Shown here: positions 1 to 64,000 of the stretch, piece by piece | Layout: each line of letters begins with the position of its first letter | How positions within the stretch are numbered: position 1 is the first letter of the stretch | Program-made: the position numbers and the translations under genes | NCBI RefSeq assembly: GCF_004214815.1 | Contig: NZ_CP035926.1 | Location: 744,001 to 808,000 of the forward strand | DNA length: 64,000 nucleotides | Source: Aliarcobacter thereius LMG 24486 | GTDB taxonomy: Bacteria > Campylobacterota > Campylobacteria > Campylobacterales > Arcobacteraceae | Reading direction: 5' to 3' | Notes under the pieces: generated by a model | What the model was told of the DNA's origin: nothing | Seen by the model: only the letters and a program-made list of their open reading frames with translations | Databases searched by the model: none

Positions 1-3000
1 TTAGTTGCACTTTTAGGACAAAATGTAATAAATGAAGGTGTGATTGCTGCAAAACTAGGAAGTGTAGTTTTAGCAAGTGGAGATAGATTTACTTTAAATC
101 TAAATGGAAACTCTCTTACAAATTTAACTATAGATAAAGGTACATATAACTCACTTGTATCAAATAAAGGATTAATACAAGCAGATGGTTCGAATGTATA
201 TCTAACTTCAAAAGCTTTAGATGAGATAATAAAAGGTGTTACAAACAATGATGGAATTATTGAAGCTAAAAGTATAGAACAAGATAAAGGAAAAGTATTA
301 TTAGCTGGAGATAATATAAATGTAGATGGAACTATTGATGCTACACAAATTTTTGCTGGTTCTATAAATGATTTAAAAACTAATATTAAAAATAGTGCTA
401 TTTTAAAAGCTGATTTTGTGGAAACAAGTGGAAAAACATTAAATATAGAAAATGGTGCAACTATTAAAGCAAAAAAATGGCTTATAGATCCCGTTGATGT
501 AACTATTGATAATGGAACAGGTGCTTTAGGTGGGAGTAGTGTTGGAGCAAGTATTATTGCAAATGCATTAAATAGTGGTACAGATATTACAATACAAGCT
601 ACAAATAATATATATGTAAATCAAGGATTTTCTTGGACACAAAGTAATTTAGAATTAGATGCTTTAAATAGTATATATATTAATTCAGTTTTAAATGGTA
701 GTGGAACTGCTGGATTATCTTTAAAATATAATGCTGTAAATGGTAAGTTTTATACTCAAATGAATGCTGATAAAAATGGTAGATTTGATCCTTTAGATGG
801 AACAAGAAATAATGGTGGAGAAGGTTTTGCTGGAAAAATTAATTTCTCAGGAAGTGGAGGGGTAAAAATAAATGGAGAAACATATACAGCTATTACAAAT
901 TCTGCAGAATTTAAAGCATTAATAAATGCAAGTGGAAAATATTATCTTGCAAATGATATTGTATTAAGTACAGGATGGATAAATCTAGGAACTCTTACAG
1001 GAAGTATTGAAGGATTTGGACACCTTATAACTGGTTTAGGAAGTACAACTCAAGGGCTTTTTCAAAATATAAATGGTGGGAAAATTACTAATATGGGATT
1101 AAATGGGACTATTTCAGGAAATAGTTCAAATATTGGATTCTATGCTGGACATTTATATGGTAATGGAAAGTTAGATAATGTTTATGCAAGTGGAAGTATT
1201 AAGGGAACAAATGATGTTGGAGGATTAGTAGCTAATATCTATGATAATGCACAAATAATACATAGTTTTAAATCAGGTAGAGTTGATGCAACAGGAAGTA
1301 ATGCAGGAGGAATAGCTAGTAAAATATATGGTAACTCTAGAATCTATGATACTTATACTTGGTCTGATGTAAGTGCCTATAAGTCAGCTGGAGGATTTGC
1401 ATCTGCTTTATATGGAACAGCACAAATACATAATTCTAAGGTAAATGGAAATATAGTAGAGACTATTGATAAAGCTTATGCTGGGAATAGTGAACCTAGA
1501 GGAGCTGGATTTATATCAACTATATCTTCTGGAACTTTAATAGATAATAGTCATGTTTATATTACAAATATAAAAAGTGGTAGAGATATTGGAGGTTTTG
1601 TTGGGTATTTGAATGGAGGAACTATTACAAACTCATCATCTAGTGCAAATGTAGAAGGTGGAAATAATACAGCAGCTTATTGGATAGGAGGGTTTGCTGG
1701 TTATGTAGATAATAACTCTGTTCTTAAAGGTAACATATCTAGAGGTAATGTAAAAGGATATAACACTTCTGTTGGAGGATTTGCAGGATTTGTTAGTGGA
1801 GGAACTAATTTTGAAGATAATCATTATTTACCTCAAAATATAGGCACTACTATTTCTCCAAATGTAAGTGGAACAAATAATGTTGGTGGATTAATAGGAC
1901 ATTCTATAGGAACTCTTACTATTAGTAATTCAAGTGCACAAGGAGTTATATCATCTACTGGAATTGGAACTGGAGGACTTATAGGATATAGTAATATAAC
2001 AAATATAAATAACTCTTGGTTTGGAGATTTTGAACTAGATAGTAATAATAGATTACAGTTTGATGCATTAGGGAAGCCAATAAAATCTTTAAATATTAAT
2101 TCAAAAATATATTCAAATAATTATGGAGTAGGTGGATATATAGGGTGGGCAAATAATGATACTTCTATTAATGGTGCTTATTTATCTGTTGATACTATAT
2201 ATGGATTAAGAAGTGTTGGAGGTTTAGTCGGAGAAACAGCAGCAAATACTTCTTTGTATGTTAAAAAAGGAATAGAAACAAGTACTGAAAATTTATCTAA
2301 TAAATTAGGATATATTTATGTTAAAACAGATATCCATGGATTAAATAATAGTGTAGGAAGAGTAGGTGGAATTTCTGGATTAGTGTGGGATAATTTTGAA
2401 ATAAGTGATACAAATATAGATATAAATAGAATCTATTCTATTGGAAATCATCAGCATGTAGCAGGGTTAGTTGGATATAAATATAGAAATATTGGTAATG
2501 TAAAAGTAGAAAATGTAAACCTAACTTTGCGAAATGATTTAAAAGGTGGACAATATCTAGGTGGACTTTTTGGGCAAATTGCTGGTGGAAATGTAAGTAT
2601 AAAAAATACTCAAGTTGATTTGGGTAATCAAGCTTTAGAAGCTGAAGTTGAACTTGATCCAAATCCAAACCCAAATCCAAATCCTGAACCTGATGATGAA
2701 AATTTAGTAGATGGAACTACAAGCTATGTAGGTGGTTTGATAGGGTATTTACAAGGAAGTGGTACTGTAAATATTGAAAATGTAATAGTAAAAGCTCACT
2801 CAATCAAAACAAATGCGAGTAATTATATAGGTGGATTGATAGGTCATGATTCAAGTAGTGGTGCTGGAACTATAAAAAATACAAAAGTGCTACTAAATCC
2901 AACAGCTGGATTTATAGGAAATAATGCAAACAATGCTTCTTATGTAGGTGGTTTAATTGGTTATGCAAACTCAATTTATGAAGTACAAAACAGTGAAGTG

Positions 3001-6000
3001 CTTGTAGGAACTATCAGAGGTTCAAGCTATTTGGGTGGACTTTTTGGTTATGTTGTTGGTGCAAATATAAGTGATACAAAAGTAACAATTGACACTATTT
3101 TAGGTAGTTCTTCTTATGTAGGTGGTTTTGCTGGAGGAGTAGGGAATGGTGGATTAACTCTTGCAGGTGCAAATGAAGTAAGAGCAAATCAAATTCAAGG
3201 TACTTATTATGTAGGTGGTGTAGCTGGTGTGGTTACTGGGGCTACTTCAATAGATGGCATAAAAGTAACCGTTGCAAACAATATTTTAGGTACTAGTCAT
3301 ACAAGTAACAATGGAGCAGTAGGTGGACTTGTAGGACAAGTAAATAATACTTTGATTATAAAAAATGCCAAAGTAACAGCCCAAAATATCTACAACAGCC
3401 ATGCTTCGGTTCAATTTATAGGTGGTTTGGTTGGTTACCAAAATAGCACAAATCAATATATTATAAGTGATGTAGAAGTAACAACTACTGGAACAATAGG
3501 TATCAAAGGCTATGCAAATATAGGTGGATTAATAGGTACAACAAATAGCACAAATGCAAACAACTCAATAACAAATGCCTATGTAAACTCAAGATTAGAG
3601 GGGTTTAATATAGGTGGGCTTATAGGACGAGGTGGAAATAACGCAAGTTCTAAGACAATCATAGACTCTGTTTACTACAAAGGAGATATTGTATCAAGAA
3701 GGGGATATACAGGTGGATTAGTAGGTTATGGATACACAACAGGTACTTATGAAGTAAACAACGCTTGGGTTGGAAACTATACTTTTGTTATAGATAGCTC
3801 TACAAACAGTATCACAAGTGCTACAAAAAACAGCGAAAACTACTCATTTACTTTCCCTACTGTTGGTACATATATAGGTGGAATGTTTGGGATTGTTGGA
3901 AATTTGAGTGTTACAAACTCTGGAGTAAACCTAAAAGGAAGTTTGATAGCAACTCATAGTGTAGGTGGAGTAGCTGGAAAAGTAGATGGAAGTTTTGTAG
4001 CACAAGATGTGCAAGTAAATATAGAAAATGATATTTATACTACAAGTGTTTATACAACTTCTAACACAAATACCTACTATTATGACTCTTTTGTTGGTGG
4101 GCTTGTTGGTTGGTTGAACAATGGAAGTGCCGCTATTTCAAATGTTGTGATAAATGCTAGAGATTTTTATGGTGTAAATAGTGGAGCTAGGAGTATTGGT
4201 GGGCTTATAGGAAGACAGTATGGAAACTATGCTTTTAATATTGAAGATGTAGAGGTAAATATAAATCAAATCAAAGGTTCTAACTTTTTGAGTGGTTTAA
4301 TAGGAAGAAGTCAAGAAAATATACAAGCAACAAATAGTATAAAAGATGCAAGTGTAAAACTAACAAATGGTATAGTGGCAAATAGTGGTTATATTGGTGG
4401 TTTTATTTCAAATATTCACAATAACTCAACTCTTCTTATAGAAAATTCACTTTATGAGGGAAGTGTTAGTACAGGATACTATATTGGTGGACTTGTTGGT
4501 AGCTCTGGAAATTTAATTGTAAAAAATACAATAATTGGAAAAGCAGATAAATCAAACTATATAAGAGGTTCTTATGGTTTGGGTGGAGTTGCTGGTTATG
4601 TAAATGGAACTTTATCTTTAGAAGATGTGGAGATAAATTTTGCAGATATTACAGGAACTTCTTATAGAGTAGGTGGAGTTGCTGGATATGTAGCAGGTGC
4701 ATTAAAAGTAGATGAAACAACAGTAAATATAAATAAAATTCAAGGAACTTATGATGTATCTGGACTTGTAGGAAGAGCAAACAATACTACTCATATTGGT
4801 ATGGAAAGTGGTAGTTCTTTTGGAGCTAGAGTAAATACAGCTGAAATAATAGCCACTGCAAATGCAAGTAATGGACTAGGTGGGCTGGTTGGTTATGCAA
4901 ATGCTGTGGTGTTTATCAAAAATTCTGATGTAGTTGCTACTACACAAATAAGAGCAAATAGCGGAAACAATGTAGGTGGATTAGTTGGTTATATGAGTGT
5001 AGCTACTGGATATAGTATAGAAAATGCTAGTGTTACAGCTCCACTTATTTATGGTGGTACTGGTGTAGGTGGACTACTTGGATATGCAAACAATACTGTT
5101 GGGACTAGAACTATTGCTAACTCTCATGCAAATGTGAACTTGGTACATGGAACTGGAAACTATGTAGGTGGTTTAATAGGAAACTCTAGTGGGGCGATAG
5201 CTGTAAATATATCTAACTCTAGCTTCGTGGGTGGTATCAAAGGAAAAGCTGAAATAGGTGGTTTAGTAGGTACTTTACATTCTATTACAAACCTTACAAA
5301 TGTATATGCTGGAAATTTCATTATTACAAAAAATGCTGATGGTTCAATAGATAGTGCTAGTGTAAATAGTTCTTCAAACTATACAATAGATAGTGGAAAT
5401 AGCTCTTATGTAGGAGGTGCTATTGGTTATACTAGTTCTGCTTTGACTGCAAACAATGTAGAGGTAAATTTTGACTCTATTAGTGGATATAGATATATTG
5501 GTGGATTTATAGGAGAGATTAGAGGAGCATTTACCGCAAATGGTGTAAAAGTAACAATAAATGGAAATATAATAGCAACAGAGTCTAGCGAAACAAATGT
5601 TGGTGGTTTAATAGGAAAAACTAGTGGAGGTGCTATTAAAATCACAAATACAGATGTAGAGTTTGACAATATCTTAGCATCAAATGGAAGAGTTGCTGCT
5701 GGGCTTATTGCTTGGCAATCTGGTAACTATATTGTAGAGCTAGAAAATATAAATGTTAATTTTAATAAAATAGAAGCAAAAAATAACAGTGTAGCAGGGC
5801 TTATAGCAGTTGATTCTAGTACAAATGCAAATAACTCAATAAAAAATGTAAGTGTAAATGGAGATTTATCTCTTACAGCAAGTGGGGCTTATGTAGCTGG
5901 TTTTATAGGAAATGCAAGTGGAAGTTATAATGTAGAAGAAAGTAGCTTTGAAGGAGATATTAGAGGAAATAATAGTTATTCAGCAGGTTTCTTTGGAACT

Positions 6001-9000
6001 GTTGGTAATTTAGAAGTTATAAATAGTAGTGTAAAAATTACAAGTAATCTTACAGGTACATATCATTTATCAGGTTTAGCAGGTATGGTAAATCATGGAA
6101 ATTTAAAAGTACATAATAGTAATATTGAATTTCTAGATATTTTAGGGACAAGTAATAGAAATGCAGGATTAGTAGGATATGTAGGAAATGGGCTTATTGA
6201 CATTGATAGAGTAACTATTAAAGGTGGAACAATTCAAGCTAGTGAACGAGTTGGTGGATTAATAGGAGATACTACAAGTTCTAATATTAATAATAAGATA
6301 TTAAATACAGATATAAAACTTACAGAGGTAAAATCAACTAATTTAAATACAAATATTGGAACAGGTGGTTTTATAGGAGATGCTGCTCATACTTCTAAAT
6401 ATTTAGTTGAAAATTCAAGCTTTGTAGGTATTGTTTCAGGTGGTTCAAATGTTGGTGGATTGTTTGGTAATGTTGGTTATTTAACTATTAATAATACAAA
6501 AGTTGGAACTTTAGATGCTTCAAATAATGTTTTAAATACAACAAATATTAAAGCTAATGGTTCTTATGCAGGAGGAGTTGCTGGATATGTTCAATATAAT
6601 TTAACAACAAATGGAATAAAAGTTTATGTAAATTCAGTAGAAGCTTCTACAAGAGCAGGAGGAGTTGCTGGACATACATCAATATTTAATGCAATAAATA
6701 GTGAAATAATATCTAAAAAAATATATTCATTTGGTACAGATACAGCTGGTATGGTTGGATATGGAAATGGTTTATTTAATATAAATGGTGCTTTTATAAA
6801 AGTAGATGAGATAATGTCAGGGACAACAACAGCAGGTGGAGTTGTAGGAGACTTTACACCAAATGGAACACATCTATTTAAAAATATAGATATAAATGTA
6901 GGTGAAATAAGTGCAAATTATCCAGTTGGAGGAGTTATAGCATATCAAGAAAATAGTGGAGCTATTTTAAATATAGAAAACATTAAATTTAGTGGATACT
7001 TACTTCAAAGAGCTAATCATGCTAGCCATGGAGCAGGTGGTATAGTAGGAACTGCAATGGGAACTGTAAATATAAAAGATAGTTTTATAGGAGAGTTTGA
7101 AGCAGATGGGAGTGCTAGTTCAAACCCTTCAAGTGAAATTATATCTAATGGTCAAAATTTAGGTGGACTTATTGGATTATATAGTGCTGGAATATTAAGT
7201 AATAATCATATCAATGTAAAAACACTAGAAAGTACTCAAAGCCAAGTTGGTGGACTTATCGGTAAAGCTAGAACAAATAGTTCAAAGGTGTTAGATAATA
7301 ATAAAGTTAGTTTAGCAGGAATAAAAGGCTTAGCAAATGTTGGAGGATTAATCGGATTATCTGAAGGTGGATTAAATATTACAGATGCAAATTTAAATAA
7401 CATTAGTGTATTTGGGGATGGAAATAATATAGGTGGAATAGTTGGTTCAATGACAGGAACTGGAGTTATAAATAATTCTAGTTTAATAAATAGTAGTGTA
7501 GAAGGCTTAGATTATGTAGGTGGAATTGTTGGTTTGTTTTCTGCAACTTCAATGAATGGAGTTTTTGTCAATGGTGATACAGTAAAAGGAAGAAACCAAG
7601 TAGGTGGAGTTGTTGGATATACAAATAAACCAATTACTAATTCTGGTTCAAACTCTAAAGTTGAAGCAACAGGAGATATGGTTGGTGGTTTTGCTGGACA
7701 AGTTGTAAGTGGTGGAAATATAAGTTCTAGCTACTCTTTAGGTGATGTAAGTGCTAAAGATATGGTTGGAGGTTTTGTAGGACAATTAAATGGAGGAACT
7801 ATTTTAAATGTTTACTCTTTAGGAGCAGTAAACGCTAATGCACAAGTTGGAGGTTTAGTTGGATATGCTTTAGGTACATTTAATATAGGAAATAGTTATT
7901 CAGCTGGAAAAGTTACAGGAGTTGTAAGTGGTACAACAAGAGGATTAGTAGGACAATCTACAAAAGCACCTGTAAAAAGTTATTATCTTTTAGTAGGAAA
8001 TGAGAGTTTAAATACGGATTCAAATAATATTTCAAAAACTATTCTTGAGATGAGGAATGGAGAGTTCTTTAAAGATATGGGGTGGAATATTGTAGTTGAT
8101 GAAAATTTACCTGTAAAACTATTACCTCAATTAAGATGGACTTGTACAGGTGGTGTAGAGTTTTGCAAGGGAGCTACTCCAACAGATGGTAAAAACACTA
8201 TTTGGGTTATTGGATTTGGTAAAGACTTAATTGAATATGAGTTAAGTGATAAAACAGATAACTATTCTAAAACAGATTATTTACCAACAGCTTGGGATTT
8301 AACTCTTGCTGGTAAATTAACTATAACAACAGATGGTAACTTTGATACAAATACAATATCAAATTGGATTTATGGAACAGATTATTGGTATACAGATAGT
8401 TTAGGAAATAAAATTGATAGTATTATAAATGTAAATGATAGTAAAACTGGTATTAAATTATTTATAAATACAGATGAATATATGGTTGATCATAGAGCAA
8501 ATGCAAATCATACATATGGTTCATATGAAGTTACTCCAGTAAATGTAGAAGTAATTGCAAATGATTATACAAAGACATATGATGGAATTGCATTTAATGG
8601 TGGAGCAGGAGTTCATTATCAAGTTGAAGGAAAAGTTGCTAGCGGTTTATATGGAAATGATATTTTAGGTGGAACACTTGTATATGGTGGTTCAAGTCAA
8701 GGGCAAAAAGATGTAGGTAGTGGAGAATATATTATAACTCCTAGTGGATTATCTTCTACAATAGGAAATTATAATATTAGTTTTGTAGATGGAAAATTAA
8801 AAATAAATCCAGCAGAGCTTCATGTAAGAGCAGATGATGCTTCAAAAACATATGATGGTAAAGTTTATGATAAACTTCAAGAACATGCTATTTATAGTGG
8901 TTTTGTTGGAAATGAAGATTTATCTACTTCAGGAATAAGTGGGGATTTAACATATACTTATACAAAAAATGGAGATACAGGACATCCAAATTATGGAGTA

Positions 9001-12000
9001 AATTGTGAAGATAAAGGTGGATGTATAAATGCAGGAACTTATGATATATCTTTAGGAGGATTAAGTTCAAATGGGAATTATCTAATCGTATATGATGATG
9101 CACAACTAACTATTAAAAAAGCAAACCTTACTATATCTGCTGATGATAAGATTTTTCAATATGTTACAGGAGGTGGATATGATGGATATGATGGTAAAGA
9201 TAATTACTCTTTCAAAGCTAGTGGATTTGTAAATGGTGAAGATAAATCTGTACTACAATTTAATTCAGATTTAAATCAACACTTTAAAGTTACAAATCAC
9301 GGTATAGAATATACTGCACATAAAGATTCAAATGGAAATAAGCCTTTTAATTCAGGAGGATATTTAGTAGAAGTAGAAGGTGTAAATTCTGAGAACTATA
9401 ATATTACTTATACTTCAGGACATTTAATAATTAGTCCAAATCCAGTACTTCTTAGAGCACAAGATAAAGTTGTCTCATATAATGGTAAATACTATACAGT
9501 CTCTGATTTTGTTGCAAAGCATTTTAATGCAAATGGAATGCAGCAAGGAGGAGATTATACAGGTGCTAATAATTATACTATGAATTTTAATGATTCAAAT
9601 ACAGGAGAAAATTTAAGTTTCTCTTGGGAATTTGATGGAGAAGCTGTTGGTGCAAAAGATGTAAAATTTGATAATGGTAATATAGTAGGATATGAAATAG
9701 GATTTAAATCTACTGGATTAATTAGAGGAAATTATGATGCAAATGGAGATTTTGTAGTAGATCCAAATAATGGAAATTTCTATGTAAAACAAGATGGTAG
9801 TGGAAATAATATTGTTGATGTATTTTTTGCTCCAGGAATGCTTATTATCAATAAAGCAGATTTAACAGTTGAAGTAAATAATGAAGAAAGAACTTATAAT
9901 GGAGTAAATCAAAATTATGATGCACAAAATGACTTGACATATAATCATGGAAATCCATTAAACCAAGAACTTTTAGATGAATTAATAAGTCTAGGAAATG
10001 GTAGTTTTACATTTAAACAAGGTAGTAATATAGTAGATCCAAAAAATGCTGGATTATATAGTGTAAATTTAGATTCATCTTTCTTTACAACAAATAGTGA
10101 TTTTAACTTATCAAATTATGATATTACAATTTTAGATGGTTCATTAAAAATAAATAAAGCAGATTTAACTGTAAAAGCTGATGACTTAAGTAAGACTTAT
10201 GATGGTTCTTTATTCCATGATGGGAATGGAGTTTCTTATGTTAATGGTCTTCAAGGAAGTGATACATATACTGGAATTATAAAAGGTGATTTAATTTATG
10301 GTGGAAATAGTCAAAATGCTAAAAATGTAGGAGATTATATAATTACTGCTACTGGATATACAGCAGATAACTATAATATAATTTTCCAAGATGGAGTATT
10401 AAATATTACACCAGCTACATTAATAGTAAAAGCAAATGATGATAATAAAGTTTATAACTCTTTAGCATATAGTGGAGGAAATGGTCTTACTTATAGTGGG
10501 TTTGTTGGAGATGATACTTTTGCAAACTCTTTAAATGTTTTAGGGCTTAATTATAATTCAGGTTCTAGTAATCAAGCAATCAATTCTGGAACTTATACTA
10601 TAACTCCAAGTGGACTTATAGCAAATAATGGTAATTATATTTTTGATTATCAAAATGGTGAACTAATTGTAAGCAAAGCAAATCTAATAGTAAAAGCAGA
10701 TAGCCATCATATAAAATACAATGGACAATCTCATAAAAATACAACAGAGCATAGCGTAAGTTATGATGGTTTTGTAGGGAATGAAGATAAGAGTGTATTA
10801 ATTGGGGTATTAGATTTTGATTTTTTAGGAAGTGATACAAATGTTGTAAATGCAGGAGTTTATACTATTTCACCAAAAGGATATACATCTTCAAACTATG
10901 ATATTTCTTATGAAACTGGGGTTTTAGATATTGATAAAGTAAGTGTAGTAGTAACAGCAAATAATGATAATGTAGGCTATAAAGGTTTAGAATATAAATA
11001 TGAAGATACAAATAAAACAGGACTTACTTATAGTGGATTTGTAAATGGTGAAGATGAAACAAATTCTTTAATTGATCTTTCTGGACTTACATTTGATTTA
11101 CATGGTGCAAAAAATGCTGGAACTTATTCAATAACTCCAAGTGGAATAGATGCTATAAATTATGATTTTATTTATGAAGATGGAATATTAACTATAAATA
11201 AAGCACAACTTACAGCAAAAGCAAATGATGATAGTAAAACTTATGATGCACAAGCTTATTTAGGTGGAGCTGGATATACATTAAGTGGTTTTGTGGGAGA
11301 TGATATATCAAATCCAAATGGTGTAATAGTAGATAGTGATAATCTTGTATATAGTGGAAATTCATTTAATAGTAAAGATGTAGGGAATTATACTATTTCA
11401 ATAGGTGGATTGAGTTCAGAAAATTATGATTTTAACTATATAAACGGGAATTTAACTACAAACAAAGCACAAATTATTGCAAAAGCAAATGATGATAGTA
11501 GAGTTTATGATGCGACACAATATAAAGGTGGTGCAGGATATACAATAGATGTCAATCAACTTTTAGGAAGTGATACTTTAGAAACTATTGGAATAGATAA
11601 TTCAGGATTTGTATATGGAGGAGACTCTTTTAATAGTATAAATTCTGGAATTTATGATATTGAAATATCAGGAATAAATTCAAAAAACTATGAATTTATA
11701 TATGAAAATGGAACTTTACAAACAAGTAAAGCAGATTTAATTGTAAAAGCAAAAGATGGGGTAGAAATTTATAGTGGAAATAGTTATACAAATGGATATG
11801 GAGTTGATTTTAATGGATTTAAAGGCAATGATAGTGAAACTATACTAAATGGATTAATCTCTTATAGTTTAAATAATGCAATAAATGCTGGGACTTATAA
11901 AATAACTCCTAGTGGATATACAAGTGATAACTACAATATAAGATTTGAAGATGGTAATTTAACTATAAATAAAGCACAACTTACAGCAAAGGCAAATGAT

Positions 12001-15000
12001 GATAATAAAACATATGATACTTTAGGATATATTGGAGGAGCTGGATATACATTAAGTGGATTTGTCAATGGTGAAAATGCAAATATTGCTGGAGTTATAG
12101 ATAGTGAAATTATTTATAAAAATAGTGCAATAGGTGCAAAAAATGCAGGAACTTATACAATATCTATTGATAATTTATCATCAGCAAATTATGATTTTAT
12201 ATATGAAGATGGTAATTTAATTATAGACAAAGCAGTAGTTACTATAAAAGCTGATAATACAAGTAAAACATATGATGGAAAAACATACACAAATGATGAT
12301 AGAAAATTTACTGCAATATATAGTGGACTTCAAGGATCAGAAACAGCTTCAGGTTTGGGATTAAATACAAATATAAGTTTTTTAGGAGATGCTACAAATG
12401 CAATAAATGCTGGGACTTATGATATTGATGTAAGTCATGCAGATACATTAAATTATACATTTATATCTGATACTCAAAAAGGAACATTAACTATAAATAA
12501 GGCAAAAGTTATAGTTAGTGCAAATAGTCAAACAAAAGAGTATGATGCAACTACATATAGTGGTGGAAATGGTGTTCAATATAGTGGCTTTGTAAATGGA
12601 GAAAATGAGACAATAGCTGGATTAACAGGTTTAAACTTTATTGGAAATAGTCAAAATGCAATAAATGTTGGAGAGTATAATATAAGTCCAAATGGTATAA
12701 GTGCAAGTAATTATGATTTTGTATATGTAGATGGTACTTTAAAAATAACTCCTGCTCAATTAACAATAACAGCAGATAGTAAATCAAAGAAATATGATGG
12801 AGCTATTTATAATGGTGGATATAGTTATAAAGTAGAAGGATTAAAAGGGAGTGATACTCTTGATGAAACAAATAAATCTTATTTTATTGTAAAAGGTAAT
12901 GAACTATATACAGAGTCAAATGCACCAAATAATGCTGGAGTTTATTTAATTAAAATTGATGGGCTTGAAAATCAAAACTATAATATAAACTATGTAGATG
13001 GAATTCTTGCAATTGGAAATAATCCATTGGTAATTACTGCAACAGATGTTACAAAAGTATATGATGGAGAAAATCATATTTTCAGTATTGATTTTTCTAA
13101 TCCAAATAATTTTAGTGCAGTTGGATGGCAAGAAAATGACAGTTGGACAAGCTTAGGTGAATATTTGAACAATGATACAAGTAATACAAAATTAAATAAC
13201 TTTAATATGAAATTTGTAATAAAAGATAATGGTCAAGTAGTGTTAACAAATTGGAAAAATGCAGGAGAGTATGAAGTAAACCTTGAAGCAACAAGTGGAT
13301 TTGTTATGGGGGATTGGGATGCTACTGGTACTACATTTACACCAAATGCAAATGGAAGTGTAATGCTTTCAGGAGATTATGAAATACATTTTGCTCCTGG
13401 AGTTTTAAAAATAAATAAAGCAGAGTTAGATATTAGAGTAAATAATGATAATTTTATTTATACAGGACAAGAGTATAAAGGAAATGGGAACAATAGTTTA
13501 AGTGCAAATGGATTTGTAGTAGGAGAAAACTTCTCTAATTTACAAGGAGATATTAATTTCACATTTAATGGTAACTCTTATGCAAAGAATGCTGGAATAT
13601 ATGATATTCAAGTAGATGGATTGTACTCAGATAATTATAATCTTCATTTCTATGGTGGAACATTAGTTATTGATAAAGCAAAGCTTAATGTATCTGTACA
13701 AAATGATAATAAAGAGTATGATGCAAATGCTTATTATGGAGGTAGCATTGTTGTAAGTGGTTATGTAAATGGAGAAAATATTAATAATATAAACCAAAGT
13801 AATCTTGTGTTTACAGGAGATAGTCAAGGTGCTATAAATGTAGGAGAATATAATATATATGCAAGTGGATTAGAATCATATAATTATGATTTTATCTATA
13901 ATAAAGATGCTAAACTAATAGTAAATAAAGCAGAACTAAGTGTAAAAGTAGATAATAAATCAAAAGTTTATGATAGTAATAATGTTACAAATTCTACTTT
14001 AACATATACAGGATTTAAAGGAAATGATAATGAAACTACAATAGATAGCTCATTATTAAACTTTACATTTAATGGAGATACTAGTGCATTAAATGCTGGA
14101 ACATATACAATAATTGCAAATGGTTTAAATTCTGATAACTACAATATAACTTATATAAATGGAGAACTATATGTTTCTAAAGCAGATTTAATTATTAGTG
14201 CAGAAGATAAGTCAAAAGTTTATGATAATTCTATTTATACTGGTGGATATAGTGTAGTTTATAGTGGTTTTGTAGGAAATGAAAATCAAAGTGTATTAAA
14301 TGGAAATTTAGATTTTGGTGGAAATAGTAAAAATGCAATAAATAGTGGAACATATACTATAACTCCAAGTGGATATAGTTCTAATAATTACAATATATCT
14401 TATATAGATTCTAATTTAATTATTGAAAAAGCAAAAGTTATAATTAGTGCAAATGATGATAGCAAAGTATATAGTGGAACAAATCAAAGTTCATCTACTG
14501 GTGTTATTTATAAAGTAGATGGAAAAGTTGGGACTGGACTATATGGAAATGATAGTTTAGGTGGTTGGAGTTTATCTTATGATGGAAATGTATATGTTAA
14601 AGATGCTGGATCTTATATTATAAGTGTAAATGGAGTAAGTTCAAATTCTAACTATGAAATAATAGGAACAAATGATGGGCATTTTGTAATTACTCCTAAA
14701 ACTCTTACAATAAGAGCAGATAATAAAAATAAATCTTATGATAATTCTATTTATACTAATGGATATAGTGTAAGTTATAATGGTTTTGTTGCTGGAGAAA
14801 ATAGAAATAATTTAGGTGGAACTTTAGCTTTTGTTGGAGATAGTCAAAATGCAATAAATGCTGGAACATATACTATTACACCTGTTGGACTTAGTTCAAA
14901 CAACTATACTATATCTTTTATTGATGGAAATTTAAATATTGATAAAGCAAAAGTAGCAGTTAGTGTAAATAATGATCAAACTATTTATAATGGAATGGGA

Positions 15001-16320
15001 CAAACAAGTAGTGCAGGAGTAGTTTACCAAGTAGATGGAAAAGCTGGGACTGGACTATATGGAAATGATACTTTAGGTGGTTGGAATTTATCTTATGATG
15101 GAAATGTAAATGCTAAAGATGCGGGGATTTATGATATTAAAGTAAATGGAGTTAGTGATAATCCTAATTATGAATTTGTAAGATTTAAAGATGGTAAATT
15201 TACTATAAATAAAAAAGATTTAATAGTAAGTGTTGATGATAAAACTATGATGTATAAAAAAGATATTTACAATGGTGGATATAGTGTAAGTTATGATGGT
15301 TTTGTAAATGGAGAAACAAATTTAGTTTTAGCTGGAAATCTAAATTATATAGGAGATAGTAAAACTGCTATAAATGTTGGTGAATATACTATTAAAACGA
15401 GTGGATTGAACTCAAATAATTATAATATTATTTATGAAGATGGAACTTTAAAAATAACTCCTGCAGAACTTGATGTTGTAGTTTCAAGTGTTAATACAAT
15501 CTATAATGGAGGGACAATATTTACACAAAGTGGTGGAGCTACTGTTACTTTATCAAATGGTGGTGGAGCTGCTTATGATAATATAGATACTTTTATATAT
15601 CAACATCATAATAAAAATGTAGGTACATATAGTGGAGTACTAACAGTTATTGGAGTGGATAATGCAAACTATATTATTAAAAACTCAAGTGCTGGAGATG
15701 TAACTATTGAAAAAGCTGATTTAGTAATAAAAGCAGACAATAAAGAAAAATATAGAGATGGAAAAGTATTTAGTGGTTCATATAGTGTAAATTATAAAGG
15801 ACTACAAGGAAATGATACTATTTATGATGCTATAAATGGAAATATACACTATGTAGGAAATGCTATTAATGCTATAAATGTTGGGGAATATATAATTTCA
15901 ATAGATAGTTCAAACTTATCTTCACATAATTATAATTTAATCTTTGAAAGTGGATTACTAAAAATAGAGAATAAAATTGAAGTATGGATGGATTCAATAA
16001 TTTCAAGTATAAAAAATGGAAGTGCCACTGAAAATAAAGCTATGAGTTTTGATATGCCTTTAGAAAAATCATCTACAAGACTTATGAGTATGAGTGAAGG
16101 AGTAGAAACAGTAGTTGTAGATTTACAAACTATAAAAAAATCATCAAAAGGTTTAAACGATATAAGAATTCCTCTTGGAAGAAATAGTAAGATAGATTTA
16201 GTAGATGGAGGAGTAAAACTTCCATTATCTTTAAATCAAGAGTTTTATTTAGAATTAAAACCAGATGAAGATATTAATGAAGCTATTAGAGATATTTTAG
16301 ATTCAAGAAATAGAATATAA
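1..16320 (+). CDS. Giant TPS-family (FHA-like) adhesin with GLUG and MBG repeats, 5' end missing
   Basis: The frame is open from base 1, so the start and signal peptide lie outside the window; at least 5,439 residues are present. The first residues (VALLGQNVINEGVIAAKLGS) resemble the end of a haemagglutination/TPS secretion domain. A beta-helix-like region follows to about residue 340. Dozens of GLUG motifs (VGGLVGY, IGGLIG) run to about residue 2650 (nt 1015-7960), interrupted by a short Pro-Asn spacer near nt 2658-2690. About 27 MBG-type repeats of roughly 80-100 residues (pattern KTYDG...GNY...DGxLxINKA) fill nt 8530-15970. The C-terminal ~115 residues are not repetitive and have no LPXTG or autotransporter barrel. 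The next gene is its TpsB partner, so secretion to the cell surface by the two-partner route is inferred. The likely role is adhesion or aggregation; the ligand is unknown. Confidence 0.9.
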   Translation, partial: LVALLGQNVINEGVIAAKLGSVVLASGDRFTLNLNGNSLTNLTIDKGTYNSLVSNKGLIQADGSNVYLTSKALDEIIKGVTNNDGIIEAKSIEQDKGKVLLAGDNINVDGTIDATQIFAGSINDLKTNIKNSAILKADFVETSGKTLNIENGATIKAKKWLIDPVDVTIDNGTGALGGSSVGASIIANALNSGTDITIQATNNIYVNQGFSWTQSNLELDALNSIYINSVLNGSGTAGLSLKYNAVNGKFYTQMNADKNGRFDPLDGTRNNGGEGFAGKINFSGSGGVKINGETYTAITNSAEFKALINASGKYYLANDIVLSTGWINLGTLTGSIEGFGHLITGLGSTTQGLFQNINGGKITNMGLNGTISGNSSNIGFYAGHLYGNGKLDNVYASGSIKGTNDVGGLVANIYDNAQIIHSFKSGRVDATGSNAGGIASKIYGNSRIYDTYTWSDVSAYKSAGGFASALYGTAQIHNSKVNGNIVETIDKAYAGNSEPRGAGFISTISSGTLIDNSHVYITNIKSGRDIGGFVGYLNGGTITNSSSSANVEGGNNTAAYWIGGFAGYVDNNSVLKGNISRGNVKGYNTSVGGFAGFVSGGTNFEDNHYLPQNIGTTISPNVSGTNNVGGLIGHSIGTLTISNSSAQGVISSTGIGTGGLIGYSNITNINNSWFGDFELDSNNRLQFDALGKPIKSLNINSKIYSNNYGVGGYIGWANNDTSINGAYLSVDTIYGLRSVGGLVGETAANTSLYVKKGIETSTENLSNKLGYIYVKTDIHGLNNSVGRVGGISGLVWDNFEISDTNIDINRIYSIGNHQHVAGLVGYKYRNIGNVKVENVNLTLRNDLKGGQYLGGLFGQIAGGNVSIKNTQVDLGNQALEAEVELDPNPNPNPNPEPDDENLVDGTTSYVGGLIGYLQGSGTVNIENVIVKAHSIKTNASNYIGGLIGHDSSSGAGTIKNTKVLLNPTAGFIGNNANNASYVGGLIGYANSIYEVQNSEVLVGTIRGSSYLGGLFGYVVGANISDTKVTIDTILGSSSYVGGFAGGVGNGGLTLAGANEVRANQIQGTYYVGGVAGVVTGATSIDGIKVTVANNILGTSHTSNNGAVGGLVGQVNNTLIIKNAKVTAQNIYNSHASVQFIGGLVGYQNSTNQYIISDVEVTTTGTIGIKGYANIGGLIGTTNSTNANNSITNAYVNSRLEGFNIGGLIGRGGNNASSKTIIDSVYYKGDIVSRRGYTGGLVGYGYTTGTYEVNNAWVGNYTFVIDSSTNSITSATKNSENYSFTFPTVGTYIGGMFGIVGNLSVTNSGVNLKGSLIATHSVGGVAGKVDGSFVAQDVQVNIENDIYTTSVYTTSNTNTYYYDSFVGGLVGWLNNGSAAISNVVINARDFYGVNSGARSIGGLIGRQYGNYAFNIEDVEVNINQIKGSNFLSGLIGRSQENIQATNSIKDASVKLTNGIVANSGYIGGFISNIHNNSTLLIENSLYEGSVSTGYYIGGLVGSSGNLIVKNTIIGKADKSNYIRGSYGLGGVAGYVNGTLSLEDVEINFADITGTSYRVGGVAGYVAGALKVDETTVNINKIQGTYDVSGLVGRANNTTHIGMESGSSFGARVNTAEIIATANASNGLGGLVGYANAVVFIKNSDVVATTQIRANSGNNVGGLVGYMSVATGYSIENASVTAPLIYGGTGVGGLLGYANNTVGTRTIANSHANVNLVHGTGNYVGGLIGNSSGAIAVNISNSSFVGGIKGKAEIGGLVGTLHSITNLTNVYAGNFIITKNADGSIDSASVNSSSNYTIDSGNSSYVGGAIGYTSSALTANNVEVNFDSISGYRYIGGFIGEIRGAFTANGVKVTINGNIIATESSETNVGGLIGKTSGGAIKITNTDVEFDNILASNGRVAAGLIAWQSGNYIVELENINVNFNKIEAKNNSVAGLIAVDSSTNANNSIKNVSVNGDLSLTASGAYVAGFIGNASGSYNVEESSFEGDIRGNNSYSAGFFGTVGNLEVINSSVKITSNLTGTYHLSGLAGMVNHGNLKVHNSNIEFLDILGTSNRNAGLVGYVGNGLIDIDRVTIKGGTIQASERVGGLIGDTTSSNINNKILNTDIKLTEVKSTNLNTNIGTGGFIGDAAHTSKYLVENSSFVGIVSGGSNVGGLFGNVGYLTINNTKVGTLDASNNVLNTTNIKANGSYAGGVAGYVQYNLTTNGIKVYVNSVEASTRAGGVAGHTSIFNAINSEIISKKIYSFGTDTAGMVGYGNGLFNINGAFIKVDEIMSGTTTAGGVVGDFTPNGTHLFKNIDINVGEISANYPVGGVIAYQENSGAILNIENIKFSGYLLQRANHASHGAGGIVGTAMGTVNIKDSFIGEFEADGSASSNPSSEIISNGQNLGGLIGLYSAGILSNNHINVKTLESTQSQVGGLIGKARTNSSKVLDNNKVSLAGIKGLANVGGLIGLSEGGLNITDANLNNISVFGDGNNIGGIVGSMTGTGVINNSSLINSSVEGLDYVGGIVGLFSATSMNGVFVNGDTVKGRNQVGGVVGYTNKPITNSGSNSKVEATGDMVGGFAGQVVSGGNISSSYSLGDVSAKDMVGGFVGQLNGGTILNVYSLGAVNANAQVGGLVGYALGTFNIGNSYSAGKVTGVVSGTTRGLVGQSTKAPVKSYYLLVGNESLNTDSNNISKTILEMRNGEFFKDMGWNIVVDENLPVKLLPQLRWTCTGGVEFCKGATPTDGKNTIWVIGFGKDLIEYELSDKTDNYSKTDYLPTAWDLTLAGKLTITTDGNFDTNTISNWIYGTDYWYTDSLGNKIDSIINVNDSKTGIKLFINTDEYMVDHRANANHTYGSYEVTPVNVEVIANDYTKTYDGIAFNGGAGVHYQVEGKVASGLYGNDILGGTLVYGGSSQGQKDVGSGEYIITPSGLSSTIGNYNISFVDGKLKINPAELHVRADDASKTYDGKVYDKLQEHAIYSGFVGNEDLSTSGISGDLTYTYTKNGDTGHPNYGVNCEDKGGCINAGTYDISLGGLSSNGNYLIVYDDAQLTIKKANLTISADDKIFQYVTGGGYDGYDGKDNYSFKASGFVNGEDKSVLQFNSDLNQHFKVTNHGIEYTAHKDSNGNKPFNSGGYLVEVEGVNSENYNITYTSGHLIISPNPVLLRAQDKVVSYNGKYYTVSDFVAKHFNANGMQQGGDYTGANNYTMNFNDSNTGENLSFSWEFDGEAVGAKDVKFDNGNIVGYEIGFKSTGLIRGNYDANGDFVVDPNNGNFYVKQDGSGNNIVDVFFAPGMLIINKADLTVEVNNEERTYNGVNQNYDAQNDLTYNHGNPLNQELLDELISLGNGSFTFKQGSNIVDPKNAGLYSVNLDSSFFTTNSDFNLSNYDITILDGSLKINKADLTVKADDLSKTYDGSLFHDGNGVSYVNGLQGSDTYTGIIKGDLIYGGNSQNAKNVGDYIITATGYTADNYNIIFQDGVLNITPATLIVKANDDNKVYNSLAYSGGNGLTYSGFVGDDTFANSLNVLGLNYNSGSSNQAINSGTYTITPSGLIANNGNYIFDYQNGELIVSKANLIVKADSHHIKYNGQSHKNTTEHSVSYDGFVGNEDKSVLIGVLDFDFLGSDTNVVNAGVYTISPKGYTSSNYDISYETGVLDIDKVSVVVTANNDNVGYKGLEYKYEDTNKTGLTYSGFVNGEDETNSLIDLSGLTFDLHGAKNAGTYSITPSGIDAINYDFIYEDGILTINKAQLTAKANDDSKTYDAQAYLGGAGYTLSGFVGDDISNPNGVIVDSDNLVYSGNSFNSKDVGNYTISIGGLSSENYDFNYINGNLTTNKAQIIAKANDDSRVYDATQYKGGAGYTIDVNQLLGSDTLETIGIDNSGFVYGGDSFNSINSGIYDIEISGINSKNYEFIYENGTLQTSKADLIVKAKDGVEIYSGNSYTNGYGVDFNGFKGNDSETILNGLISYSLNNAINAGTYKITPSGYTSDNYNIRFEDGNLTINKAQLTAKANDDNKTYDTLGYIGGAGYTLSGFVNGENANIAGVIDSEIIYKNSAIGAKNAGTYTISIDNLSSANYDFIYEDGNLIIDKAVVTIKADNTSKTYDGKTYTNDDRKFTAIYSGLQGSETASGLGLNTNISFLGDATNAINAGTYDIDVSHADTLNYTFISDTQKGTLTINKAKVIVSANSQTKEYDATTYSGGNGVQYSGFVNGENETIAGLTGLNFIGNSQNAINVGEYNISPNGISASNYDFVYVDGTLKITPAQLTITADSKSKKYDGAIYNGGYSYKVEGLKGSDTLDETNKSYFIVKGNELYTESNAPNNAGVYLIKIDGLENQNYNINYVDGILAIGNNPLVITATDVTKVYDGENHIFSIDFSNPNNFSAVGWQENDSWTSLGEYLNNDTSNTKLNNFNMKFVIKDNGQVVLTNWKNAGEYEVNLEATSGFVMGDWDATGTTFTPNANGSVMLSGDYEIHFAPGVLKINKAELDIRVNNDNFIYTGQEYKGNGNNSLSANGFVVGENFSNLQGDINFTFNGNSYAKNAGIYDIQVDGLYSDNYNLHFYGGTLVIDKAKLNVSVQNDNKEYDANAYYGGSIVVSGYVNGENINNINQSNLVFTGDSQGAINVGEYNIYASGLESYNYDFIYNKDAKLIVNKAELSVKVDNKSKVYDSNNVTNSTLTYTGFKGNDNETTIDSSLLNFTFNGDTSALNAGTYTIIANGLNSDNYNITYINGELYVSKADLIISAEDKSKVYDNSIYTGGYSVVYSGFVGNENQSVLNGNLDFGGNSKNAINSGTYTITPSGYSSNNYNISYIDSNLIIEKAKVIISANDDSKVYSGTNQSSSTGVIYKVDGKVGTGLYGNDSLGGWSLSYDGNVYVKDAGSYIISVNGVSSNSNYEIIGTNDGHFVITPKTLTIRADNKNKSYDNSIYTNGYSVSYNGFVAGENRNNLGGTLAFVGDSQNAINAGTYTITPVGLSSNNYTISFIDGNLNIDKAKVAVSVNNDQTIYNGMGQTSSAGVVYQVDGKAGTGLYGNDTLGGWNLSYDGNVNAKDAGIYDIKVNGVSDNPNYEFVRFKDGKFTINKKDLIVSVDDKTMMYKKDIYNGGYSVSYDGFVNGETNLVLAGNLNYIGDSKTAINVGEYTIKTSGLNSNNYNIIYEDGTLKITPAELDVVVSSVNTIYNGGTIFTQSGGATVTLSNGGGAAYDNIDTFIYQHHNKNVGTYSGVLTVIGVDNANYIIKNSSAGDVTIEKADLVIKADNKEKYRDGKVFSGSYSVNYKGLQGNDTIYDAINGNIHYVGNAINAINVGEYIISIDSSNLSSHNYNLIFESGLLKIENKIEVWMDSIISSIKNGSATENKAMSFDMPLEKSSTRLMSMSEGVETVVVDLQTIKKSSKGLNDIRIPLGRNSKIDLVDGGVKLPLSLNQEFYLELKPDEDINEAIRDILDSRNRI
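1015..7960 (+). repeat. GLUG-motif repeat region within the adhesin
   Basis: The protein here repeats a short core of hydrophobic residue-GG-hydrophobic-hydrophobic-G (VGGLVGY, IGGFIG and similar) every 30-60 residues. This is the GLUG motif known from secreted IgA-peptidase-like and FHA-like proteins. Codon choice changes inside the region: between about nt 2,600 and 5,900 AAC, AGC and GGT-rich codons are common, whereas both flanks use almost only AAT, AGT and GGA. Confidence 0.75.
8530..15975 (+). repeat. Array of about 27 MBG-type repeats within the adhesin
   Basis: I counted about 27 diverged tandem units by the recurring junction 'DGxLxINKAxLxVxADDxSKxYDG'. Most units are 230-300 bp. 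MBG domains are immunoglobulin-like or beta-grasp-like stalk modules of bacterial surface proteins. Two neighbouring pairs, starting near nt 14,430 and 14,945, are close copies 516 bp apart, which points to a recent two-unit duplication. Confidence 0.8.
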
Positions 16321-16331
16321 AAGGAGAAAAG

Positions 16332-18062
16332 TTGGAAAGAAAACTAATATTAAAATATTTTGTTTTTTTGTTAATTGTATTAACAAATTTACAATCAGCG
16401 AAACTTGATAGACCTGCTGGAACAAACATGGGAGATGTTTTAAAGTCAATAGACCCAGATGAATTTCTGGAAAAAAGAGGAGAACTTTATAAAGCACCAG
16501 AAAAACCTATTTTAGAACCAAGTGATATAAATAAACCAAATGCAAGAATAGATGATAAAGCAAAAGTTTTTATAAAAACTTTTAGATTTTCTCATAATAG
16601 TGCAATAAGTAGTGAAAAACTTATAAAACTTGTGAAAGATTATGAAAATAAAGAATTAAATTTATATTCAATGCAAGAACTTACAACAATTATTACAAAA
16701 TATTATAGAGAAAAAGGATATTTTGTAGCAAGAGCATATATTCCTGCACAAGAGTTAGAAAATAATATTTTAGAAATTGCAGTAATTGAAGGAAAACATG
16801 GAGAATTTAAATTAAAAAATAGTTCATTAGTAAAAGATGAGGTAATCTTGAACTACTTAAATAATATAAAAAAAGGAGATTATGTTTTAGATAATAAACT
16901 TGAAAGAGAGTTACTTATAATAGATGAATTAAGCGGTGCAAGAGTAATAAACTCTGATGTTTACCCAGGAGCAGAAATAGGAGAAAGTGATTTTCTAGTA
17001 AGCTTGGATAAAAGTGCAAAATATAGTGCATATGCTATGATAGATAATTATGGTACAAAATATACAGGTGAACATAGATTAAATCTTGGAGCAAATATAA
17101 ATAGTATTACAGGAATAGGTGATATTTTAAGTTTTAATACACTTATTTCAGAAAATACAAATTTATTAAATTATGGACTTACTTATTCTAGACATATTGC
17201 TTATAGTGGATTAAATGGTGGAATAGGATTATCAAAGACTGACTATGAGATGGATAAAATGGGAGATTTTGAAGTTTTAGGAAGTTCACTAAATCTTAAT
17301 TTATTCCTTTCTTATCCTCTTGTTAAAACTCATTCTACATTAAGAGCTATACAAATAAATTCAACTATAAGTAAAATGGATGATGAATCAGGACCAAAAT
17401 CATATACGGAGATAGCAAAAAAACAAGATAGTAATTTAATGATAAAATTAAATGAAAAAAGACCTACATCAATTCTTTCAAGACCAGGAACCTTAAATGC
17501 TTATATAGGCTACTCTTTTGGAAATTTATCTATGGATAACGATATAGCAAAAGATACAGATCTTTTATTAAATAGTGAAGGTTTTTATCATAAAATAGTG
17601 GCTTATTTAGGACATCAACAATATATAGTTCCTAAAATAACTTTACAAACAAGTATAAAAATTCAGAAAAACTTGGGACGAAACTTGGATGGTGGACAAA
17701 GAATAAGTGTTGCTGGAAGTAATGGAGTAAGAGCATATGAAGATAGTGAACTAAGTGGAGATAGTGGATATTCAGCATCTTTGGATTTGATTTATTCTTT
17801 GCCAAACTTTAGTAATTATTTTCATAATATTTCAATTTTTACAGACTTTGCAGAAGTTAAAAGAAATACAAAAACATTTAATGATGATAAAAATAGTAGA
17901 AGATTAGGAGCATATGGATTAGGATATGCTTTTAGTTATAAAGATTTTAATTTTAAAACTACATATGGATTTGGGTTTGGTAGTGAAAAAGAACCAACAG
18001 TTGAAAAAGAATTTAGTAAAAAAGCTGAGAAATTTTTATTTCAAGCTATTTACCAATTTTAA
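16332..18062 (+). CDS. TpsB outer-membrane transporter (ShlB/FhaC/HecB family)
   Basis: Two-partner secretion pore that would export the adhesin encoded just upstream. A TTG start 11 bases after the adhesin stop is preceded by AAGGAG, and it gives a signal peptide (hydrophobic residues ~6-22, cut near QSA). POTRA-like segments cover residues ~75-200 (KVFIKTFRFSHNSAIS..., ITKYYREKGYFVARAYIP). The rest is a 16-strand-type barrel with the family's loop-6 motif as VRAYED and a late FTDFAEV strand. At 576 residues it has the usual family length and ends in the aromatic Tyr-Gln-Phe, typical of barrel proteins. Operon position and family pairing make the adhesin its substrate. Upregulation or phase control is not visible. 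Confidence 0.9.
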   Translation: MERKLILKYFVFLLIVLTNLQSAKLDRPAGTNMGDVLKSIDPDEFLEKRGELYKAPEKPILEPSDINKPNARIDDKAKVFIKTFRFSHNSAISSEKLIKLVKDYENKELNLYSMQELTTIITKYYREKGYFVARAYIPAQELENNILEIAVIEGKHGEFKLKNSSLVKDEVILNYLNNIKKGDYVLDNKLERELLIIDELSGARVINSDVYPGAEIGESDFLVSLDKSAKYSAYAMIDNYGTKYTGEHRLNLGANINSITGIGDILSFNTLISENTNLLNYGLTYSRHIAYSGLNGGIGLSKTDYEMDKMGDFEVLGSSLNLNLFLSYPLVKTHSTLRAIQINSTISKMDDESGPKSYTEIAKKQDSNLMIKLNEKRPTSILSRPGTLNAYIGYSFGNLSMDNDIAKDTDLLLNSEGFYHKIVAYLGHQQYIVPKITLQTSIKIQKNLGRNLDGGQRISVAGSNGVRAYEDSELSGDSGYSASLDLIYSLPNFSNYFHNISIFTDFAEVKRNTKTFNDDKNSRRLGAYGLGYAFSYKDFNFKTTYGFGFGSEKEPTVEKEFSKKAEKFLFQAIYQF

Positions 18063-18071
18063 GGAACTTAT

Positions 18072-18584
18072 ATGAGGTATTACATTAATCCTTTAATATT
18101 TTTAATACTTTTTACATCTTGTAGTAATAAATACAATATTACAAATAAAGATGAATATTATATGACTAAAAAAGAGTTTATTGAAGAGAGTAACTATTCA
18201 AAAGTTGCTCAAAATATTATATTACCAATAAAAGATAAAGAAGAAATATCAAAGAATGATTTAAAAAAAGTATATTTTGATTATGGAACTGCTTTTTTTG
18301 ATATTAAATATAGAAAAATTATAAAAAAACATGCAATTTTCATGAAACAGCACTTAGATTTAAAGTTAATTCTTCAAGGGAATGCAGATATAGGTGGACA
18401 AAAAGCTGCTCATACTTGGTTGGCTTTAAATAGAGCAAAAAATGTAAAAGATCAATTAGTAAAATACGATATAGATGAAAACAGAATAATAATTTCTACA
18501 AATAGTAGTGATAATCCAATTATTTTAGGAAATAGTGAAGAAGCTTGGGAAAAGAATAGAAGAGTAGATTTTATCTACTATTAA
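18072..18584 (+). CDS. OmpA-like lipoprotein linked to the TPS locus
   Basis: A short signal peptide ends in a lipobox (LFTSC, Cys17), so this should be a lipoprotein of about 154 mature residues. The C-terminal two thirds is an OmpA/Pal-type peptidoglycan-binding fold: KVYFDYGTAFFD opens it, QGNADIGG replaces the usual GHTD-xxG, LALNRAKNV carries the Arg normally used for diaminopimelate binding, and NRRVDF closes it. The Asp and Arg that contact peptidoglycan in OmpA both seem present. It starts 9 bases after the tpsB stop with an AAGGA site, so it is probably co-transcribed. It may anchor the secretion pore or the adhesin to the cell wall; that role is inference. Confidence 0.8.
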   Translation: MRYYINPLIFLILFTSCSNKYNITNKDEYYMTKKEFIEESNYSKVAQNIILPIKDKEEISKNDLKKVYFDYGTAFFDIKYRKIIKKHAIFMKQHLDLKLILQGNADIGGQKAAHTWLALNRAKNVKDQLVKYDIDENRIIISTNSSDNPIILGNSEEAWEKNRRVDFIYY

Positions 18585-18597
18585 AAAGGATTAAGAT

Positions 18598-19002
18598 ATG
18601 AATAAATTATTAATTTTAATAATATTTTTAATTTTAGGATTAAATGCAAATCAAATTACACTTGAAGATGATAAAGAAAAAGTACATAATTTAAATAAAA
18701 TTATATACTTTTCAAGAGGAGCAAAAAAAACAAATTCTAATCAAAATATAAGATTGAAAAAACATGCAGAGTATATGATAAAAACAAAAGATATAAAGTT
18801 ACTTCTAGAAGCTTATACTGATAATGTAGGAGATAGAGAAGTAAATAATTGGATGGCACTTGATTATGCAAAAGCATGTAAAGAGACTTTAGTAAAATAT
18901 GGTGTTGATGCGAGTAGAATAAGTATAACTACTTTTGGTGCTAGTAAATCAACAAGAAATGAAATAAGAGATAGAAAAGTAGAATTTATATACTACTATT
19001 AA
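18598..19002 (+). CDS. Second OmpA-like periplasmic protein, Arg of the peptidoglycan site replaced
   Basis: A 134-residue exported protein with a signal peptide (residues 1-18, cut near NANQ) and no lipobox Cys. It is a paralogue of the preceding lipoprotein, sharing the pattern IIYFSRGA...KLLLEAYTDNVG...MALDYAKACKETLVKYGVD...RDRKVEFIYYY. The Asp of the OmpA peptidoglycan pocket is kept (AYTD), but the conserved Arg of the 'LSxxRA' helix is Tyr here (LDYAKA). Peptidoglycan binding may therefore be lost or altered. It lies 13 bases after its neighbour in the TPS operon. Function beyond the OmpA-like fold is unknown. Confidence 0.75.
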   Translation: MNKLLILIIFLILGLNANQITLEDDKEKVHNLNKIIYFSRGAKKTNSNQNIRLKKHAEYMIKTKDIKLLLEAYTDNVGDREVNNWMALDYAKACKETLVKYGVDASRISITTFGASKSTRNEIRDRKVEFIYYY

Positions 19003-19017
19003 AAAATAAGGAAATAA

Positions 19018-19386
19018 ATGAAAAATATAAAGATTTTATTTATAATAAATTTAATATTTATTACAAATTTATTTGCAGATTGTAAAATTTTAAATTTTGG
19101 AGAAGTACAAAAGAGTTCTAAAGGTTTTTTTAAAGATGAAATACCAAAAATTGTTGATTATCAGGCTTATTCCTCTGCTAAACCAAGATTAGTTAAAGAT
19201 AATAAAGGAGAGTATCAATTTAAAACATTTATTGATTCATATAATGAGTTTTTTATCTATATAAGGGATATTTCCATAAAAACTTGTGAAACAAACGGAT
19301 ATAAAGGAATATCAAATTTAGATATTAAATTTTCAACAGATGATAAAACTTATTATTTTACTGCTACATTAAATTATTTTAAATAG
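19018..19386 (+). CDS. Exported protein of unknown function, last gene of the TPS operon
   Basis: A 122-residue protein with a clear signal peptide (MKNIKILFIINLIFITNLFA, cut before DCK). The mature part has two Cys (about residues 22 and 90) that could form a disulfide, and a beta-rich C-terminus (LDIKFSTDDKTYYFTATLNYF). I do not recognise a family. It follows the OmpA-like gene by 15 bases and sits just before a bidirectional terminator, so it is probably the last cistron of the adhesin operon. A periplasmic accessory role in secretion is possible but unsupported by any motif. Confidence 0.6.
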   Translation: MKNIKILFIINLIFITNLFADCKILNFGEVQKSSKGFFKDEIPKIVDYQAYSSAKPRLVKDNKGEYQFKTFIDSYNEFFIYIRDISIKTCETNGYKGISNLDIKFSTDDKTYYFTATLNYFK

Positions 19387-19388
19387 AT

Positions 19389-19415
19389 AAAAGTAGCAAA
19401 AAATTGCTACTTTTT
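19389..19415. terminator. Bidirectional intrinsic terminator
   Basis: An 11-bp stem (AAAAGTAGCAA / TTGCTACTTTT) with a 4-base A loop is flanked by T-rich sequence on the right and A-rich sequence on the left. It lies between the convergent TPS operon and the aldolase-like gene. Confidence 0.8.
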
Positions 19416-19417
19416 AT

Positions 19418-20389
19418 TTATTCCATATTAGAGAGATTTTTAAAAAACTCTCTATATTTTGTATCTTTTTCATCTCTTGCTTTTATAGCAGATCTTGGGT
19501 GTTCGTTTAATTGACCAGTTATCATATAAGGAATACTATATCCCCAATCTAAGTTTTTTTCTAACTCTACAATATGGTTTTCTATAAATTCAAATACAGG
19601 CATTTGATTATATTTTGGATTTTTTAGAAAACCTAAAAGAAGTTCTAAAGCACAATTTCCAGCTCCACGACCTAAGCCTGAAACAGTAACATCAAGAAAA
19701 CTAGCCCCATAAATCATAGCTTCTAAAGTATTTGCGTATGCAAGTTGAAGATTATTATGAGCATGTATTCCCACTTTTTTACCTGTTCTTTGTGTAAAAC
19801 TAAGATATTTTTCAGTTAAAGATCTTATTTGTTCAGGATAAAATGAACCAAAACTATCAGCAATATAGATTACATCAACAGGAGTCTTTGCTAAAAGTTC
19901 TAAAACTTCATCAAGTTCTTTATCAAATGATTTTGAAATAGCCATAATATTTACAGTAGTTTCATACCCTTTATTGTGAGCATCTTCTATTAATTCTATT
20001 GCAGCAGGAATTTGGTGAATATATGTTGCAACTCTTATCATATCAACAACACTTTGTTCTTTTGGTTTAAGTTCTTCTTTTAAAGATCTTCCAATATCAC
20101 TCATAACAGCAATCTTTAAATCGGTTTTATTTTCACCAACAATTCTTCTAATATCTTCTTCTTTACAGAAATTCCAAGGACCATATTCATTTTCACTCAT
20201 AAGTGTAGGAGAAACATTTTTTCCTATTTCCATATAATCAACACCAGATTTTAAACACATTTCATAGTGAGCTTTTACAAATTCATCACTAAAATAAAAA
20301 TTATTTACAAGACCACCATCTCGAATAGTACAGTCAAAAACTTTTAAATCTTCTCTTACACTAAGTATAGTTCCTTTTTTCTCAAACAT
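19418..20389 (-). CDS. HMG-CoA lyase/homocitrate-type TIM-barrel aldolase family protein
   Basis: A 323-residue protein of the DRE-TIM metallolyase superfamily (HMGL-like; includes 4-hydroxy-2-oxovalerate aldolase and isopropylmalate synthase). The signature FDCTIRDGG holds Arg23-Asp24, and the metal-binding HAHNN (His209, His211) and a GLGRGAGN loop near residue 240 are present. No carboxy-terminal regulatory domain exists. The metal site and barrel look intact, so enzymatic activity is likely, but the substrate cannot be read from the sequence. The gene is separated by about 40 bases from the RNase HI gene upstream and may share its transcript. Members of this lineage sometimes sit in sugar or surface-polysaccharide pathways. 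Confidence 0.8.
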   Translation of the reverse strand: MFEKKGTILSVREDLKVFDCTIRDGGLVNNFYFSDEFVKAHYEMCLKSGVDYMEIGKNVSPTLMSENEYGPWNFCKEEDIRRIVGENKTDLKIAVMSDIGRSLKEELKPKEQSVVDMIRVATYIHQIPAAIELIEDAHNKGYETTVNIMAISKSFDKELDEVLELLAKTPVDVIYIADSFGSFYPEQIRSLTEKYLSFTQRTGKKVGIHAHNNLQLAYANTLEAMIYGASFLDVTVSGLGRGAGNCALELLLGFLKNPKYNQMPVFEFIENHIVELEKNLDWGYSIPYMITGQLNEHPRSAIKARDEKDTKYREFFKNLSNME

Positions 20390-20432
20390 TTCTCATCCTT
20401 AAAATTTAGCATTAAATATAGTAGCAAAAAAA

Positions 20433-20954
20433 TTAATATTTCTCTTTTAAAACACTATCTAAAGAGTTATAATCATATCTTTCAAATCTATAATTACCCA
20501 TTTTTATTGCTTTTCTTGCCATAACATCAGCAAGTTCATTTCCAAAATCTCCACTATGCCCTTTTACATGTTCAAAAACAACTCTATGTTTTAAAGCTAA
20601 GTAGAGTTTGAAAATAGCTTGAATTAGTTCAAGGTTTTTTATCTCTCCACCTTTTTTCTTCCAGCCATTTGCACTCCAAGAAAAAGCCCATTTGCTTATA
20701 CAATCTATTGCATATTTGGAATCAGCCAATATTTTTATTTGATTATTATTTTTATCTAACTTTACAAATAAAAGAGCCTTATAAATACCATTTAGTTCAG
20801 CAATATTATTTGTACCATGCTCTATAAAAGCACCATAATAAAGTTCAACTTTTTTATTTTCATAAAAAAGAATAACTCCTGTTCCAGCATTTCCAGGGTT
20901 TCCACTACAAGCACCATCACAATATATTTTTTCTATAATATTATTTTCTATCAT
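20433..20954 (-). CDS. rnhA: Ribonuclease HI
   Basis: This enzyme degrades the RNA strand of RNA:DNA hybrids during replication. All catalytic acids are visible: Asp13 (YCDGACSGNPG), Glu53 (NIAELNGIY), Asp78 (ILADSKYAID) and Asp143 (NELADVMA), plus His133 in KGHSG. The basic handle region (WSANGWKKKGG, residues ~93-103) is present. At 173 residues it is slightly longer than E. coli RNase HI, with an extra C-terminal tail. Preceded by the DUF2721 gene and followed by the aldolase-like gene on the same strand. The call rests on the complete active site. Confidence 0.93.
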   Translation of the reverse strand: MIENNIIEKIYCDGACSGNPGNAGTGVILFYENKKVELYYGAFIEHGTNNIAELNGIYKALLFVKLDKNNNQIKILADSKYAIDCISKWAFSWSANGWKKKGGEIKNLELIQAIFKLYLALKHRVVFEHVKGHSGDFGNELADVMARKAIKMGNYRFERYDYNSLDSVLKEKY

Positions 20955-20980
20955 CTTTTCTTTCTTATTTAGAGTTATTC

Positions 20981-21451
20981 TTAAGGAATATAACTTCTTT
21001 TATTGTTAATAAATTTAGTTGTATAAAATAGTTCTCTTAGAAAAAGGATTAAAGATATTACTAAAGTACTCATTCCTAAAATAAATAAAATTGCTATTAA
21101 AATAGTATATTTAAAATGGAAAAAAGAGCTAAAAAAAATAGTAATAATAACAAGTGCAATAAAAAGTCCAGTTGTTGTTCCAAAAAATATTGCTCTATTT
21201 GTATTATCCATTCTCATAGTTAAGAATTTTCTTCTATCTTTTATTAATTGTTTTAAATCATTATCGATTTTACCTTCAGCTTCTTTGTCATATTCAAACT
21301 TATCTAATTTATCAACTTTATCAATAATTCTTACCAATCTTCCTGTAAAAACATTTAAAAGTCCTGCAACTCCTGCAAGTAAAAAAACAGGAGCAACAGA
21401 TAGTTGAATCATACTTGGAATAGAGTTTATTTCAACAACAGCATCTAGCAT
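20981..21451 (-). CDS. DUF2721 family membrane protein
   Basis: A 156-residue integral membrane protein. It has a hydrophobic segment at about residues 15-36 (QLSVAPVFLLAGVAGLLNVF) followed by the family's GRLVRIIDKV segment, a charged cytoplasmic coiled stretch (residues ~40-85), then two more membrane segments (~86-110 and ~116-140). This order matches DUF2721. The function of the family is unknown. Its start immediately follows the stop of the DUF302 gene, so the two are very likely co-translated. Confidence 0.75.
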   Translation of the reverse strand: MLDAVVEINSIPSMIQLSVAPVFLLAGVAGLLNVFTGRLVRIIDKVDKLDKFEYDKEAEGKIDNDLKQLIKDRRKFLTMRMDNTNRAIFFGTTTGLFIALVIITIFFSSFFHFKYTILIAILFILGMSTLVISLILFLRELFYTTKFINNKRSYIP

Positions 21452-21829
21452 CTATTTTACTTCATCAATAATTTTTAAAAGTAGTTCTTGAACTTCAACA
21501 GCTGTATCAGTTAAATCAGGATTAATATCATCAACTAACTGAGCTAAAGAGTTTAAAGTAATATTAGTCTCACCATCTTTTGTGTAAACTGCTATTTTAC
21601 AAGGTAAAATACAAGCTAATGAAATATCTTCATTTAAAAATTTTTCAGCATAACTTGGATTACAAATATCAACAACTTGACACTCATTCTCTAAGTTTTT
21701 ACCTTTTGAGTTTAGAGTCTCTTTTAGATTATAAACATGTTGAACACCAAAACTATATTTTGATGCAATTTCTTTAATTCCATCAACTATCTCTTGTACA
21801 CTTTTATTTGAAACATTTATGTATTGCAT
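21452..21829 (-). CDS. DUF302 family protein
   Basis: A 125-residue soluble protein matching DUF302: an N-terminal strand and helix (MQYINVSNKSVQEIVDGIKEIA), then GVQHVYNLKETLNSKG, a VVDICNPSYAEKFL segment and LACILPCKIAVYTKDGETNIT. The two conserved Cys-containing strands (ICNP and LPCKI) are present. DUF302 proteins are small alpha/beta proteins of unknown function; some bind or respond to metal or haem stress. It is the first gene of the run DUF302-DUF2721-rnhA. Confidence 0.8.
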   Translation of the reverse strand: MQYINVSNKSVQEIVDGIKEIASKYSFGVQHVYNLKETLNSKGKNLENECQVVDICNPSYAEKFLNEDISLACILPCKIAVYTKDGETNITLNSLAQLVDDINPDLTDTAVEVQELLLKIIDEVK

Positions 21830-21881
21830 TTTAAACCTTTAATTAATTATTTTATATTTTTTAATTATATCAAAATAGAGT

Positions 21882-23648
21882 TTAGATGAGTTGATTTTTT
21901 ATAAACTCCAAATACTCTCCTTCTTTTGTTTCTAACTCTTTATGAGAACCACTTTGTACAAGTTTTCCATCATTTAAAACATATATTTTTGATGCATTTT
22001 TAACTGTACTTAATCTATGAGCTATTGTAATGAGAGTTTTGTCTTTTAAAAATTCTTTAAGATCATTAAAAAGATTTGTTTCTGTTTGAACATCTAAAGC
22101 TGAAGTTGATTCATCAAAAATTATAAGTTTTGGATTTGCTAAAATCATTCTTGCAATAGACAATCTTTGCCTTTGTCCACCACTTAATCTTATTCCCATT
22201 TTACCAACAATTGTATCAAGACCATTTGGCATTTTTTCTACAATATCAAGCATTTGAGCTATTTTTAAAGCTTCTTTTATCTTACAATCAGAGAACTCTT
22301 CTCCCATTGTTATATTAAATCTAAGAGTATTATTAAATAAAATAGGCATTTGTAAAACTAAAAATATATTTTCTCTAATAGATTTCTTACTTATTTTATC
22401 TACACTAATATTGTTGTATAAAATATCTCCACTATCTTTTTCATAAAACCCTGAAATAATTTGACAAAGAGTTGTTTTCCCACTTCCACTTGCACCAATA
22501 ATTGCAATTTTTTCTCCACTTTTAATATCAAAACTAATATTTTCTAAATTTGCTTTCTCTTTTGAGTATGAAAAAGATAGATTTTTGATACTAATATCTA
22601 ATTTATCTTCTTCTTTTAAATCTATTCCATCATCTTTTTCGCAAGGAAGTTCTAAAATTTTATTAATTCTACTTATAGCAGCTTTTGCACTAGCAAGTGA
22701 GTACTGAATTGATAAAATCTCTTGAATTGGTGACATTACGAACCAAATATAGCCAAACATTGCAAACATAAGACCAATAGATAAATCACTGTAAGCTACA
22801 AGTAAAAGACCACTTGCTCTAAAAATTTCAAAAGCAAATAAAAACATTGTGTAAGATAGTTTTTCAAATGCAACACTTTTATAGCTATATTCATTTGAAG
22901 TTTTTTGAATATTTTTTGCTTTATTTATTGAAGTTTTGAAAAATTCTTTTTCCTTATTACTTGCTCTTATTTGTGAAAATAGCTCCAATGTTTCGCTTAT
23001 ATTATTTTGAAAAGCCTCTATTGAAGCATTTTCTTCTTTTTTTAGCTCTCCTGTTCTTCTAGCTATTTTTCTTGAAATTATTGCAATTGTTGGTTGTGTT
23101 AGTAAAATCATAAGTCCTAAAACAAAATTTATATTTATCATAACAATTGAAACAGCGATTAATGTTAAAGTAGAAGTTAAAAATTTACTTGAAATATTTA
23201 CAATAAAATTATCTAAAGTATTAACATCTGTTACTAAATTTGCAGCAATTTTTCCACTTCCAAGGCTTTCATATTCATTTGTAGTGACTTTTTGAAGATG
23301 AATTAAAAGTTTTTCTCTTATTTCAAAAATAATTAGCTTTGAGATTTTTGTAAATATTTTTGTATTTATAACAGTAAAAACAAAATGAAAAAGTCGTAAA
23401 AATATAACAACCGAAGTTACAATAGCAACATAATAAAAAATATCACCACTTCCAAATAAACTATTTATATTATTTACAAAAAAAGCTGGTTTATCCAATA
23501 AAACTTCATCTACAAGCATAGGAAGTAATAAAGGAATTGGAACAGATAAAAGTATTGCGATTAGTGTAAATATTTGTCCAAAAACTAGAGTTTTTTTATT
23601 TTTTAAAAGTAGTTTTAGAATTGATTTTAAAGATATTTTTTCATTCAT
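21882..23648 (-). CDS. ABC exporter, fused membrane and ATPase domains (MsbA/MdlB-like)
   Basis: A 588-residue half-transporter. Six membrane segments fill residues ~18-320. The ATPase domain carries Walker A (GASGSGKTT), the signature LSGGQRQRLSIARM, Walker B (KLIIFDES) with TSALD, and the switch His in TIAHRLSTV. Two subunits would form one exporter in the inner membrane. The substrate is not evident: lipid, peptide and drug exporters share this layout. It ends the minus-strand run hydrolase-FAD protein-ABC exporter, with about 50 bases to the gene upstream, so co-transcription is possible but function-sharing is unproven. Confidence 0.85.
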   Translation of the reverse strand: MNEKISLKSILKLLLKNKKTLVFGQIFTLIAILLSVPIPLLLPMLVDEVLLDKPAFFVNNINSLFGSGDIFYYVAIVTSVVIFLRLFHFVFTVINTKIFTKISKLIIFEIREKLLIHLQKVTTNEYESLGSGKIAANLVTDVNTLDNFIVNISSKFLTSTLTLIAVSIVMININFVLGLMILLTQPTIAIISRKIARRTGELKKEENASIEAFQNNISETLELFSQIRASNKEKEFFKTSINKAKNIQKTSNEYSYKSVAFEKLSYTMFLFAFEIFRASGLLLVAYSDLSIGLMFAMFGYIWFVMSPIQEILSIQYSLASAKAAISRINKILELPCEKDDGIDLKEEDKLDISIKNLSFSYSKEKANLENISFDIKSGEKIAIIGASGSGKTTLCQIISGFYEKDSGDILYNNISVDKISKKSIRENIFLVLQMPILFNNTLRFNITMGEEFSDCKIKEALKIAQMLDIVEKMPNGLDTIVGKMGIRLSGGQRQRLSIARMILANPKLIIFDESTSALDVQTETNLFNDLKEFLKDKTLITIAHRLSTVKNASKIYVLNDGKLVQSGSHKELETKEGEYLEFIKNQLI

Positions 23649-23698
23649 AAAAGAAGTTTATCTAAAAAAGAATAAGGAAGTGTAAACTTCCAAATTCA

Positions 23699-24292
23699 TT
23701 AAGATTTTATATCGTGAACAACTGCAATTTTTCCAGCATATTTTTTAAATATATCACAAGCAACTTTAACTCCATCACCACTTGCACAAGAGAACATTGT
23801 AGGAACTCCACTTGCAAGTCCAGCTACATATAAATTTGGAGCAATAATATTATCTTTGTGCTCAAGGTAGATATTATTTGGTTTTGGTACAAAAATATTA
23901 TCTAAAATTTTCACATCTTCACACTCTATTTCAAACTTATGCAGACCAGTTGCTAAAACAACAATTTGTGCTACATAAGTTTCATTTTCAGAGATTACTT
24001 TAAATAATTCACCATCTTTTTCTATTTTAATAACCTTAGAGTTTTTTAACTCAACACTTGGATAGTTTTTTAATTGAATTTTCATCTTTTCAAGTAAATC
24101 AACACCATTTATTCCACTTTCTATTCCAGCAACATTAAAATATTTTCCAACATTTAAATCACTTTTATTGTCATCTAAAATAAGATATTTCCTATCTTTT
24201 GCCCATTCAAATTTATTATTTGCACTTCCTAAAGTTAAAGCACATCCAAAACCAGCAGCTCCAGCACCAATAATTATTACATCATATTTCAT
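23699..24292 (-). CDS. Short FAD-dependent oxidoreductase, thioredoxin-reductase-like fold
   Basis: A 197-residue flavoprotein. The N-terminal dinucleotide-binding motif is IIGAGAAGFG (residues 7-16). A second conserved FAD element, NLYVAGLASGVPTMFSCASGDG, is near the C-terminus, and VVLATGLHKF marks the ATG motif. It is much shorter than thioredoxin reductase (about 310 residues): the NADPH domain and the redox CxxC are absent, so it must use another electron partner or only bind flavin. It lies 18 bases downstream of the hydrolase gene on the same strand. Confidence 0.75.
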   Translation of the reverse strand: MKYDVIIIGAGAAGFGCALTLGSANNKFEWAKDRKYLILDDNKSDLNVGKYFNVAGIESGINGVDLLEKMKIQLKNYPSVELKNSKVIKIEKDGELFKVISENETYVAQIVVLATGLHKFEIECEDVKILDNIFVPKPNNIYLEHKDNIIAPNLYVAGLASGVPTMFSCASGDGVKVACDIFKKYAGKIAVVHDIKS

Positions 24293-24310
24293 CTTTTCTC
24301 CTAATAAATT

Positions 24311-25009
24311 TTAAATTTTCATCCAGTTTTTTACACTATTTGCAAATAGTTCTGGAAATTCAAGAGGAATATTATGACTTGTTCCTTCTCTACTAATTAG
24401 TTTTATATTATGTTTTTGATTAAAAAGTTTATTTAATGCTTGATTATCAAGTAATCTATCATTTGTACTAAATAACATATGAATTGGAATCACTTTGTCT
24501 TTTAAACAATCAAATAAATCTACTCTATTAAAAGTGCTTTTTAATTGGCTTATAAAAGTATCTCTTCCTAAATCATTAAACATATTTACAATAATATTCA
24601 CAAGTTCTAAATCATTTTGATTTTGCTCTTCTAAAAGCATTACTGCTTTTTCAAACTCCAAACCAAACTCTTTTGAATTTTGAAAATCATTTAATTTTTT
24701 TTCTCTTCTTTCAAGTTCAATTTTTGAAGTAGTTCCAGGTGTTGCACTAACTGTAAAAAGTTTTTTAACTCTATTTGGCTTTTTACAAGTAAAATATGAT
24801 GCTATATATCCACCCAAAGAAAATCCTAAAATATTAATTCTCTCTTCTATAAACTCTTTATCCAAAATTTCTATAATCTCATCAAAATTTGTAGAGTTTG
24901 GTATTTTTGTATGAACAATAGTAAAATAATCTTCTAAGAAAGGCAATGCTCTTTGCCAAAGCCTGTTATCAGTCATAAGACCTGGAATAAAATAAATTTT
25001 CTCTTTCAA
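24311..25009 (-). CDS. Alpha/beta hydrolase
   Basis: A 232-residue cytosolic protein with the nucleophile elbow GFSLGG (Ser64), an oxyanion-type loop FIPGLMTDNRLW near the N-terminus, a likely acid in FSTNDRLLD and the catalytic His in GTSHNIPLEFP near residue 212. This is the complete Ser-Asp-His set of the alpha/beta hydrolase fold. The spacing recalls BioH and MenH-like esterases, but the substrate cannot be assigned. It is the first gene of a minus-strand run and faces the DUF2892 gene across a 134-bp promoter region that contains a 10-bp inverted repeat. Confidence 0.8.
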   Translation of the reverse strand: MKEKIYFIPGLMTDNRLWQRALPFLEDYFTIVHTKIPNSTNFDEIIEILDKEFIEERINILGFSLGGYIASYFTCKKPNRVKKLFTVSATPGTTSKIELERREKKLNDFQNSKEFGLEFEKAVMLLEEQNQNDLELVNIIVNMFNDLGRDTFISQLKSTFNRVDLFDCLKDKVIPIHMLFSTNDRLLDNQALNKLFNQKHNIKLISREGTSHNIPLEFPELFANSVKNWMKI

Positions 25010-25049
25010 AATCTCTCCTTTGTTTGATTTATTTTAGGCAATAGTTTCT

Positions 25050-25088
25050 TAAGATAAACAAAGAGTCTATCAATATAAGTTTATCTTA
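25050..25088. promoter_or_regulatory. Inverted repeat between divergent genes, possible operator
   Basis: Perfect 10-bp arms TAAGATAAAC (25050-25059) and GTTTATCTTA (25079-25088) are separated by 19 bases. They lie in the shared promoter region of the hydrolase and DUF2892 genes. It could be a regulator site for either gene. No known consensus was matched. Confidence 0.4.
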
Positions 25089-25143
25089 TTTATTTTACAT
25101 TAAGAAATCTTATATATAATTTCAAAAATTTAGGAGTTTAATT

Positions 25144-25341
25144 ATGAGTACATTTGATAAAATAAAAGCTTTTTGTAGACCATTTAGAATAGTTTTAGGA
25201 TTAGTTTTAATAGCAATTGGAATTTATACAGGAATTGTATGGTTTTATTTAGGGATTATTCCACTTATTGTTGGAATAGTTAATTTCTGTCCATTATGTC
25301 TATTTACAAAAAAATGTGAGCTTAAAAATAAAAAAGATTAG
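25144..25341 (+). CDS. DUF2892 (YgaP-type) small membrane protein
   Basis: A 65-residue protein with an N-terminal CRPFRIVLG element and two membrane segments (residues ~18-32 and ~34-50), then a Cys-rich tail NFCPLCLFTKKCELK. This matches the DUF2892 module found alone or fused to rhodanese domains (as in YgaP). The CxxC and the further Cys may bind metal or carry persulfide sulfur; that is inference. It is a single gene on the plus strand with an AGGAG-type site before the ATG. Confidence 0.85.
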   Translation: MSTFDKIKAFCRPFRIVLGLVLIAIGIYTGIVWFYLGIIPLIVGIVNFCPLCLFTKKCELKNKKD

Positions 25342-25356
25342 GATATATTCCTAATC
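25336..25356. terminator. Compact hairpin between convergent genes
   Basis: The arms GATTAGGA (25336-25343) and TCCTAATC (25349-25356) enclose a 5-base loop. The hairpin spans the end of the DUF2892 gene and the end of the convergent M99 peptidase gene. The T-tract is weak, so terminator activity is tentative. Confidence 0.5.
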
Positions 25357-26652
25357 TATAAACTCTACTGTAATCATACCTTCAAAGTTGTTTTTATCAT
25401 TATAAAATTCGACTCTATAACTATTTTGAGATCTATCTATTGAAAAACTTTTTACAATATCTTTTCTAGATAATAAAATATCATCTTCACTTTCTAAACC
25501 ATCAATATGAAAACCTATAACATTTACTCTTGACACAGATTTTAAAACTTTAAAATTTTCTTTAACTTTTATATTGTCTCCAAAAACTGCTTCTACTATT
25601 TCTCCATCAACCTCAAATTTAATTTTCTCTTCAATATCATTTAAATCAAAATATTGTGGGATAAAAGAGCTTATTAATTTATTTCCAATAAATAATCTAT
25701 ATGCACCATTTTGAAACTTTACTTCACCAATTGGATAGTTAAATTCAAAATTATTTCCACTTTTCTTCAAAGGAACATATCTTAAAATTGGTCTTATATT
25801 ATTTAAATTTAATTTTATATTCTCATTTATTGTTACATATTTATAATCAAAAAGTAATTTCTTAACATCTTCATAAGAGTTAATATCAAAATCTCTTTCA
25901 TATTCTATATTCATAATTTTCATAAACTCTTCAATAGATTTAAGCTGATAAATAACTTTATGAGTCAAATCTGTGATATTTTTACTAGTTTCTATTGCAA
26001 AAGCAGGTTTATTGTTTGTAACTGAGAAAAAAGTTAAAGATAGTTGTTGTTGTTCATCTTTTGCTTTTGTTTCAGTGTTTTTTACTCCAAAATAGTGATA
26101 CTCTTTAAATAGTTTATCTCCATTTAGATTATCTCTTACTTTACTTGCAATTTCATCAAGATTTCCAAATTTTTCTAAAGAGTGGATCTTTTTTTGGTCA
26201 ATAATTGTTGCTTGTCCCCAAGCTCTAGGATTGAAAATTGCATTTTCATAAGTATTTCTATAAAAACCATGTCCATCATGAAGATTTAAAACTAAATCAA
26301 CTTTTGGGTCTAAAATTAGCTCTTTTATTTTATTTACATTTTTTAAATCAGGGTCATTTTTAGAAATTGTGCTGAATTTTCTATTCATATCTTTATATCT
26401 TCCACGAACATTTGCAACCATACTATCAATATTTACACTAGGAGATACCCACACATTGCCTTTTGTGATTTTATAGTGTTCTATAAAAAACGATGGAGAG
26501 AAATAACCACCAGGTTCATCACCATGAATTCCACCAATTATTAGTAAAGTATTTCCATCATTTATTTCTGGACCTTTTTTGTATAGAGTAAACTCTTTAT
26601 TTTCTGAAAAAAGATTTGTTAGTAAAAATGTAATAATAAGAAGAGCTCTCAT
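25351..26652 (-). CDS. M99-family peptidoglycan carboxypeptidase (Csd4/Pgp1-like)
   Basis: A 433-residue exported zinc peptidase (signal peptide residues 1-17). In Helicobacter Csd4 and Campylobacter Pgp1 this family trims the peptidoglycan tripeptide to a dipeptide and sets helical cell shape. The metal site reads GGIHGDEPGG (His43, Glu46) and LNLHDGHG (His125), and AFAIETSK supplies the likely catalytic Glu. The first ligand is the usual His; I recall Csd4 having Gln at this place. Beta-rich domains follow residue ~245, as in the family. It is monocistronic and divergent from selO. Confidence 0.88.
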   Translation of the reverse strand: MRALLIITFLLTNLFSENKEFTLYKKGPEINDGNTLLIIGGIHGDEPGGYFSPSFFIEHYKITKGNVWVSPSVNIDSMVANVRGRYKDMNRKFSTISKNDPDLKNVNKIKELILDPKVDLVLNLHDGHGFYRNTYENAIFNPRAWGQATIIDQKKIHSLEKFGNLDEIASKVRDNLNGDKLFKEYHYFGVKNTETKAKDEQQQLSLTFFSVTNNKPAFAIETSKNITDLTHKVIYQLKSIEEFMKIMNIEYERDFDINSYEDVKKLLFDYKYVTINENIKLNLNNIRPILRYVPLKKSGNNFEFNYPIGEVKFQNGAYRLFIGNKLISSFIPQYFDLNDIEEKIKFEVDGEIVEAVFGDNIKVKENFKVLKSVSRVNVIGFHIDGLESEDDILLSRKDIVKSFSIDRSQNSYRVEFYNDKNNFEGMITVEFID

Positions 26653-26816
26653 ATTTGTCCTATGATTTAAAATTATAAAAAATGGTTTTAATAATAGCTA
26701 AAGCTTATTTAGATGAGGGTTAAAAAATAGCATATATTATAAAAATATTATTCAAATTAAATTTTTTATTTTATGTTAAAATATTTTAAAATAATTAAAA
26801 ATGGATATAAATAATA

Positions 26817-28517
26817 ATGAAAAATAAATATAAAAAAAATATAGAAACATTTGAAGAATTTTTAGAATTGAGTGATTATTCCTTTGTAAATGGTTTAAAT
26901 CAAGATCCAGATAGTCAAAATAATTATGATAATAAATTCTCAAGAGAGGTTTTTTCAGGGCATTATGTAGAAGTAGAACCAACAGCTATAAAAGAACCAA
27001 TATATATTTCTCATAGTAAAATTCTTTTTGAAGAGTTAGGATTTGATGACAAATTAATAAAAGAAGATGATTTTATAAAAATGTTTTCAGCAGATATTGC
27101 AAATATTAAAAATAAAAATAAGATAAAGACTTGGGCAACTGGATATGCTTTATCAATTTATGGAACAGAGTATTATGCACAATGTCCTTTTCAAAGTGGA
27201 AATGGATATGGAGATGGAAGAGCAATGTCTATTTTTGAAGCTTTGATAAATGAAAAAAGATGGGAATTTCAACTAAAAGGAGCAGGAAAAACTCCATATT
27301 GTAGAGGTGCAGATGGAAGAGCAGTTTTAAGATCAAGTGTTAGAGAGTTTTTGGCTCAAGAACATATGCACTCACTTGGAATTCCTACTTCAAGGTCTTT
27401 AACTCTATTTACTTCTAAAAAAGAACAAGTAAGAAGACCTTGGTTTAAAGAAAAATCATCATCTTATGAGCCTGAAGTTATGATAAAAGAGGATGTTGCA
27501 ATCACTACTAGAGTTGCATCTTCATTTTTAAGAGTAGGGCAGATTGAACTTTTTGCTAGACGAGCCAGAAAAAATGAGCATAAAGATGCTTTAAAAGAGT
27601 TAGAAATGATTGTTTTACACTCAATAGCTAGAGAATACAAAAAAGAGATAAATGATGATTTAGCTTTGGAAGAGAAAATTCTTTTATTAGCACAAAGTTT
27701 TCAAGATAGACTTACTTCTTTAGTAGCAAACTGGATAAGAGTTGGATTTTGTCAAGGAAATTTCAATAGTGATAACTGTGCAGTTGGTGGTTTTACTCTT
27801 GATTATGGACCTTTTGGATTTATTGAGTTATTTGAGCCAAAATATCAATCTTGGACAGGTGGTGGAGTACATTTTTCATTTTTAAATCAGCCAAGAGCTG
27901 CACAAAAAAACTTTAAATCATTTTGTAATTCTTTAAAGCCATTAATTGTTTCAAATAAATATTATTTAGAAAAGCTTGAAGAGATAGAAAATGATTTTGC
28001 AAATGTTATGCAAGATAAAATGCAGAATATGTGGGCTAGTAAGTTGGGATTGGAAAAGTTTGATTATGAGTTATTTGATGAGCTTATAAATCTTATGATT
28101 GATACAAAAGTTGATTTTACAATATTTTTTAGAGAGTTATCAAATATTCCTGATGATATAAGTACTCTTGAAAAAAGTTTTTATGATAATTTAAATAATG
28201 AAAACTTAAAAAGTAGATGGCAAAAATGGCTTGAGAGTTGGAAATCTAAAATAGATGTAAATGATGAAGAGTCAAGACAAAAACTATCAAATCAAATGAA
28301 ACTAACTAATCCAAAATATATTTTAAGAGAGTGGCATCTTGTTTGGGCATATAAAGAGGCAGAAAAGGGAAATTATGAACCAGTAAATGAGTTGCAAGAG
28401 ATAATGACAAAACCATATGAAGAGCAAACAAAAGAGATTGAAGAGAAATACTATACTAAAAAACCCTCAGATTTTTTTGGAATAGCTGGAATATCACATG
28501 TTAGTTGTTCATCGTAA
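26817..28517 (+). CDS. selO: SelO/YdiU family protein adenylyltransferase, long form
   Basis: A pseudokinase-fold enzyme that transfers AMP from ATP to protein hydroxyl groups, linked to redox stress. Family motifs are clear: [43 protein letters not shown] (metal site) and [10 protein letters not shown]. It ends GISHVSCSS; the penultimate Cys region is where eukaryotic SelO has Sec. At 566 residues it is longer than E. coli YdiU (478), with a longer C-terminal helical region. The last ~80 bases recur, decayed, at 29108-29190 beyond a toxin-antitoxin pair. The start is the ATG after an AT-rich leader without a strong Shine-Dalgarno. Confidence 0.92.
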
Positions 28518-28526
28518 AGATGAATT

Positions 28527-28793
28527 TTACTCATAATGTGACCACATTCGTATCACTTTTATAGTTTTAATATCTTCTAAAACTTCATAAACTAATCTGT
28601 GTTGAATATTTATTCTTCTTGATATTGCACTATTTAAATCACCAATTAGTTTTTCATAAGGTGGAGGATTTTGATATGGATTTAAAGAAATTATCTCTAA
28701 TAATTCCAAAGCCTTTGATTTTAAGCCTGAATTAGATAATTTCTTGGCATCTTTTCCAGCTTGTTTAGTATAAACAAGTTTATAGTTTACCAT
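28527..28793 (-). CDS. yoeB: YoeB/Txe-type mRNA-cleaving toxin
   Basis: An 88-residue RelE-superfamily toxin that cuts mRNA in the ribosomal A site. Catalytic residues of YoeB have equivalents: Glu47 (PYEKLIGDL), Arg66 (QHRLVYEV) and the C-terminal His86-Tyr87 (WSHYE). The RRINIQHRLVY segment is the family hallmark. It overlaps the antitoxin gene by 7 bases, as is normal for this pair. The gene ends 9 bases beyond the selO stop, convergent with it. The module sits between the intact and decayed selO 3' ends, suggesting it came in with foreign DNA. Confidence 0.93.
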   Translation of the reverse strand: MVNYKLVYTKQAGKDAKKLSNSGLKSKALELLEIISLNPYQNPPPYEKLIGDLNSAISRRINIQHRLVYEVLEDIKTIKVIRMWSHYE

Positions 28794-29032
28794 TCTAACT
28801 CTTTATCACAATCTTCAATAGATGTATTTAATCCTTTAATTATAGATTCTCTCATATTTGGAATTGATGTTAGATATAAAGTCTCTTGGATGGCATTCCA
28901 ATCTTCTTGAGATAACATAACAGCATTTGTTCTTTTACCAGTTATAAGTATTGGTTCATGTGTTAATGCTGTTTCATCAATAATATTATAAATATCTGCT
29001 CGAACTTGACTAACTGTCATAACTTTCGTCAT
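28787..29032 (-). CDS. yefM: YefM/Phd-type antitoxin
   Basis: An 81-residue antitoxin that neutralises the adjacent YoeB toxin and represses its own promoter. The N-terminal Phd/YefM DNA-binding fold is visible (MTVSQVRADIYNIIDETALTHEPILITGKRTNAVMLSQEDW), followed by the family's ETLYLTSIPNMRESI helix and an acidic C-terminal toxin-binding tail. The start at ATG 29032 is preceded by a modest AAGG. The promoter upstream carries two TGTACA-like boxes typical of yefM operators. Confidence 0.93.
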   Translation of the reverse strand: MTKVMTVSQVRADIYNIIDETALTHEPILITGKRTNAVMLSQEDWNAIQETLYLTSIPNMRESIIKGLNTSIEDCDKELEW

Positions 29033-29058
29033 ATCATGCCTTTGTTTTTATTTTATTT

Positions 29059-29088
29059 ATTGTACATAATAACGTACGCTTTTGTCAA
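29059..29088 (-). promoter_or_regulatory. yefM-yoeB promoter with overlapping operator boxes
   Basis: Read on the minus strand, TTGACA (29083-29088) and TACAAT (29059-29064) form a sigma-70-type promoter with 18-bp spacing. Two hexamers, TGTACA (29061-29066) and CGTACG (29073-29078), are 12 bp apart centre to centre. E. coli YefM-YoeB recognises TGTACA cores with that spacing, so autorepression at the -10 is a reasonable inference. Confidence 0.75.
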
Positions 29089-29107
29089 GTCGCTTTATTT
29101 AATAAAA

Positions 29108-29190
29108 ATTGAAGAGAAATATTATATTAAAAAGCCAACAGATTTTTTTGAATAGATGGGATATCGCATGTTAGTTGCTCGTCGTAAAAA
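29108..29190 (+). pseudogene. Decayed second copy of the selO 3' end
   Basis: About 83 bases align with the end of selO (28437-28519) with roughly ten substitutions and one missing G after the T-run. Restoring that G gives the same ending, [11 protein letters not shown] and stop. Most substitutions are silent (TAC/TAT, TGT/TGC, TCA/TCG), so the copy diverged as a working gene before losing function. It is not a gene now. It marks the far boundary of the yefM-yoeB insert. Confidence 0.85.
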
Positions 29191-29206
29191 AGATTTAACT
29201 TATACA

Positions 29207-29229
29207 TTCCCAAGTTTGGAACTTGGGAA
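29207..29229. repeat. Perfect short palindrome, REP-like
   Basis: The arms TTCCCAAGTT (29207-29216) and AACTTGGGAA (29220-29229) enclose a 3-base loop. Similar 'CCCAAG...CTTGGG' hairpins are scattered as REP-like elements in many bacterial genomes. It lies just after the AbiGi-like gene and could also end its transcript, though the T-run on that side is 12 bases away. Confidence 0.6.
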
Positions 29230-29240
29230 CAAAAGAAGCT

Positions 29241-29945
29241 CTATTTTTTAGGAGTATATTTCCAAGTATATTTTCTTACTTTACCATTTAAAAAAGGAAA
29301 TGATTGTTCTAAAATTCTGATTTCATTTTCTACAAATACAAATTCAATATCATTTTCATTAAACTTTAAAGGAAAAGATTCCAATCTTTTGTTATATTTA
29401 TCTTTAATTGAATCTCTTTTTGCTTTTTCAAGGACTTGTTTATATCTAGAATTATCTATTGAAATATAATAATTTCCAATATCTTTTTTCTCTGGTACAT
29501 ATCTCCATTCATTTTCATATTTAAAATCAAAGTCTTTTTCATCGAAATGGCTATTATATCCTTTTACGTCTTTTGTAAAACATTTTATTTGCATCACTGC
29601 TAACCTAGGAAAAGAGCTACCTTTTTGAGTTTTTTTTCTTCTTAATAATAAAGTTTTTAATCCAATTGCGACATGTGAATTTTTATCAATATATAAAACA
29701 GGGTTAAGCTTATTAGAAATAGCCCATTTTTTTTTCATTGAAATACAATAGCTACCATAAGTAATGTTTTTAGAGGCAATTTCTTCTTCATTATATTCAC
29801 TGAAACAAACCATTGGATGTGCTGCATCTGAAATAATTTTTTCATTTTCATCTCTAAATTCTTCACTACAATAAGATAATCTAAAAGAACTATCTTTTAA
29901 AATACTAATTAACGTATTTAATTCTTTTGTAAAATGATTTAACAA
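29241..29945 (-). CDS. AbiGi-like abortive infection protein
   Basis: A 234-residue soluble protein that I match to the AbiGi family (named for the lactococcal phage-abortion pair AbiGi/AbiGii). Visible family features are LNHFTKELNTLISILKDSSFRLSYC at the N-terminus, HPMVCFSEYNEEEIA, then YGSYCISMKKKWAISNKLNPVLYIDKNS, and a FKYENEWRYVPE segment. No AbiGii partner is present on either side, so this is a solitary copy. It sits in the accessory spot between the toxin-antitoxin pair and guaA and is flanked by two palindromes. Phage defence is inferred from family and context. Confidence 0.7.
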   Translation of the reverse strand: MLNHFTKELNTLISILKDSSFRLSYCSEEFRDENEKIISDAAHPMVCFSEYNEEEIASKNITYGSYCISMKKKWAISNKLNPVLYIDKNSHVAIGLKTLLLRRKKTQKGSSFPRLAVMQIKCFTKDVKGYNSHFDEKDFDFKYENEWRYVPEKKDIGNYYISIDNSRYKQVLEKAKRDSIKDKYNKRLESFPLKFNENDIEFVFVENEIRILEQSFPFLNGKVRKYTWKYTPKK

Positions 29946-29968
29946 CTATTACTCCTATTAAGAAGACT

Positions 29969-30065
29969 TCTAAAAAGTTTTATGTAGATTTTGCCAAAGT
30001 TTGGCGAAGGTGTACTACAAGTACATCGAGCCAAACTTTGGTGAAAGATGTGTGAAACTTATTAG
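29969..30065. repeat. Long imperfect palindrome upstream of the AbiGi-like gene
   Basis: Perfect inner arms CCAAAGTTTGGC (29994-30005) and GCCAAACTTTGG (30030-30041) enclose GTACT/AGTAC-type pairs. Outer arms (29969-29993 and 30042-30065) also pair imperfectly, giving a cruciform of about 97 bases. It lies between the starts of the AbiGi-like gene and the end of guaA. It may be a MITE-like or REP-like element; no flanking target duplication was established. Confidence 0.6.
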
Positions 30066-30068
30066 AAA

Positions 30069-31604
30069 TTATTCCCACTCGATAGTTGCTGGTGGTTTTG
30101 ATGAAATATCATAAACTACTCTGTTTATTCCATTCACTTCATTTATAATTCTTCTACTAATTGTTTCTAAAATTTCGTGAGGAATATGAGAGAATGTTGC
30201 AGTCATACCATCTGTTGCATCAACAATTCTTACACAAACAGTGTTGTCATAAGTTCTATTATCACCCATAACTCCAACAGATTTTACATTTAGTAAAACT
30301 GTAAATGCTTGCCAAGTTTTTTCATAGTATCCAGTTGAGTGTAAAACATCTAGTAAGATAACATCTGCTTTTCTTAAAAGATCTAAATCAGGTTTATTTA
30401 CATCTCCCATAACTCTAATAGCAAGTCCAGGTCCAGGGAATGGATGTCTATTTATCATATTTCTTGGAAGTCCAAGTTCAAGTCCAAGCTCTCTTACTTC
30501 ATCTTTAAAAATCTCTCTTAAAGGTTCAACAAGTTCAAACTTCATCCAATCAGGAAGTCCACCAACATTGTGGTGAGATTTTATAGTTTTTGAAGGACCT
30601 TTAACTGAAACAGATTCAATAACATCTGTATAAAGTGTTCCTTGAGCTAAAAATTCAACACCTTCGTGTTTTTTTGCTTCAACATCAAAAACTTCAATAA
30701 ATGTTTCCCCAATAATCTTTCTTTTTGTTTCAGGATCAGTTACACCTTTTAGTTTTGTTAAAAACTTTTCACTTGCATCAACAGTTATTAAATCAATTCC
30801 TCTTGATCTAAAAATAGTTTCAACTTGTTCTCTTTCATTTGCTCTTAAAAGTCCATTATCTACAAAAACTGGAATAACTTGGCTTCCAATTGCTTCAAAT
30901 AGAAGTGTTGCAACAACAGAGCTATCAACTCCACCAGAAACAGCACATAAAACTTTTTTATTTCCTACTTGGTTTTTTATTTTTGCCATTTGTTCTTTTG
31001 CAAAACTTCCCATATTCCAAGTACTTTCACATCCACAAATATATTTTGCAAAGTTCTTAAGAAGTTTTGAACCATGCTCAGAGTGATAAACTTCAGGGTG
31101 AAATTGAAAAGCATATATATTTCTATTCATATCTGCAATTGCTGCAAATGGAGAATTTTCGCTTGTCGCAATTTTTGAAAATCCATTTGGAATTTCTTCA
31201 ACTTTATCTCCATGACTCATCCAAACTGTTTGACCATTTGGAGTATCTTTGAAAATATCATTTTCAACTACAAAATCTAATTTAGCTTTTCCATATTCAT
31301 GGCTTGTTGCTGGAATTACACTTCCTCCAAAATGTTGAGAAATAAGTTGCATTCCATAACAAATTCCTAAAATTGGAAGACCCAAGTCAAAGATTGTACT
31401 ATCTGGATGATAGGCATCACTTGCATAAACAGAAGCTGGTCCACCTGAAAGAATTATTCCTTTTGGTGTTCTTGCCATAATATCTTCAATTGATTCATTA
31501 TAAGGAACAATTTCAGAATATACTCCATTTTCTCTTAGCTTTCTAGCTATAATTTGTGTATATTGACTACCAAAATCTAATACAACTATTGGTACATGTT
31601 TCAT
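30069..31604 (-). CDS. guaA: GMP synthase (glutamine-hydrolysing)
   Basis: Converts XMP to GMP using ATP and ammonia from glutamine. The class-I amidotransferase domain has Cys82 (GICYGMQ) with His169 and Glu171 (FHPEVYHS). The ATP pyrophosphatase domain carries the PP-loop SGGVDSS (residues 223-229). The C-terminal dimerisation domain ends [17 protein letters not shown], as in bacterial GuaA. At 511 residues it has the normal length. The gene is on the minus strand, 62 bases downstream of nadB, and is flanked at its 3' side by the accessory spot. Confidence 0.97.
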
Positions 31605-31666
31605 CTAATTTAACCTTTCTTTCTAATCACGCTAATTTTTAATCCGATATTCTATCTAAACTCTTT

Positions 31667-33115
31667 TTAATTTTCTTTTATAAAATGTGCACCTAAAGAT
31701 TTTTCCATACTCTTAGCTTCAAGTAAAACCTCTTTAGCACAAAGCAATCTTAATTGTAACATTCTTCCAATATCTTGTATTAAAAAGTTGTCAATTTTTG
31801 AAATTGCATCTTGTAATTCATTTTTATCTCTTATAATTCCAGCACTGTTCCACATAATTTCTCTTAAACTATTTTTAATCTCTTTATCAATCTCTTTAGT
31901 TTTTATAAATTGTTCTATATCTTTTTTATAATTATTTATATCTATTTTAAAATTCTCTTTTAAAGAGTTATAAATAGATATTTTAGAAAAAACTAAACCT
32001 TCTAGTAAAGAGTTTGAAGCTAATCTGTTTGCTCCGTGAAGTCCCATACAAGAAACTTCTCCAATAGCAAAAAGATTTCTATACCCTAAAACTCTTGTAT
32101 CTAAATCTACTTCTATTCCACCCATACTATAATGAAAAGCTGGACTTATTGGGACTTTCTCAAAAGGTAAACTATAACCTAGTTCTTTAAGATTTAAATA
32201 TATATTTGGAAATCTCTTTTTAAAAGCATTTTTTTCAAAATTATCAAAAGATAGATAAATTTCAAGTCCTGTTTTTTTGCTGTAATCATAAATTGAACGG
32301 CTTACAACATCTCTTGGAGCTAATTCTCCATCTTTATGATAATCAAATAAAAACCTTTTATTGTTTTCATCAACTATATAAGCACCTTCACCTCTTAATG
32401 ATTCTGAAAGTAAAGGTTTTCTTGCAAAAGAAGTACCTTTTAAAACTGTTGGATGAAATTGTGTAAAATTCATATCTTTTAGTTTAATAGCTTTTAATTT
32501 TGCTAAACCTTGCATCTCGCCACAAACAGCAGTAGAATTTGTATGATATTGATAAATAGAGCCAAAACCGCCACTTGCTATTATTGTATTATGTGCATAA
32601 ACTGTTTTTTGCTTCTTTTCTTTTGTAAAATAAGATACTCCATAGCAAATGCCATCATCTAAAAGTAGATCACAAACACTAGCTTCACAAACTAATTCAG
32701 CTCTTATGTTTTGAAGTAAGAAATGATGAAGTTCTCTTCCTGTTGCATCGCCTGTATGTAAAATTCTATTTGTACTATGAGCTGCTTCTTTTGTGTAGTT
32801 TAAACTTCCATCACTGTTTTTATCAAAAACCATACCATTGTCAATTAAATCTTTTATAGCATTTATTGACTCTTTACTTAAAATCTCTACGGCTTTTATA
32901 TTGTTATAAAAAGCACCAGCTTTAATAGTATCTTCTATATGTAAAGTTATGTCATTTTCATCTTTTGCACTAGCAATTCCACCTTGAGCCCAAAATGTAT
33001 TTGAGTTCCAAGGAAGCATTTTTGATAAAATAAGTACTTTTTTATCTTTTGGAATTAATCTTGAAGCATTTAATCCAGCTACCCCTGAACCAATTATTAT
33101 ATAATCATAAATCAT
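31667..33115 (-). CDS. nadB: L-aspartate oxidase
   Basis: First enzyme of de novo NAD synthesis: oxidises L-aspartate to iminoaspartate using FAD. The N-terminal FAD motif is IIGSGVAGLNA. Succinate-dehydrogenase-type elements follow: WAQGGIAS, HSTNRILHTGDATG, FHPTVL, SESLRGEGAYIVDENNKRF, ELAPRDVVSRSI and the FAD-contacting HGANRLASNSLLEG. At 482 residues it is slightly short for the family (about 500-540) but complete. Its ATG overlaps the stop of a tiny lipoprotein gene by 3 bases. nadA and nadC are not in the window. Confidence 0.95.
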   Translation of the reverse strand: MIYDYIIIGSGVAGLNASRLIPKDKKVLILSKMLPWNSNTFWAQGGIASAKDENDITLHIEDTIKAGAFYNNIKAVEILSKESINAIKDLIDNGMVFDKNSDGSLNYTKEAAHSTNRILHTGDATGRELHHFLLQNIRAELVCEASVCDLLLDDGICYGVSYFTKEKKQKTVYAHNTIIASGGFGSIYQYHTNSTAVCGEMQGLAKLKAIKLKDMNFTQFHPTVLKGTSFARKPLLSESLRGEGAYIVDENNKRFLFDYHKDGELAPRDVVSRSIYDYSKKTGLEIYLSFDNFEKNAFKKRFPNIYLNLKELGYSLPFEKVPISPAFHYSMGGIEVDLDTRVLGYRNLFAIGEVSCMGLHGANRLASNSLLEGLVFSKISIYNSLKENFKIDINNYKKDIEQFIKTKEIDKEIKNSLREIMWNSAGIIRDKNELQDAISKIDNFLIQDIGRMLQLRLLCAKEVLLEAKSMEKSLGAHFIKEN

Positions 33116-33228
33116 CTTTGTTCAGTTTTTGTATAAACTGGATCTGCTTTGTATCCACAAGCACTAAAACTAAATATAAAAATAGCTATAATCACACCAT
33201 GAAAAATATTAATGAAATTCTTGCTCAT
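33112..33228 (-). CDS. Tiny lipoprotein upstream of nadB, LptM-like
   Basis: A 38-residue gene found by reading the short gap. From ATG 33228 it gives a Lys-containing N-region, a hydrophobic stretch (GVIIAIFIFSF) and a lipobox SFSAC with Cys24, then only CGYKADPVYTKTEQR. This matches the small lipoprotein-attachment-site family, in which CGxKxP follows the lipobox (LptM/YifL in enterobacteria assists LptD maturation). Its TGA overlaps the nadB ATG in the sequence ATGA, so translation is likely coupled. The N-terminal codons overlap the divergent gene starting at 33199; a GTG at 33195 would avoid this but lacks the basic N-region. Confidence 0.7.
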   Translation of the reverse strand: MSKNFINIFHGVIIAIFIFSFSACGYKADPVYTKTEQR

Positions 33229-33618
33229 ATTGCACTCAATCCTAATTTTAATAAAATAAATATCTTCTTAGATATAAAAAGATTTGTAAATATACTACCT
33301 TTAAAATTAAAAAGTGGAATAAAATTTGTATATATAAAAAATCAAACTATGCATTTTGTTCTAAAACATCAGCTTTTTAAAGTTGAATTTGAACATAATA
33401 AGCAAACATTAGAAGCACTTTTAAAGATGGCAAAAATAGAAAATGTAAACTCTTTTGCCTTTTTTGTAACAAATGTGATTGAAAAAGCTGTACAAGAAAA
33501 AGAGTATATAGAAGAAAAATATATTGAAAGAAGTTTTGCAATTTTTGAAAATAAAGCAAAAGATAAAGAAATATATAAAAAATTTGAAGATATTAGAACT
33601 ATTATAAAAGAGATTTAA
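33199..33618 (+). CDS. Small DciA/DUF721-like protein (tentative)
   Basis: A 139-residue protein. The ATG at 33199 is preferred over upstream in-frame codons because those would run deep into the divergent nadB gene. The N-terminal half (MKNINEILAHIALNPNFNKIN, then KFVYIKNQTMHFVLKHQLFKVEFEHNKQTLEALLKMA) recalls the KH-like domain of DciA/DUF721 proteins, which load the replicative helicase. The match is by pattern only. The C-terminus is a charged helix (EKEYIEEKYIERSFAIFENKAKDKEIYKKFEDI). It overlaps the end of the convergent metalloprotease-like gene by 17 bases. Confidence 0.5.
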   Translation: MKNINEILAHIALNPNFNKINIFLDIKRFVNILPLKLKSGIKFVYIKNQTMHFVLKHQLFKVEFEHNKQTLEALLKMAKIENVNSFAFFVTNVIEKAVQEKEYIEEKYIERSFAIFENKAKDKEIYKKFEDIRTIIKEI

Positions 33619-34195
33619 ACTCTTTTTCTATCTCTTTATAATTTGGAGAAAACTCTTTTACTAAAGTCCAAAAATCTTTTGAATGATTTTTATGTTTTAT
33701 ATGAGATAACTCATGAATTACAATATATTCCATTATATTTAGTGGATATTTTGCTAGGTTTATGTTGAAATTTAATTCATTTTTATAGTTGCAAGAACCC
33801 CAAGTTCTTCTATTTTTTCTATATGATATTTTTGTAGGATATAAATTCATCAAAACTTGATATTTTTCAATAAATTTTGGAATATAAGTTTTGCAAATAT
33901 CTTTATAAAAAGTATCAATATTCTTTATTGTATAATCTTCTTTTAGTTTTTTTTCACCTAAAAGTAAAAATTCATCTTCATTCAACTCTTTTTTTAATCT
34001 ATTTTCTATACTTTTATTTATCCAATCTTTTTTATCTTCAATCAAATTTTTTGCATCACTTAAAGTAAAATATTTGTTTGCTTTGATTTGAATTAAATCT
34101 TTTTTTATTACTCTTAAATAGCAATGCTTTATATGATTTTTATTTAAAAGCTCAACATTTACAAGATTATCATTTAAAAATAGTGTAAAAATCAC
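33602..34195 (-). CDS. YgjP-like zinc metalloprotease family protein (DUF45)
   Basis: A 197-residue cytosolic protein of the YgjP/SprT-like M48-type group. The zinc motif is HELSHIKHKNHSKDFW, giving HExxH plus a third His-rich element, and the preceding YRKNRRTWGSCNYKNELNFN is the family's WGSC signature. Proposed activities for relatives include peptidase and UTP diphosphatase; the natural substrate is unknown. It stands alone on the minus strand, its 3' end overlapping the convergent DciA-like gene and its 5' end facing the aminotransferase gene. Confidence 0.85.
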   Translation of the reverse strand: MIFTLFLNDNLVNVELLNKNHIKHCYLRVIKKDLIQIKANKYFTLSDAKNLIEDKKDWINKSIENRLKKELNEDEFLLLGEKKLKEDYTIKNIDTFYKDICKTYIPKFIEKYQVLMNLYPTKISYRKNRRTWGSCNYKNELNFNINLAKYPLNIMEYIVIHELSHIKHKNHSKDFWTLVKEFSPNYKEIEKEFKSLL

Positions 34196-34273
34196 ATAAA
34201 ACCTTTAAGTTAAATTTTGTTAAAATTGCCAGATTATAACATACTTATAATGATACTAAAAAAAGGAACTATT

Positions 34274-35440
34274 ATGAAAATAGCAAGTAGGATAGATAAA
34301 CTTTCTCCTTCTATTACTTTGTCAATAACAGCCTTAGCAAATGAATTAAAAGCTCAAGGTAAAGATATATTAAGCTTTAGTGCAGGAGAACCTGATTTTG
34401 ATACACCACAGATTATAAAAGATGAGGCTATAAAAGCTATTACTAATGGTAAAACAAAATATACAGCAGTTGAAGGTATAAAAGAGCTTAAACAAGCAAT
34501 TGTAAATAAGTTAAAAAGAGATCATAATTTAGAATATAGTTTAGATGGTATTGTTGTAAGTAATGGAGCAAAACACTCTTTATTTAATTTAACTCAAGCT
34601 TTAATTGATGAAGGTGATGAAGTTATTATTCCAAGTCCATATTGGGTTACATATCCTGAACTTGTTATTTATAGTGGTGGAGTACCAGTTTTTATTGAAA
34701 CAGATGAAAGTTGTGAGTTTAAAATTTCTGCAAAACAACTAAAAGATGCAATAACTCCAAAAACAAAGATTTTGATGCTGAATTCACCTTCAAATCCAAC
34801 TGGTTCTATCTATACAAAAGAAGAATTATTGGCTATTGGAGAAGTTTTAAAAGGAACAGATATTATAGTTTTATCTGATGAAATGTATGAAAAACTAAAC
34901 TATAAAGGTAAAAAATTTACTGCAAGTGCCGAAGTTAGTTCTGATATGTATAATAGAACTATTACTATAAATGGATTAAGTAAATCAGTTGCAATGACTG
35001 GATGGAGATTTGGATATTTTGCAACAGCTGATAAAAAACTTGCAAAAGCTGTATCTAAACTTCAAGGACAAGCTACTTCAAATATTAATTCTATGACACA
35101 ATATGCAGCTATTGTTGCTTTAGATGGAAAAGCTGATAAAGATATTGAAGCTATGAGAATGGAGTTTGAAAGAAGAAAAGATTATGCTGTAAAAGCTATA
35201 AATGATATTAAAAATCTATCTTGCTATGATCCTGATGGTGCTTTTTATCTTTTTGTAAATATTAAAGATTTTTCAAACGATTCTATGAAATTTTGTGCAG
35301 ATTTATTAGAACAAAAAGGTGTTGCTTTGGTTCCTGGACTTGCTTTTGGAATGGAAGGATATGTTAGATTATCTTTTGCAACATCAATGGAAGCTATAAT
35401 TGATGGAATAAATAGAATTAAAGAGTTTGTAGAAAACTAA
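34274..35440 (+). CDS. aspC: Aspartate aminotransferase, class I PLP-dependent
   Basis: Transfers the amino group between aspartate and 2-oxoglutarate. The chosen ATG 34274 follows AAAAGGA and gives the usual N-terminus MKIASRIDKLSPSITLSITA; the longer frame from 34217 adds 19 residues with no Shine-Dalgarno. PLP-binding residues are in place: Asn174 (NSPSNPTG), Asp202 and Tyr205 (LSDEMYEKL), the Schiff-base Lys237 (NGLSKSVAMTGWRFGY), and the substrate Arg near the C-terminus (GYVRLSFA). At 388 residues it matches type Ib aspartate aminotransferases. Prephenate transamination, seen in some relatives, is possible. Confidence 0.9.
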   Translation: MKIASRIDKLSPSITLSITALANELKAQGKDILSFSAGEPDFDTPQIIKDEAIKAITNGKTKYTAVEGIKELKQAIVNKLKRDHNLEYSLDGIVVSNGAKHSLFNLTQALIDEGDEVIIPSPYWVTYPELVIYSGGVPVFIETDESCEFKISAKQLKDAITPKTKILMLNSPSNPTGSIYTKEELLAIGEVLKGTDIIVLSDEMYEKLNYKGKKFTASAEVSSDMYNRTITINGLSKSVAMTGWRFGYFATADKKLAKAVSKLQGQATSNINSMTQYAAIVALDGKADKDIEAMRMEFERRKDYAVKAINDIKNLSCYDPDGAFYLFVNIKDFSNDSMKFCADLLEQKGVALVPGLAFGMEGYVRLSFATSMEAIIDGINRIKEFVEN

Positions 35441-35490
35441 TTTTTAGTTATTTTAGAATAATCTACTTATAAATATCTTTTCGTTAAAAT

Positions 35491-35510
35491 CCCTAAATTT
35501 TACTTAGGGG
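35491..35510 (+). promoter_or_regulatory. Hairpin that masks the ribosome site of the acyltransferase gene
   Basis: CCCTAA (35491-35496) and TTAGGG (35504-35509) pair around a 7-base loop. The Shine-Dalgarno AGGGG (35506-35510) lies in the 3' arm, 6 bases before the ATG at 35517. Such a weak stem could act as a temperature- or factor-dependent control, or be chance. Confidence 0.4.
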
Positions 35511-35516
35511 TTTTAT

Positions 35517-36680
35517 ATGACAATAGAGCTTACAAATGAACTAGCCTCTTTTTCCTATATACAATTATCGACTTATATTGTAATTGCTTCAATGGTTTTG
35601 ATTCTTTTTACTTCTTTAAAACCATCAACTCATAATGATGTTTTTCCAATAGTTGTTACAAATGAGTTAAAAGGTTTAGGTATTTTAACTGTTGTTTTTG
35701 CACACTTTGCATTTATGAAAATAAGTGGTACTTGGGAGTTTTTATTTCCTCTTTCAACAATAGCTGGAGTTGGAGTTGATCTGTTTTTATTTATGTCAGG
35801 TTTTGGACTTACAGTTGGAATGTTAAAAAGACCAATGAAAATATTAGATTTTTATAAAAAAAGAGTTATAAAAATTTTTATTCCATTTTGGATAGCATTA
35901 GTTCTTCTTTTTGTTGCAGATGCAATTTTTATGGATAAATATTACTCATTTTCATATATTGTAAAATCACTTTTCGGATTTTTCCCAACAGCAGATGGAT
36001 TTGCTGATGTAAATTCTCCTTTTTGGTATATTACATGGATGATAATGTTTTATTTATTGTTTCCAATTTTGTTTTTTAAAAATAGAGTTTGGCTTAGTGC
36101 CATATTAATAGCAGTAATTGCTACATTAATAGGAACTTTTAATATATTTGATTTGGCTTCAAATTGGCTTCACAGACTTCATACTTTAGCATTTTCTTTG
36201 GGTATTTTAGGAGCTTGGATTTTATACTCTAAAGATGGAATTGATAATAAATTTGTAACTTATGTAAAAAACTTTAGAGATAATTCAAAAGATTTTAAAT
36301 ATATAATTATATTTTTAATGTTTGTTATTATTTTCTATTTTGCCCAAAGACAAGTAGGAGATTTTTGGCCAAGACTTCAATCCTTATCTATACCTAACTT
36401 TTATATAGAACAAATGGCTTCAATAGTTATTATGCTTGCATTTATTGTTATATTTGTACTTAAAAAAGTTGAGAGTAAGTTTTTAGCACTTTATGGAAGT
36501 TTCTCATATGAAGTATATTTAATACATTGGCCATTGATGGCAAAATATGATATCTTTTTTGTATATTTACCAACATGGGCAGCAGTTTTAGTTTGGCTTG
36601 TTGTATTTATTCTTGTAAGTATGCTTTTACAAAGAGTTACAAATTTTGCTGGAACTTATATTGATAAATTTGTTAAATAA
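35517..36680 (+). CDS. Acyltransferase 3 family membrane protein
   Basis: A 387-residue inner-membrane protein with about ten hydrophobic segments. It carries AT3-family signs: KGLGILTVVFAHF near residue 60 with the conserved His, GVGVDLFLFMSGFGLT, the basic FYKKRVIKIFIPFWIAL, and a late YEVYLIHWPLM. The family transfers acyl groups to surface sugars, lipids or peptides on the outer side of the membrane. There is no attached SGNH domain and no sugar-gene cluster beside it, so the acceptor cannot be named. The gene is followed after 12 bases by the methyltransferase gene. Confidence 0.85.
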   Translation: MTIELTNELASFSYIQLSTYIVIASMVLILFTSLKPSTHNDVFPIVVTNELKGLGILTVVFAHFAFMKISGTWEFLFPLSTIAGVGVDLFLFMSGFGLTVGMLKRPMKILDFYKKRVIKIFIPFWIALVLLFVADAIFMDKYYSFSYIVKSLFGFFPTADGFADVNSPFWYITWMIMFYLLFPILFFKNRVWLSAILIAVIATLIGTFNIFDLASNWLHRLHTLAFSLGILGAWILYSKDGIDNKFVTYVKNFRDNSKDFKYIIIFLMFVIIFYFAQRQVGDFWPRLQSLSIPNFYIEQMASIVIMLAFIVIFVLKKVESKFLALYGSFSYEVYLIHWPLMAKYDIFFVYLPTWAAVLVWLVVFILVSMLLQRVTNFAGTYIDKFVK

Positions 36681-36692
36681 TTAAAGATAAAG

Positions 36693-37598
36693 ATGAATTT
36701 AGAAAATTTAAAAGATATTATAAAAAACAATTTAGAAAATAAAACAGCTGAAGCAAAAAGAGTTTTTCATGGACGAGGGAAGTTCTATGAAAACTTCTCT
36801 TATCTTACGGTTGATAGCTTTAATAATGTATTTTTTGTAACTTTTTATGAAGAGAATATAGCTGAAGAAAAGATTTTAGAACTATTGAAAAATATAGCAA
36901 AAAGTTTTAACTTTGAAAATTTTATAATTCAAAGAAAATATAAAGATAGTGAATTTTATGAATTAATATTTGGAGAGATTCCTGAAAATTTCTATGTACT
37001 TGAAAACTCATTAAAATATAAAATAAATTTTAAAAATAGAAATCTTGGATTGTTTTTTGATATTAAAGATGCAAGAGCTTATATAAAATCTATTTCAAAA
37101 AATAAAACAGTATTAAATCTTTTTTCATATACTTGTGCTTTTAGTGTTTCTTCTATTGCAGGTGGTGCTAAAAGTGTAATAAATATTGATATGAGCAGTA
37201 ATAGTTTAAATATTGGAAGAGAAAATCATAATATAAATAATCTTGATACAAAAAAAGTAAAGTTTTTCTCTTATGATATTTTAAAATCATTTGGAAAAAT
37301 TAAGAAACTTTCTCCATATGATATTATAATTATTGATCCACCATCATTTCAAAAAGGTTCATTTATTTTAAATAAAGATTATGAAAAAGTCATAAAAAGG
37401 CTTGATGAATATACAAATAGTGGAGCTATAATTCTTGCTTGTTTAAATGATCCTTTTATAGAATCAGAATTTATAAAAGAACTTTTTAATAAATATTTAA
37501 TAAATTTTAAATATTTAAAAAGAATTCCACAAAATAAAGAATTTGTAATAAATGATGAAGAAAAAGGCTTAAAATCTCTAGTTTTTATAAAAAATTAG
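36693..37598 (+). CDS. RlmI/RlmK-type SAM-dependent methyltransferase
   Basis: A 301-residue Rossmann methyltransferase. The SAM motif is TVLNLFSYTCAFSVSSIAGGAKSVINIDMS, and the catalytic motif IIDPPSF and the segment FDIKDARAYI match the RlmI/RlmK-like group that methylates 23S rRNA or related RNA bases. An N-terminal PUA domain, as in RlmI, is not obvious; residues 1-105 are a separate alpha/beta region. It starts 12 bases after the acyltransferase gene. The RNA target is not known. Confidence 0.8.
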   Translation: MNLENLKDIIKNNLENKTAEAKRVFHGRGKFYENFSYLTVDSFNNVFFVTFYEENIAEEKILELLKNIAKSFNFENFIIQRKYKDSEFYELIFGEIPENFYVLENSLKYKINFKNRNLGLFFDIKDARAYIKSISKNKTVLNLFSYTCAFSVSSIAGGAKSVINIDMSSNSLNIGRENHNINNLDTKKVKFFSYDILKSFGKIKKLSPYDIIIIDPPSFQKGSFILNKDYEKVIKRLDEYTNSGAIILACLNDPFIESEFIKELFNKYLINFKYLKRIPQNKEFVINDEEKGLKSLVFIKN

Positions 37599-37637
37599 AG
37601 TATACTTCACACAAAAAAAATTGAAAAGAGAAATCAG

Positions 37638-39263
37638 GTGGAAAATCTTTTATTGACACTATTCTTGGCTATCTTTTTAGCAACTGTTATAAATATAATA
37701 TTAAAAAAGTTTGAAGTATCTCCTATTATTGGTTATATTTTAACAGGAGCCATAATCTCATATGGTTTTCATTTTAAGGGTGCTGATATACAATCTTTAG
37801 ATGCCATTGCAGAGTTTGGTATAGTTTTTTTAATGTTTACAATAGGGCTTGAAATAAGTGTTGATAAAATTAAAAAAATGAAAGAGATTCTTCTTGTAAA
37901 TGGATTTTTGCAAGTTCATATAAGTGCAGCAATAATTTTTGCTATTGCATATCTTTTATTTCATTTAAGTATTGAAATATCTTTAATAGTCGCTTTTGCT
38001 TACTCTTTATCTTCAACAGCAATTGTTCTTCCATATTTTAAATCATCAAAAGATATTTATACTCCATATGGAGAAAAAAGTACAGCAATTTTGATTTATC
38101 AAGATTTAGCAGTAATTCCAATTTTACTTTTAATCTCTTTTTTGACAAATAAAGATTTAAGTATTACAGAAGTATTTATAAAAACTTTTATTTCTGCTAC
38201 TATTATTACACTTTTTATGTTTATTTTTGGAAAAAAGATAATTGATTGGTTATTAAGATTTTCATCAAAAACTAGATTAGAAGAGTTATTTTTTGGAGCT
38301 GTTTTTTCAATAGTTCTTGGAGCTTCTCTTTTAGCTGAATACCTTGGTTTTACATACTCTTTAGGAGCATTTTTAGCTGGTATGATAATAGCTGATACAA
38401 AATTTAGAATAAAAGTAGAATCAGATATTTCAAATTCAAAAGATTTACTTTTAGGAACATTCTTTTTTACAGTTGGAACGAAAATTGATATTTTATACTT
38501 TATAGAGAATATTCATATTGTTTTTGGACTATTTTTCCTTGTAATGCTTATAAAAGCAATAGTTATATACATTATTATTAGAAGAAAAGCAGATAAAAAC
38601 ACCTCTGTAAAAAGTGCAATAGCTCTTTGTCAAGTTGGAGAGTTTTCCTTTGCAATATTTACTTTGGCTTCAAATAAAGGATTAATTGAAGATAATGTAG
38701 CAAGTTTTTTAATGTTGATATCTGTTCTTTCTATGATTTTAACTCCTTTTTTATTAAATAATATTTATAAAATATCATCTTTGTTTTCTGTTGATTTATA
38801 TGAATCAGATGAGATAGAAATAGGTGATAAAGATAAGCATATAATAGTATCTGGTTTCTCTATTTTAGGAAGAGTTGTAGCAAAAGATTTAGCAGATAGA
38901 AATCTTCCTTTTATAATAGTTTCAAATGATATAAGACAGGTTCAAATAGCTACTAAATTAGGATATACAGCATATTTTGGACATCTTAATAAAAGATCAG
39001 TACTAGAAGCATTAAAAGTAGAAAAGAGTTCAAGTGTATTAATAACTACAACTGAAACTTATGAGAAAGTTTTAGTTTGTGATGCAATTTTGAAATATGC
39101 ACCTGAAACTAATATTATTTTAAAGTATGAATCTTTGGAAGAGAAGCACCATTTTCTAGATTTAAATATTAAAAAATTTGTTCATGCTCATGCAGAAGTA
39201 GGAAGACTTTTAGTTGAAGAAGCAACAAATTGTTGTGATATAAAACATTATAAATATGATTAA
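37638..39263 (+). CDS. CPA2-family cation/proton antiporter with TrkA-N domain (KefB/KefC-like)
   Basis: A 541-residue inner-membrane antiporter. The GTG start after CAGGTG gives a membrane-spanning N-terminus (LLLTLFLAIFLATVINII) and the family motif EVSPIIGYILTGAIIS. About twelve membrane segments follow, with FGIVFLMFTIGLEIS and LPYF/LIYQDLAVIPILL characteristic of CPA2. Residues ~400-540 form a TrkA-N nucleotide-binding domain (HIIVSGFSILGRVVAKDLADRN). Likely K+ or Na+/H+ exchange; gating by glutathione adducts, as in KefC, cannot be judged. It ends at a bidirectional terminator. Confidence 0.9.
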   Translation: MENLLLTLFLAIFLATVINIILKKFEVSPIIGYILTGAIISYGFHFKGADIQSLDAIAEFGIVFLMFTIGLEISVDKIKKMKEILLVNGFLQVHISAAIIFAIAYLLFHLSIEISLIVAFAYSLSSTAIVLPYFKSSKDIYTPYGEKSTAILIYQDLAVIPILLLISFLTNKDLSITEVFIKTFISATIITLFMFIFGKKIIDWLLRFSSKTRLEELFFGAVFSIVLGASLLAEYLGFTYSLGAFLAGMIIADTKFRIKVESDISNSKDLLLGTFFFTVGTKIDILYFIENIHIVFGLFFLVMLIKAIVIYIIIRRKADKNTSVKSAIALCQVGEFSFAIFTLASNKGLIEDNVASFLMLISVLSMILTPFLLNNIYKISSLFSVDLYESDEIEIGDKDKHIIVSGFSILGRVVAKDLADRNLPFIIVSNDIRQVQIATKLGYTAYFGHLNKRSVLEALKVEKSSSVLITTTETYEKVLVCDAILKYAPETNIILKYESLEEKHHFLDLNIKKFVHAHAEVGRLLVEEATNCCDIKHYKYD

Positions 39264-39286
39264 CAAGTAGCTTTATACTACTTGTT
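39262..39286. terminator. Bidirectional terminator between antiporter and glycosyltransferase genes
   Basis: The 9-bp arms AACAAGTAG (39262-39270) and CTACTTGTT (39278-39286) are followed by ATTTTTT on the plus strand. The stop codon of the convergent glycosyltransferase gene lies inside the stem. Confidence 0.8.
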
Positions 39287-41809
39287 ATTTTTTATAGAAT
39301 ATAGTTCTAAAGCTCTTAAAATAATCGCACTAATATATGGGATAGCTTGAATTAAAATTGTACTAGCAAATAGATATATTTCGAATATTCCTGAATTATT
39401 TGTATATAAAAGTGAGAAAAATGCACTTAAGAGTAAAACTGCAAATATTGTTTCATATTTTATAGGGCTTGAACCTTTCTTTGCTTTTCCACCTTTTTGG
39501 GTTCTTTTAAAAGGTAATCCATCTTTAATAAATCCATCAAAAACAGCTTTAAAAATAATTAATTGAAGACTCATAGATGCAATTGAACTTAAAAATATTT
39601 CTTTAAATGTAGCTTTTACTTTTGTTCTATATAAAATAAATGTATGCAAAATGTTTACTAAAAATGCTGTTATAATCGGGATTGTAAGAGGAATTGTAGG
39701 AATTGTAACACCAACAAAAATAATAACAGGAACCCAAATAATATTCATAATTGCCATCACAGGACCCATAGCATCACTTAACCAAAAAAACCATCCAGTT
39801 ACAAATTTATTTTTTTGAGCAGGGCTTAATTTTGTTGAGCTAGGTTTAAATTCTCTCCAATGCTTTTTTAAAATCTGAATAGCACCATATGCCCATCTAT
39901 GTCTTTGAGTTTTAAAAGCTTCAACACTATCAGGAAGTAAACCAAAACCATATCTTCTATTTGTGTAATGAGCTATATATCCAGCTTCAAAAAGTCTAAG
40001 ACCTAATTCACTATCTTCAACAATAGTATCAGTTCCCCAACCACCAACTTCTATCATAGCACTAAGTCTTACCATAACCATTGTTCCATGAACAACAATT
40101 GCATTTTCTTCATTTCTATCAACCATACCAATATCAAAAAAACCAGCATATTCAGCATTCATAGCAGATTTTATTATACTTTCATCTCCATCTCTATGAT
40201 CTTGTGGTGCTTGAACAATTGCTACTTTTGGATCATCAAAAAGAGGAACTAAGTCTACAAGCCAAGATGATTCAACTTTATAATCAGCATCAATAACAGC
40301 AATAATCTCAGCATCTTTGTCTGTATAATCAAGTGCCATATTTAAAGCTCCTGCTTTAAAACCTGTACAAGTTATATCAAGATATTTGAATCTTTCTCCT
40401 AAATCTTTGCATAATTCTTTTATAGGAGATTTATAATAATCCTCAGGAGTGTTATTTATAATTACTAAAACTTCATAATTTGGATAAGTAAGTTTTGAAA
40501 GACTTTTTAAAGTTTCAGATAAAACATGAGGCTCCTCTTTATATGCTGGAACATGAATTGATACTTTTGGGATATTTTTTGATTTTAAATCAAGTGGAAT
40601 AAGTCTTGATGGAGCTATTCCAATTGAGCTTCTAAAAAGTTCATTTGCTTTAGCTAAAGTAATAATTACAAGTGGAATCATTAGAAAACTTCCCATTCCC
40701 CACATAATCCACATTCCAAAATTCATATAGTTTAAAAGTGGATAGAAAATTGCCATAACAATACCAAATGCCATACCAAAAGATGCAATACTATATGCAA
40801 AAAAATGACTTGCATTTATTTTTTGATTTCTAATTCCTATAAAAGTAAGAAATACTCCTAAAAATAGAGCAGAAAATATTTGATAAGCCCAATATTTATT
40901 TGCTTGAAACTCTCCATGAAGAGTAAATTTTGCTTCTCTATTTGTGTCAAAAAGTCCCCAATATTGACCTACATTTCCTTCATCATAACCTTTCCAAGGT
41001 TGGTCAAAAGCTTCAATAATATTATAAGTGTATCCTTTTTCTTTTGCTAAATTTAGAAAACCTCTTATTGCTCTTGCTTGATTTTTAATACTAGGAACTG
41101 CACTATTATTGTTGTATCCAAGGCTTGGCCAACCTGTTTCTCCTATTACAATCTTTTTATATGGAAAAAGATTTTGAATTAGAGTGAATTTTTCTACAAG
41201 GAAGCTATTATATTGTTTTATTGGAACCTTTTCCCAATAAGGTAATATATGAATCATCACATAATCAACATAAGATGATAATTCAGGATTTTTCTCCCAA
41301 ATATCCCAAGTTTCAGCAATTGTTACTGGTTTTGTAGTAAAATCTTTTACTAAAGTAAGATAAGTAAAAAGTTCAATAGGATCTAAATCTTTTCTTAATA
41401 AAACTTCATTTCCAACAATTATACTATCTATTAATGATGGATAGTTTTCAAGTAAAGAGGAAGCTCTAATAATTTCAATATTATTCTCTTCCTTATCTTT
41501 ACCTAGCCAAAGACCCAAATCTATTCTTAAATTTGAGTTTTCTAAACCACTAATAGCTTCTAAAATTTTTTCAGCTTCTTTTGTACCATAAGTTCTTATT
41601 TTATATGTATAATCATTTAATAAAATAATATCTTTTCTAATATCTTCATCTTTTAATAAATTTCTTTCAAAACCTTCAAATGGTGAATATGAAACAGACT
41701 GTACTTTATCAAAAGAATCCTCTTTTAAGTTTATAAAGTTAGCATTTGTAAGCCAATAAAATAGTAAAAATAGTCCAGATAAACTTAGTGCAAATATCAA
41801 ATATCTCAA
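39278..41809 (-). CDS. Fused GH17-like and processive GT2 glycosyltransferase (beta-glucan type)
   Basis: An 843-residue inner-membrane protein. After one N-terminal membrane anchor (residues ~3-20) comes a GH17-like TIM-barrel domain to about residue 300, with IIVGNEVLLR and IVIGETGWPS holding the two catalytic Glu. Two or more membrane segments lead to a GT2 domain with VIDADYK (DxD), EDSELG and QRHRWAYG, the processive synthase set. More membrane segments end the protein. This domain order is known in NdvB-type beta-1,3-glucan synthases, where the GH17 part remodels chains. A periplasmic or exported glucan is inferred. It is monocistronic. Confidence 0.85.
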   Translation of the reverse strand: MRYLIFALSLSGLFLLFYWLTNANFINLKEDSFDKVQSVSYSPFEGFERNLLKDEDIRKDIILLNDYTYKIRTYGTKEAEKILEAISGLENSNLRIDLGLWLGKDKEENNIEIIRASSLLENYPSLIDSIIVGNEVLLRKDLDPIELFTYLTLVKDFTTKPVTIAETWDIWEKNPELSSYVDYVMIHILPYWEKVPIKQYNSFLVEKFTLIQNLFPYKKIVIGETGWPSLGYNNNSAVPSIKNQARAIRGFLNLAKEKGYTYNIIEAFDQPWKGYDEGNVGQYWGLFDTNREAKFTLHGEFQANKYWAYQIFSALFLGVFLTFIGIRNQKINASHFFAYSIASFGMAFGIVMAIFYPLLNYMNFGMWIMWGMGSFLMIPLVIITLAKANELFRSSIGIAPSRLIPLDLKSKNIPKVSIHVPAYKEEPHVLSETLKSLSKLTYPNYEVLVIINNTPEDYYKSPIKELCKDLGERFKYLDITCTGFKAGALNMALDYTDKDAEIIAVIDADYKVESSWLVDLVPLFDDPKVAIVQAPQDHRDGDESIIKSAMNAEYAGFFDIGMVDRNEENAIVVHGTMVMVRLSAMIEVGGWGTDTIVEDSELGLRLFEAGYIAHYTNRRYGFGLLPDSVEAFKTQRHRWAYGAIQILKKHWREFKPSSTKLSPAQKNKFVTGWFFWLSDAMGPVMAIMNIIWVPVIIFVGVTIPTIPLTIPIITAFLVNILHTFILYRTKVKATFKEIFLSSIASMSLQLIIFKAVFDGFIKDGLPFKRTQKGGKAKKGSSPIKYETIFAVLLLSAFFSLLYTNNSGIFEIYLFASTILIQAIPYISAIILRALELYSIKNNK

Positions 41810-41889
41810 TCTTGAGCTCCTTATATAAAAAGCTAGATATTATCATCATTTTGATAGAATAAATCTTAATAATTAACTTAAGGACTTTT

Positions 41890-42327
41890 GTGAATTCACT
41901 TTTTATAGCATTTTTTATTGCATTAATAGCAACTTTTGGGAGTTTGTTTTTTTCTGAAATTATGAATTTTATTCCTTGTTCTTTGTGTTGGTACCAAAGA
42001 ATATTTATGTATCCTCTTCTATTTATTTTGGCTATTTCTTTACTTTATAAAGATAGTAAAGTAATTTTAAATGCAAGTCCACTAGCTTTTGTTGGATTTT
42101 TAATTTCTATTTATCATAATTTATTAGTTTATAAAATAATTCCAGAAGATTTATCTCCTTGCATAGGAGGAGTTCCTTGTAGTGTAGATTATCTAAATAT
42201 CTTAGGATTTATAACAATTCCTCTATTATCATTATTAGCATTTTTTATAATTTTAATTTGCTTAATGCTTCATTATCTTTCATTGGTTAAAGTTTCAAAA
42301 AATTTAAGGGAGAATCATGCAGAATAA
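41890..42327 (+). CDS. dsbB: DsbB-family disulfide oxidoreductase
   Basis: A 145-residue inner-membrane protein with four membrane segments that reoxidises a DsbA-type partner and passes electrons to quinone. The first redox pair is Cys30-Cys33 (PCSLCWYQR); the second is Cys91 and Cys97 in the second periplasmic loop (SPCIGGVPC). The CxxC plus CxxxxxC layout fits the DsbB/BdbC family. GTG start after AAGGA. It overlaps the next gene by 11 bases, so the oxidase and its partner are translated together. Confidence 0.9.
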   Translation: MNSLFIAFFIALIATFGSLFFSEIMNFIPCSLCWYQRIFMYPLLFILAISLLYKDSKVILNASPLAFVGFLISIYHNLLVYKIIPEDLSPCIGGVPCSVDYLNILGFITIPLLSLLAFFIILICLMLHYLSLVKVSKNLRENHAE

Positions 42328-42976
42328 ATTAAAAGTTATTATCTCTGTACTTTTAGTAATAGGATTATTTATTGGGCTTTCATTTTTTTATAAGAATTCA
42401 AAAACAGAAGAGAGTTATTCAATAAGTAAAGAAGATAAAGAGTTGATTTTAAAAAGAGATTATTCATATAAAATCGGTGATAATTCTAAAAATATAACAG
42501 TAGTTCAATTTATTGATCCAGAGTGTGAATCATGTGCAATTTTTCATGAGTTTGTAAAAAAACTTTATAAAGATTATTACAATGAAATAGAGATTATTAC
42601 AAAATATATTCCAAATCATAAAAATTCAGCATTTGCAATTAAGCTTTTAGAAGCATCAAGAAATCAAGGATTATATGAAGAGTCATTAGATATTATATTT
42701 TCTACTCAAGATTTATGGGCGAAACACAATTTCGAAAAACCAGAACTTTTATACGGATTTTTATCACAAATACCAAATATTGATATGAAAAAATTAAAAA
42801 TTGATATGGAAGATGAAAATATATTAAATATTATAAAACAAGATAAAAATGATGCACTATCTTTAGGTGTATTAGGAACACCAACACTATTTATAAATGG
42901 TGAACTATTAAAAAGATTATCAAGTGAAGAGCTATTTGATATAGTATTTAAGAATATTATAAAAGAGGAGAAATAG
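42317..42976 (+). CDS. DsbA-like thioredoxin-fold thiol oxidoreductase (BdbD type)
   Basis: A 219-residue periplasmic protein held by an N-terminal membrane segment (residues ~6-25). The thioredoxin fold has an active site DPECESC (Cys70, Cys73) and the cis-Pro loop LGTPTLFING near residue 190. It would introduce disulfides into exported proteins and be reoxidised by the upstream DsbB. The CESC active site differs from CPHC of E. coli DsbA. Adjacent to the TlpA-like gene, with which it shares an operon. Confidence 0.88.
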   Translation: MQNKLKVIISVLLVIGLFIGLSFFYKNSKTEESYSISKEDKELILKRDYSYKIGDNSKNITVVQFIDPECESCAIFHEFVKKLYKDYYNEIEIITKYIPNHKNSAFAIKLLEASRNQGLYEESLDIIFSTQDLWAKHNFEKPELLYGFLSQIPNIDMKKLKIDMEDENILNIIKQDKNDALSLGVLGTPTLFINGELLKRLSSEELFDIVFKNIIKEEK

Positions 42977-43546
42977 ATGAAAAGTTTAAAATATATATTA
43001 TTTGTGTTTATAGTTTCTTTATTTGTAGCTTGTGATAGTGGAGGAAGTATAAATTCAAACTCTTTAGCAAAAAATAAAATAAATGAGATTGAAGCAGAGT
43101 TTGAGTCTAAAAGCTTTGTATTAACAAGTTCAGATAATAAAAAGATTGAATTCTCTACAACAGAAATTGGAGCAGATTTTAAAGACTTTAAAGATAAAAA
43201 AGTAGTGATTATTGATATTTTTGCAACTTGGTGTCCACCTTGTATAGAGAGTTTACCAATGTTAAAAGCAATTCAAGAAAAAAATAAAGATGATTTACAA
43301 ATTATATCTGTACTTTTTCAAGATGAAAAAAGTGTTGAAGAGATAAATGATTTTATAGAAGAGCATAAAATAAACTATCCAATAACAATGGGAGAAGAGA
43401 ATCAAGCTTTAGCAGATGAATTAAATGTAAGAAGAGTTCCTGAAATGTTTTTATTTTCAAAAAGTGGAAAGTTTGTTCATAAATTTGTAGGAAAAGTTCC
43501 AGAAGATGAACTTGAAAAATATTTAAAAATAGCTATTGAAAACTAA
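42977..43546 (+). CDS. TlpA-like thioredoxin-fold lipoprotein
   Basis: A 189-residue exported redox protein. A lipobox (LFVAC, Cys19) marks it as a lipoprotein. The thioredoxin domain runs from about residue 45, with FATWCPPC (Cys86, Cys89) and the cis-Pro loop VRRVPEMFLF. Such proteins usually keep thiols reduced, for example for cytochrome c maturation, but some act with DsbA/DsbB. The start follows the dsbA-like stop directly (GAGGAGAAATAG before ATG). It is the last gene before a terminator. Confidence 0.88.
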   Translation: MKSLKYILFVFIVSLFVACDSGGSINSNSLAKNKINEIEAEFESKSFVLTSSDNKKIEFSTTEIGADFKDFKDKKVVIIDIFATWCPPCIESLPMLKAIQEKNKDDLQIISVLFQDEKSVEEINDFIEEHKINYPITMGEENQALADELNVRRVPEMFLFSKSGKFVHKFVGKVPEDELEKYLKIAIEN

Positions 43547-43567
43547 TTAATAATTTAAATATTATAT

Positions 43568-43599
43568 AAAGTAGGGTAATTTTGAATTATTCCTACTTT
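43568..43599. terminator. Bidirectional terminator between the Dsb cluster and selD
   Basis: The arms AAAGTAGG (43568-43575) and CCTACTTT (43592-43599) surround a loop that can pair further (AATT/AATT). It lies between the convergent tlpA-like and selD genes. Confidence 0.7.
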
Positions 43600-43605
43600 A
43601 GTAAT

Positions 43606-44640
43606 TTAATAAATTAATATCTCTTTTTCATCTTTTGGAATAACTTCACCAATAATTTTTGCGTATCCAAAACTATAATCTTCTATCTCTTTTAAAAACT
43701 CTTTTGCATCATTTTTATCTATTGCTAGTAAAAGACCACCTGAAGTTTGTGCATCACAAAGAATTGTTTTTAGTGATTCATCAATATTAATAAAACTTGA
43801 TTTATCTTCAATAAATTTTATATTTCTTTTTGAACCACCTGGAATGACTCCATTTTTACAAAATTCAAAAGCCTCTTTTACATAAGGAACACTTGAAGAG
43901 TCTATTTTGAAACTAATATTTTCATTTATACATTCAAATGCATGACCTAAAAGACCAAAACCTGTAATATCTGTACATGAACTAACTTTATATTTCTTCA
44001 TAATATTTGATGGAATATAGTTTAAACTAGCCATAATATCTGCACAATGTTTGATTAAATTTAAAGGTATTAAATCTCTTTTTATTGCAGTTGTTAAAAT
44101 ACCCATTCCAAGTGGTTTTGTTAAAATTAATATATCTCCAATTTTTGCACTATTATTTCTTATGATTTTTTTTGGATTTATAATACCTGTTACACTCAAA
44201 CCATAATACATTTCAGGTGTTTGAATAGTATGACCTCCAAGAAGTGAACCACCACACTCTTTTATCTTATCATTTCCACCTTTTAAAATCTCTCCAAGAG
44301 CCTCTTTTGAAACATTAGTGGCATCAAAACCTACTACATTTAATGCTGTTTTTACATCTGCACCCATAGCAAAAACATCACTTAAAGAGTTTGCAGCTGC
44401 AATTTGTCCATAAATATATGGATCATCAACAACAGGTGTTATAAAATCAACTGTTTGAACTATTGCTAAGTCTTCATTTAATTGATAAATTCCTGCATCA
44501 TCACTTGTATCAAATCCTACTAAAATTTGTTCACTTTTTGATTCTAAGTTACAAAGAGCTTGTTTTAGATCCCCCGGACCCATCTTTGCAGCACAACCAG
44601 CAGCTTGAACGAATTTTGTTAATTTATATTCGTTATTCAT
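43606..44640 (-). CDS. selD: Selenide, water dikinase (selenophosphate synthetase)
   Basis: Makes selenophosphate from selenide and ATP, the selenium donor for selenocysteine-tRNA and so for the Sec codon of fdhA in this window. The active loop reads AAGCAAKMGPGDL: Cys16 and Lys19 match the essential Cys17 and Lys20 of E. coli, while the second Cys of GCGCK is Ala. Nucleotide and metal motifs follow (DDAGIYQL, QTVDFITP, AANSLSDVFAMGA, LLGGHT, DITGFGLLGH). At 344 residues it is full length. It has Cys rather than Sec at the active site. selA and selB are not in the window. Confidence 0.95.
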   Translation of the reverse strand: MNNEYKLTKFVQAAGCAAKMGPGDLKQALCNLESKSEQILVGFDTSDDAGIYQLNEDLAIVQTVDFITPVVDDPYIYGQIAAANSLSDVFAMGADVKTALNVVGFDATNVSKEALGEILKGGNDKIKECGGSLLGGHTIQTPEMYYGLSVTGIINPKKIIRNNSAKIGDILILTKPLGMGILTTAIKRDLIPLNLIKHCADIMASLNYIPSNIMKKYKVSSCTDITGFGLLGHAFECINENISFKIDSSSVPYVKEAFEFCKNGVIPGGSKRNIKFIEDKSSFINIDESLKTILCDAQTSGGLLLAIDKNDAKEFLKEIEDYSFGYAKIIGEVIPKDEKEILIY

Positions 44641-44781
44641 TTATTAGTCTTTCTTTAAAAATAGTCTTAATTATACTTAAGCATATTTAAAAATTTAGTT
44701 AAGTTAAAGTAAATAAAATTTTACTATTTAAGTTTAACTTTACAAAATATTATATATTATAAAAATCTAATTAGTTCATAG

Positions 44782-44802
44782 ACCATAGGTTATGGTTTGA
44801 CA
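44782..44802 (+). promoter_or_regulatory. Palindrome abutting a -35-like box upstream of the transglutaminase gene
   Basis: ACCATA-GGT-TATGGT (44782-44796) is immediately followed by TTGACA (44797-44802). A palindrome touching a -35 is a usual place for an activator. A convincing -10 was not seen, so the promoter is tentative. The rest of 44641-44864 is AT-rich and shows no gene. Confidence 0.4.
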
Positions 44803-44864
44803 TAAAGAGAGCTTTTACCTTTCTTTTATCTCTTAATAGAACAAAATACTACAAAGAATATATT

Positions 44865-45959
44865 ATGAAAAGAAGATCGTTTTTAAAAACGACAGCACTA
44901 TTTTCAAGTGCAATAGCTCTGTCTCCAAATTTTGTTTTCGCAAAAGAAGATAGAAATCCATTTGGTATTACACAAACTCCTAGAAAATTTACTGTAACAA
45001 ATAAATATGAGTTTGAACAAAGTAAAGAGATAATACAAGTTTGGATTCCACTTCCAAAGAATGAGAGTTATCATGAGGTATTAGATATTGATTATAAAGG
45101 AAATTATATAGATGCTAAAATTGTAAAGAATCTTTACAATACAGATGTTTTATATGCAAAATGGAATAATAAAGATATAAAACCAAAGCTTGATTTAGAA
45201 TTTTCAGTTATTATGCAAAGAAGAACAACAGATTTTTCAAAAGCTACATCAAAAACTAATTATCCAAAAGATGTAAAAGTATATCTTGAAGGTACAAAAC
45301 ATATTCCTGTTACAAAGAAATTAACAAACTATGTAGATGATATTACAAAAGATTCTAAAACACCACTTCAAAAAGCTCAAGCTATTTATGATTGGACAGT
45401 TTCAACTATGTATAGAGATGAGAGTGTTATTGGTTGTGGAATTGGTGATGCACAAAAATCAATTGAAGAGAAAATTTATGGTGGAAAATGTACAGATATA
45501 AGCTCTGTATTTGTATGTTTATTAAGAAATGCAAAAATCCCAGCAAGGGAGACTTTTGGAATTAGAGTAGGGCAATCAAAAATCTCAAATGCTTGTGGAA
45601 AAGCAGATGAAAAAGGTTTTGCAAATATTACAGGAGCTCAACATTGTAGAGCAGAGTTTTATATAGATGGACTGGGATGGGTTCCTTGTGATCCAGCAGA
45701 TGTTACAAAGGTAAAATTAGCTGAAAATTTAACTAATGATAGTAAAAAACTAAAAGATGTAAAAGAGTATTTTTTTGGTTCTTGGGAGATGAATTGGGTA
45801 GCATTTAATAGTGCAAGAGATTTTATATTAAATCCAAAACCAACGCAATATCCATTAAATATGCTAGGTTATCCATATGCTGAAATTGGAGAGGATGCAA
45901 AAGATTATTATAATCCTAAAACTTTTAAATATATTTATACTTCTCAAGAGATTTTATGA
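44865..45959 (+). CDS. Exported transglutaminase-like (cysteine protease fold) protein
   Basis: A 364-residue protein with a twin-arginine-like signal (KRRSFLKTTALFSSAIAL, residues 2-19; mature from about AKEDR). The transglutaminase-core triad is complete: Cys209 (YGGKCTDISS), His260 (TGAQHCRAEFYI) and Asp276 (WVPCDPADV). Enzymes with this fold are usually proteases or amidases in bacteria; the substrate is unknown. The stop overlaps the MerT-like start (ATGA), so the genes are coupled. A link between this protein and metal handling is suggested only by the operon. Confidence 0.85.
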   Translation: MKRRSFLKTTALFSSAIALSPNFVFAKEDRNPFGITQTPRKFTVTNKYEFEQSKEIIQVWIPLPKNESYHEVLDIDYKGNYIDAKIVKNLYNTDVLYAKWNNKDIKPKLDLEFSVIMQRRTTDFSKATSKTNYPKDVKVYLEGTKHIPVTKKLTNYVDDITKDSKTPLQKAQAIYDWTVSTMYRDESVIGCGIGDAQKSIEEKIYGGKCTDISSVFVCLLRNAKIPARETFGIRVGQSKISNACGKADEKGFANITGAQHCRAEFYIDGLGWVPCDPADVTKVKLAENLTNDSKKLKDVKEYFFGSWEMNWVAFNSARDFILNPKPTQYPLNMLGYPYAEIGEDAKDYYNPKTFKYIYTSQEIL

Positions 45960-46282
45960 GAAAAGATAGTTTAGTGATAATTGGAGCAGTTTTAACTGCT
46001 CTTTTATCAACACTTTGTTGTCTTCCAGCATTAATATTTATATTTTTTGGAGTATCAAGTGGATTTTTAAGTTTTTTTACAACTTTAGAATATACTAGAA
46101 TTCCATTTGCTATTTTATCAATTATATTTTTTTTGATATCAATTTATCATTTTAATAAAAAAATATCATGTAGTTGTAATAAAAGAGCTAGATTCAAAAG
46201 TTATATATTAGTTTTAATATTTCTTATATTAATCTTATTATTACTTTTTTATCCAGAGATTTTACCACTTTTTATGGAGTAA
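45956..46282 (+). CDS. MerT-like membrane metal transporter
   Basis: A 108-residue inner-membrane protein with three hydrophobic segments. The vicinal pair Cys21-Cys22 in the first segment (STLCCLPALIF) is the MerT metal-entry site, and a CSC pair near residue 72 lies in the cytoplasmic loop, as in MerT. MerT carries Hg2+ inward, but similar proteins in organisms without mercury reductase may carry copper or other soft metals; no merA or merR is seen here. It is followed 2 bases later by the HMA protein. Confidence 0.75.
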   Translation: MRKDSLVIIGAVLTALLSTLCCLPALIFIFFGVSSGFLSFFTTLEYTRIPFAILSIIFFLISIYHFNKKISCSCNKRARFKSYILVLIFLILILLLLFYPEILPLFME

Positions 46283-46284
46283 AT

Positions 46285-46563
46285 ATGAGAGTTTTATTTC
46301 TATTTTTTATGTTTTTAAATATTGTTTTTTCTTCACAAATAACAGTTTTTAAAGTTGAAGGAATGCATTGCCCTTTGTGTACGACAGCTGTTAAACAAGC
46401 TATTTTAAAACTTGAGGGAGTTAAAAAAGTAAGTGCTAGACTTAACACTAAAAAAGTGAGCGTTATTTATAATGAAAAAGTAAAAATAGAAGATATATTA
46501 AAAGCAATTAAAACAACTTCATATGAAGGAGTTGAACTAAGTACTCATAAATATGAAGAGTAA
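46285..46563 (+). CDS. Periplasmic heavy-metal-binding HMA protein (MerP-like)
   Basis: A 92-residue exported protein: signal peptide (residues 1-17), then one HMA domain with GMHCPLC (Cys29, Cys32) and the typical second half (LEGVKKVSARLNTKKVSVIYNEKVKIEDILKAIK). It binds a soft metal ion and would pass it to the MerT-like partner just upstream. Whether the metal is mercury, copper or silver cannot be told. It ends the three-gene cluster and is convergent with the XRE regulator gene, 4 bases away. Confidence 0.85.
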   Translation: MRVLFLFFMFLNIVFSSQITVFKVEGMHCPLCTTAVKQAILKLEGVKKVSARLNTKKVSVIYNEKVKIEDILKAIKTTSYEGVELSTHKYEE

Positions 46564-46567
46564 AAAG

Positions 46568-46831
46568 CTATTTTATTATTTCATCAGTATCTTCAAAAAT
46601 ATCATTTATTGATACTTCTAAAATAGAACAAATTTTAAAAATATGTTCTAAATTGAATTTTTTACCATATTTATAAATTTCAGCTTTTGCTATATGACCT
46701 ACTGAGTCATATCCCATAGCATTTGCAAGTTTTAATTGACTAAAGCCTTTTTTCATTCTAGCATTTTTAATATTTTCACCAATTTTTTTATAAAAAAGTT
46801 CTATTTTTTCATCGTTATTATAAATTTTCAA
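46568..46831 (-). CDS. XRE-family HTH regulator
   Basis: An 87-residue DNA-binding protein. The helix-turn-helix covers residues ~17-70 (IGENIKNARMKKGFSQLKLANAMGYDSVGHIAKAEIYKYGKKFNLEHIFKICSILEVSINDIF). The start is TTG at 46831; no in-frame ATG precedes the HTH. The start region overlaps AATGTTCC, half of the 18-bp palindrome at 46888-46905, so autoregulation is likely. It is divergent from the TonB receptor gene across a 200-bp control region. The ligand, if any, is unknown. Confidence 0.8.
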   Translation of the reverse strand: MKIYNNDEKIELFYKKIGENIKNARMKKGFSQLKLANAMGYDSVGHIAKAEIYKYGKKFNLEHIFKICSILEVSINDIFEDTDEIIK

Positions 46832-46887
46832 TAATGTTCCATAGGTATAAGTTTAATTTAATTCTATAAAAGATAATATTTGCTTTC

Positions 46888-46905
46888 AATGTTCCTAGGA
46901 ACATT
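46888..46905. promoter_or_regulatory. Perfect 18-bp palindrome, candidate XRE operator
   Basis: AATGTTCCTAGGAACATT is its own reverse complement. The half-site AATGTTCC occurs again at 46833-46840 at the start of the XRE gene. The two sites flank the likely XRE promoter, which fits autorepression. Confidence 0.65.
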
Positions 46906-46945
46906 ATTGTTGCTTGTATTGTATTGGAATAATTATTGTATTAAT

Positions 46946-46960
46946 TGCAACTAAGTTGCA
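46946..46960. promoter_or_regulatory. First TGCAAC-N3-GTTGCA palindrome upstream of the TonB receptor
   Basis: TGCAAC-TAA-GTTGCA has perfect 6-bp arms. The same core recurs 48 bp downstream with longer arms. Two copies in one short control region suggest sites for a single dimeric regulator that I cannot name. Confidence 0.6.
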
Positions 46961-46965
46961 TTAAA

Positions 46966-46984
46966 GATAATGATTATTATAATT
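46966..46984. promoter_or_regulatory. Fur-box-like site
   Basis: GATAATGATTATTATAATT matches the 19-bp Fur consensus at 15 positions by my count. It lies 46 bases before the TonB receptor start. Iron control of the receptor is likely, and the site also contains -10-like sequence (TATTAT, TATAAT). Confidence 0.6.
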
Positions 46985-46989
46985 TCAAC

Positions 46990-47010
46990 AAATGCAACTA
47001 GGTTGCATTT
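46990..47010. promoter_or_regulatory. Second TGCAAC-N3-GTTGCA palindrome, 9-bp arms
   Basis: The arms AAATGCAAC (46990-46998) and GTTGCATTT (47002-47010) are perfect around a central TAG. It lies between the Fur-like box and the AAGGAG ribosome site, so binding here would block transcription. Confidence 0.6.
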
Positions 47011-47029
47011 AAATATATAAGGAGAAAAA

Positions 47030-49128
47030 ATGGATATAAAGTTGGCAATAAGTGTTGCTATCTTATTTTTTGGGAATCTATTAAGTGCAGAAGAGATTAC
47101 AAAATTGGATGAAATAAATGTAATGGAGAAACTTGAAGTTGAATCTCAATTAGGAAAAGAGCTAACAGTTGGTTCAAAACTTGGATTAACTATCAAAGAA
47201 ACACCTGCAAGTGTAGAAGTAATATCATCTAAATCTATGGAAGAAAGAGGGGATAGTACAGTTATACAAGCTGTTTCAAAGGCAGTTGGAATACAAGGAG
47301 GAGAGTCTGGACATGGTTCTAGTGGTAATATGCATCAAGAGGATTTGTTGGTTATCCTGGGCTTACTTTTTTAAATGATGGTATAAAAACAAATAGTTCG
47401 GTATTTTTAAATAGAGGACTTGATATTGCAAACTTAGACAGAATAGAGATTATAAAAGGAGTTAGTTCTATTTTAAATGGAGAAAGTAGTATTGGAGGAA
47501 GTGTAAATTTAATTACAAAAAAACCAAGCTTTATAGAAGAAGATACGGAGTTTGGTTTAAATATTGGAACTTATGATAATTATAGATTTAAACTTGGTGT
47601 TGGTCAAATTGCAATTGAAGACAAATTGGCATATAGATTAGATGTAAGTAGTAGAAAAAAAGCTTCAAATATTGAAGGTGAAAAAAGAGACATAGATTCA
47701 ATTAGCACTTCAATACTTTATAAAATAAATGATGATTTATTAACTACTATTTCATTTGATAGAGTAGTTGATGATGGCAAAAATGTATATATAGGTACAC
47801 CTTTAATTGATGGTAAATTAGATAAGAGAGTAAGAAAAGTAAATTATAATGTATATGAAGATAATTTGGATAAAGGAGATAGTACTAATATAAAATATGA
47901 GTTGGAGTATTTTCCTACAACAAATTTAGAAATAAAAAATTTACTATATTATCAAAATCATAAAGCAGAAGCTATAAGACCATATAGAGCTGTTCAAGTT
48001 GGAAATAATGTTCAAATAAATGGTACTGATTTACTTGATACTCAAAAAGTCTTAGGAAATAGATTTGATGTTTTAAATAAAGCTAAGCTTTTTGGATTTG
48101 AGAATAGATTTTTAGTAGGATTTGATATTTCAACTATAAATTCTAAAAGAGATATGACAAGTAGCTGGGCAACAAGTAATTATCTTATAGATATCTATAA
48201 TCCAAATAAGGTTATATTTGGAGATACAGGCGGTATTTATAGAACAAAAAATATCGAAGCAGATATAAATCAATATGCTATTTATTTAGAAGATCAGTTT
48301 AGTATAAGTGATAAGTTAAAACTTGTAGCTGGATTAAGACACGATACTATTGATGTAAAATGGAATTATTTTCAAGAGAATCAAAAAAAAGATAGAACTT
48401 ATAATGAGTTTTCATATAGAACTGCTTTAGTTTATGATTTGACTTCTTCAACAACTTTATATGCTACTTATTCAGAATCATTTGAAAATGGTGGTAGTGG
48501 TTTAGCTAATTTGAATTCAAAATATACAGATTTAGATTTAACAGAAGCAAAGCAGTATGAAGTTGGTATAAAATCATCATTTCTTGAAAATAAGGCAGAA
48601 TTAGCTTTAAGTGCATATAAAATAGAGAAAAATAATATGTATGTAGTTGACCCAAATAATGCAAATAATACATTACCTGTTGGTAAAATGTCATCAAAAG
48701 GTTTTGAACTAAGTTTTGGATTTAATCCTATTGAAGAATTGAAAATAGATGCAAATTTAGCATATACAGATGCAAAATATGATGAATTTATTGATGGAAC
48801 AAATAATCTTACTGGAAAAACTCCTAACTCAGTACCAAAATATATAGCAAATTTAGGAATTAGATATATGCCTATTTCAAATTTAGGTATTGGAACATGG
48901 CTTAGATATGTTGATTCAATTTATGCAGATGATAAAAATAGTATAAAACTTCCTTCATATACTGTTGCTGATTTAACTTTAGATTATACATATAATAAAA
49001 ATACAAGATTTAACTTTATTGTAAAAAATATTACTAATGAACTATATGCAACAAGTAGTAAAAATAGAGCAGAAGTATTTTTAGGTGATGCTAGAAGTTT
49101 TGAATTTGGTGTAAATTATAAATTTTAA
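47030..49128 (+). pseudogene. TonB-dependent outer-membrane receptor, frameshifted
   Basis: Two frames join into one receptor of about 699 residues. The first (47030-47374) has a strong AAGGAG site, a signal peptide, and the plug start (TVGSKLGLTIKETPASVEVISSKSM). One base is missing near 47335 (CATCAAGAGGATTT). In the other frame the plug continues RGFVGYPGLTFLNDGIKT through IEIIKGVSSILNGESSIGGSVNLITKKP and the barrel to GDARSFEFGVNYKF at 49128. The plug style is that of siderophore receptors. The single frameshift in an otherwise intact gene means a very recent lesion or a sequencing error. No homopolymer explains phase variation. It should import an iron or other metal complex. Confidence 0.85.
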
Positions 49129-49144
49129 AATAAAAGGATAATAA

Positions 49145-49903
49145 ATGATTAAAAAATTAAGTTTAGTATTAGTGGCAAGTACAGTTTTAGTAGTAAAAAG
49201 TTTTGCTCATGATTTTTGGGTTGATGGATACAATAGTTCAACATTTAAAGCAATTTTAGGATACGGGCATGAATTTCCATATCCAGAAAAAATATCAAAA
49301 GATAAATTAAATAATTTTGAAGCTTTAGTTTTAATAGATAAAAATATGAAATCTAATACTTTAAAACAATCTGGTGAAAATTATCAATATGTTTATAACA
49401 AAGCATTAGATGATGGAACATATATTTTAAAAGGAACATATAAACCAACTTTTTGGACAAAAACAAAAGATAATAAATGGCATATGGGGAAAACAAAAAA
49501 AGATTTAGAAAACTCTCAATATTGTGAAGAGTATTCAAGTTTTGCAAAAAATATTATAAATATTGGAGATGATAATAGTGAAATTTCAACAAATATAATA
49601 GGTCAAAAATTAGAAATATTACTTTTAGAAAATCCATCTACTTTTAAAGTAGGTACTCCTTTTAAAGTAAAAGTTTTACTTGATGGAAAACCAGCTAAGA
49701 AAATAGATGTAAAAGGTACTTTTGATGGTTTTGGAGAAAATAAATTTGCTTTTTATGGAACAACTGATTTAAAAGGAGAGATTGAAATTACTGCTTTAAA
49801 ATCTGGAAAATGGATTTTGATGGTAAAAAATAAAGAGCTATATAAAAATGATAGTTGTGATGAAGTAGTTTACTCTTCTAGTTTGACTTTTATAATAAAA
49901 TAA
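49145..49903 (+). CDS. DUF4198 periplasmic protein, likely metal uptake accessory
   Basis: A 252-residue exported protein (signal peptide to about Ala21; mature start HDFWVDG). This opening and the C-terminal carboxypeptidase-regulatory-like beta domain (FKVGTPFKVKVLLDGKPAKKIDVKGTF...GEIEITALKSGKWILMVK) are typical of DUF4198, often found beside TonB receptors and nickel/cobalt transporters. Two Cys are in the mature part. It follows the receptor gene by 16 bases with an AAGGA site, so it is under the same control region. The metal is inferred from context only. Confidence 0.8.
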   Translation: MIKKLSLVLVASTVLVVKSFAHDFWVDGYNSSTFKAILGYGHEFPYPEKISKDKLNNFEALVLIDKNMKSNTLKQSGENYQYVYNKALDDGTYILKGTYKPTFWTKTKDNKWHMGKTKKDLENSQYCEEYSSFAKNIINIGDDNSEISTNIIGQKLEILLLENPSTFKVGTPFKVKVLLDGKPAKKIDVKGTFDGFGENKFAFYGTTDLKGEIEITALKSGKWILMVKNKELYKNDSCDEVVYSSSLTFIIK

Positions 49904-49910
49904 ATAACTT

Positions 49911-49935
49911 ATCTAGCAAAAATATTTTGCTAGAT
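49911..49935. terminator. Hairpin between DUF4198 and Nramp-like genes
   Basis: The arms ATCTAGCAAAA (49911-49921) and TTTTGCTAGAT (49925-49935) pair perfectly over 11 bp. It lies between two convergent genes and probably acts in both directions, although no strong T-run follows. Confidence 0.65.
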
Positions 49936-49943
49936 AGTATAAA

Positions 49944-51203
49944 TTAAATACCTAAAATAGATGGAAACCATCTATAAATAATAAATAAAATCAAAAATCC
50001 AAATAAAAACAATAGACCTAAAATAGATAATATATTTATGAATTTACCAGTTTGAAGCTCTTTTGGAAGTTTTGTGCTTCTTACAAGTTTATAATTTAGA
50101 AATGCAAAAATTGGTGTTGTTGAAAATGATAATATCATTGCAAAATCTAGCATAGCTCTCATAGAACTTGTAAAGAAGAATATTATTAAACAACCAATAA
50201 TACTAATAAATAGTGTCCAAATAGCAACACTTTTATTACTAGCAGATTTTTTACTTTTTATTAAAGAGAAAGCTTCAGCAACTGCTCTTCCATATCCATC
50301 AATAACAGTTATTGAAGTTCCAAACATACAAGCAAAAGCAATAAATGCTATTAAAAGTCTTGACCAATCACCAATAACACTTGTGTACATAGTTACAAGT
50401 TGATGAGAAAATGCTATTCCATCTTTAAACTCATAAGCACTACCATGTAAAACTAATGTACCAAGAGCCAAAAAGAATATTGCTAAAATAGCAGTTCCTA
50501 TAAATCCAACATTAAAATCCAAAATAGCATTTTTTGAGTTTATATTTGTCTCTTTTATCTGATTTTTTAACCAAATAGAGCTAATACTTGATATCTCAAT
50601 AGGTGCTGGCATCCAACCAGTTAGAATAACAATAAATCCTAAACTAGCAAGTGTCCAAGGAGATGGAGATATAAAATCATCAACTATATTTGAATTTGCT
50701 TCTTGAACAACAGCCATTGAAACAGCAATTATTGTTGCTAAACTCAAAGAGATCATAATTATTTTTGAAACATTATTTAAAAGATTATATTTTCCTGCAA
50801 TTAAAATTAATAGACAAGCAACAATTATTATTAAACTTAAAAGCTTTATAGTTAATTGTATAGGAATAAAATATCCAAGTAAACTTGCAGCAAACATAGA
50901 AACAGCTGCTGTATTTACAACAGCAGCAATTACAGCTAAAACGGTAAATAACCATAACCAAGCATTTCCTAAAGAAGCATAACCTTCAATTAAACTCTTT
51001 TTTGTAGCCATTGTATATTGAACATTTGCCAAAAAGAATGGATATTTTAAGAAATTTACAGCAAGTATAAATATTGCTAAACTCCAACCAAATAAAGCTC
51101 CTGCTTGAGTTGAAGCTACTAAATGTGAACCACCAATTGCAGCAGTTGCCATCAAAATTCCAGGTCCAAATATTTTATAAGTATTTTTTATACGATTAAT
51201 CAT
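49944..51203 (-). CDS. Divergent Nramp-family (SLC11-like) transporter
   Basis: A 419-residue inner-membrane protein with about 11 membrane segments. The start GPGILMATAAIGGSHLVASTQAGALFGW is the Nramp TM1 region, but the metal-binding DPGN is replaced by GGSH. The TM6 motif, normally MPHN, reads GWMPAPIEISS. Both metal-site halves are therefore altered, and the substrate may not be Mn2+ or Fe2+. The gene overlaps the response-regulator gene by 8 bases and closes the operon of binding protein, kinase and regulator, so it is probably the output of that signalling system. Confidence 0.8.
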   Translation of the reverse strand: MINRIKNTYKIFGPGILMATAAIGGSHLVASTQAGALFGWSLAIFILAVNFLKYPFFLANVQYTMATKKSLIEGYASLGNAWLWLFTVLAVIAAVVNTAAVSMFAASLLGYFIPIQLTIKLLSLIIIVACLLILIAGKYNLLNNVSKIIMISLSLATIIAVSMAVVQEANSNIVDDFISPSPWTLASLGFIVILTGWMPAPIEISSISSIWLKNQIKETNINSKNAILDFNVGFIGTAILAIFFLALGTLVLHGSAYEFKDGIAFSHQLVTMYTSVIGDWSRLLIAFIAFACMFGTSITVIDGYGRAVAEAFSLIKSKKSASNKSVAIWTLFISIIGCLIIFFFTSSMRAMLDFAMILSFSTTPIFAFLNYKLVRSTKLPKELQTGKFINILSILGLLFLFGFLILFIIYRWFPSILGI

Positions 51204-51852
51204 TTAAGCTCTTTTCATCAAATTTATAAGTTTTGTGTGCGATTTTTGTTAATATATTTTTATCTGCTAAATCTTTAAATAGTTTTATTAATGTTGGTTT
51301 TGAGATAGAAAATTGTTCCATGATTTCAGTATATGAAGCACAAAAATGATTATTTTCATCTAAGTTATTAAATATATATTTTACTATTTCAACTTGTTTA
51401 TTATCACAAATTATACCAATTGTTTTTATTATATTTTGGTTTCTTTTTATCTCATCTTCTTGAATCTTTGGAAGAAGTAAATCATGTAAAGTATTTAAAA
51501 GTTCATCAATTTCTATTGGTTTTATAATATAGTTTTCAACTTTTAGTTTAATTGCTTCAAGCAAATAAACCGTATCTGTATGAGCAGTTGTTAATATTGT
51601 AGGTATAAATATGTTTTTATTTTTAAGATATTTTAGAAAATTTATACCATTTTCATTTTTGAGTAGAATATCACTTATTATAACATCAACTTTTTTTTCT
51701 AATACTATTTTCATAGCATCAACACTATTTTGAACAGCATAAATATTATCTACAAAATCTTCTAAAATATCTTTTGTATGTCTTAATAAATCTTCATCAT
51801 CTTCTAAATATAAAATATTAAAATTCTTTAATATCTCTAAATCTCTTTCCAA
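51196..51852 (-). CDS. Two-component response regulator with C-terminal winged helix
   Basis: A 218-residue regulator. The receiver domain has the acidic pocket Asp18-Asp19 (YLEDDED), the phospho-acceptor Asp61 (IISDILLKNENG), Thr near residue 89 and Lys111 (YIIKPIEID). Residues ~140-215 form a winged-helix-like region (YTEIMEQFSISKPTLIKLFKDLADKNILTKIAHKTYKFDE), not the usual OmpR or NarL output. It overlaps the kinase gene by 16 bases and the Nramp-like gene by 8. The likely target is its own operon. Confidence 0.85.
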   Translation of the reverse strand: MERDLEILKNFNILYLEDDEDLLRHTKDILEDFVDNIYAVQNSVDAMKIVLEKKVDVIISDILLKNENGINFLKYLKNKNIFIPTILTTAHTDTVYLLEAIKLKVENYIIKPIEIDELLNTLHDLLLPKIQEDEIKRNQNIIKTIGIICDNKQVEIVKYIFNNLDENNHFCASYTEIMEQFSISKPTLIKLFKDLADKNILTKIAHKTYKFDEKSLND

Positions 51853-53420
51853 CTTTTCTCCTCTTCTATTGGTAGTTTTATTGTAAATGAAGTAAAAATG
51901 TACTCATTTTCTTTATAAAATCGATTAATATTCTTACAAATTATCTTACCTTTTAAATGTTTATCAACAATCATTTTTGACATATAAAGTCCAATTCCTG
52001 TACCTGCACTTTTATATTTTGTAGTAAAATAAGGTTCAAAAATTTTTGGTAAAACTTCTTTTGGAACGCCACCACCATTGTCTAAAATATTGATTATTAG
52101 GTATTTTTTATAAGCTTTTGTAATAATTTTGATTATTCTATCATCTTTATTTTCTAAGCTAGCTAAAGCATCTTTAGAATTTGACAAAATATTTAAAATT
52201 ACATGAGAAAGTTCATTATAATAGCTATACAACTCAATATTTTGTTTTATATTTAACTCAATTTTGATATTTTCTTTATATAAAGAGTATTTTGAAAGTT
52301 CAATAGATTGTAAAATACAATCTTCTATAAAAAATCTTATTTTTTGTCTATTTGGATCAAAAAAGTTTTTAAAATCATCAAGAGTATTTGACATATTTTG
52401 TGCTAAAAGTAGGGCATCTTTTGTTTTTTGTTCTATAAAATCATCTGTTAATTTATTTAATTTTTGTTTTGTTCTAAAACTTTGAATAATCATAGATATA
52501 CTTCCCAAAGGTTGTCTCCATTGGTGTGCAATATTGTTTAACATTTCACCAAGACTTGCCAACCTTGCTTGTTGAAACATAATAATATCTTTTTTTCTAT
52601 TTTTAGCAACTTCTTGAGATATTTTTAACTCCAAAGAACTGTTTAACTCTTTTAACTCTTTTGTTTTATCTTCAACAATTTTTTCTTGAACAGTATTAAC
52701 ATTTTTAAAATGCCTTGTAATAAAAAATGATAATAAAATTGTAAAAAATAGAACTAAAAATATAGATATAAATGAAAATATCAAAATAGTATTAAATATT
52801 TTATCTGTATCTCTTTTTTCATTTATTGCTAAAATTAAATCATAATTAATTAAACTTGATAAAAAAATATCTATCTCATTTATATCAAAATTGATATTTT
52901 TGAAATAATCTTTATCACTATTTGCTTCAAGCATATCTATTTTCTTAAAAATTGATAGATAAAGATTATCTATATTTACAATTAAACTATTTTTTAGAAT
53001 TTCATTTTTATAATAAGCTTGTTCGCTTATTATAAAATCTTTTATAAAAGTAATTACAAAAAATCTATTTTTATTTCTAAAGCCAATTTTATACTCTGAG
53101 TAGTTTTTTTCTATAATCTCTTTTGCTAAAACTAAAACTTCTAAAGATTGTTCATATTCTAAATCTTTATCTTGAAAATCTTGAAGAGTACTTTGAATAT
53201 TTATTCTAAAAGTATCTTTTATTGTTTCTAATTTACTTAAACTTTTTGTTCTAATATCAAATAAAGTATCAAAATCATCTTTTAAAACAAATAGAGATAA
53301 TTGAGATAAAAATATAATACAAAACATTCCACCTGCAATAATAAATACTAAAAAATTTGCTTTATAACTATATTTTAAACTTGAAAAGTAGTCTAAAAGA
53401 ATATTAAAATATCTTTTCAT
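51837..53420 (-). CDS. Membrane sensor histidine kinase
   Basis: A 527-residue kinase. TM1 covers residues ~22-45, a helical periplasmic sensor runs to about 210, and TM2 covers ~211-233. A coiled coil leads to the phospho-acceptor His299 (MLNNIAHQWRQPLG). The ATPase domain has the N box (HVILNILSNSKDAL), G1 (ILDNGGGVP), F box (FEPYFTTKY) and G2 (GTGIGLYMSK). The periplasmic part is not PAS or Cache by eye. Its ATG abuts the stop of the binding-protein gene, so the binding protein is a likely sensory partner. Confidence 0.9.
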   Translation of the reverse strand: MKRYFNILLDYFSSLKYSYKANFLVFIIAGGMFCIIFLSQLSLFVLKDDFDTLFDIRTKSLSKLETIKDTFRINIQSTLQDFQDKDLEYEQSLEVLVLAKEIIEKNYSEYKIGFRNKNRFFVITFIKDFIISEQAYYKNEILKNSLIVNIDNLYLSIFKKIDMLEANSDKDYFKNINFDINEIDIFLSSLINYDLILAINEKRDTDKIFNTILIFSFISIFLVLFFTILLSFFITRHFKNVNTVQEKIVEDKTKELKELNSSLELKISQEVAKNRKKDIIMFQQARLASLGEMLNNIAHQWRQPLGSISMIIQSFRTKQKLNKLTDDFIEQKTKDALLLAQNMSNTLDDFKNFFDPNRQKIRFFIEDCILQSIELSKYSLYKENIKIELNIKQNIELYSYYNELSHVILNILSNSKDALASLENKDDRIIKIITKAYKKYLIINILDNGGGVPKEVLPKIFEPYFTTKYKSAGTGIGLYMSKMIVDKHLKGKIICKNINRFYKENEYIFTSFTIKLPIEEEKSWKEI

Positions 53421-54530
53421 TTAATTAATTTCAATAAAATTATTATCTAAATACTTGAAAAGATATACTTTCTTTTCTAAACCATTGCAATCTCTGTTTT
53501 TTAAAGATTTATATATTTTTTTCAATGAAAGATGATTTATATTCTCTTTAATTGCATTTACTAAAGCTTTTGAAGCTAGAAATGCTTCAAAAGATAAGAA
53601 ACTTAACTCTTTATTTATAGCATAATTTTTTATTATATTTTGATACTCTTTTGCTAGTTCAATATTCTCATCTAAATAGTTTGGAACAACTTGAGAGAAA
53701 ATTAGATTTGAAGTATCAATATCTTTATCTTTTAACTCTTTTACTATTGAATTAGCGTCACTAAAAGAGATATTACAAAATATTGTATCTTTAAATTCTT
53801 CACTATTTTTTGCTTTTTGTATAAATAGAGCATTTGCTTTGTATGAACCTATTAAAAAAACTGTTTGAGGTCTTTCTTCTTTTATCTTATTAAATGCTAA
53901 ATTTATTGCTAAAGTATTTCTGGTGTATGTACCAAAGCTAGATGGATTTAATTTATTCTTATTTAAAGCTTTTAAAAATGATATATAACCTTCTTCTCCA
54001 TACTCATCATTTTGATAAAAAATAGCAATATTTTGATGCTTTTTTTCTTTTACAATATAATTAACTAAACTATTTATCTCATCTTCATATGAAGTTCTAA
54101 AATTTAAAATTGTAGAAAAATTATTATCTCTTAAAAATGATGCACCAGAAAATGGAGCAAATAAAAATGAATTATTTTCATTTATTATTGGAATTGCTCT
54201 TTTAACAGTTGGAGTACCAACCATTGCAAAAAGAAGAAATGTATCAGGATTTGAAAGAAGTAAAGAGATATTCTCTTCTGTTAAATCAGGTTCATATTTA
54301 TCATCTAAAGTTACAAATTCTAATTTTCTATTATTTAATAAATTATTTTGATTTATATAAGAAAAGTAGGCATCAATACTATTTTTTGCTCCTTCTCCCC
54401 AAGGTTTCATAATACCACTTAAAGGCATTGAAGATGAAATAACAATACTCTCATTTGTATATCTATTTTGAGATAAGTAGATAAATAGTATAAATAAAAT
54501 AAAAATTGATATTATAGATTTTTTTAGCAT
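53421..54530 (-). CDS. Membrane-anchored LIV-type periplasmic binding protein
   Basis: A 369-residue type-I periplasmic binding protein. One N-terminal hydrophobic anchor (residues ~5-20) has no lipobox, so it should stay tethered to the inner membrane. The fold is recognisable: IVISSSMPLSGIMKPWGEGAKNSIDAYFSYIN, then AMVGTPTVKRAIPIINENNSFLFAPFSGASFLRD and IAIFYQNDEYGEEGY. Relatives bind branched-chain amino acids, amides or urea. No ABC permease or ATPase genes are nearby; the operon continues with a kinase, so sensing rather than transport is the likely job. Confidence 0.85.
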   Translation of the reverse strand: MLKKSIISIFILFILFIYLSQNRYTNESIVISSSMPLSGIMKPWGEGAKNSIDAYFSYINQNNLLNNRKLEFVTLDDKYEPDLTEENISLLLSNPDTFLLFAMVGTPTVKRAIPIINENNSFLFAPFSGASFLRDNNFSTILNFRTSYEDEINSLVNYIVKEKKHQNIAIFYQNDEYGEEGYISFLKALNKNKLNPSSFGTYTRNTLAINLAFNKIKEERPQTVFLIGSYKANALFIQKAKNSEEFKDTIFCNISFSDANSIVKELKDKDIDTSNLIFSQVVPNYLDENIELAKEYQNIIKNYAINKELSFLSFEAFLASKALVNAIKENINHLSLKKIYKSLKNRDCNGLEKKVYLFKYLDNNFIEIN

Positions 54531-54682
54531 TTGAAATATTACTCAAATAGCTATTAAAATAAAATAGTGTAAAAACGAGACATTATAGTATGAGAATTTT
54601 AGATATTAAGTTTCAATTAATCTTATTGTATATAAAATATGGTAAAATATTTTTTACTAAAGACAAATTAAGGGCATAGTTT

Positions 54683-56362
54683 ATGCAAGAATATATATAT
54701 TTTAATAAAGCTGGGTTGGATTTCCCATTGAGTGAAAAAATCCAAGTTGCTACAACTCTTGAGGAATTAAAAGATAATAATTTTCTAATTTCAAATACTA
54801 ATGAAGTTAAAAGCGAAGCTATCGCAAATGAGATAGATTTTTATATTAAAAATTCAAAAGATAATTTATCTTCAAAAATTGAAAATGTACTAAAACTTTA
54901 TGAAATAAATGCTACAAAATTTGATTTTGCACAAGATTTAGATCAAAGTATAAATATTTCAAACTCACTTATGATTGTTTATGACAATTTAGAAGATTTT
55001 AAAGATTTTACAAAAGATATAAATGCGAATGAATTTGATTTATATAAAGTTGAATCAAAACTTATAAAAAAGATTAAAAATAGTGTTGGAAATTTTGATG
55101 TTATTGTTGATGCTGGAGATAAAGATATAGTTTTAAAAGTATCTCAAATAGTTTGGTTTGATGAAAAATTAGATAAAAAAAGAGCAGGAATTTATGATCC
55201 AAACATCTCTAGTATAGAAGAAACTCTAAAAACTATTAGAAAAAATCTAAATGGGTATAATTTTAGAAAAACTATATTATATGATAAATCAATTTGTCAA
55301 TATCATGAAAGAAAAGATGAGATATGTTCTAAATGTGTTGAAGTTTGCCCAACAAATACTATAACAAAAGATGAAGATAATAGAAGATTAGTTTTTGATT
55401 TAGTAAATTGTATTACATGTGGAGAGTGTGTAAGTGCCTGTCCAAGTGGTTCATTAAATAGTGGAGCTTTTACAAAAGATAGTTTATATGAGCTTTCATC
55501 ATTTTATAAAAATACAAAACCTCTTATAATATCTTCAAAATCAGATATTAAGAATCTAAATATAGATATAAAAGAGGGAGTTTTACCACTTTGTATAGTT
55601 GGTGATATTTTTGATGAATCAGTTTTTTTAACATACCTTCAAATAAGCTCTTCTCAAATAGTATATTTTTCAAATGATATATCAAAAGGTACAAAAGAGA
55701 GTATAGAGATTGTAAATGATATTTATATGAAAAAATATGGAAAACTTGCTGTTTATTTGGTTTCAAATGAAAAAGAGTTAAAAGAAGCATTGGAAAAACA
55801 AGAATTTATAGAAAACTCTTATTATAATTTTAATCAAAGTGGAATGAGAAAAAGAGAGATTTTCTCTCAAAGATTACAAAAACTTGTTGCAAATGATGAT
55901 TTAGGTATTGTTAAAACAGGAGAAAATATTCATTATGGAAGAGTTCTTGTAAACGAATCAAATTGTACATTATGTTTGTCATGTGTTGGAGCATGTAATG
56001 TTGATGCACTTTTTGCAAATGAAGCTGATTTTTCTCTTAGAATAAATCCTAGTTTATGTACAGCATGTGGATATTGTGAAATAGTATGTCCTGAAAATGA
56101 CTGTTTAACTATAAAACAAGATGAAATTGAGTTAAATCCAAATTGGTTTAAAGAGACAATTTTAGCTCAAGATAAGCTATTTGCATGTCTTGAGTGTGGT
56201 AAAGAGTTTGCAACAACAAAAGCTATTGAGAAAATAGCTCTTATGATGGAACCAATTTTTAAAACACAAAGTGCTGCAAAAGTGAGAAGTTTGTATTGCT
56301 GTGCTGATTGTAAGCCGAAAATTATGATAAAAGAGGAGATGAGTAAAAATGCAAAATATTGA
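54683..56362 (+). CDS. Polyferredoxin-like 4Fe-4S protein of the formate dehydrogenase operon
   Basis: A 559-residue cytosolic iron-sulfur protein. Cys clusters fall in two groups: residues ~210-255 (CSKCVEVCPTN, CITCGECVSACPSG) and ~430-475 (CTLCLSCVGACN, CTACGYCEIVCPEND), giving four likely [4Fe-4S] sites. A C-terminal zinc-ribbon-like pair (CLECGKEF...YCCADCK) ends it. There is no Tat or Sec signal. It overlaps the TorD-like gene by 14 bases and heads the fdh operon. It may supply electrons or assist cofactor assembly; the exact role in Campylobacterota is not known to me. Confidence 0.8.
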   Translation: MQEYIYFNKAGLDFPLSEKIQVATTLEELKDNNFLISNTNEVKSEAIANEIDFYIKNSKDNLSSKIENVLKLYEINATKFDFAQDLDQSINISNSLMIVYDNLEDFKDFTKDINANEFDLYKVESKLIKKIKNSVGNFDVIVDAGDKDIVLKVSQIVWFDEKLDKKRAGIYDPNISSIEETLKTIRKNLNGYNFRKTILYDKSICQYHERKDEICSKCVEVCPTNTITKDEDNRRLVFDLVNCITCGECVSACPSGSLNSGAFTKDSLYELSSFYKNTKPLIISSKSDIKNLNIDIKEGVLPLCIVGDIFDESVFLTYLQISSSQIVYFSNDISKGTKESIEIVNDIYMKKYGKLAVYLVSNEKELKEALEKQEFIENSYYNFNQSGMRKREIFSQRLQKLVANDDLGIVKTGENIHYGRVLVNESNCTLCLSCVGACNVDALFANEADFSLRINPSLCTACGYCEIVCPENDCLTIKQDEIELNPNWFKETILAQDKLFACLECGKEFATTKAIEKIALMMEPIFKTQSAAKVRSLYCCADCKPKIMIKEEMSKNAKY

Positions 56363-56945
56363 GATAGACAAAGCTAGAATGTTCATATACAATCTTTTAT
56401 CACTTATGTTTGTTGAAGAGTATTCTAAAACAAAAGTTGATGAGATTATTTCAAGTTTAGAGGTTTTAAGTAAAAATTCTTTTAGTCCTATCGTGGAAGA
56501 AGCATCTTTAGAAATCTTAAAAGTAATAAAAGAAAAAGGCAAAGAAGAAGTTTATAAAGAGTATCAAGAACTTTTTTTAATACCTTTTGGAACTTTTATT
56601 CCACTTAGTGTTTCGTGGTATCACGAACAAAGAGAAGGTGGGATTATGCAGTTAAAAGTAAAAGATGTTTTAGGTAAAACAAAAATAAGAAGAGATGAAA
56701 AAACTTTTACAGCACAAGAGGATCATTTAGGTTTTATATTTACTTTAAGTGCTTATTTAATAGAAAAACAAATTGTTGGTGAACTTGAAGAGAATTTACA
56801 AAAAGAGCTTTTTGATGAAGTTATAAAACTTCATTTAGATAAATTTTTCTTTAAATTAATGGGGAGTAATTTCCCTATATATTCAAAACTTGCTCTAATT
56901 TTAGAGAGTTTTTATGGATTTGAAAAGGCATATTTAGAGAGTTGA
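56349..56945 (+). CDS. TorD/DmsD-type chaperone for the formate dehydrogenase
   Basis: A 198-residue all-helical protein of the TorD family, which binds the Tat signal of a molybdoenzyme and holds it until the cofactor is loaded. Family features are ARMFIYNLLSLMFVEEYS at the N-terminus, YKEYQELFLIPFGTFIPLSVSWYHE and the conserved EDHLGFIFTLSAYLI. Its client should be FdhA, encoded three genes on. The start ATG lies within the end of the polyferredoxin gene. Confidence 0.85.
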   Translation: MQNIEIDKARMFIYNLLSLMFVEEYSKTKVDEIISSLEVLSKNSFSPIVEEASLEILKVIKEKGKEEVYKEYQELFLIPFGTFIPLSVSWYHEQREGGIMQLKVKDVLGKTKIRRDEKTFTAQEDHLGFIFTLSAYLIEKQIVGELEENLQKELFDEVIKLHLDKFFFKLMGSNFPIYSKLALILESFYGFEKAYLES

Positions 56946-56951
56946 TCTTTT

Positions 56952-57001
56952 GTTAAAAGTCGCTCTAAAAGCTTATAGGAGTTTTTAAAGGGGCTTTTAA
57001 C
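56952..57001 (+). promoter_or_regulatory. Inverted repeat in the leader of fdhX
   Basis: GTTAAAAG (56952-56959) and CTTTTAAC (56994-57001) can pair across 34 bases that contain a further AAAAGC/GGCTTTT option. It ends 24 bases before the fdhX start. It could be an attenuator or an mRNA-processing stem separating the chaperone genes from the enzyme genes. Confidence 0.4.
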
Positions 57002-57024
57002 CCAAATTCAATAAAGGAGTTATC

Positions 57025-57249
57025 ATGGCTGATGAATTAGAACAACGAAGACAATTTATCAAAAGAGCTGGTATAGCTGCTACTGTTTTAGCTGGAAGTG
57101 TTGTTGCAACTGCTGCAACTACTGAAAGACAAGATAGAGGTGCTAACAGTGATAAAGGTAACGGTGTAGTTGTAGGAAGATCTAATAAAAAAGAGATCTT
57201 ATACAAAAAAAGTTTAGCTTGGAATGAATTTTATAACTCAGCTAATTAA
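57025..57249 (+). CDS. FdhX-type small Tat-targeted formate dehydrogenase protein
   Basis: A 74-residue protein that is mostly a twin-arginine signal (RRQFIKRAGIAATVLAGSVVATAA) plus a short tail (KKEILYKKSLAWNEFYNSAN). This matches the short 'formate dehydrogenase region TAT target' family that precedes fdhA in many Campylobacterota. The strong AAGGAG site and the position just before fdhA suggest high expression with the enzyme. Its role is not established; it may guide Tat export of the FdhAB complex or be a small subunit. Confidence 0.85.
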   Translation: MADELEQRRQFIKRAGIAATVLAGSVVATAATTERQDRGANSDKGNGVVVGRSNKKEILYKKSLAWNEFYNSAN

Positions 57250-57277
57250 TAGTTGAAATATTACAAAGGAGGATAGT

Positions 57278-60079
57278 ATGGGAGCAAATAGCTTTGGTAG
57301 AAGAACATTTCTTAAAATGGCTTCACTAGCAACAGCTTTTACTGCTACATCTGCTTTTGCAAATACAAATAAAGTACTAAGAGATGCAACAGAAGAGGAA
57401 GTAAGAAATCCTTTTCCTGGTTCAAAATTAGTAAAATCAATTTGTACACACTGCTCAGTAGGATGTGGAGTTATTGCTGAAGTTCAAAATGGTGTATGGG
57501 TAAGACAAGAGGTAGCTCAGGATCACCCAATTAGTAGAGGAGGTCACTGTTGTAAGGGTGCTGATATGATTGATAAAATCAGATCAACAAATAGATTACA
57601 ATACCCAACAGAAAAAATTGCTGGAAAATGGAACAGAGTATCTTGGGATGATGCAATGTCAAAAATTTCTGATAAGTTGCTTGAATTAAGGGAAAAATTT
57701 GGACCAGATTCTGTAATGTTCCTAGGATCAGCAAAAACTAGTAATGAGCAAGGATATTATATTAAAAAATTTGTTTCAATGTTTGGAACAAATAATATAG
57801 ATCATCAAGCAAGAATCTGACATAGCCCAACAGTTGCCGGTGTGGCAAATACATTTGGATATGGTGCTATGACAAATCACTTAGGTGATATGCACAAATC
57901 TAAGGCTATTATTATTATTGGAGCAAATCCAGCTGATAATCATCCAGTTGCTATGCAACATATCTTAAAAGGTAAAGAACAAAATGGTGCAAAAATCATT
58001 GTTGTTGATCCAAGATATACAAAAACTGCTGCTAAATCTGATCTATATTGTAGAATTAGAACAGGAACTGATATTGCATTTTTATATGGAATGATTAGAC
58101 TTATAAAAGTAAATAATTGGTACGATAAAAAATATTTAAAAGATAGAGTTTATGGTGTTGAAGAGATATTTAAAGAGTGTGAACAATATACTCCTGAGCA
58201 TGTTGAACATATTACAGGTCTTCCAAAAGAGACTTTAATTCAAGCTGCAACACTTTATGCAAGTGCAGAACCTGGATGTTTAATTTGGAATCAAGGTTGG
58301 ACACAACACACTATTGGATCATCTAATACAAGACTTGGGTCAATTATGCAATTAATCCTTGGAAATGTTGGAAAAGCTGGTGGTGGATGTAATATTTTAA
58401 GAGGACACGATAATGTTCAAGGTGGAACTGATATTGGTTGTTTATCTGATACATTACCAGGATATTATGGTCTTGCTGAAGGTTCATGGAAATATTTTGC
58501 TAGACAATGGAAAGTTGACTATGAATGGTTAAAAGGAAGATTTAAAACAAAAGAGATGATGGAAGCAAAAGGGAACTCTCTTTCATTATTTGCTGATGGA
58601 GTTTTAAAAGAAGAAAATGCTCAATACAATGGTGGAACATCAATTAAAGCTCTAGTTTGTATTGGAAATGGTATATCAACAGTTACAGATGTTAAAAGAA
58701 TTAAAGATGCATTAGATAAATTAGATTTAGTTGTATTTATTGATCCTTATGTAAATGATGCTGCTGTTATAACTTCAAGAACAGATAATTTATTTTTACT
58801 TCCAGCAGCTTCACAAGTTGAAACTAGTGGAACAGTTGTAAATACAGGAAGAAGTGCACAATGGAGATCAAAAGTTGTTGAACCACTTTTTGAAGCAAGA
58901 ACAGATCATGAAATATTATTTGATTTTGCAAAAAGAATGGGATTTTATAATGAATTAGTTGCAGGTATGGGTAAAGGAAATGAATTCAAATGGCCAGAAG
59001 ATGCAACAGATGAAATTGCAAGAGCACTAAAAACTATTGGTATGACAGGTGTAACTGCAGAAAGAATTAAAAAACAACAAGAGAATTGGCATTTATTTAA
59101 TCCTACTACACTTTTAGGAGCAGGTGAATTCAGTAAAGAATACTATGGTTTACCATGGCCTTGTTGGAGTGTAACTCACCCAGGAAGTCCAGTATTGTAT
59201 AATACAGATTTACCTGTAAGTCAAGGTGGTATGGGATTTAGAGCAAACTTTGGATTAGAAAGAGAAGGAGTTAGTTTATTAGCAGCAGATGGAAGTTATC
59301 CAAAAGGTTCAAAAATTAAAGGTGGATATGCAGAAATCACATCAGAAAATATTGAAGCTTTAGCTGGAATTAAATTAACAGCAAAAGAAAAAGAGTTAGT
59401 AAAAGGTACAAACTGGAAAACTGATGATAGTGGAATTTTAGTAAAATATGCACTTGAAGCTGGACTTGTTCCTTATGGAAATGCAAGAGCTAGAACTGTT
59501 GTTTGGTCAGGATTTATTGATCCAATACCAAAACATAGAGAACCTTTACACTCATTTAGACCAGATTTAATTGATAAATATCCAGCAAGTGCTGATAAGA
59601 AAAATCATTTTAGAGTAAATCTTCCTTATAGAAGTAGACAAATACAACAAACTTGGGTAAATGATTATCCAATTAATATTGTTTCAGGAAGAGTTGTTGA
59701 GCATATGGGAACAGGAACTGAAACTAGATCTAGTAAATACTTAGCTGAGTTAAGTCCTGAAATGTATGGTGAGCTTCATCCAAATTTAGCTGCTAAACTA
59801 GGAATTAAAAATGGTGAAATGATGTGGGTATATGGTACAAATGGTGGAAAAATCAAGATTAAATGTAAAATAAGTTTAAGAGTTGATGAAACTTCAGTAT
59901 TTTTACCTCAAAACTTCTCTGGATGGTGGAGTGGAGAAAATCTACTGTATAGATACCCAGAAGGAACACAACCATATGCAATGGGTGAAAACTCAACTCA
60001 AGTTACAAGTTATGGATTTGATCAACAAACAGCTTGTCCAGAAACAAAATGTTCGCTTGTACGAATAGAGAAAGCATAA
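57278..60079 (+). CDS. fdhA: Formate dehydrogenase catalytic subunit, selenocysteine-containing
   Basis: Oxidises formate to CO2 in the periplasm at a molybdenum or tungsten bis-pterin centre. One 933-residue protein is read through the in-frame TGA at 57818-57820 as selenocysteine (residue 181): the context DHQARI-Sec-HSPTVAG is the classical FDH active site. A Tat signal (GRRTFLK, Arg8-Arg9) leads, and Cys56, Cys59, Cys63 and Cys91 hold a [4Fe-4S] cluster. Molybdopterin domains continue to a molydopterin-binding C-terminus (VSGRVVEHMGTGTETR). A bSECIS-type hairpin follows the TGA. GGAGGA precedes the ATG. It is part of FdhABC. Confidence 0.96.
57818..57850 (+). promoter_or_regulatory. Sec UGA codon with bacterial SECIS hairpin
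   Basis: After the TGA (57818-57820) a stem TTGCC (57834-57838) / GGCAA (57844-57848) encloses the loop GGTGT. SelB recognises a G-G-U loop in the E. coli fdhF element, at a similar distance from the UGA. This supports recoding and argues against a nonsense mutation. Confidence 0.85.
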
Positions 60080-60089
60080 GGAGTTAACT

Positions 60090-60683
60090 ATGAGTAATAA
60101 AGTAGATTTTTCAAGTATGAAGTTTTATTGTGATGAAAATCTTTGTATTAATTGTAATGGGTGTGTAGTTGCTTGTAAAGAAGCACACGAAGTACCAGTT
60201 GGAGTTAATAGAAGAAAAGTAGTTACAATAAATGAAGGTGTTATTGGACAAGAATATTCAATATCTATGGCTTGTATGCATTGTGATGATGCACCTTGCC
60301 AACAAGTATGTCCAACAGATTGTTTTTATATTAGAACAGATGGAATTGTTTTACATGATAAAGATAAGTGTATAGGTTGTGGATATTGCTTATTTGCTTG
60401 TCCATTTGGAGCACCACAATTTCCACAAGATGGAGCATTTGGTACAAAAGGTAAAATGGACAAATGTACAATGTGTGCAGGAGGTCCTGAAGAGACAAAT
60501 TCACCAGAAGAGTTCCATAAATATGGACAAAATAGAATTAGTGAAGGTAAAGTTCCTATGTGTGCTTCTATGTGTTCAACAAAAGCTCTTCTTGTAGGTG
60601 ATGCGAATGAAGTTGCTTTAATTAAAACATATAGAGCAATAAATAAAGGTAAAGGTATAGCAACGCCTTCATATGGTTGGTAA
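60090..60683 (+). CDS. fdhB: Formate dehydrogenase iron-sulfur subunit
   Basis: A 197-residue ferredoxin-type subunit that carries electrons from FdhA to the cytochrome b subunit. Four Cys groups give four [4Fe-4S] clusters: CINCNGCVVACKE, CMHCDDAPCQQVCPTDC, CIGCGYCLFACPFG and CTMCAG with CASMCSTKAL. It has no signal of its own and is probably exported with FdhA by the Tat route. It starts 10 bases after fdhA with AAGGAG. The full set of sites and operon position make the call firm. Confidence 0.95.
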   Translation: MSNKVDFSSMKFYCDENLCINCNGCVVACKEAHEVPVGVNRRKVVTINEGVIGQEYSISMACMHCDDAPCQQVCPTDCFYIRTDGIVLHDKDKCIGCGYCLFACPFGAPQFPQDGAFGTKGKMDKCTMCAGGPEETNSPEEFHKYGQNRISEGKVPMCASMCSTKALLVGDANEVALIKTYRAINKGKGIATPSYGW

Positions 60684-60692
60684 GGATAATTT

Positions 60693-61649
60693 ATGAAAAA
60701 TAGCTCATTTTTTGAAAAAAATAAAGCCTATATTTATACCCTTTTAGGACTATCAGTTGTTGGTGGAGTTTTTGTTGGATTTTTAATGGTAATTGATTGG
60801 GAATATCTAATTAAATATACTTTTCATATACTAACAGGTGGAAATATTGATGGTATATTAGTTCCAGCAGAAACACACTACCAAGAGATGGTAAATAGAG
60901 CTTTTGGACCAAATTATGGAGCAATAGCACCTGAAATTATTAGAGCTAGTAATGAAAGACAACTTTATATATGGTGGGTTTTTGTAGCTGAAATTGCGAT
61001 TTTCTGCTTTATGTATGCTTTCTATGGAAGAAAAGAAGCTATTGTTACAAATCCAAATGATCAAGTGGAAGTATTTTCACTTGTTCATAGAGCTATAATT
61101 TGGTTAAATGTAATTATTATTATTGCTTTAATTATTACAGGGTTTAATATAACTTGGAGTTTGAGAAGTGAAGGTGGATATATTCCATATATATTAAGAG
61201 GAACACATGAAGTTACAGGAATACTATGGTTTCCATTTTGGTTAATGATGAGTATAATAGCTTTTAAGGATTTAAAAATATTATCAAAAAATAGCCTTAT
61301 TCATAAAATAGTTTTAGCTGGAAAACATACACCTATGAAAAGAATTATCTTTATAGTTTTTGTTGCTATGGGTGGTGGATTACTTCTTAGTGGATTTTTA
61401 ATATGGTTTATTCATCCAGATGCATATACAAATGCTCAATTTATTCAATTTAAAAGAGCACTTTTATATCTGCATTTTGGAGCTAGTGTACTAATTATGT
61501 TCTTTTTACTTGATTTTGTATATTCAAGTTTAGTTGCTGTAAAAGGTAATTTTAAAGGTTTAATTACAGGAAAATATCCAAGAGAATATTTAGAGCAAAT
61601 TGCTCCTGATATTTTAGAAGATATTTCTACAAAAGAAGCAAAAAAATGA
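60693..61649 (+). CDS. fdhC: Formate dehydrogenase cytochrome b subunit
   Basis: A 318-residue inner-membrane subunit that binds haem b and reduces quinone. Membrane segments are seen near residues 15-38, 90-112, 135-155, 175-195, 220-245 and 265-285. Candidate haem His residues lie in VHRAIIWLN, RGTHEVTGILWF and LLYLHFGASV, as in FDH gamma subunits. The N-terminus is longer than in E. coli FdnI, with an extra membrane span typical of Campylobacterota. Its stop overlaps the fdhD start by 4 bases. Confidence 0.9.
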   Translation: MKNSSFFEKNKAYIYTLLGLSVVGGVFVGFLMVIDWEYLIKYTFHILTGGNIDGILVPAETHYQEMVNRAFGPNYGAIAPEIIRASNERQLYIWWVFVAEIAIFCFMYAFYGRKEAIVTNPNDQVEVFSLVHRAIIWLNVIIIIALIITGFNITWSLRSEGGYIPYILRGTHEVTGILWFPFWLMMSIIAFKDLKILSKNSLIHKIVLAGKHTPMKRIIFIVFVAMGGGLLLSGFLIWFIHPDAYTNAQFIQFKRALLYLHFGASVLIMFFLLDFVYSSLVAVKGNFKGLITGKYPREYLEQIAPDILEDISTKEAKK

Positions 61650-62479
61650 ATAATTTTTTAGGTTCAGAGGCATTTGCCTCAACCTTTTTTAAAAAAGATA
61701 ATAATTCAAAGACAATTATTGTAGAAAAATTTCTTGAAAATAGTTTTGAGAGTTTTGAAGATTTTGTTATAAAAGATGAAAAAATAGATTTTTATTTAAA
61801 TGGTGAAAAATTAATATCTGTAATGACAATAAAAGAGCATCAAGATGCACATATTATTGGTTTTTTATTAAGTGAAGCAGTGATTTCTAATATTAATGAT
61901 ATAAAATCATTAAAAATCAGTGAAGATGGTTTAAGCGTTTTTGTAGAAGCCGATATATCAAATTTGGCATATGAAAACTTATTTAAACAAAAAACTTTGA
62001 CTTCAGGCTGTTGTGTTGGAGTTACAGGAAATGCTGATAAAGTTTTTGACTGCTCATTTATAAGTACAAATTTTAAATTAAAATCTATAAAAATTTTGGA
62101 ACAAATGAGTGAATTTAATAAATCTTCAAAGCTCTTTGACCAAACAGGTTGTGTTCATAAAGCAAGAATAGTTTTAGAAGATGAAACTATTTATGAAGCT
62201 GAAGATATAGGAAGGCACAATGCAATTGACAAAGTAATTGGTCTTGCAACTATTGCAAGGAAAGATTTAAAAAAATCAATTTTGTATGTAACTGGAAGAT
62301 TATCAAATGAGATGGTTGTAAAATGTGTTATGCATAAAATTCCAATAGTTGTTTCAAAAGCAGCTGTTACTTATGAAGGAATTAAAGCTGCAAATGAACA
62401 TGGAGTTACATTAATTGGTTTTGCAAGAGAGCATAAAATGAATGTATATACTCATAGTGGAAGAGTGAAAGTTGATTAA
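61646..62479 (+). CDS. fdhD: FdhD sulfurtransferase for formate dehydrogenase maturation
   Basis: In E. coli FdhD takes sulfur from the cysteine desulfurase IscS and sulfurates the molybdenum cofactor of formate dehydrogenase. This 277-residue homologue has the family core: HQDAHIIGFLLSEAVI, the active loop TSGCCVGVTG (adjacent Cys122-Cys123 rather than the CxxC seen in some members), TGCVHKARIVLEDE, EDIGRHNAIDKVIG and LYVTGRLSNEMVVKC. It overlaps fdhC by 4 bases and the NifS-like gene by 8 bases, so all three are translationally linked. Confidence 0.94.
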   Translation: MNNFLGSEAFASTFFKKDNNSKTIIVEKFLENSFESFEDFVIKDEKIDFYLNGEKLISVMTIKEHQDAHIIGFLLSEAVISNINDIKSLKISEDGLSVFVEADISNLAYENLFKQKTLTSGCCVGVTGNADKVFDCSFISTNFKLKSIKILEQMSEFNKSSKLFDQTGCVHKARIVLEDETIYEAEDIGRHNAIDKVIGLATIARKDLKKSILYVTGRLSNEMVVKCVMHKIPIVVSKAAVTYEGIKAANEHGVTLIGFAREHKMNVYTHSGRVKVD

Positions 62480-63443
62480 ATTAAACTATTTACAATACAA
62501 TAAATTAGATATAAATTTTGATATAAACTCTTATTCTTTAGATTCTTTAGTACAAAATGATGAATTTGAGAATATTACAAAAGAGTTTTTAAATATATAT
62601 AATTTTAAGAAATTAAAAACATTCTCTTTTTCAAAAGATGGCTTTTTATCACTATTTATAGAGTTAAAAGGAAAAATTGCTGTAAGTCAAGGTGAAAGTT
62701 TAGCTTTAATTGAAGCTGCTAAAACTTATAGGAATTTAGGATTTGAAATAGAATTTATTGAACTTGCAAAAGATGGAAATATTGATTTAGAAAAGATAAA
62801 GAATATGGATTTTGATTATATCTTTTTATCTTCTTATATTATGGATACTTTTTTAAAAGTAGATATAAATAAGATTAAAAAACTTACAAAAGCAAAAATC
62901 ATATCAAATGCAAGTGCTGATTTCTCTTCATATAGTGATCTTATATATTTTGATAATTATAAATTAAGTGGATATTTCATATCAGGAATTTTATGTTTTA
63001 ATGATGAAAATATCTCTCAGGAAAATATTGGTTTTACTGATACTTTATCTATAAAGTTTTGTTTAGAAGCATTAAAAAGAAGAGACAAAACAAGTATGAA
63101 AAATGTATTTATTAAAAAACTTGAAGATAAATTTAAAGATGATTTATACTATTTTATAGATAATAAAAATAGTTTAGAAAACTCTTTTCACATAGGATTA
63201 AGAGATATAAAAGCTAGGGATTTAATTCGTACATTAGTTTTTGATGAAATTTTTTTATCAAATGGAGAAGGTTGTAGTTTAGGACTTTCTAAACCATCAA
63301 GAGTTATACAAAATATGGGATATGAAGAGACAATTAGTAGAAATGCTTTGAGTTTTTCATTTAATTTTGATATAAGTGATGAAAATATAGATAAAATAGT
63401 TGATATTTTGTATAAAAAATATATACAAATTAAAAGCTATTAG
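62472..63443 (+). CDS. Degenerate NifS/IscS-like aminotransferase class V protein beside fdhD
   Basis: A 323-residue protein of the cysteine-desulfurase fold. It retains the Cys loop of NifS (FLSNGEGCSLGLSKPSRVIQNMG, Cys268) and a candidate PLP Lys164 (FDNYKLSG). Two other sites are changed: the catalytic His after Glu in NifS is Ser76 (SQGES), and the PLP-ring Asp is not seen in KIISNASAD. It is shorter than IscS (404). The TTG start overlaps fdhD by 8 bases. Since FdhD needs sulfur from a desulfurase, a dedicated donor or scaffold is a fair hypothesis; selenium delivery to SelD is the alternative. Confidence 0.7.
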   Translation: MIKLNYLQYNKLDINFDINSYSLDSLVQNDEFENITKEFLNIYNFKKLKTFSFSKDGFLSLFIELKGKIAVSQGESLALIEAAKTYRNLGFEIEFIELAKDGNIDLEKIKNMDFDYIFLSSYIMDTFLKVDINKIKKLTKAKIISNASADFSSYSDLIYFDNYKLSGYFISGILCFNDENISQENIGFTDTLSIKFCLEALKRRDKTSMKNVFIKKLEDKFKDDLYYFIDNKNSLENSFHIGLRDIKARDLIRTLVFDEIFLSNGEGCSLGLSKPSRVIQNMGYEETISRNALSFSFNFDISDENIDKIVDILYKKYIQIKSY

Positions 63444-63454
63444 TAGGGGAAAAT

Positions 63455-64000
63455 ATGAAATTAAATTATTTAGATTTTGAAGAAGCTTGTGAAAAAACTT
63501 TTACTACAATAGACTCTTTAAAAAAGAGTAATAAAAAAGAGATAATATCTATCTTTGAATCTTTAGATAGAGTTTTGTCAAAAGATATAAAAGCAAACAA
63601 AAACTTGCCATCATTTAATAACTCAGCTATGGATGGATATGCATTTAAATATAATCAAAATATTTTTGAGTTTAAGATTTTAGATACTATTTTTGCTGGA
63701 GATAAAAAAGATTTTCAAGAGTTAAAAGATAATGAGTGTTATAAAATAATGACGGGAGCAAAAGTTCCAAATTGTGCTGATAGTATAATTGCTTTTGAAA
63801 GAACTATATATTCTGATGATAAAAGAATAGAGATTCCAAAAGATTATAAAAAACACTCAAATCTTAGATTAAAAGGTGAAGAGATAAAAGAAGATGAAAC
63901 TATTTTAATAAAAGGTCAAAAACTCAACTCTTCTCATATAGCACTTTTAGCTTCTCAAGGGATTACTATGGTTGAAGTTTATTCAAATATAGAAATAGCA
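63455..64000 (+). CDS. moeA: Molybdopterin molybdenumtransferase, cut at the right edge
   Basis: The first 182 codons of MoeA, which inserts molybdate into adenylylated molybdopterin. Recognisable segments are MKLNYLDFEEACEKTF, ESLDRVLSKDIKANKNLPSFNNSAMDGYAFKY, DTIFAGDKKDFQELKDNECYKIMTGAKVPNCADSIIAFE and LRLKGEEIKEDE. The ATG at 63455 follows TAGGGGA. The gene runs past base 64000. It lies 11 bases after the NifS-like gene and supplies the cofactor of FdhA, so it fits the operon. Confidence 0.93.
   Translation, partial: MKLNYLDFEEACEKTFTTIDSLKKSNKKEIISIFESLDRVLSKDIKANKNLPSFNNSAMDGYAFKYNQNIFEFKILDTIFAGDKKDFQELKDNECYKIMTGAKVPNCADSIIAFERTIYSDDKRIEIPKDYKKHSNLRLKGEEIKEDETILIKGQKLNSSHIALLASQGITMVEVYSNIEIA

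Follow-up and report, generated by a model that had tools for sequence, protein, structure and literature searches.

A periplasmic binding protein, a sensor histidine kinase and a response regulator, encoded together in a 64,000-nucleotide stretch of the Aliarcobacter thereius LMG 24486 genome (the window), most likely form a conserved sensing switch for making the formate-oxidising enzyme. We read this triad as a TorT/TorS/TorR-like switch in which a membrane-anchored LIV-type receptor controls a respiratory formate dehydrogenase (FDH), probably on formate, and give this reading a probability of roughly 0.68. The constant partner of the triad is the divergent FDH operon and not the adjoining Nramp-like transporter gene, which is an optional extra present in some relatives only. 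Formate is one of the main electron donors of Campylobacterota; a search of the open-access literature, outside which most subscription journals lie, returned no published description of a switch combining this triad with FDH.

Gene arrangement and proteins of the triad

Four minus-strand open reading frames (ORFs) were recovered at exactly the coordinates given in the initial annotation, and its statement that they abut or overlap holds: the genes of the binding protein (53421..54530) and the kinase (51837..53420) abut, those of the kinase and the regulator (51196..51852) overlap by 16 bp, and those of the regulator and the transporter (49944..51203) overlap by 8 bp. A terminator-like hairpin (49910..49936, minus strand) behind the operon closes the four-gene unit. 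Omitted from the initial annotation was the FDH operon, which diverges from the start of the four-gene operon across an intergenic region of 152 bp (54531-54682).

The proposed receptor, identified from its ORF, Pfam match, structure model and orthologs, is a LIV-type binding protein of 369 aa (Peripla_BP_6, 3.1e-27), and a fold search assigned it the fold of LIV-type importer receptors. It had been described as membrane-tethered, in agreement with a modelled N-terminal membrane helix at residues 2-21 and with the N-termini of its orthologs, in which cysteine is absent from the first 35 residues in 30 of 36 and a simple A-x-A pattern detected no cleavage motif in 36 of 36, although this check takes the ortholog starts as called and is no proof of a membrane anchor. 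Its position directly before the kinase gene and its lack of an ABC partner were likewise correctly recognised. No such partner adjoins it, and no permease of the LIV-class family PF02653 was detected in the complete 1.9-Mb genome of the organism itself, the family being matched in 12 of 14 control genomes. With no LIV-class permease in the complete genome, the most probable role of the binding protein is dedicated sensing.

The kinase (527 aa; ORF, Pfam and model) is predicted to contain two membrane helices flanking a helical periplasmic bundle, followed by the kinase core. HATPase_c was matched in Pfam and HisKA fell below threshold, with no Pfam match to a receiver or Hpt domain. Its first 250 residues, which are those spanned by the ortholog alignment, gave an all-helix model (pLDDT 81.7) in which the periplasmic part folds into a sensor-type helical bundle. 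The response regulator (218 aa, TTG start; ORF, Pfam and orthologs) combines Response_reg with a RepL-like winged-helix output (33.4 bits, cut-off 20.3) that also has a weak HTH_36 match. With RepL matched and Trans_reg_C unmatched in Pfam, the output domain does not classify as OmpR-type. As the initial annotation had suggested, the binding protein very probably feeds the kinase as its sensor input, supported by co-inheritance of the triad, the missing LIV-class permease and the modelled sensor-type bundle.

The FDH operon and its promoter

The divergent operon, entirely on the plus strand, begins with a gene for a polyferredoxin-like 4Fe-4S protein (54683..56362; ORF and Pfam), followed by genes for a TorD/DmsD-type chaperone (Nitrate_red_del; 56349..56945; NCBIfam DmsD below cut-off), a conserved small ORF of 74 aa in an FdhX-like position (57025..57249), FdhA (57278..60079; Fdh-alpha 1.2e-146, below the model cut-off) with an in-frame TGA at 57818-57820 that is probably a selenocysteine codon, FdhB (60090..60683; FDH3_beta over cut-off), an FdhC-like membrane subunit (60693..61649; gamma models below cut-off) and the sulfurtransferase FdhD (61646..62479; over cut-off). 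Catalytic, Fe-S and membrane subunits are thus encoded together with FdhD, and from its gene sequences the operon is predicted to specify a respiratory formate dehydrogenase.

The binding protein and FdhA are inherited together. Among 104 Arcobacteraceae genomes, 72 encode both, 28 neither, two the binding protein only and two FdhA only (Fisher p 1e-20, uncorrected for relatedness). The binding-protein gene lies less than 9 kb from fdhA in 68 of 74 cases and within 3 kb of the regulator gene in 69 of 71 same-contig pairs; the kinase gene directly precedes that of the regulator in 34 of 36 loci read. This layout of triad and FDH recurs in other families of Campylobacterales. Outside Arcobacteraceae, among the matches listed and in families with a binding-protein match, a polyferredoxin gene is found within 6 kb of 46 of the 52 binding-protein places scoring at least 430 bits and of 4 of the 48 scoring below 365 bits. 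One genome (G407) has the triad and no FdhA match, and paralogous triads with other neighbours exist.

Genes for selenium use (selD, selA or selB) are often near the triad and FDH loci. In 7 of the 68 cases, nevertheless, the nearest FdhA lacks a TGA and is of the Cys type, which argues that the triad is linked to FDH and not to selenium as such; in G344, G234, G423 and G452 this Cys-type protein is the only FdhA among the matches listed. Sensing of selenium only is weakened by these proteins. In the accessible part of a proteomic study of Sulfurospirillum multivorans, the authors considered that Fdh2 might be expressed constitutively, although FdhA2 values were higher with formate (PMC4585668); the former may count against a switch acting on FDH, the latter notwithstanding.

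Two elements are fixed in position before the FDH operon. A direct repeat (54605..54621, plus strand) has the form ATTAAG-N5-TTAAT of the consensus TTTAAG-N5-TTTAAG, with three mismatches here and a better match in most relatives, and a palindrome, GGTAAAATATTTTTTACT (54641..54658, plus strand), has one mismatch to GGTAAA-N6-TTTACC. Each occurs at its fixed position in 43 of 55 triad-adjacent FDH promoters, compared with 19 of 1100 single-base shuffles for the repeat and 4 of 1100 for the palindrome, counts that are partly circular because both consensuses were chosen by eye from these promoters, themselves related by descent. The 55 remain from 56 promoters after omission of L186, whose start falls beyond the edge of its locus, and of a duplicated FeS piece listed as a second row for L208.

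Promoters of triad-less genomes, further FDH copies and paralogous triads played no part in choosing the consensus. None of the 21 FDH promoters read in triad-less genomes has the palindrome; of 12 hand-picked further FDH starts in triad-bearing genomes, seven have it and five do not. Palindrome-like sites were seen by eye before the binding-protein gene in five of six paralogous triads. Direct-repeat matches with at most two mismatches occur somewhere in 6 of the 21 triad-less promoters, and triad-less G175 has a repeat-like match, with one mismatch, before FDH at another distance. Beyond FDH, 24 of 28 selD loci have the palindrome ahead of the gene, with the direct repeat missing there. It also lies upstream of a phosphonate-type ABC receptor gene (5 of 5 loci) and, in A. 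thereius itself, of a Sulf_transp (YedE-like) gene. In 14 hand-picked regions of relatives it stands before a YedE/FdhT-like gene (seven) or a Cache-domain gene (two), lies at selA (two, in one case within the ORF called as selA), or is located elsewhere or in coding sequence (three). Five loci of one family (L212-L215 and L275) carry the triad and the direct repeat without the palindrome. This absence, together with the repeat-free sites at selD, suggests that a different regulator may be the one that uses the palindrome. In favour of control by the triad, recognition of direct repeats located at the -35 box is described for a characterised Sulfurospirillum regulator in the available part of its description (PMC7755780), though that regulator is OmpR-type.

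The Nramp-like transporter and competing explanations

The transporter (419 aa; ORF, Pfam, NCBIfam and MntH alignment) scores 31.7 bits against Pfam Nramp (PF01566; curated cut-off 29.8) and 62.9 against NCBIfam Nramp_1 (cut-off 50). In a weak profile alignment (E 0.0075), the helix-1 DPGN of MntH reads GGSH and the helix-6 MPH is opposite GWMPAPIE, so the protein differs at both motifs from Slc11/MntH metal transporters and its initial description as an Nramp-fold protein lacking the metal motifs is sustained. Outgroup and NRMT branches of PF01566 likewise lack these Slc11 helix-1 and helix-6 residues, as far as the accessible text of their description goes (PMC9606685), a likeness drawn by description and not by sequence. 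The transporter gene follows the regulator gene in 6 of 36 triad loci read, five of which were selected for carrying it; the two genes overlap by 8 bp in five of the six loci (23 bp in the sixth, by its called start), suggesting probable co-transcription with the triad.

A neighbourhood search showed no general conservation of the four genes as a set: a close (>80%) transporter copy is present in 5 of 38 sampled Arcobacteraceae genomes with the binding protein. Another genome (G314) keeps a copy with no match to the binding protein or FdhA. The nearest large clade is gammaproteobacterial, Vibrio-type relatives have no triad alongside, and, within the locus DNA examined, all 79 transporter loci from gammaproteobacteria and spirochaetes were without a kinase, regulator or binding-protein match. 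The gene was therefore dropped as a core partner, being confined with the triad to some Aliarcobacter-type genomes and occurring elsewhere without it. A thiamin link of this Nramp branch was also dropped, with nothing thiamin-like beside the window gene; in G308 and G332, ThiM-, ThiD- and ThiE-type genes (Pfam) form a cluster with a TPP riboswitch, and a relative of 39-40% identity is its last gene. A suspected 5-oxoproline (ycsG-like) context was not seen in the clustered loci, whose clusters carry no Pfam annotation.

These data bear on how the triad works. The initial annotation regarded the four genes as a self-contained sense-and-import unit, with the Nramp-fold protein importing the ligand of the binding protein. 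Probable co-transcription would suit such a unit, but the scarcity of the transporter, its gammaproteobacterial affinity, its retention in G314 and the absence of the palindrome from 12 of 12 Nramp upstream regions make it highly improbable, and FDH is the partner conserved instead. Less credible still is the idea that an ABC importer left the binding protein behind or shares it as its receptor: its fold would allow this, yet the genome has no PF02653 permease, the membrane anchor is conserved, and kinase and regulator always stand alongside in the FDH-type loci read.

An unlikely but more substantial alternative is that the triad controls FDH while responding not to formate but to the supply of a cofactor (a species of selenium, molybdenum or tungsten) or to some other cue. 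The nearby selenium genes and the palindromes before selD, the phosphonate-type receptor gene and the YedE-like genes favour a cofactor cue, against which stand the Cys-type FdhA proteins and the prospect that the palindrome is not the site of the triad regulator. It is also improbable, and rather more so, that the triad is merely a neighbour with targets elsewhere and that another factor reading the palindrome controls FDH and the selenium genes. The palindrome-free loci of one family and the paralogous triads with other neighbours fit that idea; co-inheritance and adjacency across families, the palindrome-free triad-less promoters and the palindrome-like sites at paralogous triads speak against it.

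Under the preferred reading of an FDH switch, the periplasmic ligand of the membrane-anchored LIV-type protein would most likely be formate or a compound closely standing in for it, and the liganded protein would act on the kinase through its helical sensor domain. Phosphorylated in turn by the kinase, the receiver/winged-helix regulator may then act on the divergent intergenic region, through one or other of the two elements, and so control the FDH operon, probably by activation. The regulon probably takes in selenium-supply genes as well. The Nramp-fold gene, carried by some Aliarcobacter-type genomes, would be accessory: its position suggests co-transcription, but it is outside the core.

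Related systems and implications

A close parallel is TorT-TorS-TorR of TMAO respiration in Escherichia coli, where torR is divergent from torCAD and TorR is an OmpR-type regulator. Both systems have a periplasmic receptor, a kinase with an all-helical periplasmic domain and a regulator, tied to a respiratory molybdoenzyme. In contrast, the triad has a LIV-type (Peripla_BP_6) receptor, a kinase without a receiver/Hpt match, RepL-like regulator output and FDH as its enzyme, a contrast with TorT and TorR drawn by family and not by sequence comparison. AmiC of Pseudomonas, a LIV-fold amide receptor (1qnl, rank 42 in the binding-protein fold search), similarly uses this fold for regulation and not import; AmiC, however, works in the cytoplasm on AmiR and, unlike the window protein, has no kinase. 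BumSR of Campylobacter jejuni, whose kinase BumS is presumably Cj1492c, was dropped as kin of the triad. Cj1492c is a PAS kinase in the accessible part of its description (PMC7011364), which sets it apart by description and not by sequence.

The accessible part of one source describes the TorS sensor as all-helical, with TorT and TMAO, and LuxQ as reading its signal via the separate periplasmic binding protein LuxP (PMC8534201). LuxP-LuxQ shares with the triad a kinase and a separate periplasmic binding protein; the LuxQ sensor is PDC-type, whereas that of the triad kinase is modelled as helical. TorS chains were not among the matches listed in a structural search with the kinase part, an absence that excludes nothing. 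Among the best natural matches was the LytS sensor domain of the XylFII-LytS complex, which likewise pairs a binding protein with a kinase (5xsj_L, Z 13.9, rmsd 2.2, 114 aligned); at 12% identity this is a structure-only likeness, and helical bundles reach such Z by arrangement alone.

A broader reading, which we put forward tentatively and hold to be possible but doubtful as a whole, makes the anchored LIV-type protein a periplasmic receptor dedicated to formate that drives, through its kinase and regulator, a formate-respiration regulon (FDH, selD, selA, a YedE/FdhT-like protein and a Cache-domain sensor) across several Campylobacterales families, with nitrogen genes (P-II, amtB) as the re-wired targets of a sister branch and the later-acquired Nramp-fold protein serving as a non-metal carrier under the switch. 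The triad would offer a LIV-fold receptor serving as kinase input. Since the analysis singles out one receptor, one kinase, one regulator, one promoter and two operator candidates, formate sensing in these bacteria becomes directly testable.

The Four-Gene Operon and the Divergent FDH Operon

The genome of Aliarcobacter thereius LMG 24486, of Arcobacteraceae type, is complete (1.92 Mb). ORF calling of the window recovered exactly the four minus-strand genes of the initial annotation, which encode a binding protein (53421–54530), a histidine kinase (51837–53420), a response regulator (51196–51852) and an Nramp-like transporter (49944–51203), and Pfam and NCBIfam profile searches gave the same domain assignments. 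In the regulator, a receiver domain is joined to a winged-helix output for which RepL is the best-scoring model, and a terminator-like hairpin (49910–49936) lies 3′ of the transporter. Genes for a DUF4198 protein (49145–49903) and a TonB-dependent receptor-like ORF (47626–49128) are convergent with the transporter. The annotation had interpreted the four genes as a self-contained sense-and-import system with the binding protein as sensor input; the receptor–kinase pairing very probably holds, while the sense-and-import unit is not supported. It made no use of the plus-strand respiratory formate dehydrogenase (FDH) operon that begins at 54683, across a 152-bp gap, and encodes in order a polyferredoxin-like protein, a TorD/DmsD-type chaperone, a 74-aa ORF, FdhA, FdhB, an FdhC-like subunit and FdhD. 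The FdhA reading frame is interrupted by an in-frame TGA (57818–57820); read as selenocysteine, it gives a match to the FDH alpha model (1.2e-146) under the model's strict cut-off, and FdhB (FDH3_beta) and FdhD are both over theirs.

The transporter appears to be an accessory gene. Among 38 Arcobacteraceae genomes with the binding protein in a 398-genome, order-wide sample, five carry a close copy, which is immediately 3′ of the regulator in all five and likewise at locus L003; matches of any strength occur in 14 of the 398 genomes (very weak in two), and one genome (G314) keeps the transporter without a binding-protein or FdhA match. Among the best 80 of 465 transporter matches, the closest named one is from an uncultured Aliarcobacter (78%) and 79 are gammaproteobacterial or spirochaete records, none of which has a match to the binding protein, kinase or regulator in the flanking DNA covered. 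In a midpoint-rooted tree with flagged long branches, Aliarcobacter-type transporters form a single clade beside this gammaproteobacterial/spirochaete group, with other Campylobacterales outside. In a weak profile alignment to MntH the canonical metal residues are not retained, in agreement with non-Slc11 branches of PF01566 as described in PMC9606685, and NCBIfam still calls the protein Nramp_1 (62.9 bits, cut-off 50). Relatives 39–40% identical are located elsewhere in G308 and G332, at the end of thiamin gene clusters that contain a TPP riboswitch (L183:12665–12770 and L182:3749–3854, respectively), a context that hints at organic substrates for this PF01566 branch.

Conservation of the Triad Beside FDH

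The system of triad (binding protein, kinase and regulator) and FDH is conserved across families. Of 104 Arcobacteraceae genomes, 74 encode the binding protein, 74 FdhA, 72 both and 28 neither (Fisher p 1e-20, uncorrected for relatedness). The binding protein is without an FdhA match in G407 and G449, the latter having an FdhA piece at a contig edge, and FdhA is without the binding protein in G404 (54% complete) and G175. FdhA lies within 9 kb of the binding protein in 68 of 74 genomes; the six exceptions are G407, G449, three genomes with the two genes on separate contigs (G403, G186 and G405), and G430, whose weak binding-protein match is also on another contig than FdhA. The regulator is within 3 kb of the binding protein in 69 of 71 same-contig pairs, and is separated from the kinase in G332 (by five genes) and G412 (by a second FDH gene cluster). 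At these split loci (L175, L176), one of the five intervening G332 genes is ABC-ATPase-like.

Outside the family, among the matches listed from the 398 genomes, 53 of 105 binding-protein places lie within 6 kb of a polyferredoxin gene (46/52 at 430 bits or more, 4/48 below 365 bits), and loci read in several other families have the identical divergent layout. Paralogous triads occur in the low-scoring group; cyclophilin and P-II genes follow them in all six loci read (L205, L207, L209, L221, L225 and L229), and amtB in four of the six. These paralogous triads suggest a redeployment of this receptor module for nitrogen genes.

Regulatory DNA

Two elements recur between triad and FDH: a direct repeat, TTTAAG-N5-TTTAAG, 40–65 bp upstream of the first FDH start codon, and a palindrome, GGTAAA-N6-TTTACC, 3–30 bp upstream. 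Allowing at most two mismatches at fixed distance, the repeat was found in place in 43 of 55 promoters beside a triad, and the palindrome likewise in 43 of 55, versus 19 (repeat) and 4 (palindrome) of 1100 shuffles. The window's own copies have three mismatches (repeat, 54605–54621) and one (palindrome, 54641–54658). Two promoter sets played no part in choosing the consensus. The first, 12 further FDH starts from genomes that have a triad, had the palindrome in place in seven cases and the repeat in six. The second comprised 21 FDH promoters from genomes lacking a triad: in all of them the palindrome was absent from the ~300 bp searched (best, three mismatches), and a repeat-like match with at most two mismatches occurred anywhere in six, with a single mismatch in G175.

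Which element the regulator reads can be argued both ways. Five loci of one family (L212–L215 and L275) have the repeat with at most one mismatch and lack the palindrome, and at selD promoters the palindrome occurs without the repeat; the repeat may therefore be the regulator's site and the palindrome that of another factor. On the other side, AGTNAA-N6-TTTACT precedes the binding-protein gene in five of six paralogous triads (by eye), which favours the palindrome as the putative site of this regulator family.

The palindrome lies upstream of selD (24/28), of a neighbouring transglutaminase-type gene (21/22, often in one shared divergent gap) and of a phosphonate-type receptor gene (5/5), versus 16/367 for other genes and 0/12 for the Nramp-like gene. 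The divergent selD/transglutaminase-type pair with a palindrome in its shared gap is seen in the window (~44001–47500) and at L157, L190 and L187; small MerT-like and heavy-metal-domain genes accompany the pair, repeatedly near the triad, and a selenium link of this neighbourhood is possible. Near selD and FDH at L167, L169, L173, L164 and L232 lie genes for a phosphonate-type receptor, an ABC ATPase and a fused permease; they may encode an oxyanion importer with a link to formate or selenium metabolism. The own genome has seven GGTAAA-N6-TTTAC matches, four within ORFs and three intergenic: in the FDH promoter, ~134 bp upstream of a Sulf_transp (YedE-like, possibly FdhT-type) gene (L239:1652–2845, genome ~1904076–1905269), and 15 bp upstream of the called start of a Cache_3-Cache_2 sensor gene (L236:1–1485, cut at the locus edge; genome ~597010–598494). 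The palindrome also precedes the Sulf_transp gene in 7 of 14 regions picked by hand from relatives, and similar Cache-domain genes in two relatives (L311, L318) have it 14 and 123 bp upstream; the Cache-domain protein is a candidate co-regulated chemoreceptor.

Proposed Sensing and Its Meaning

The binding protein is read as a sensor because a profile search of the complete own genome found no PF02653 permease, a family found in 12 of 14 control genomes. Its model (pLDDT 89.9) has an N-terminal helix, and its nearest solved folds are LIV-type proteins (top, 4kv7). Kinase residues 1–250 are modelled as a bundle of long helices (pLDDT 81.7), whose top two structural matches are designed proteins and whose natural matches include chemoreceptor domains, NarQ and KinB; the match to the LytS domain of the XylFII–LytS complex (Z 13.9, rmsd 2.2, 114 aligned) may, as for helical bundles in general, arise from common arrangement alone.

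The periplasmic receptor would signal to a helical sensor kinase, whose regulator would control the adjoining respiratory molybdoenzyme. This anatomy of receptor, helical kinase, regulator and neighbouring respiratory molybdoenzyme, here drawn from genes and models, resembles TorT–TorS–TorR, but the system is not TorTSR itself, since it has another class of receptor and another regulator output. Formate would be the simplest choice of ligand, because what stays constant in the neighbourhood is a formate-consuming enzyme in selenocysteine or cysteine form (the nearest FdhA lacks the TGA in 7 of 68 genomes). We infer both this direction of signalling and activation of FDH. In the S. multivorans proteomics of PMC4585668, FdhA2 values are higher with formate than with pyruvate; its authors nevertheless suggest constitutive expression. 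A literature search of open-access papers found no published description of the triad–FDH system. The system is directly testable.
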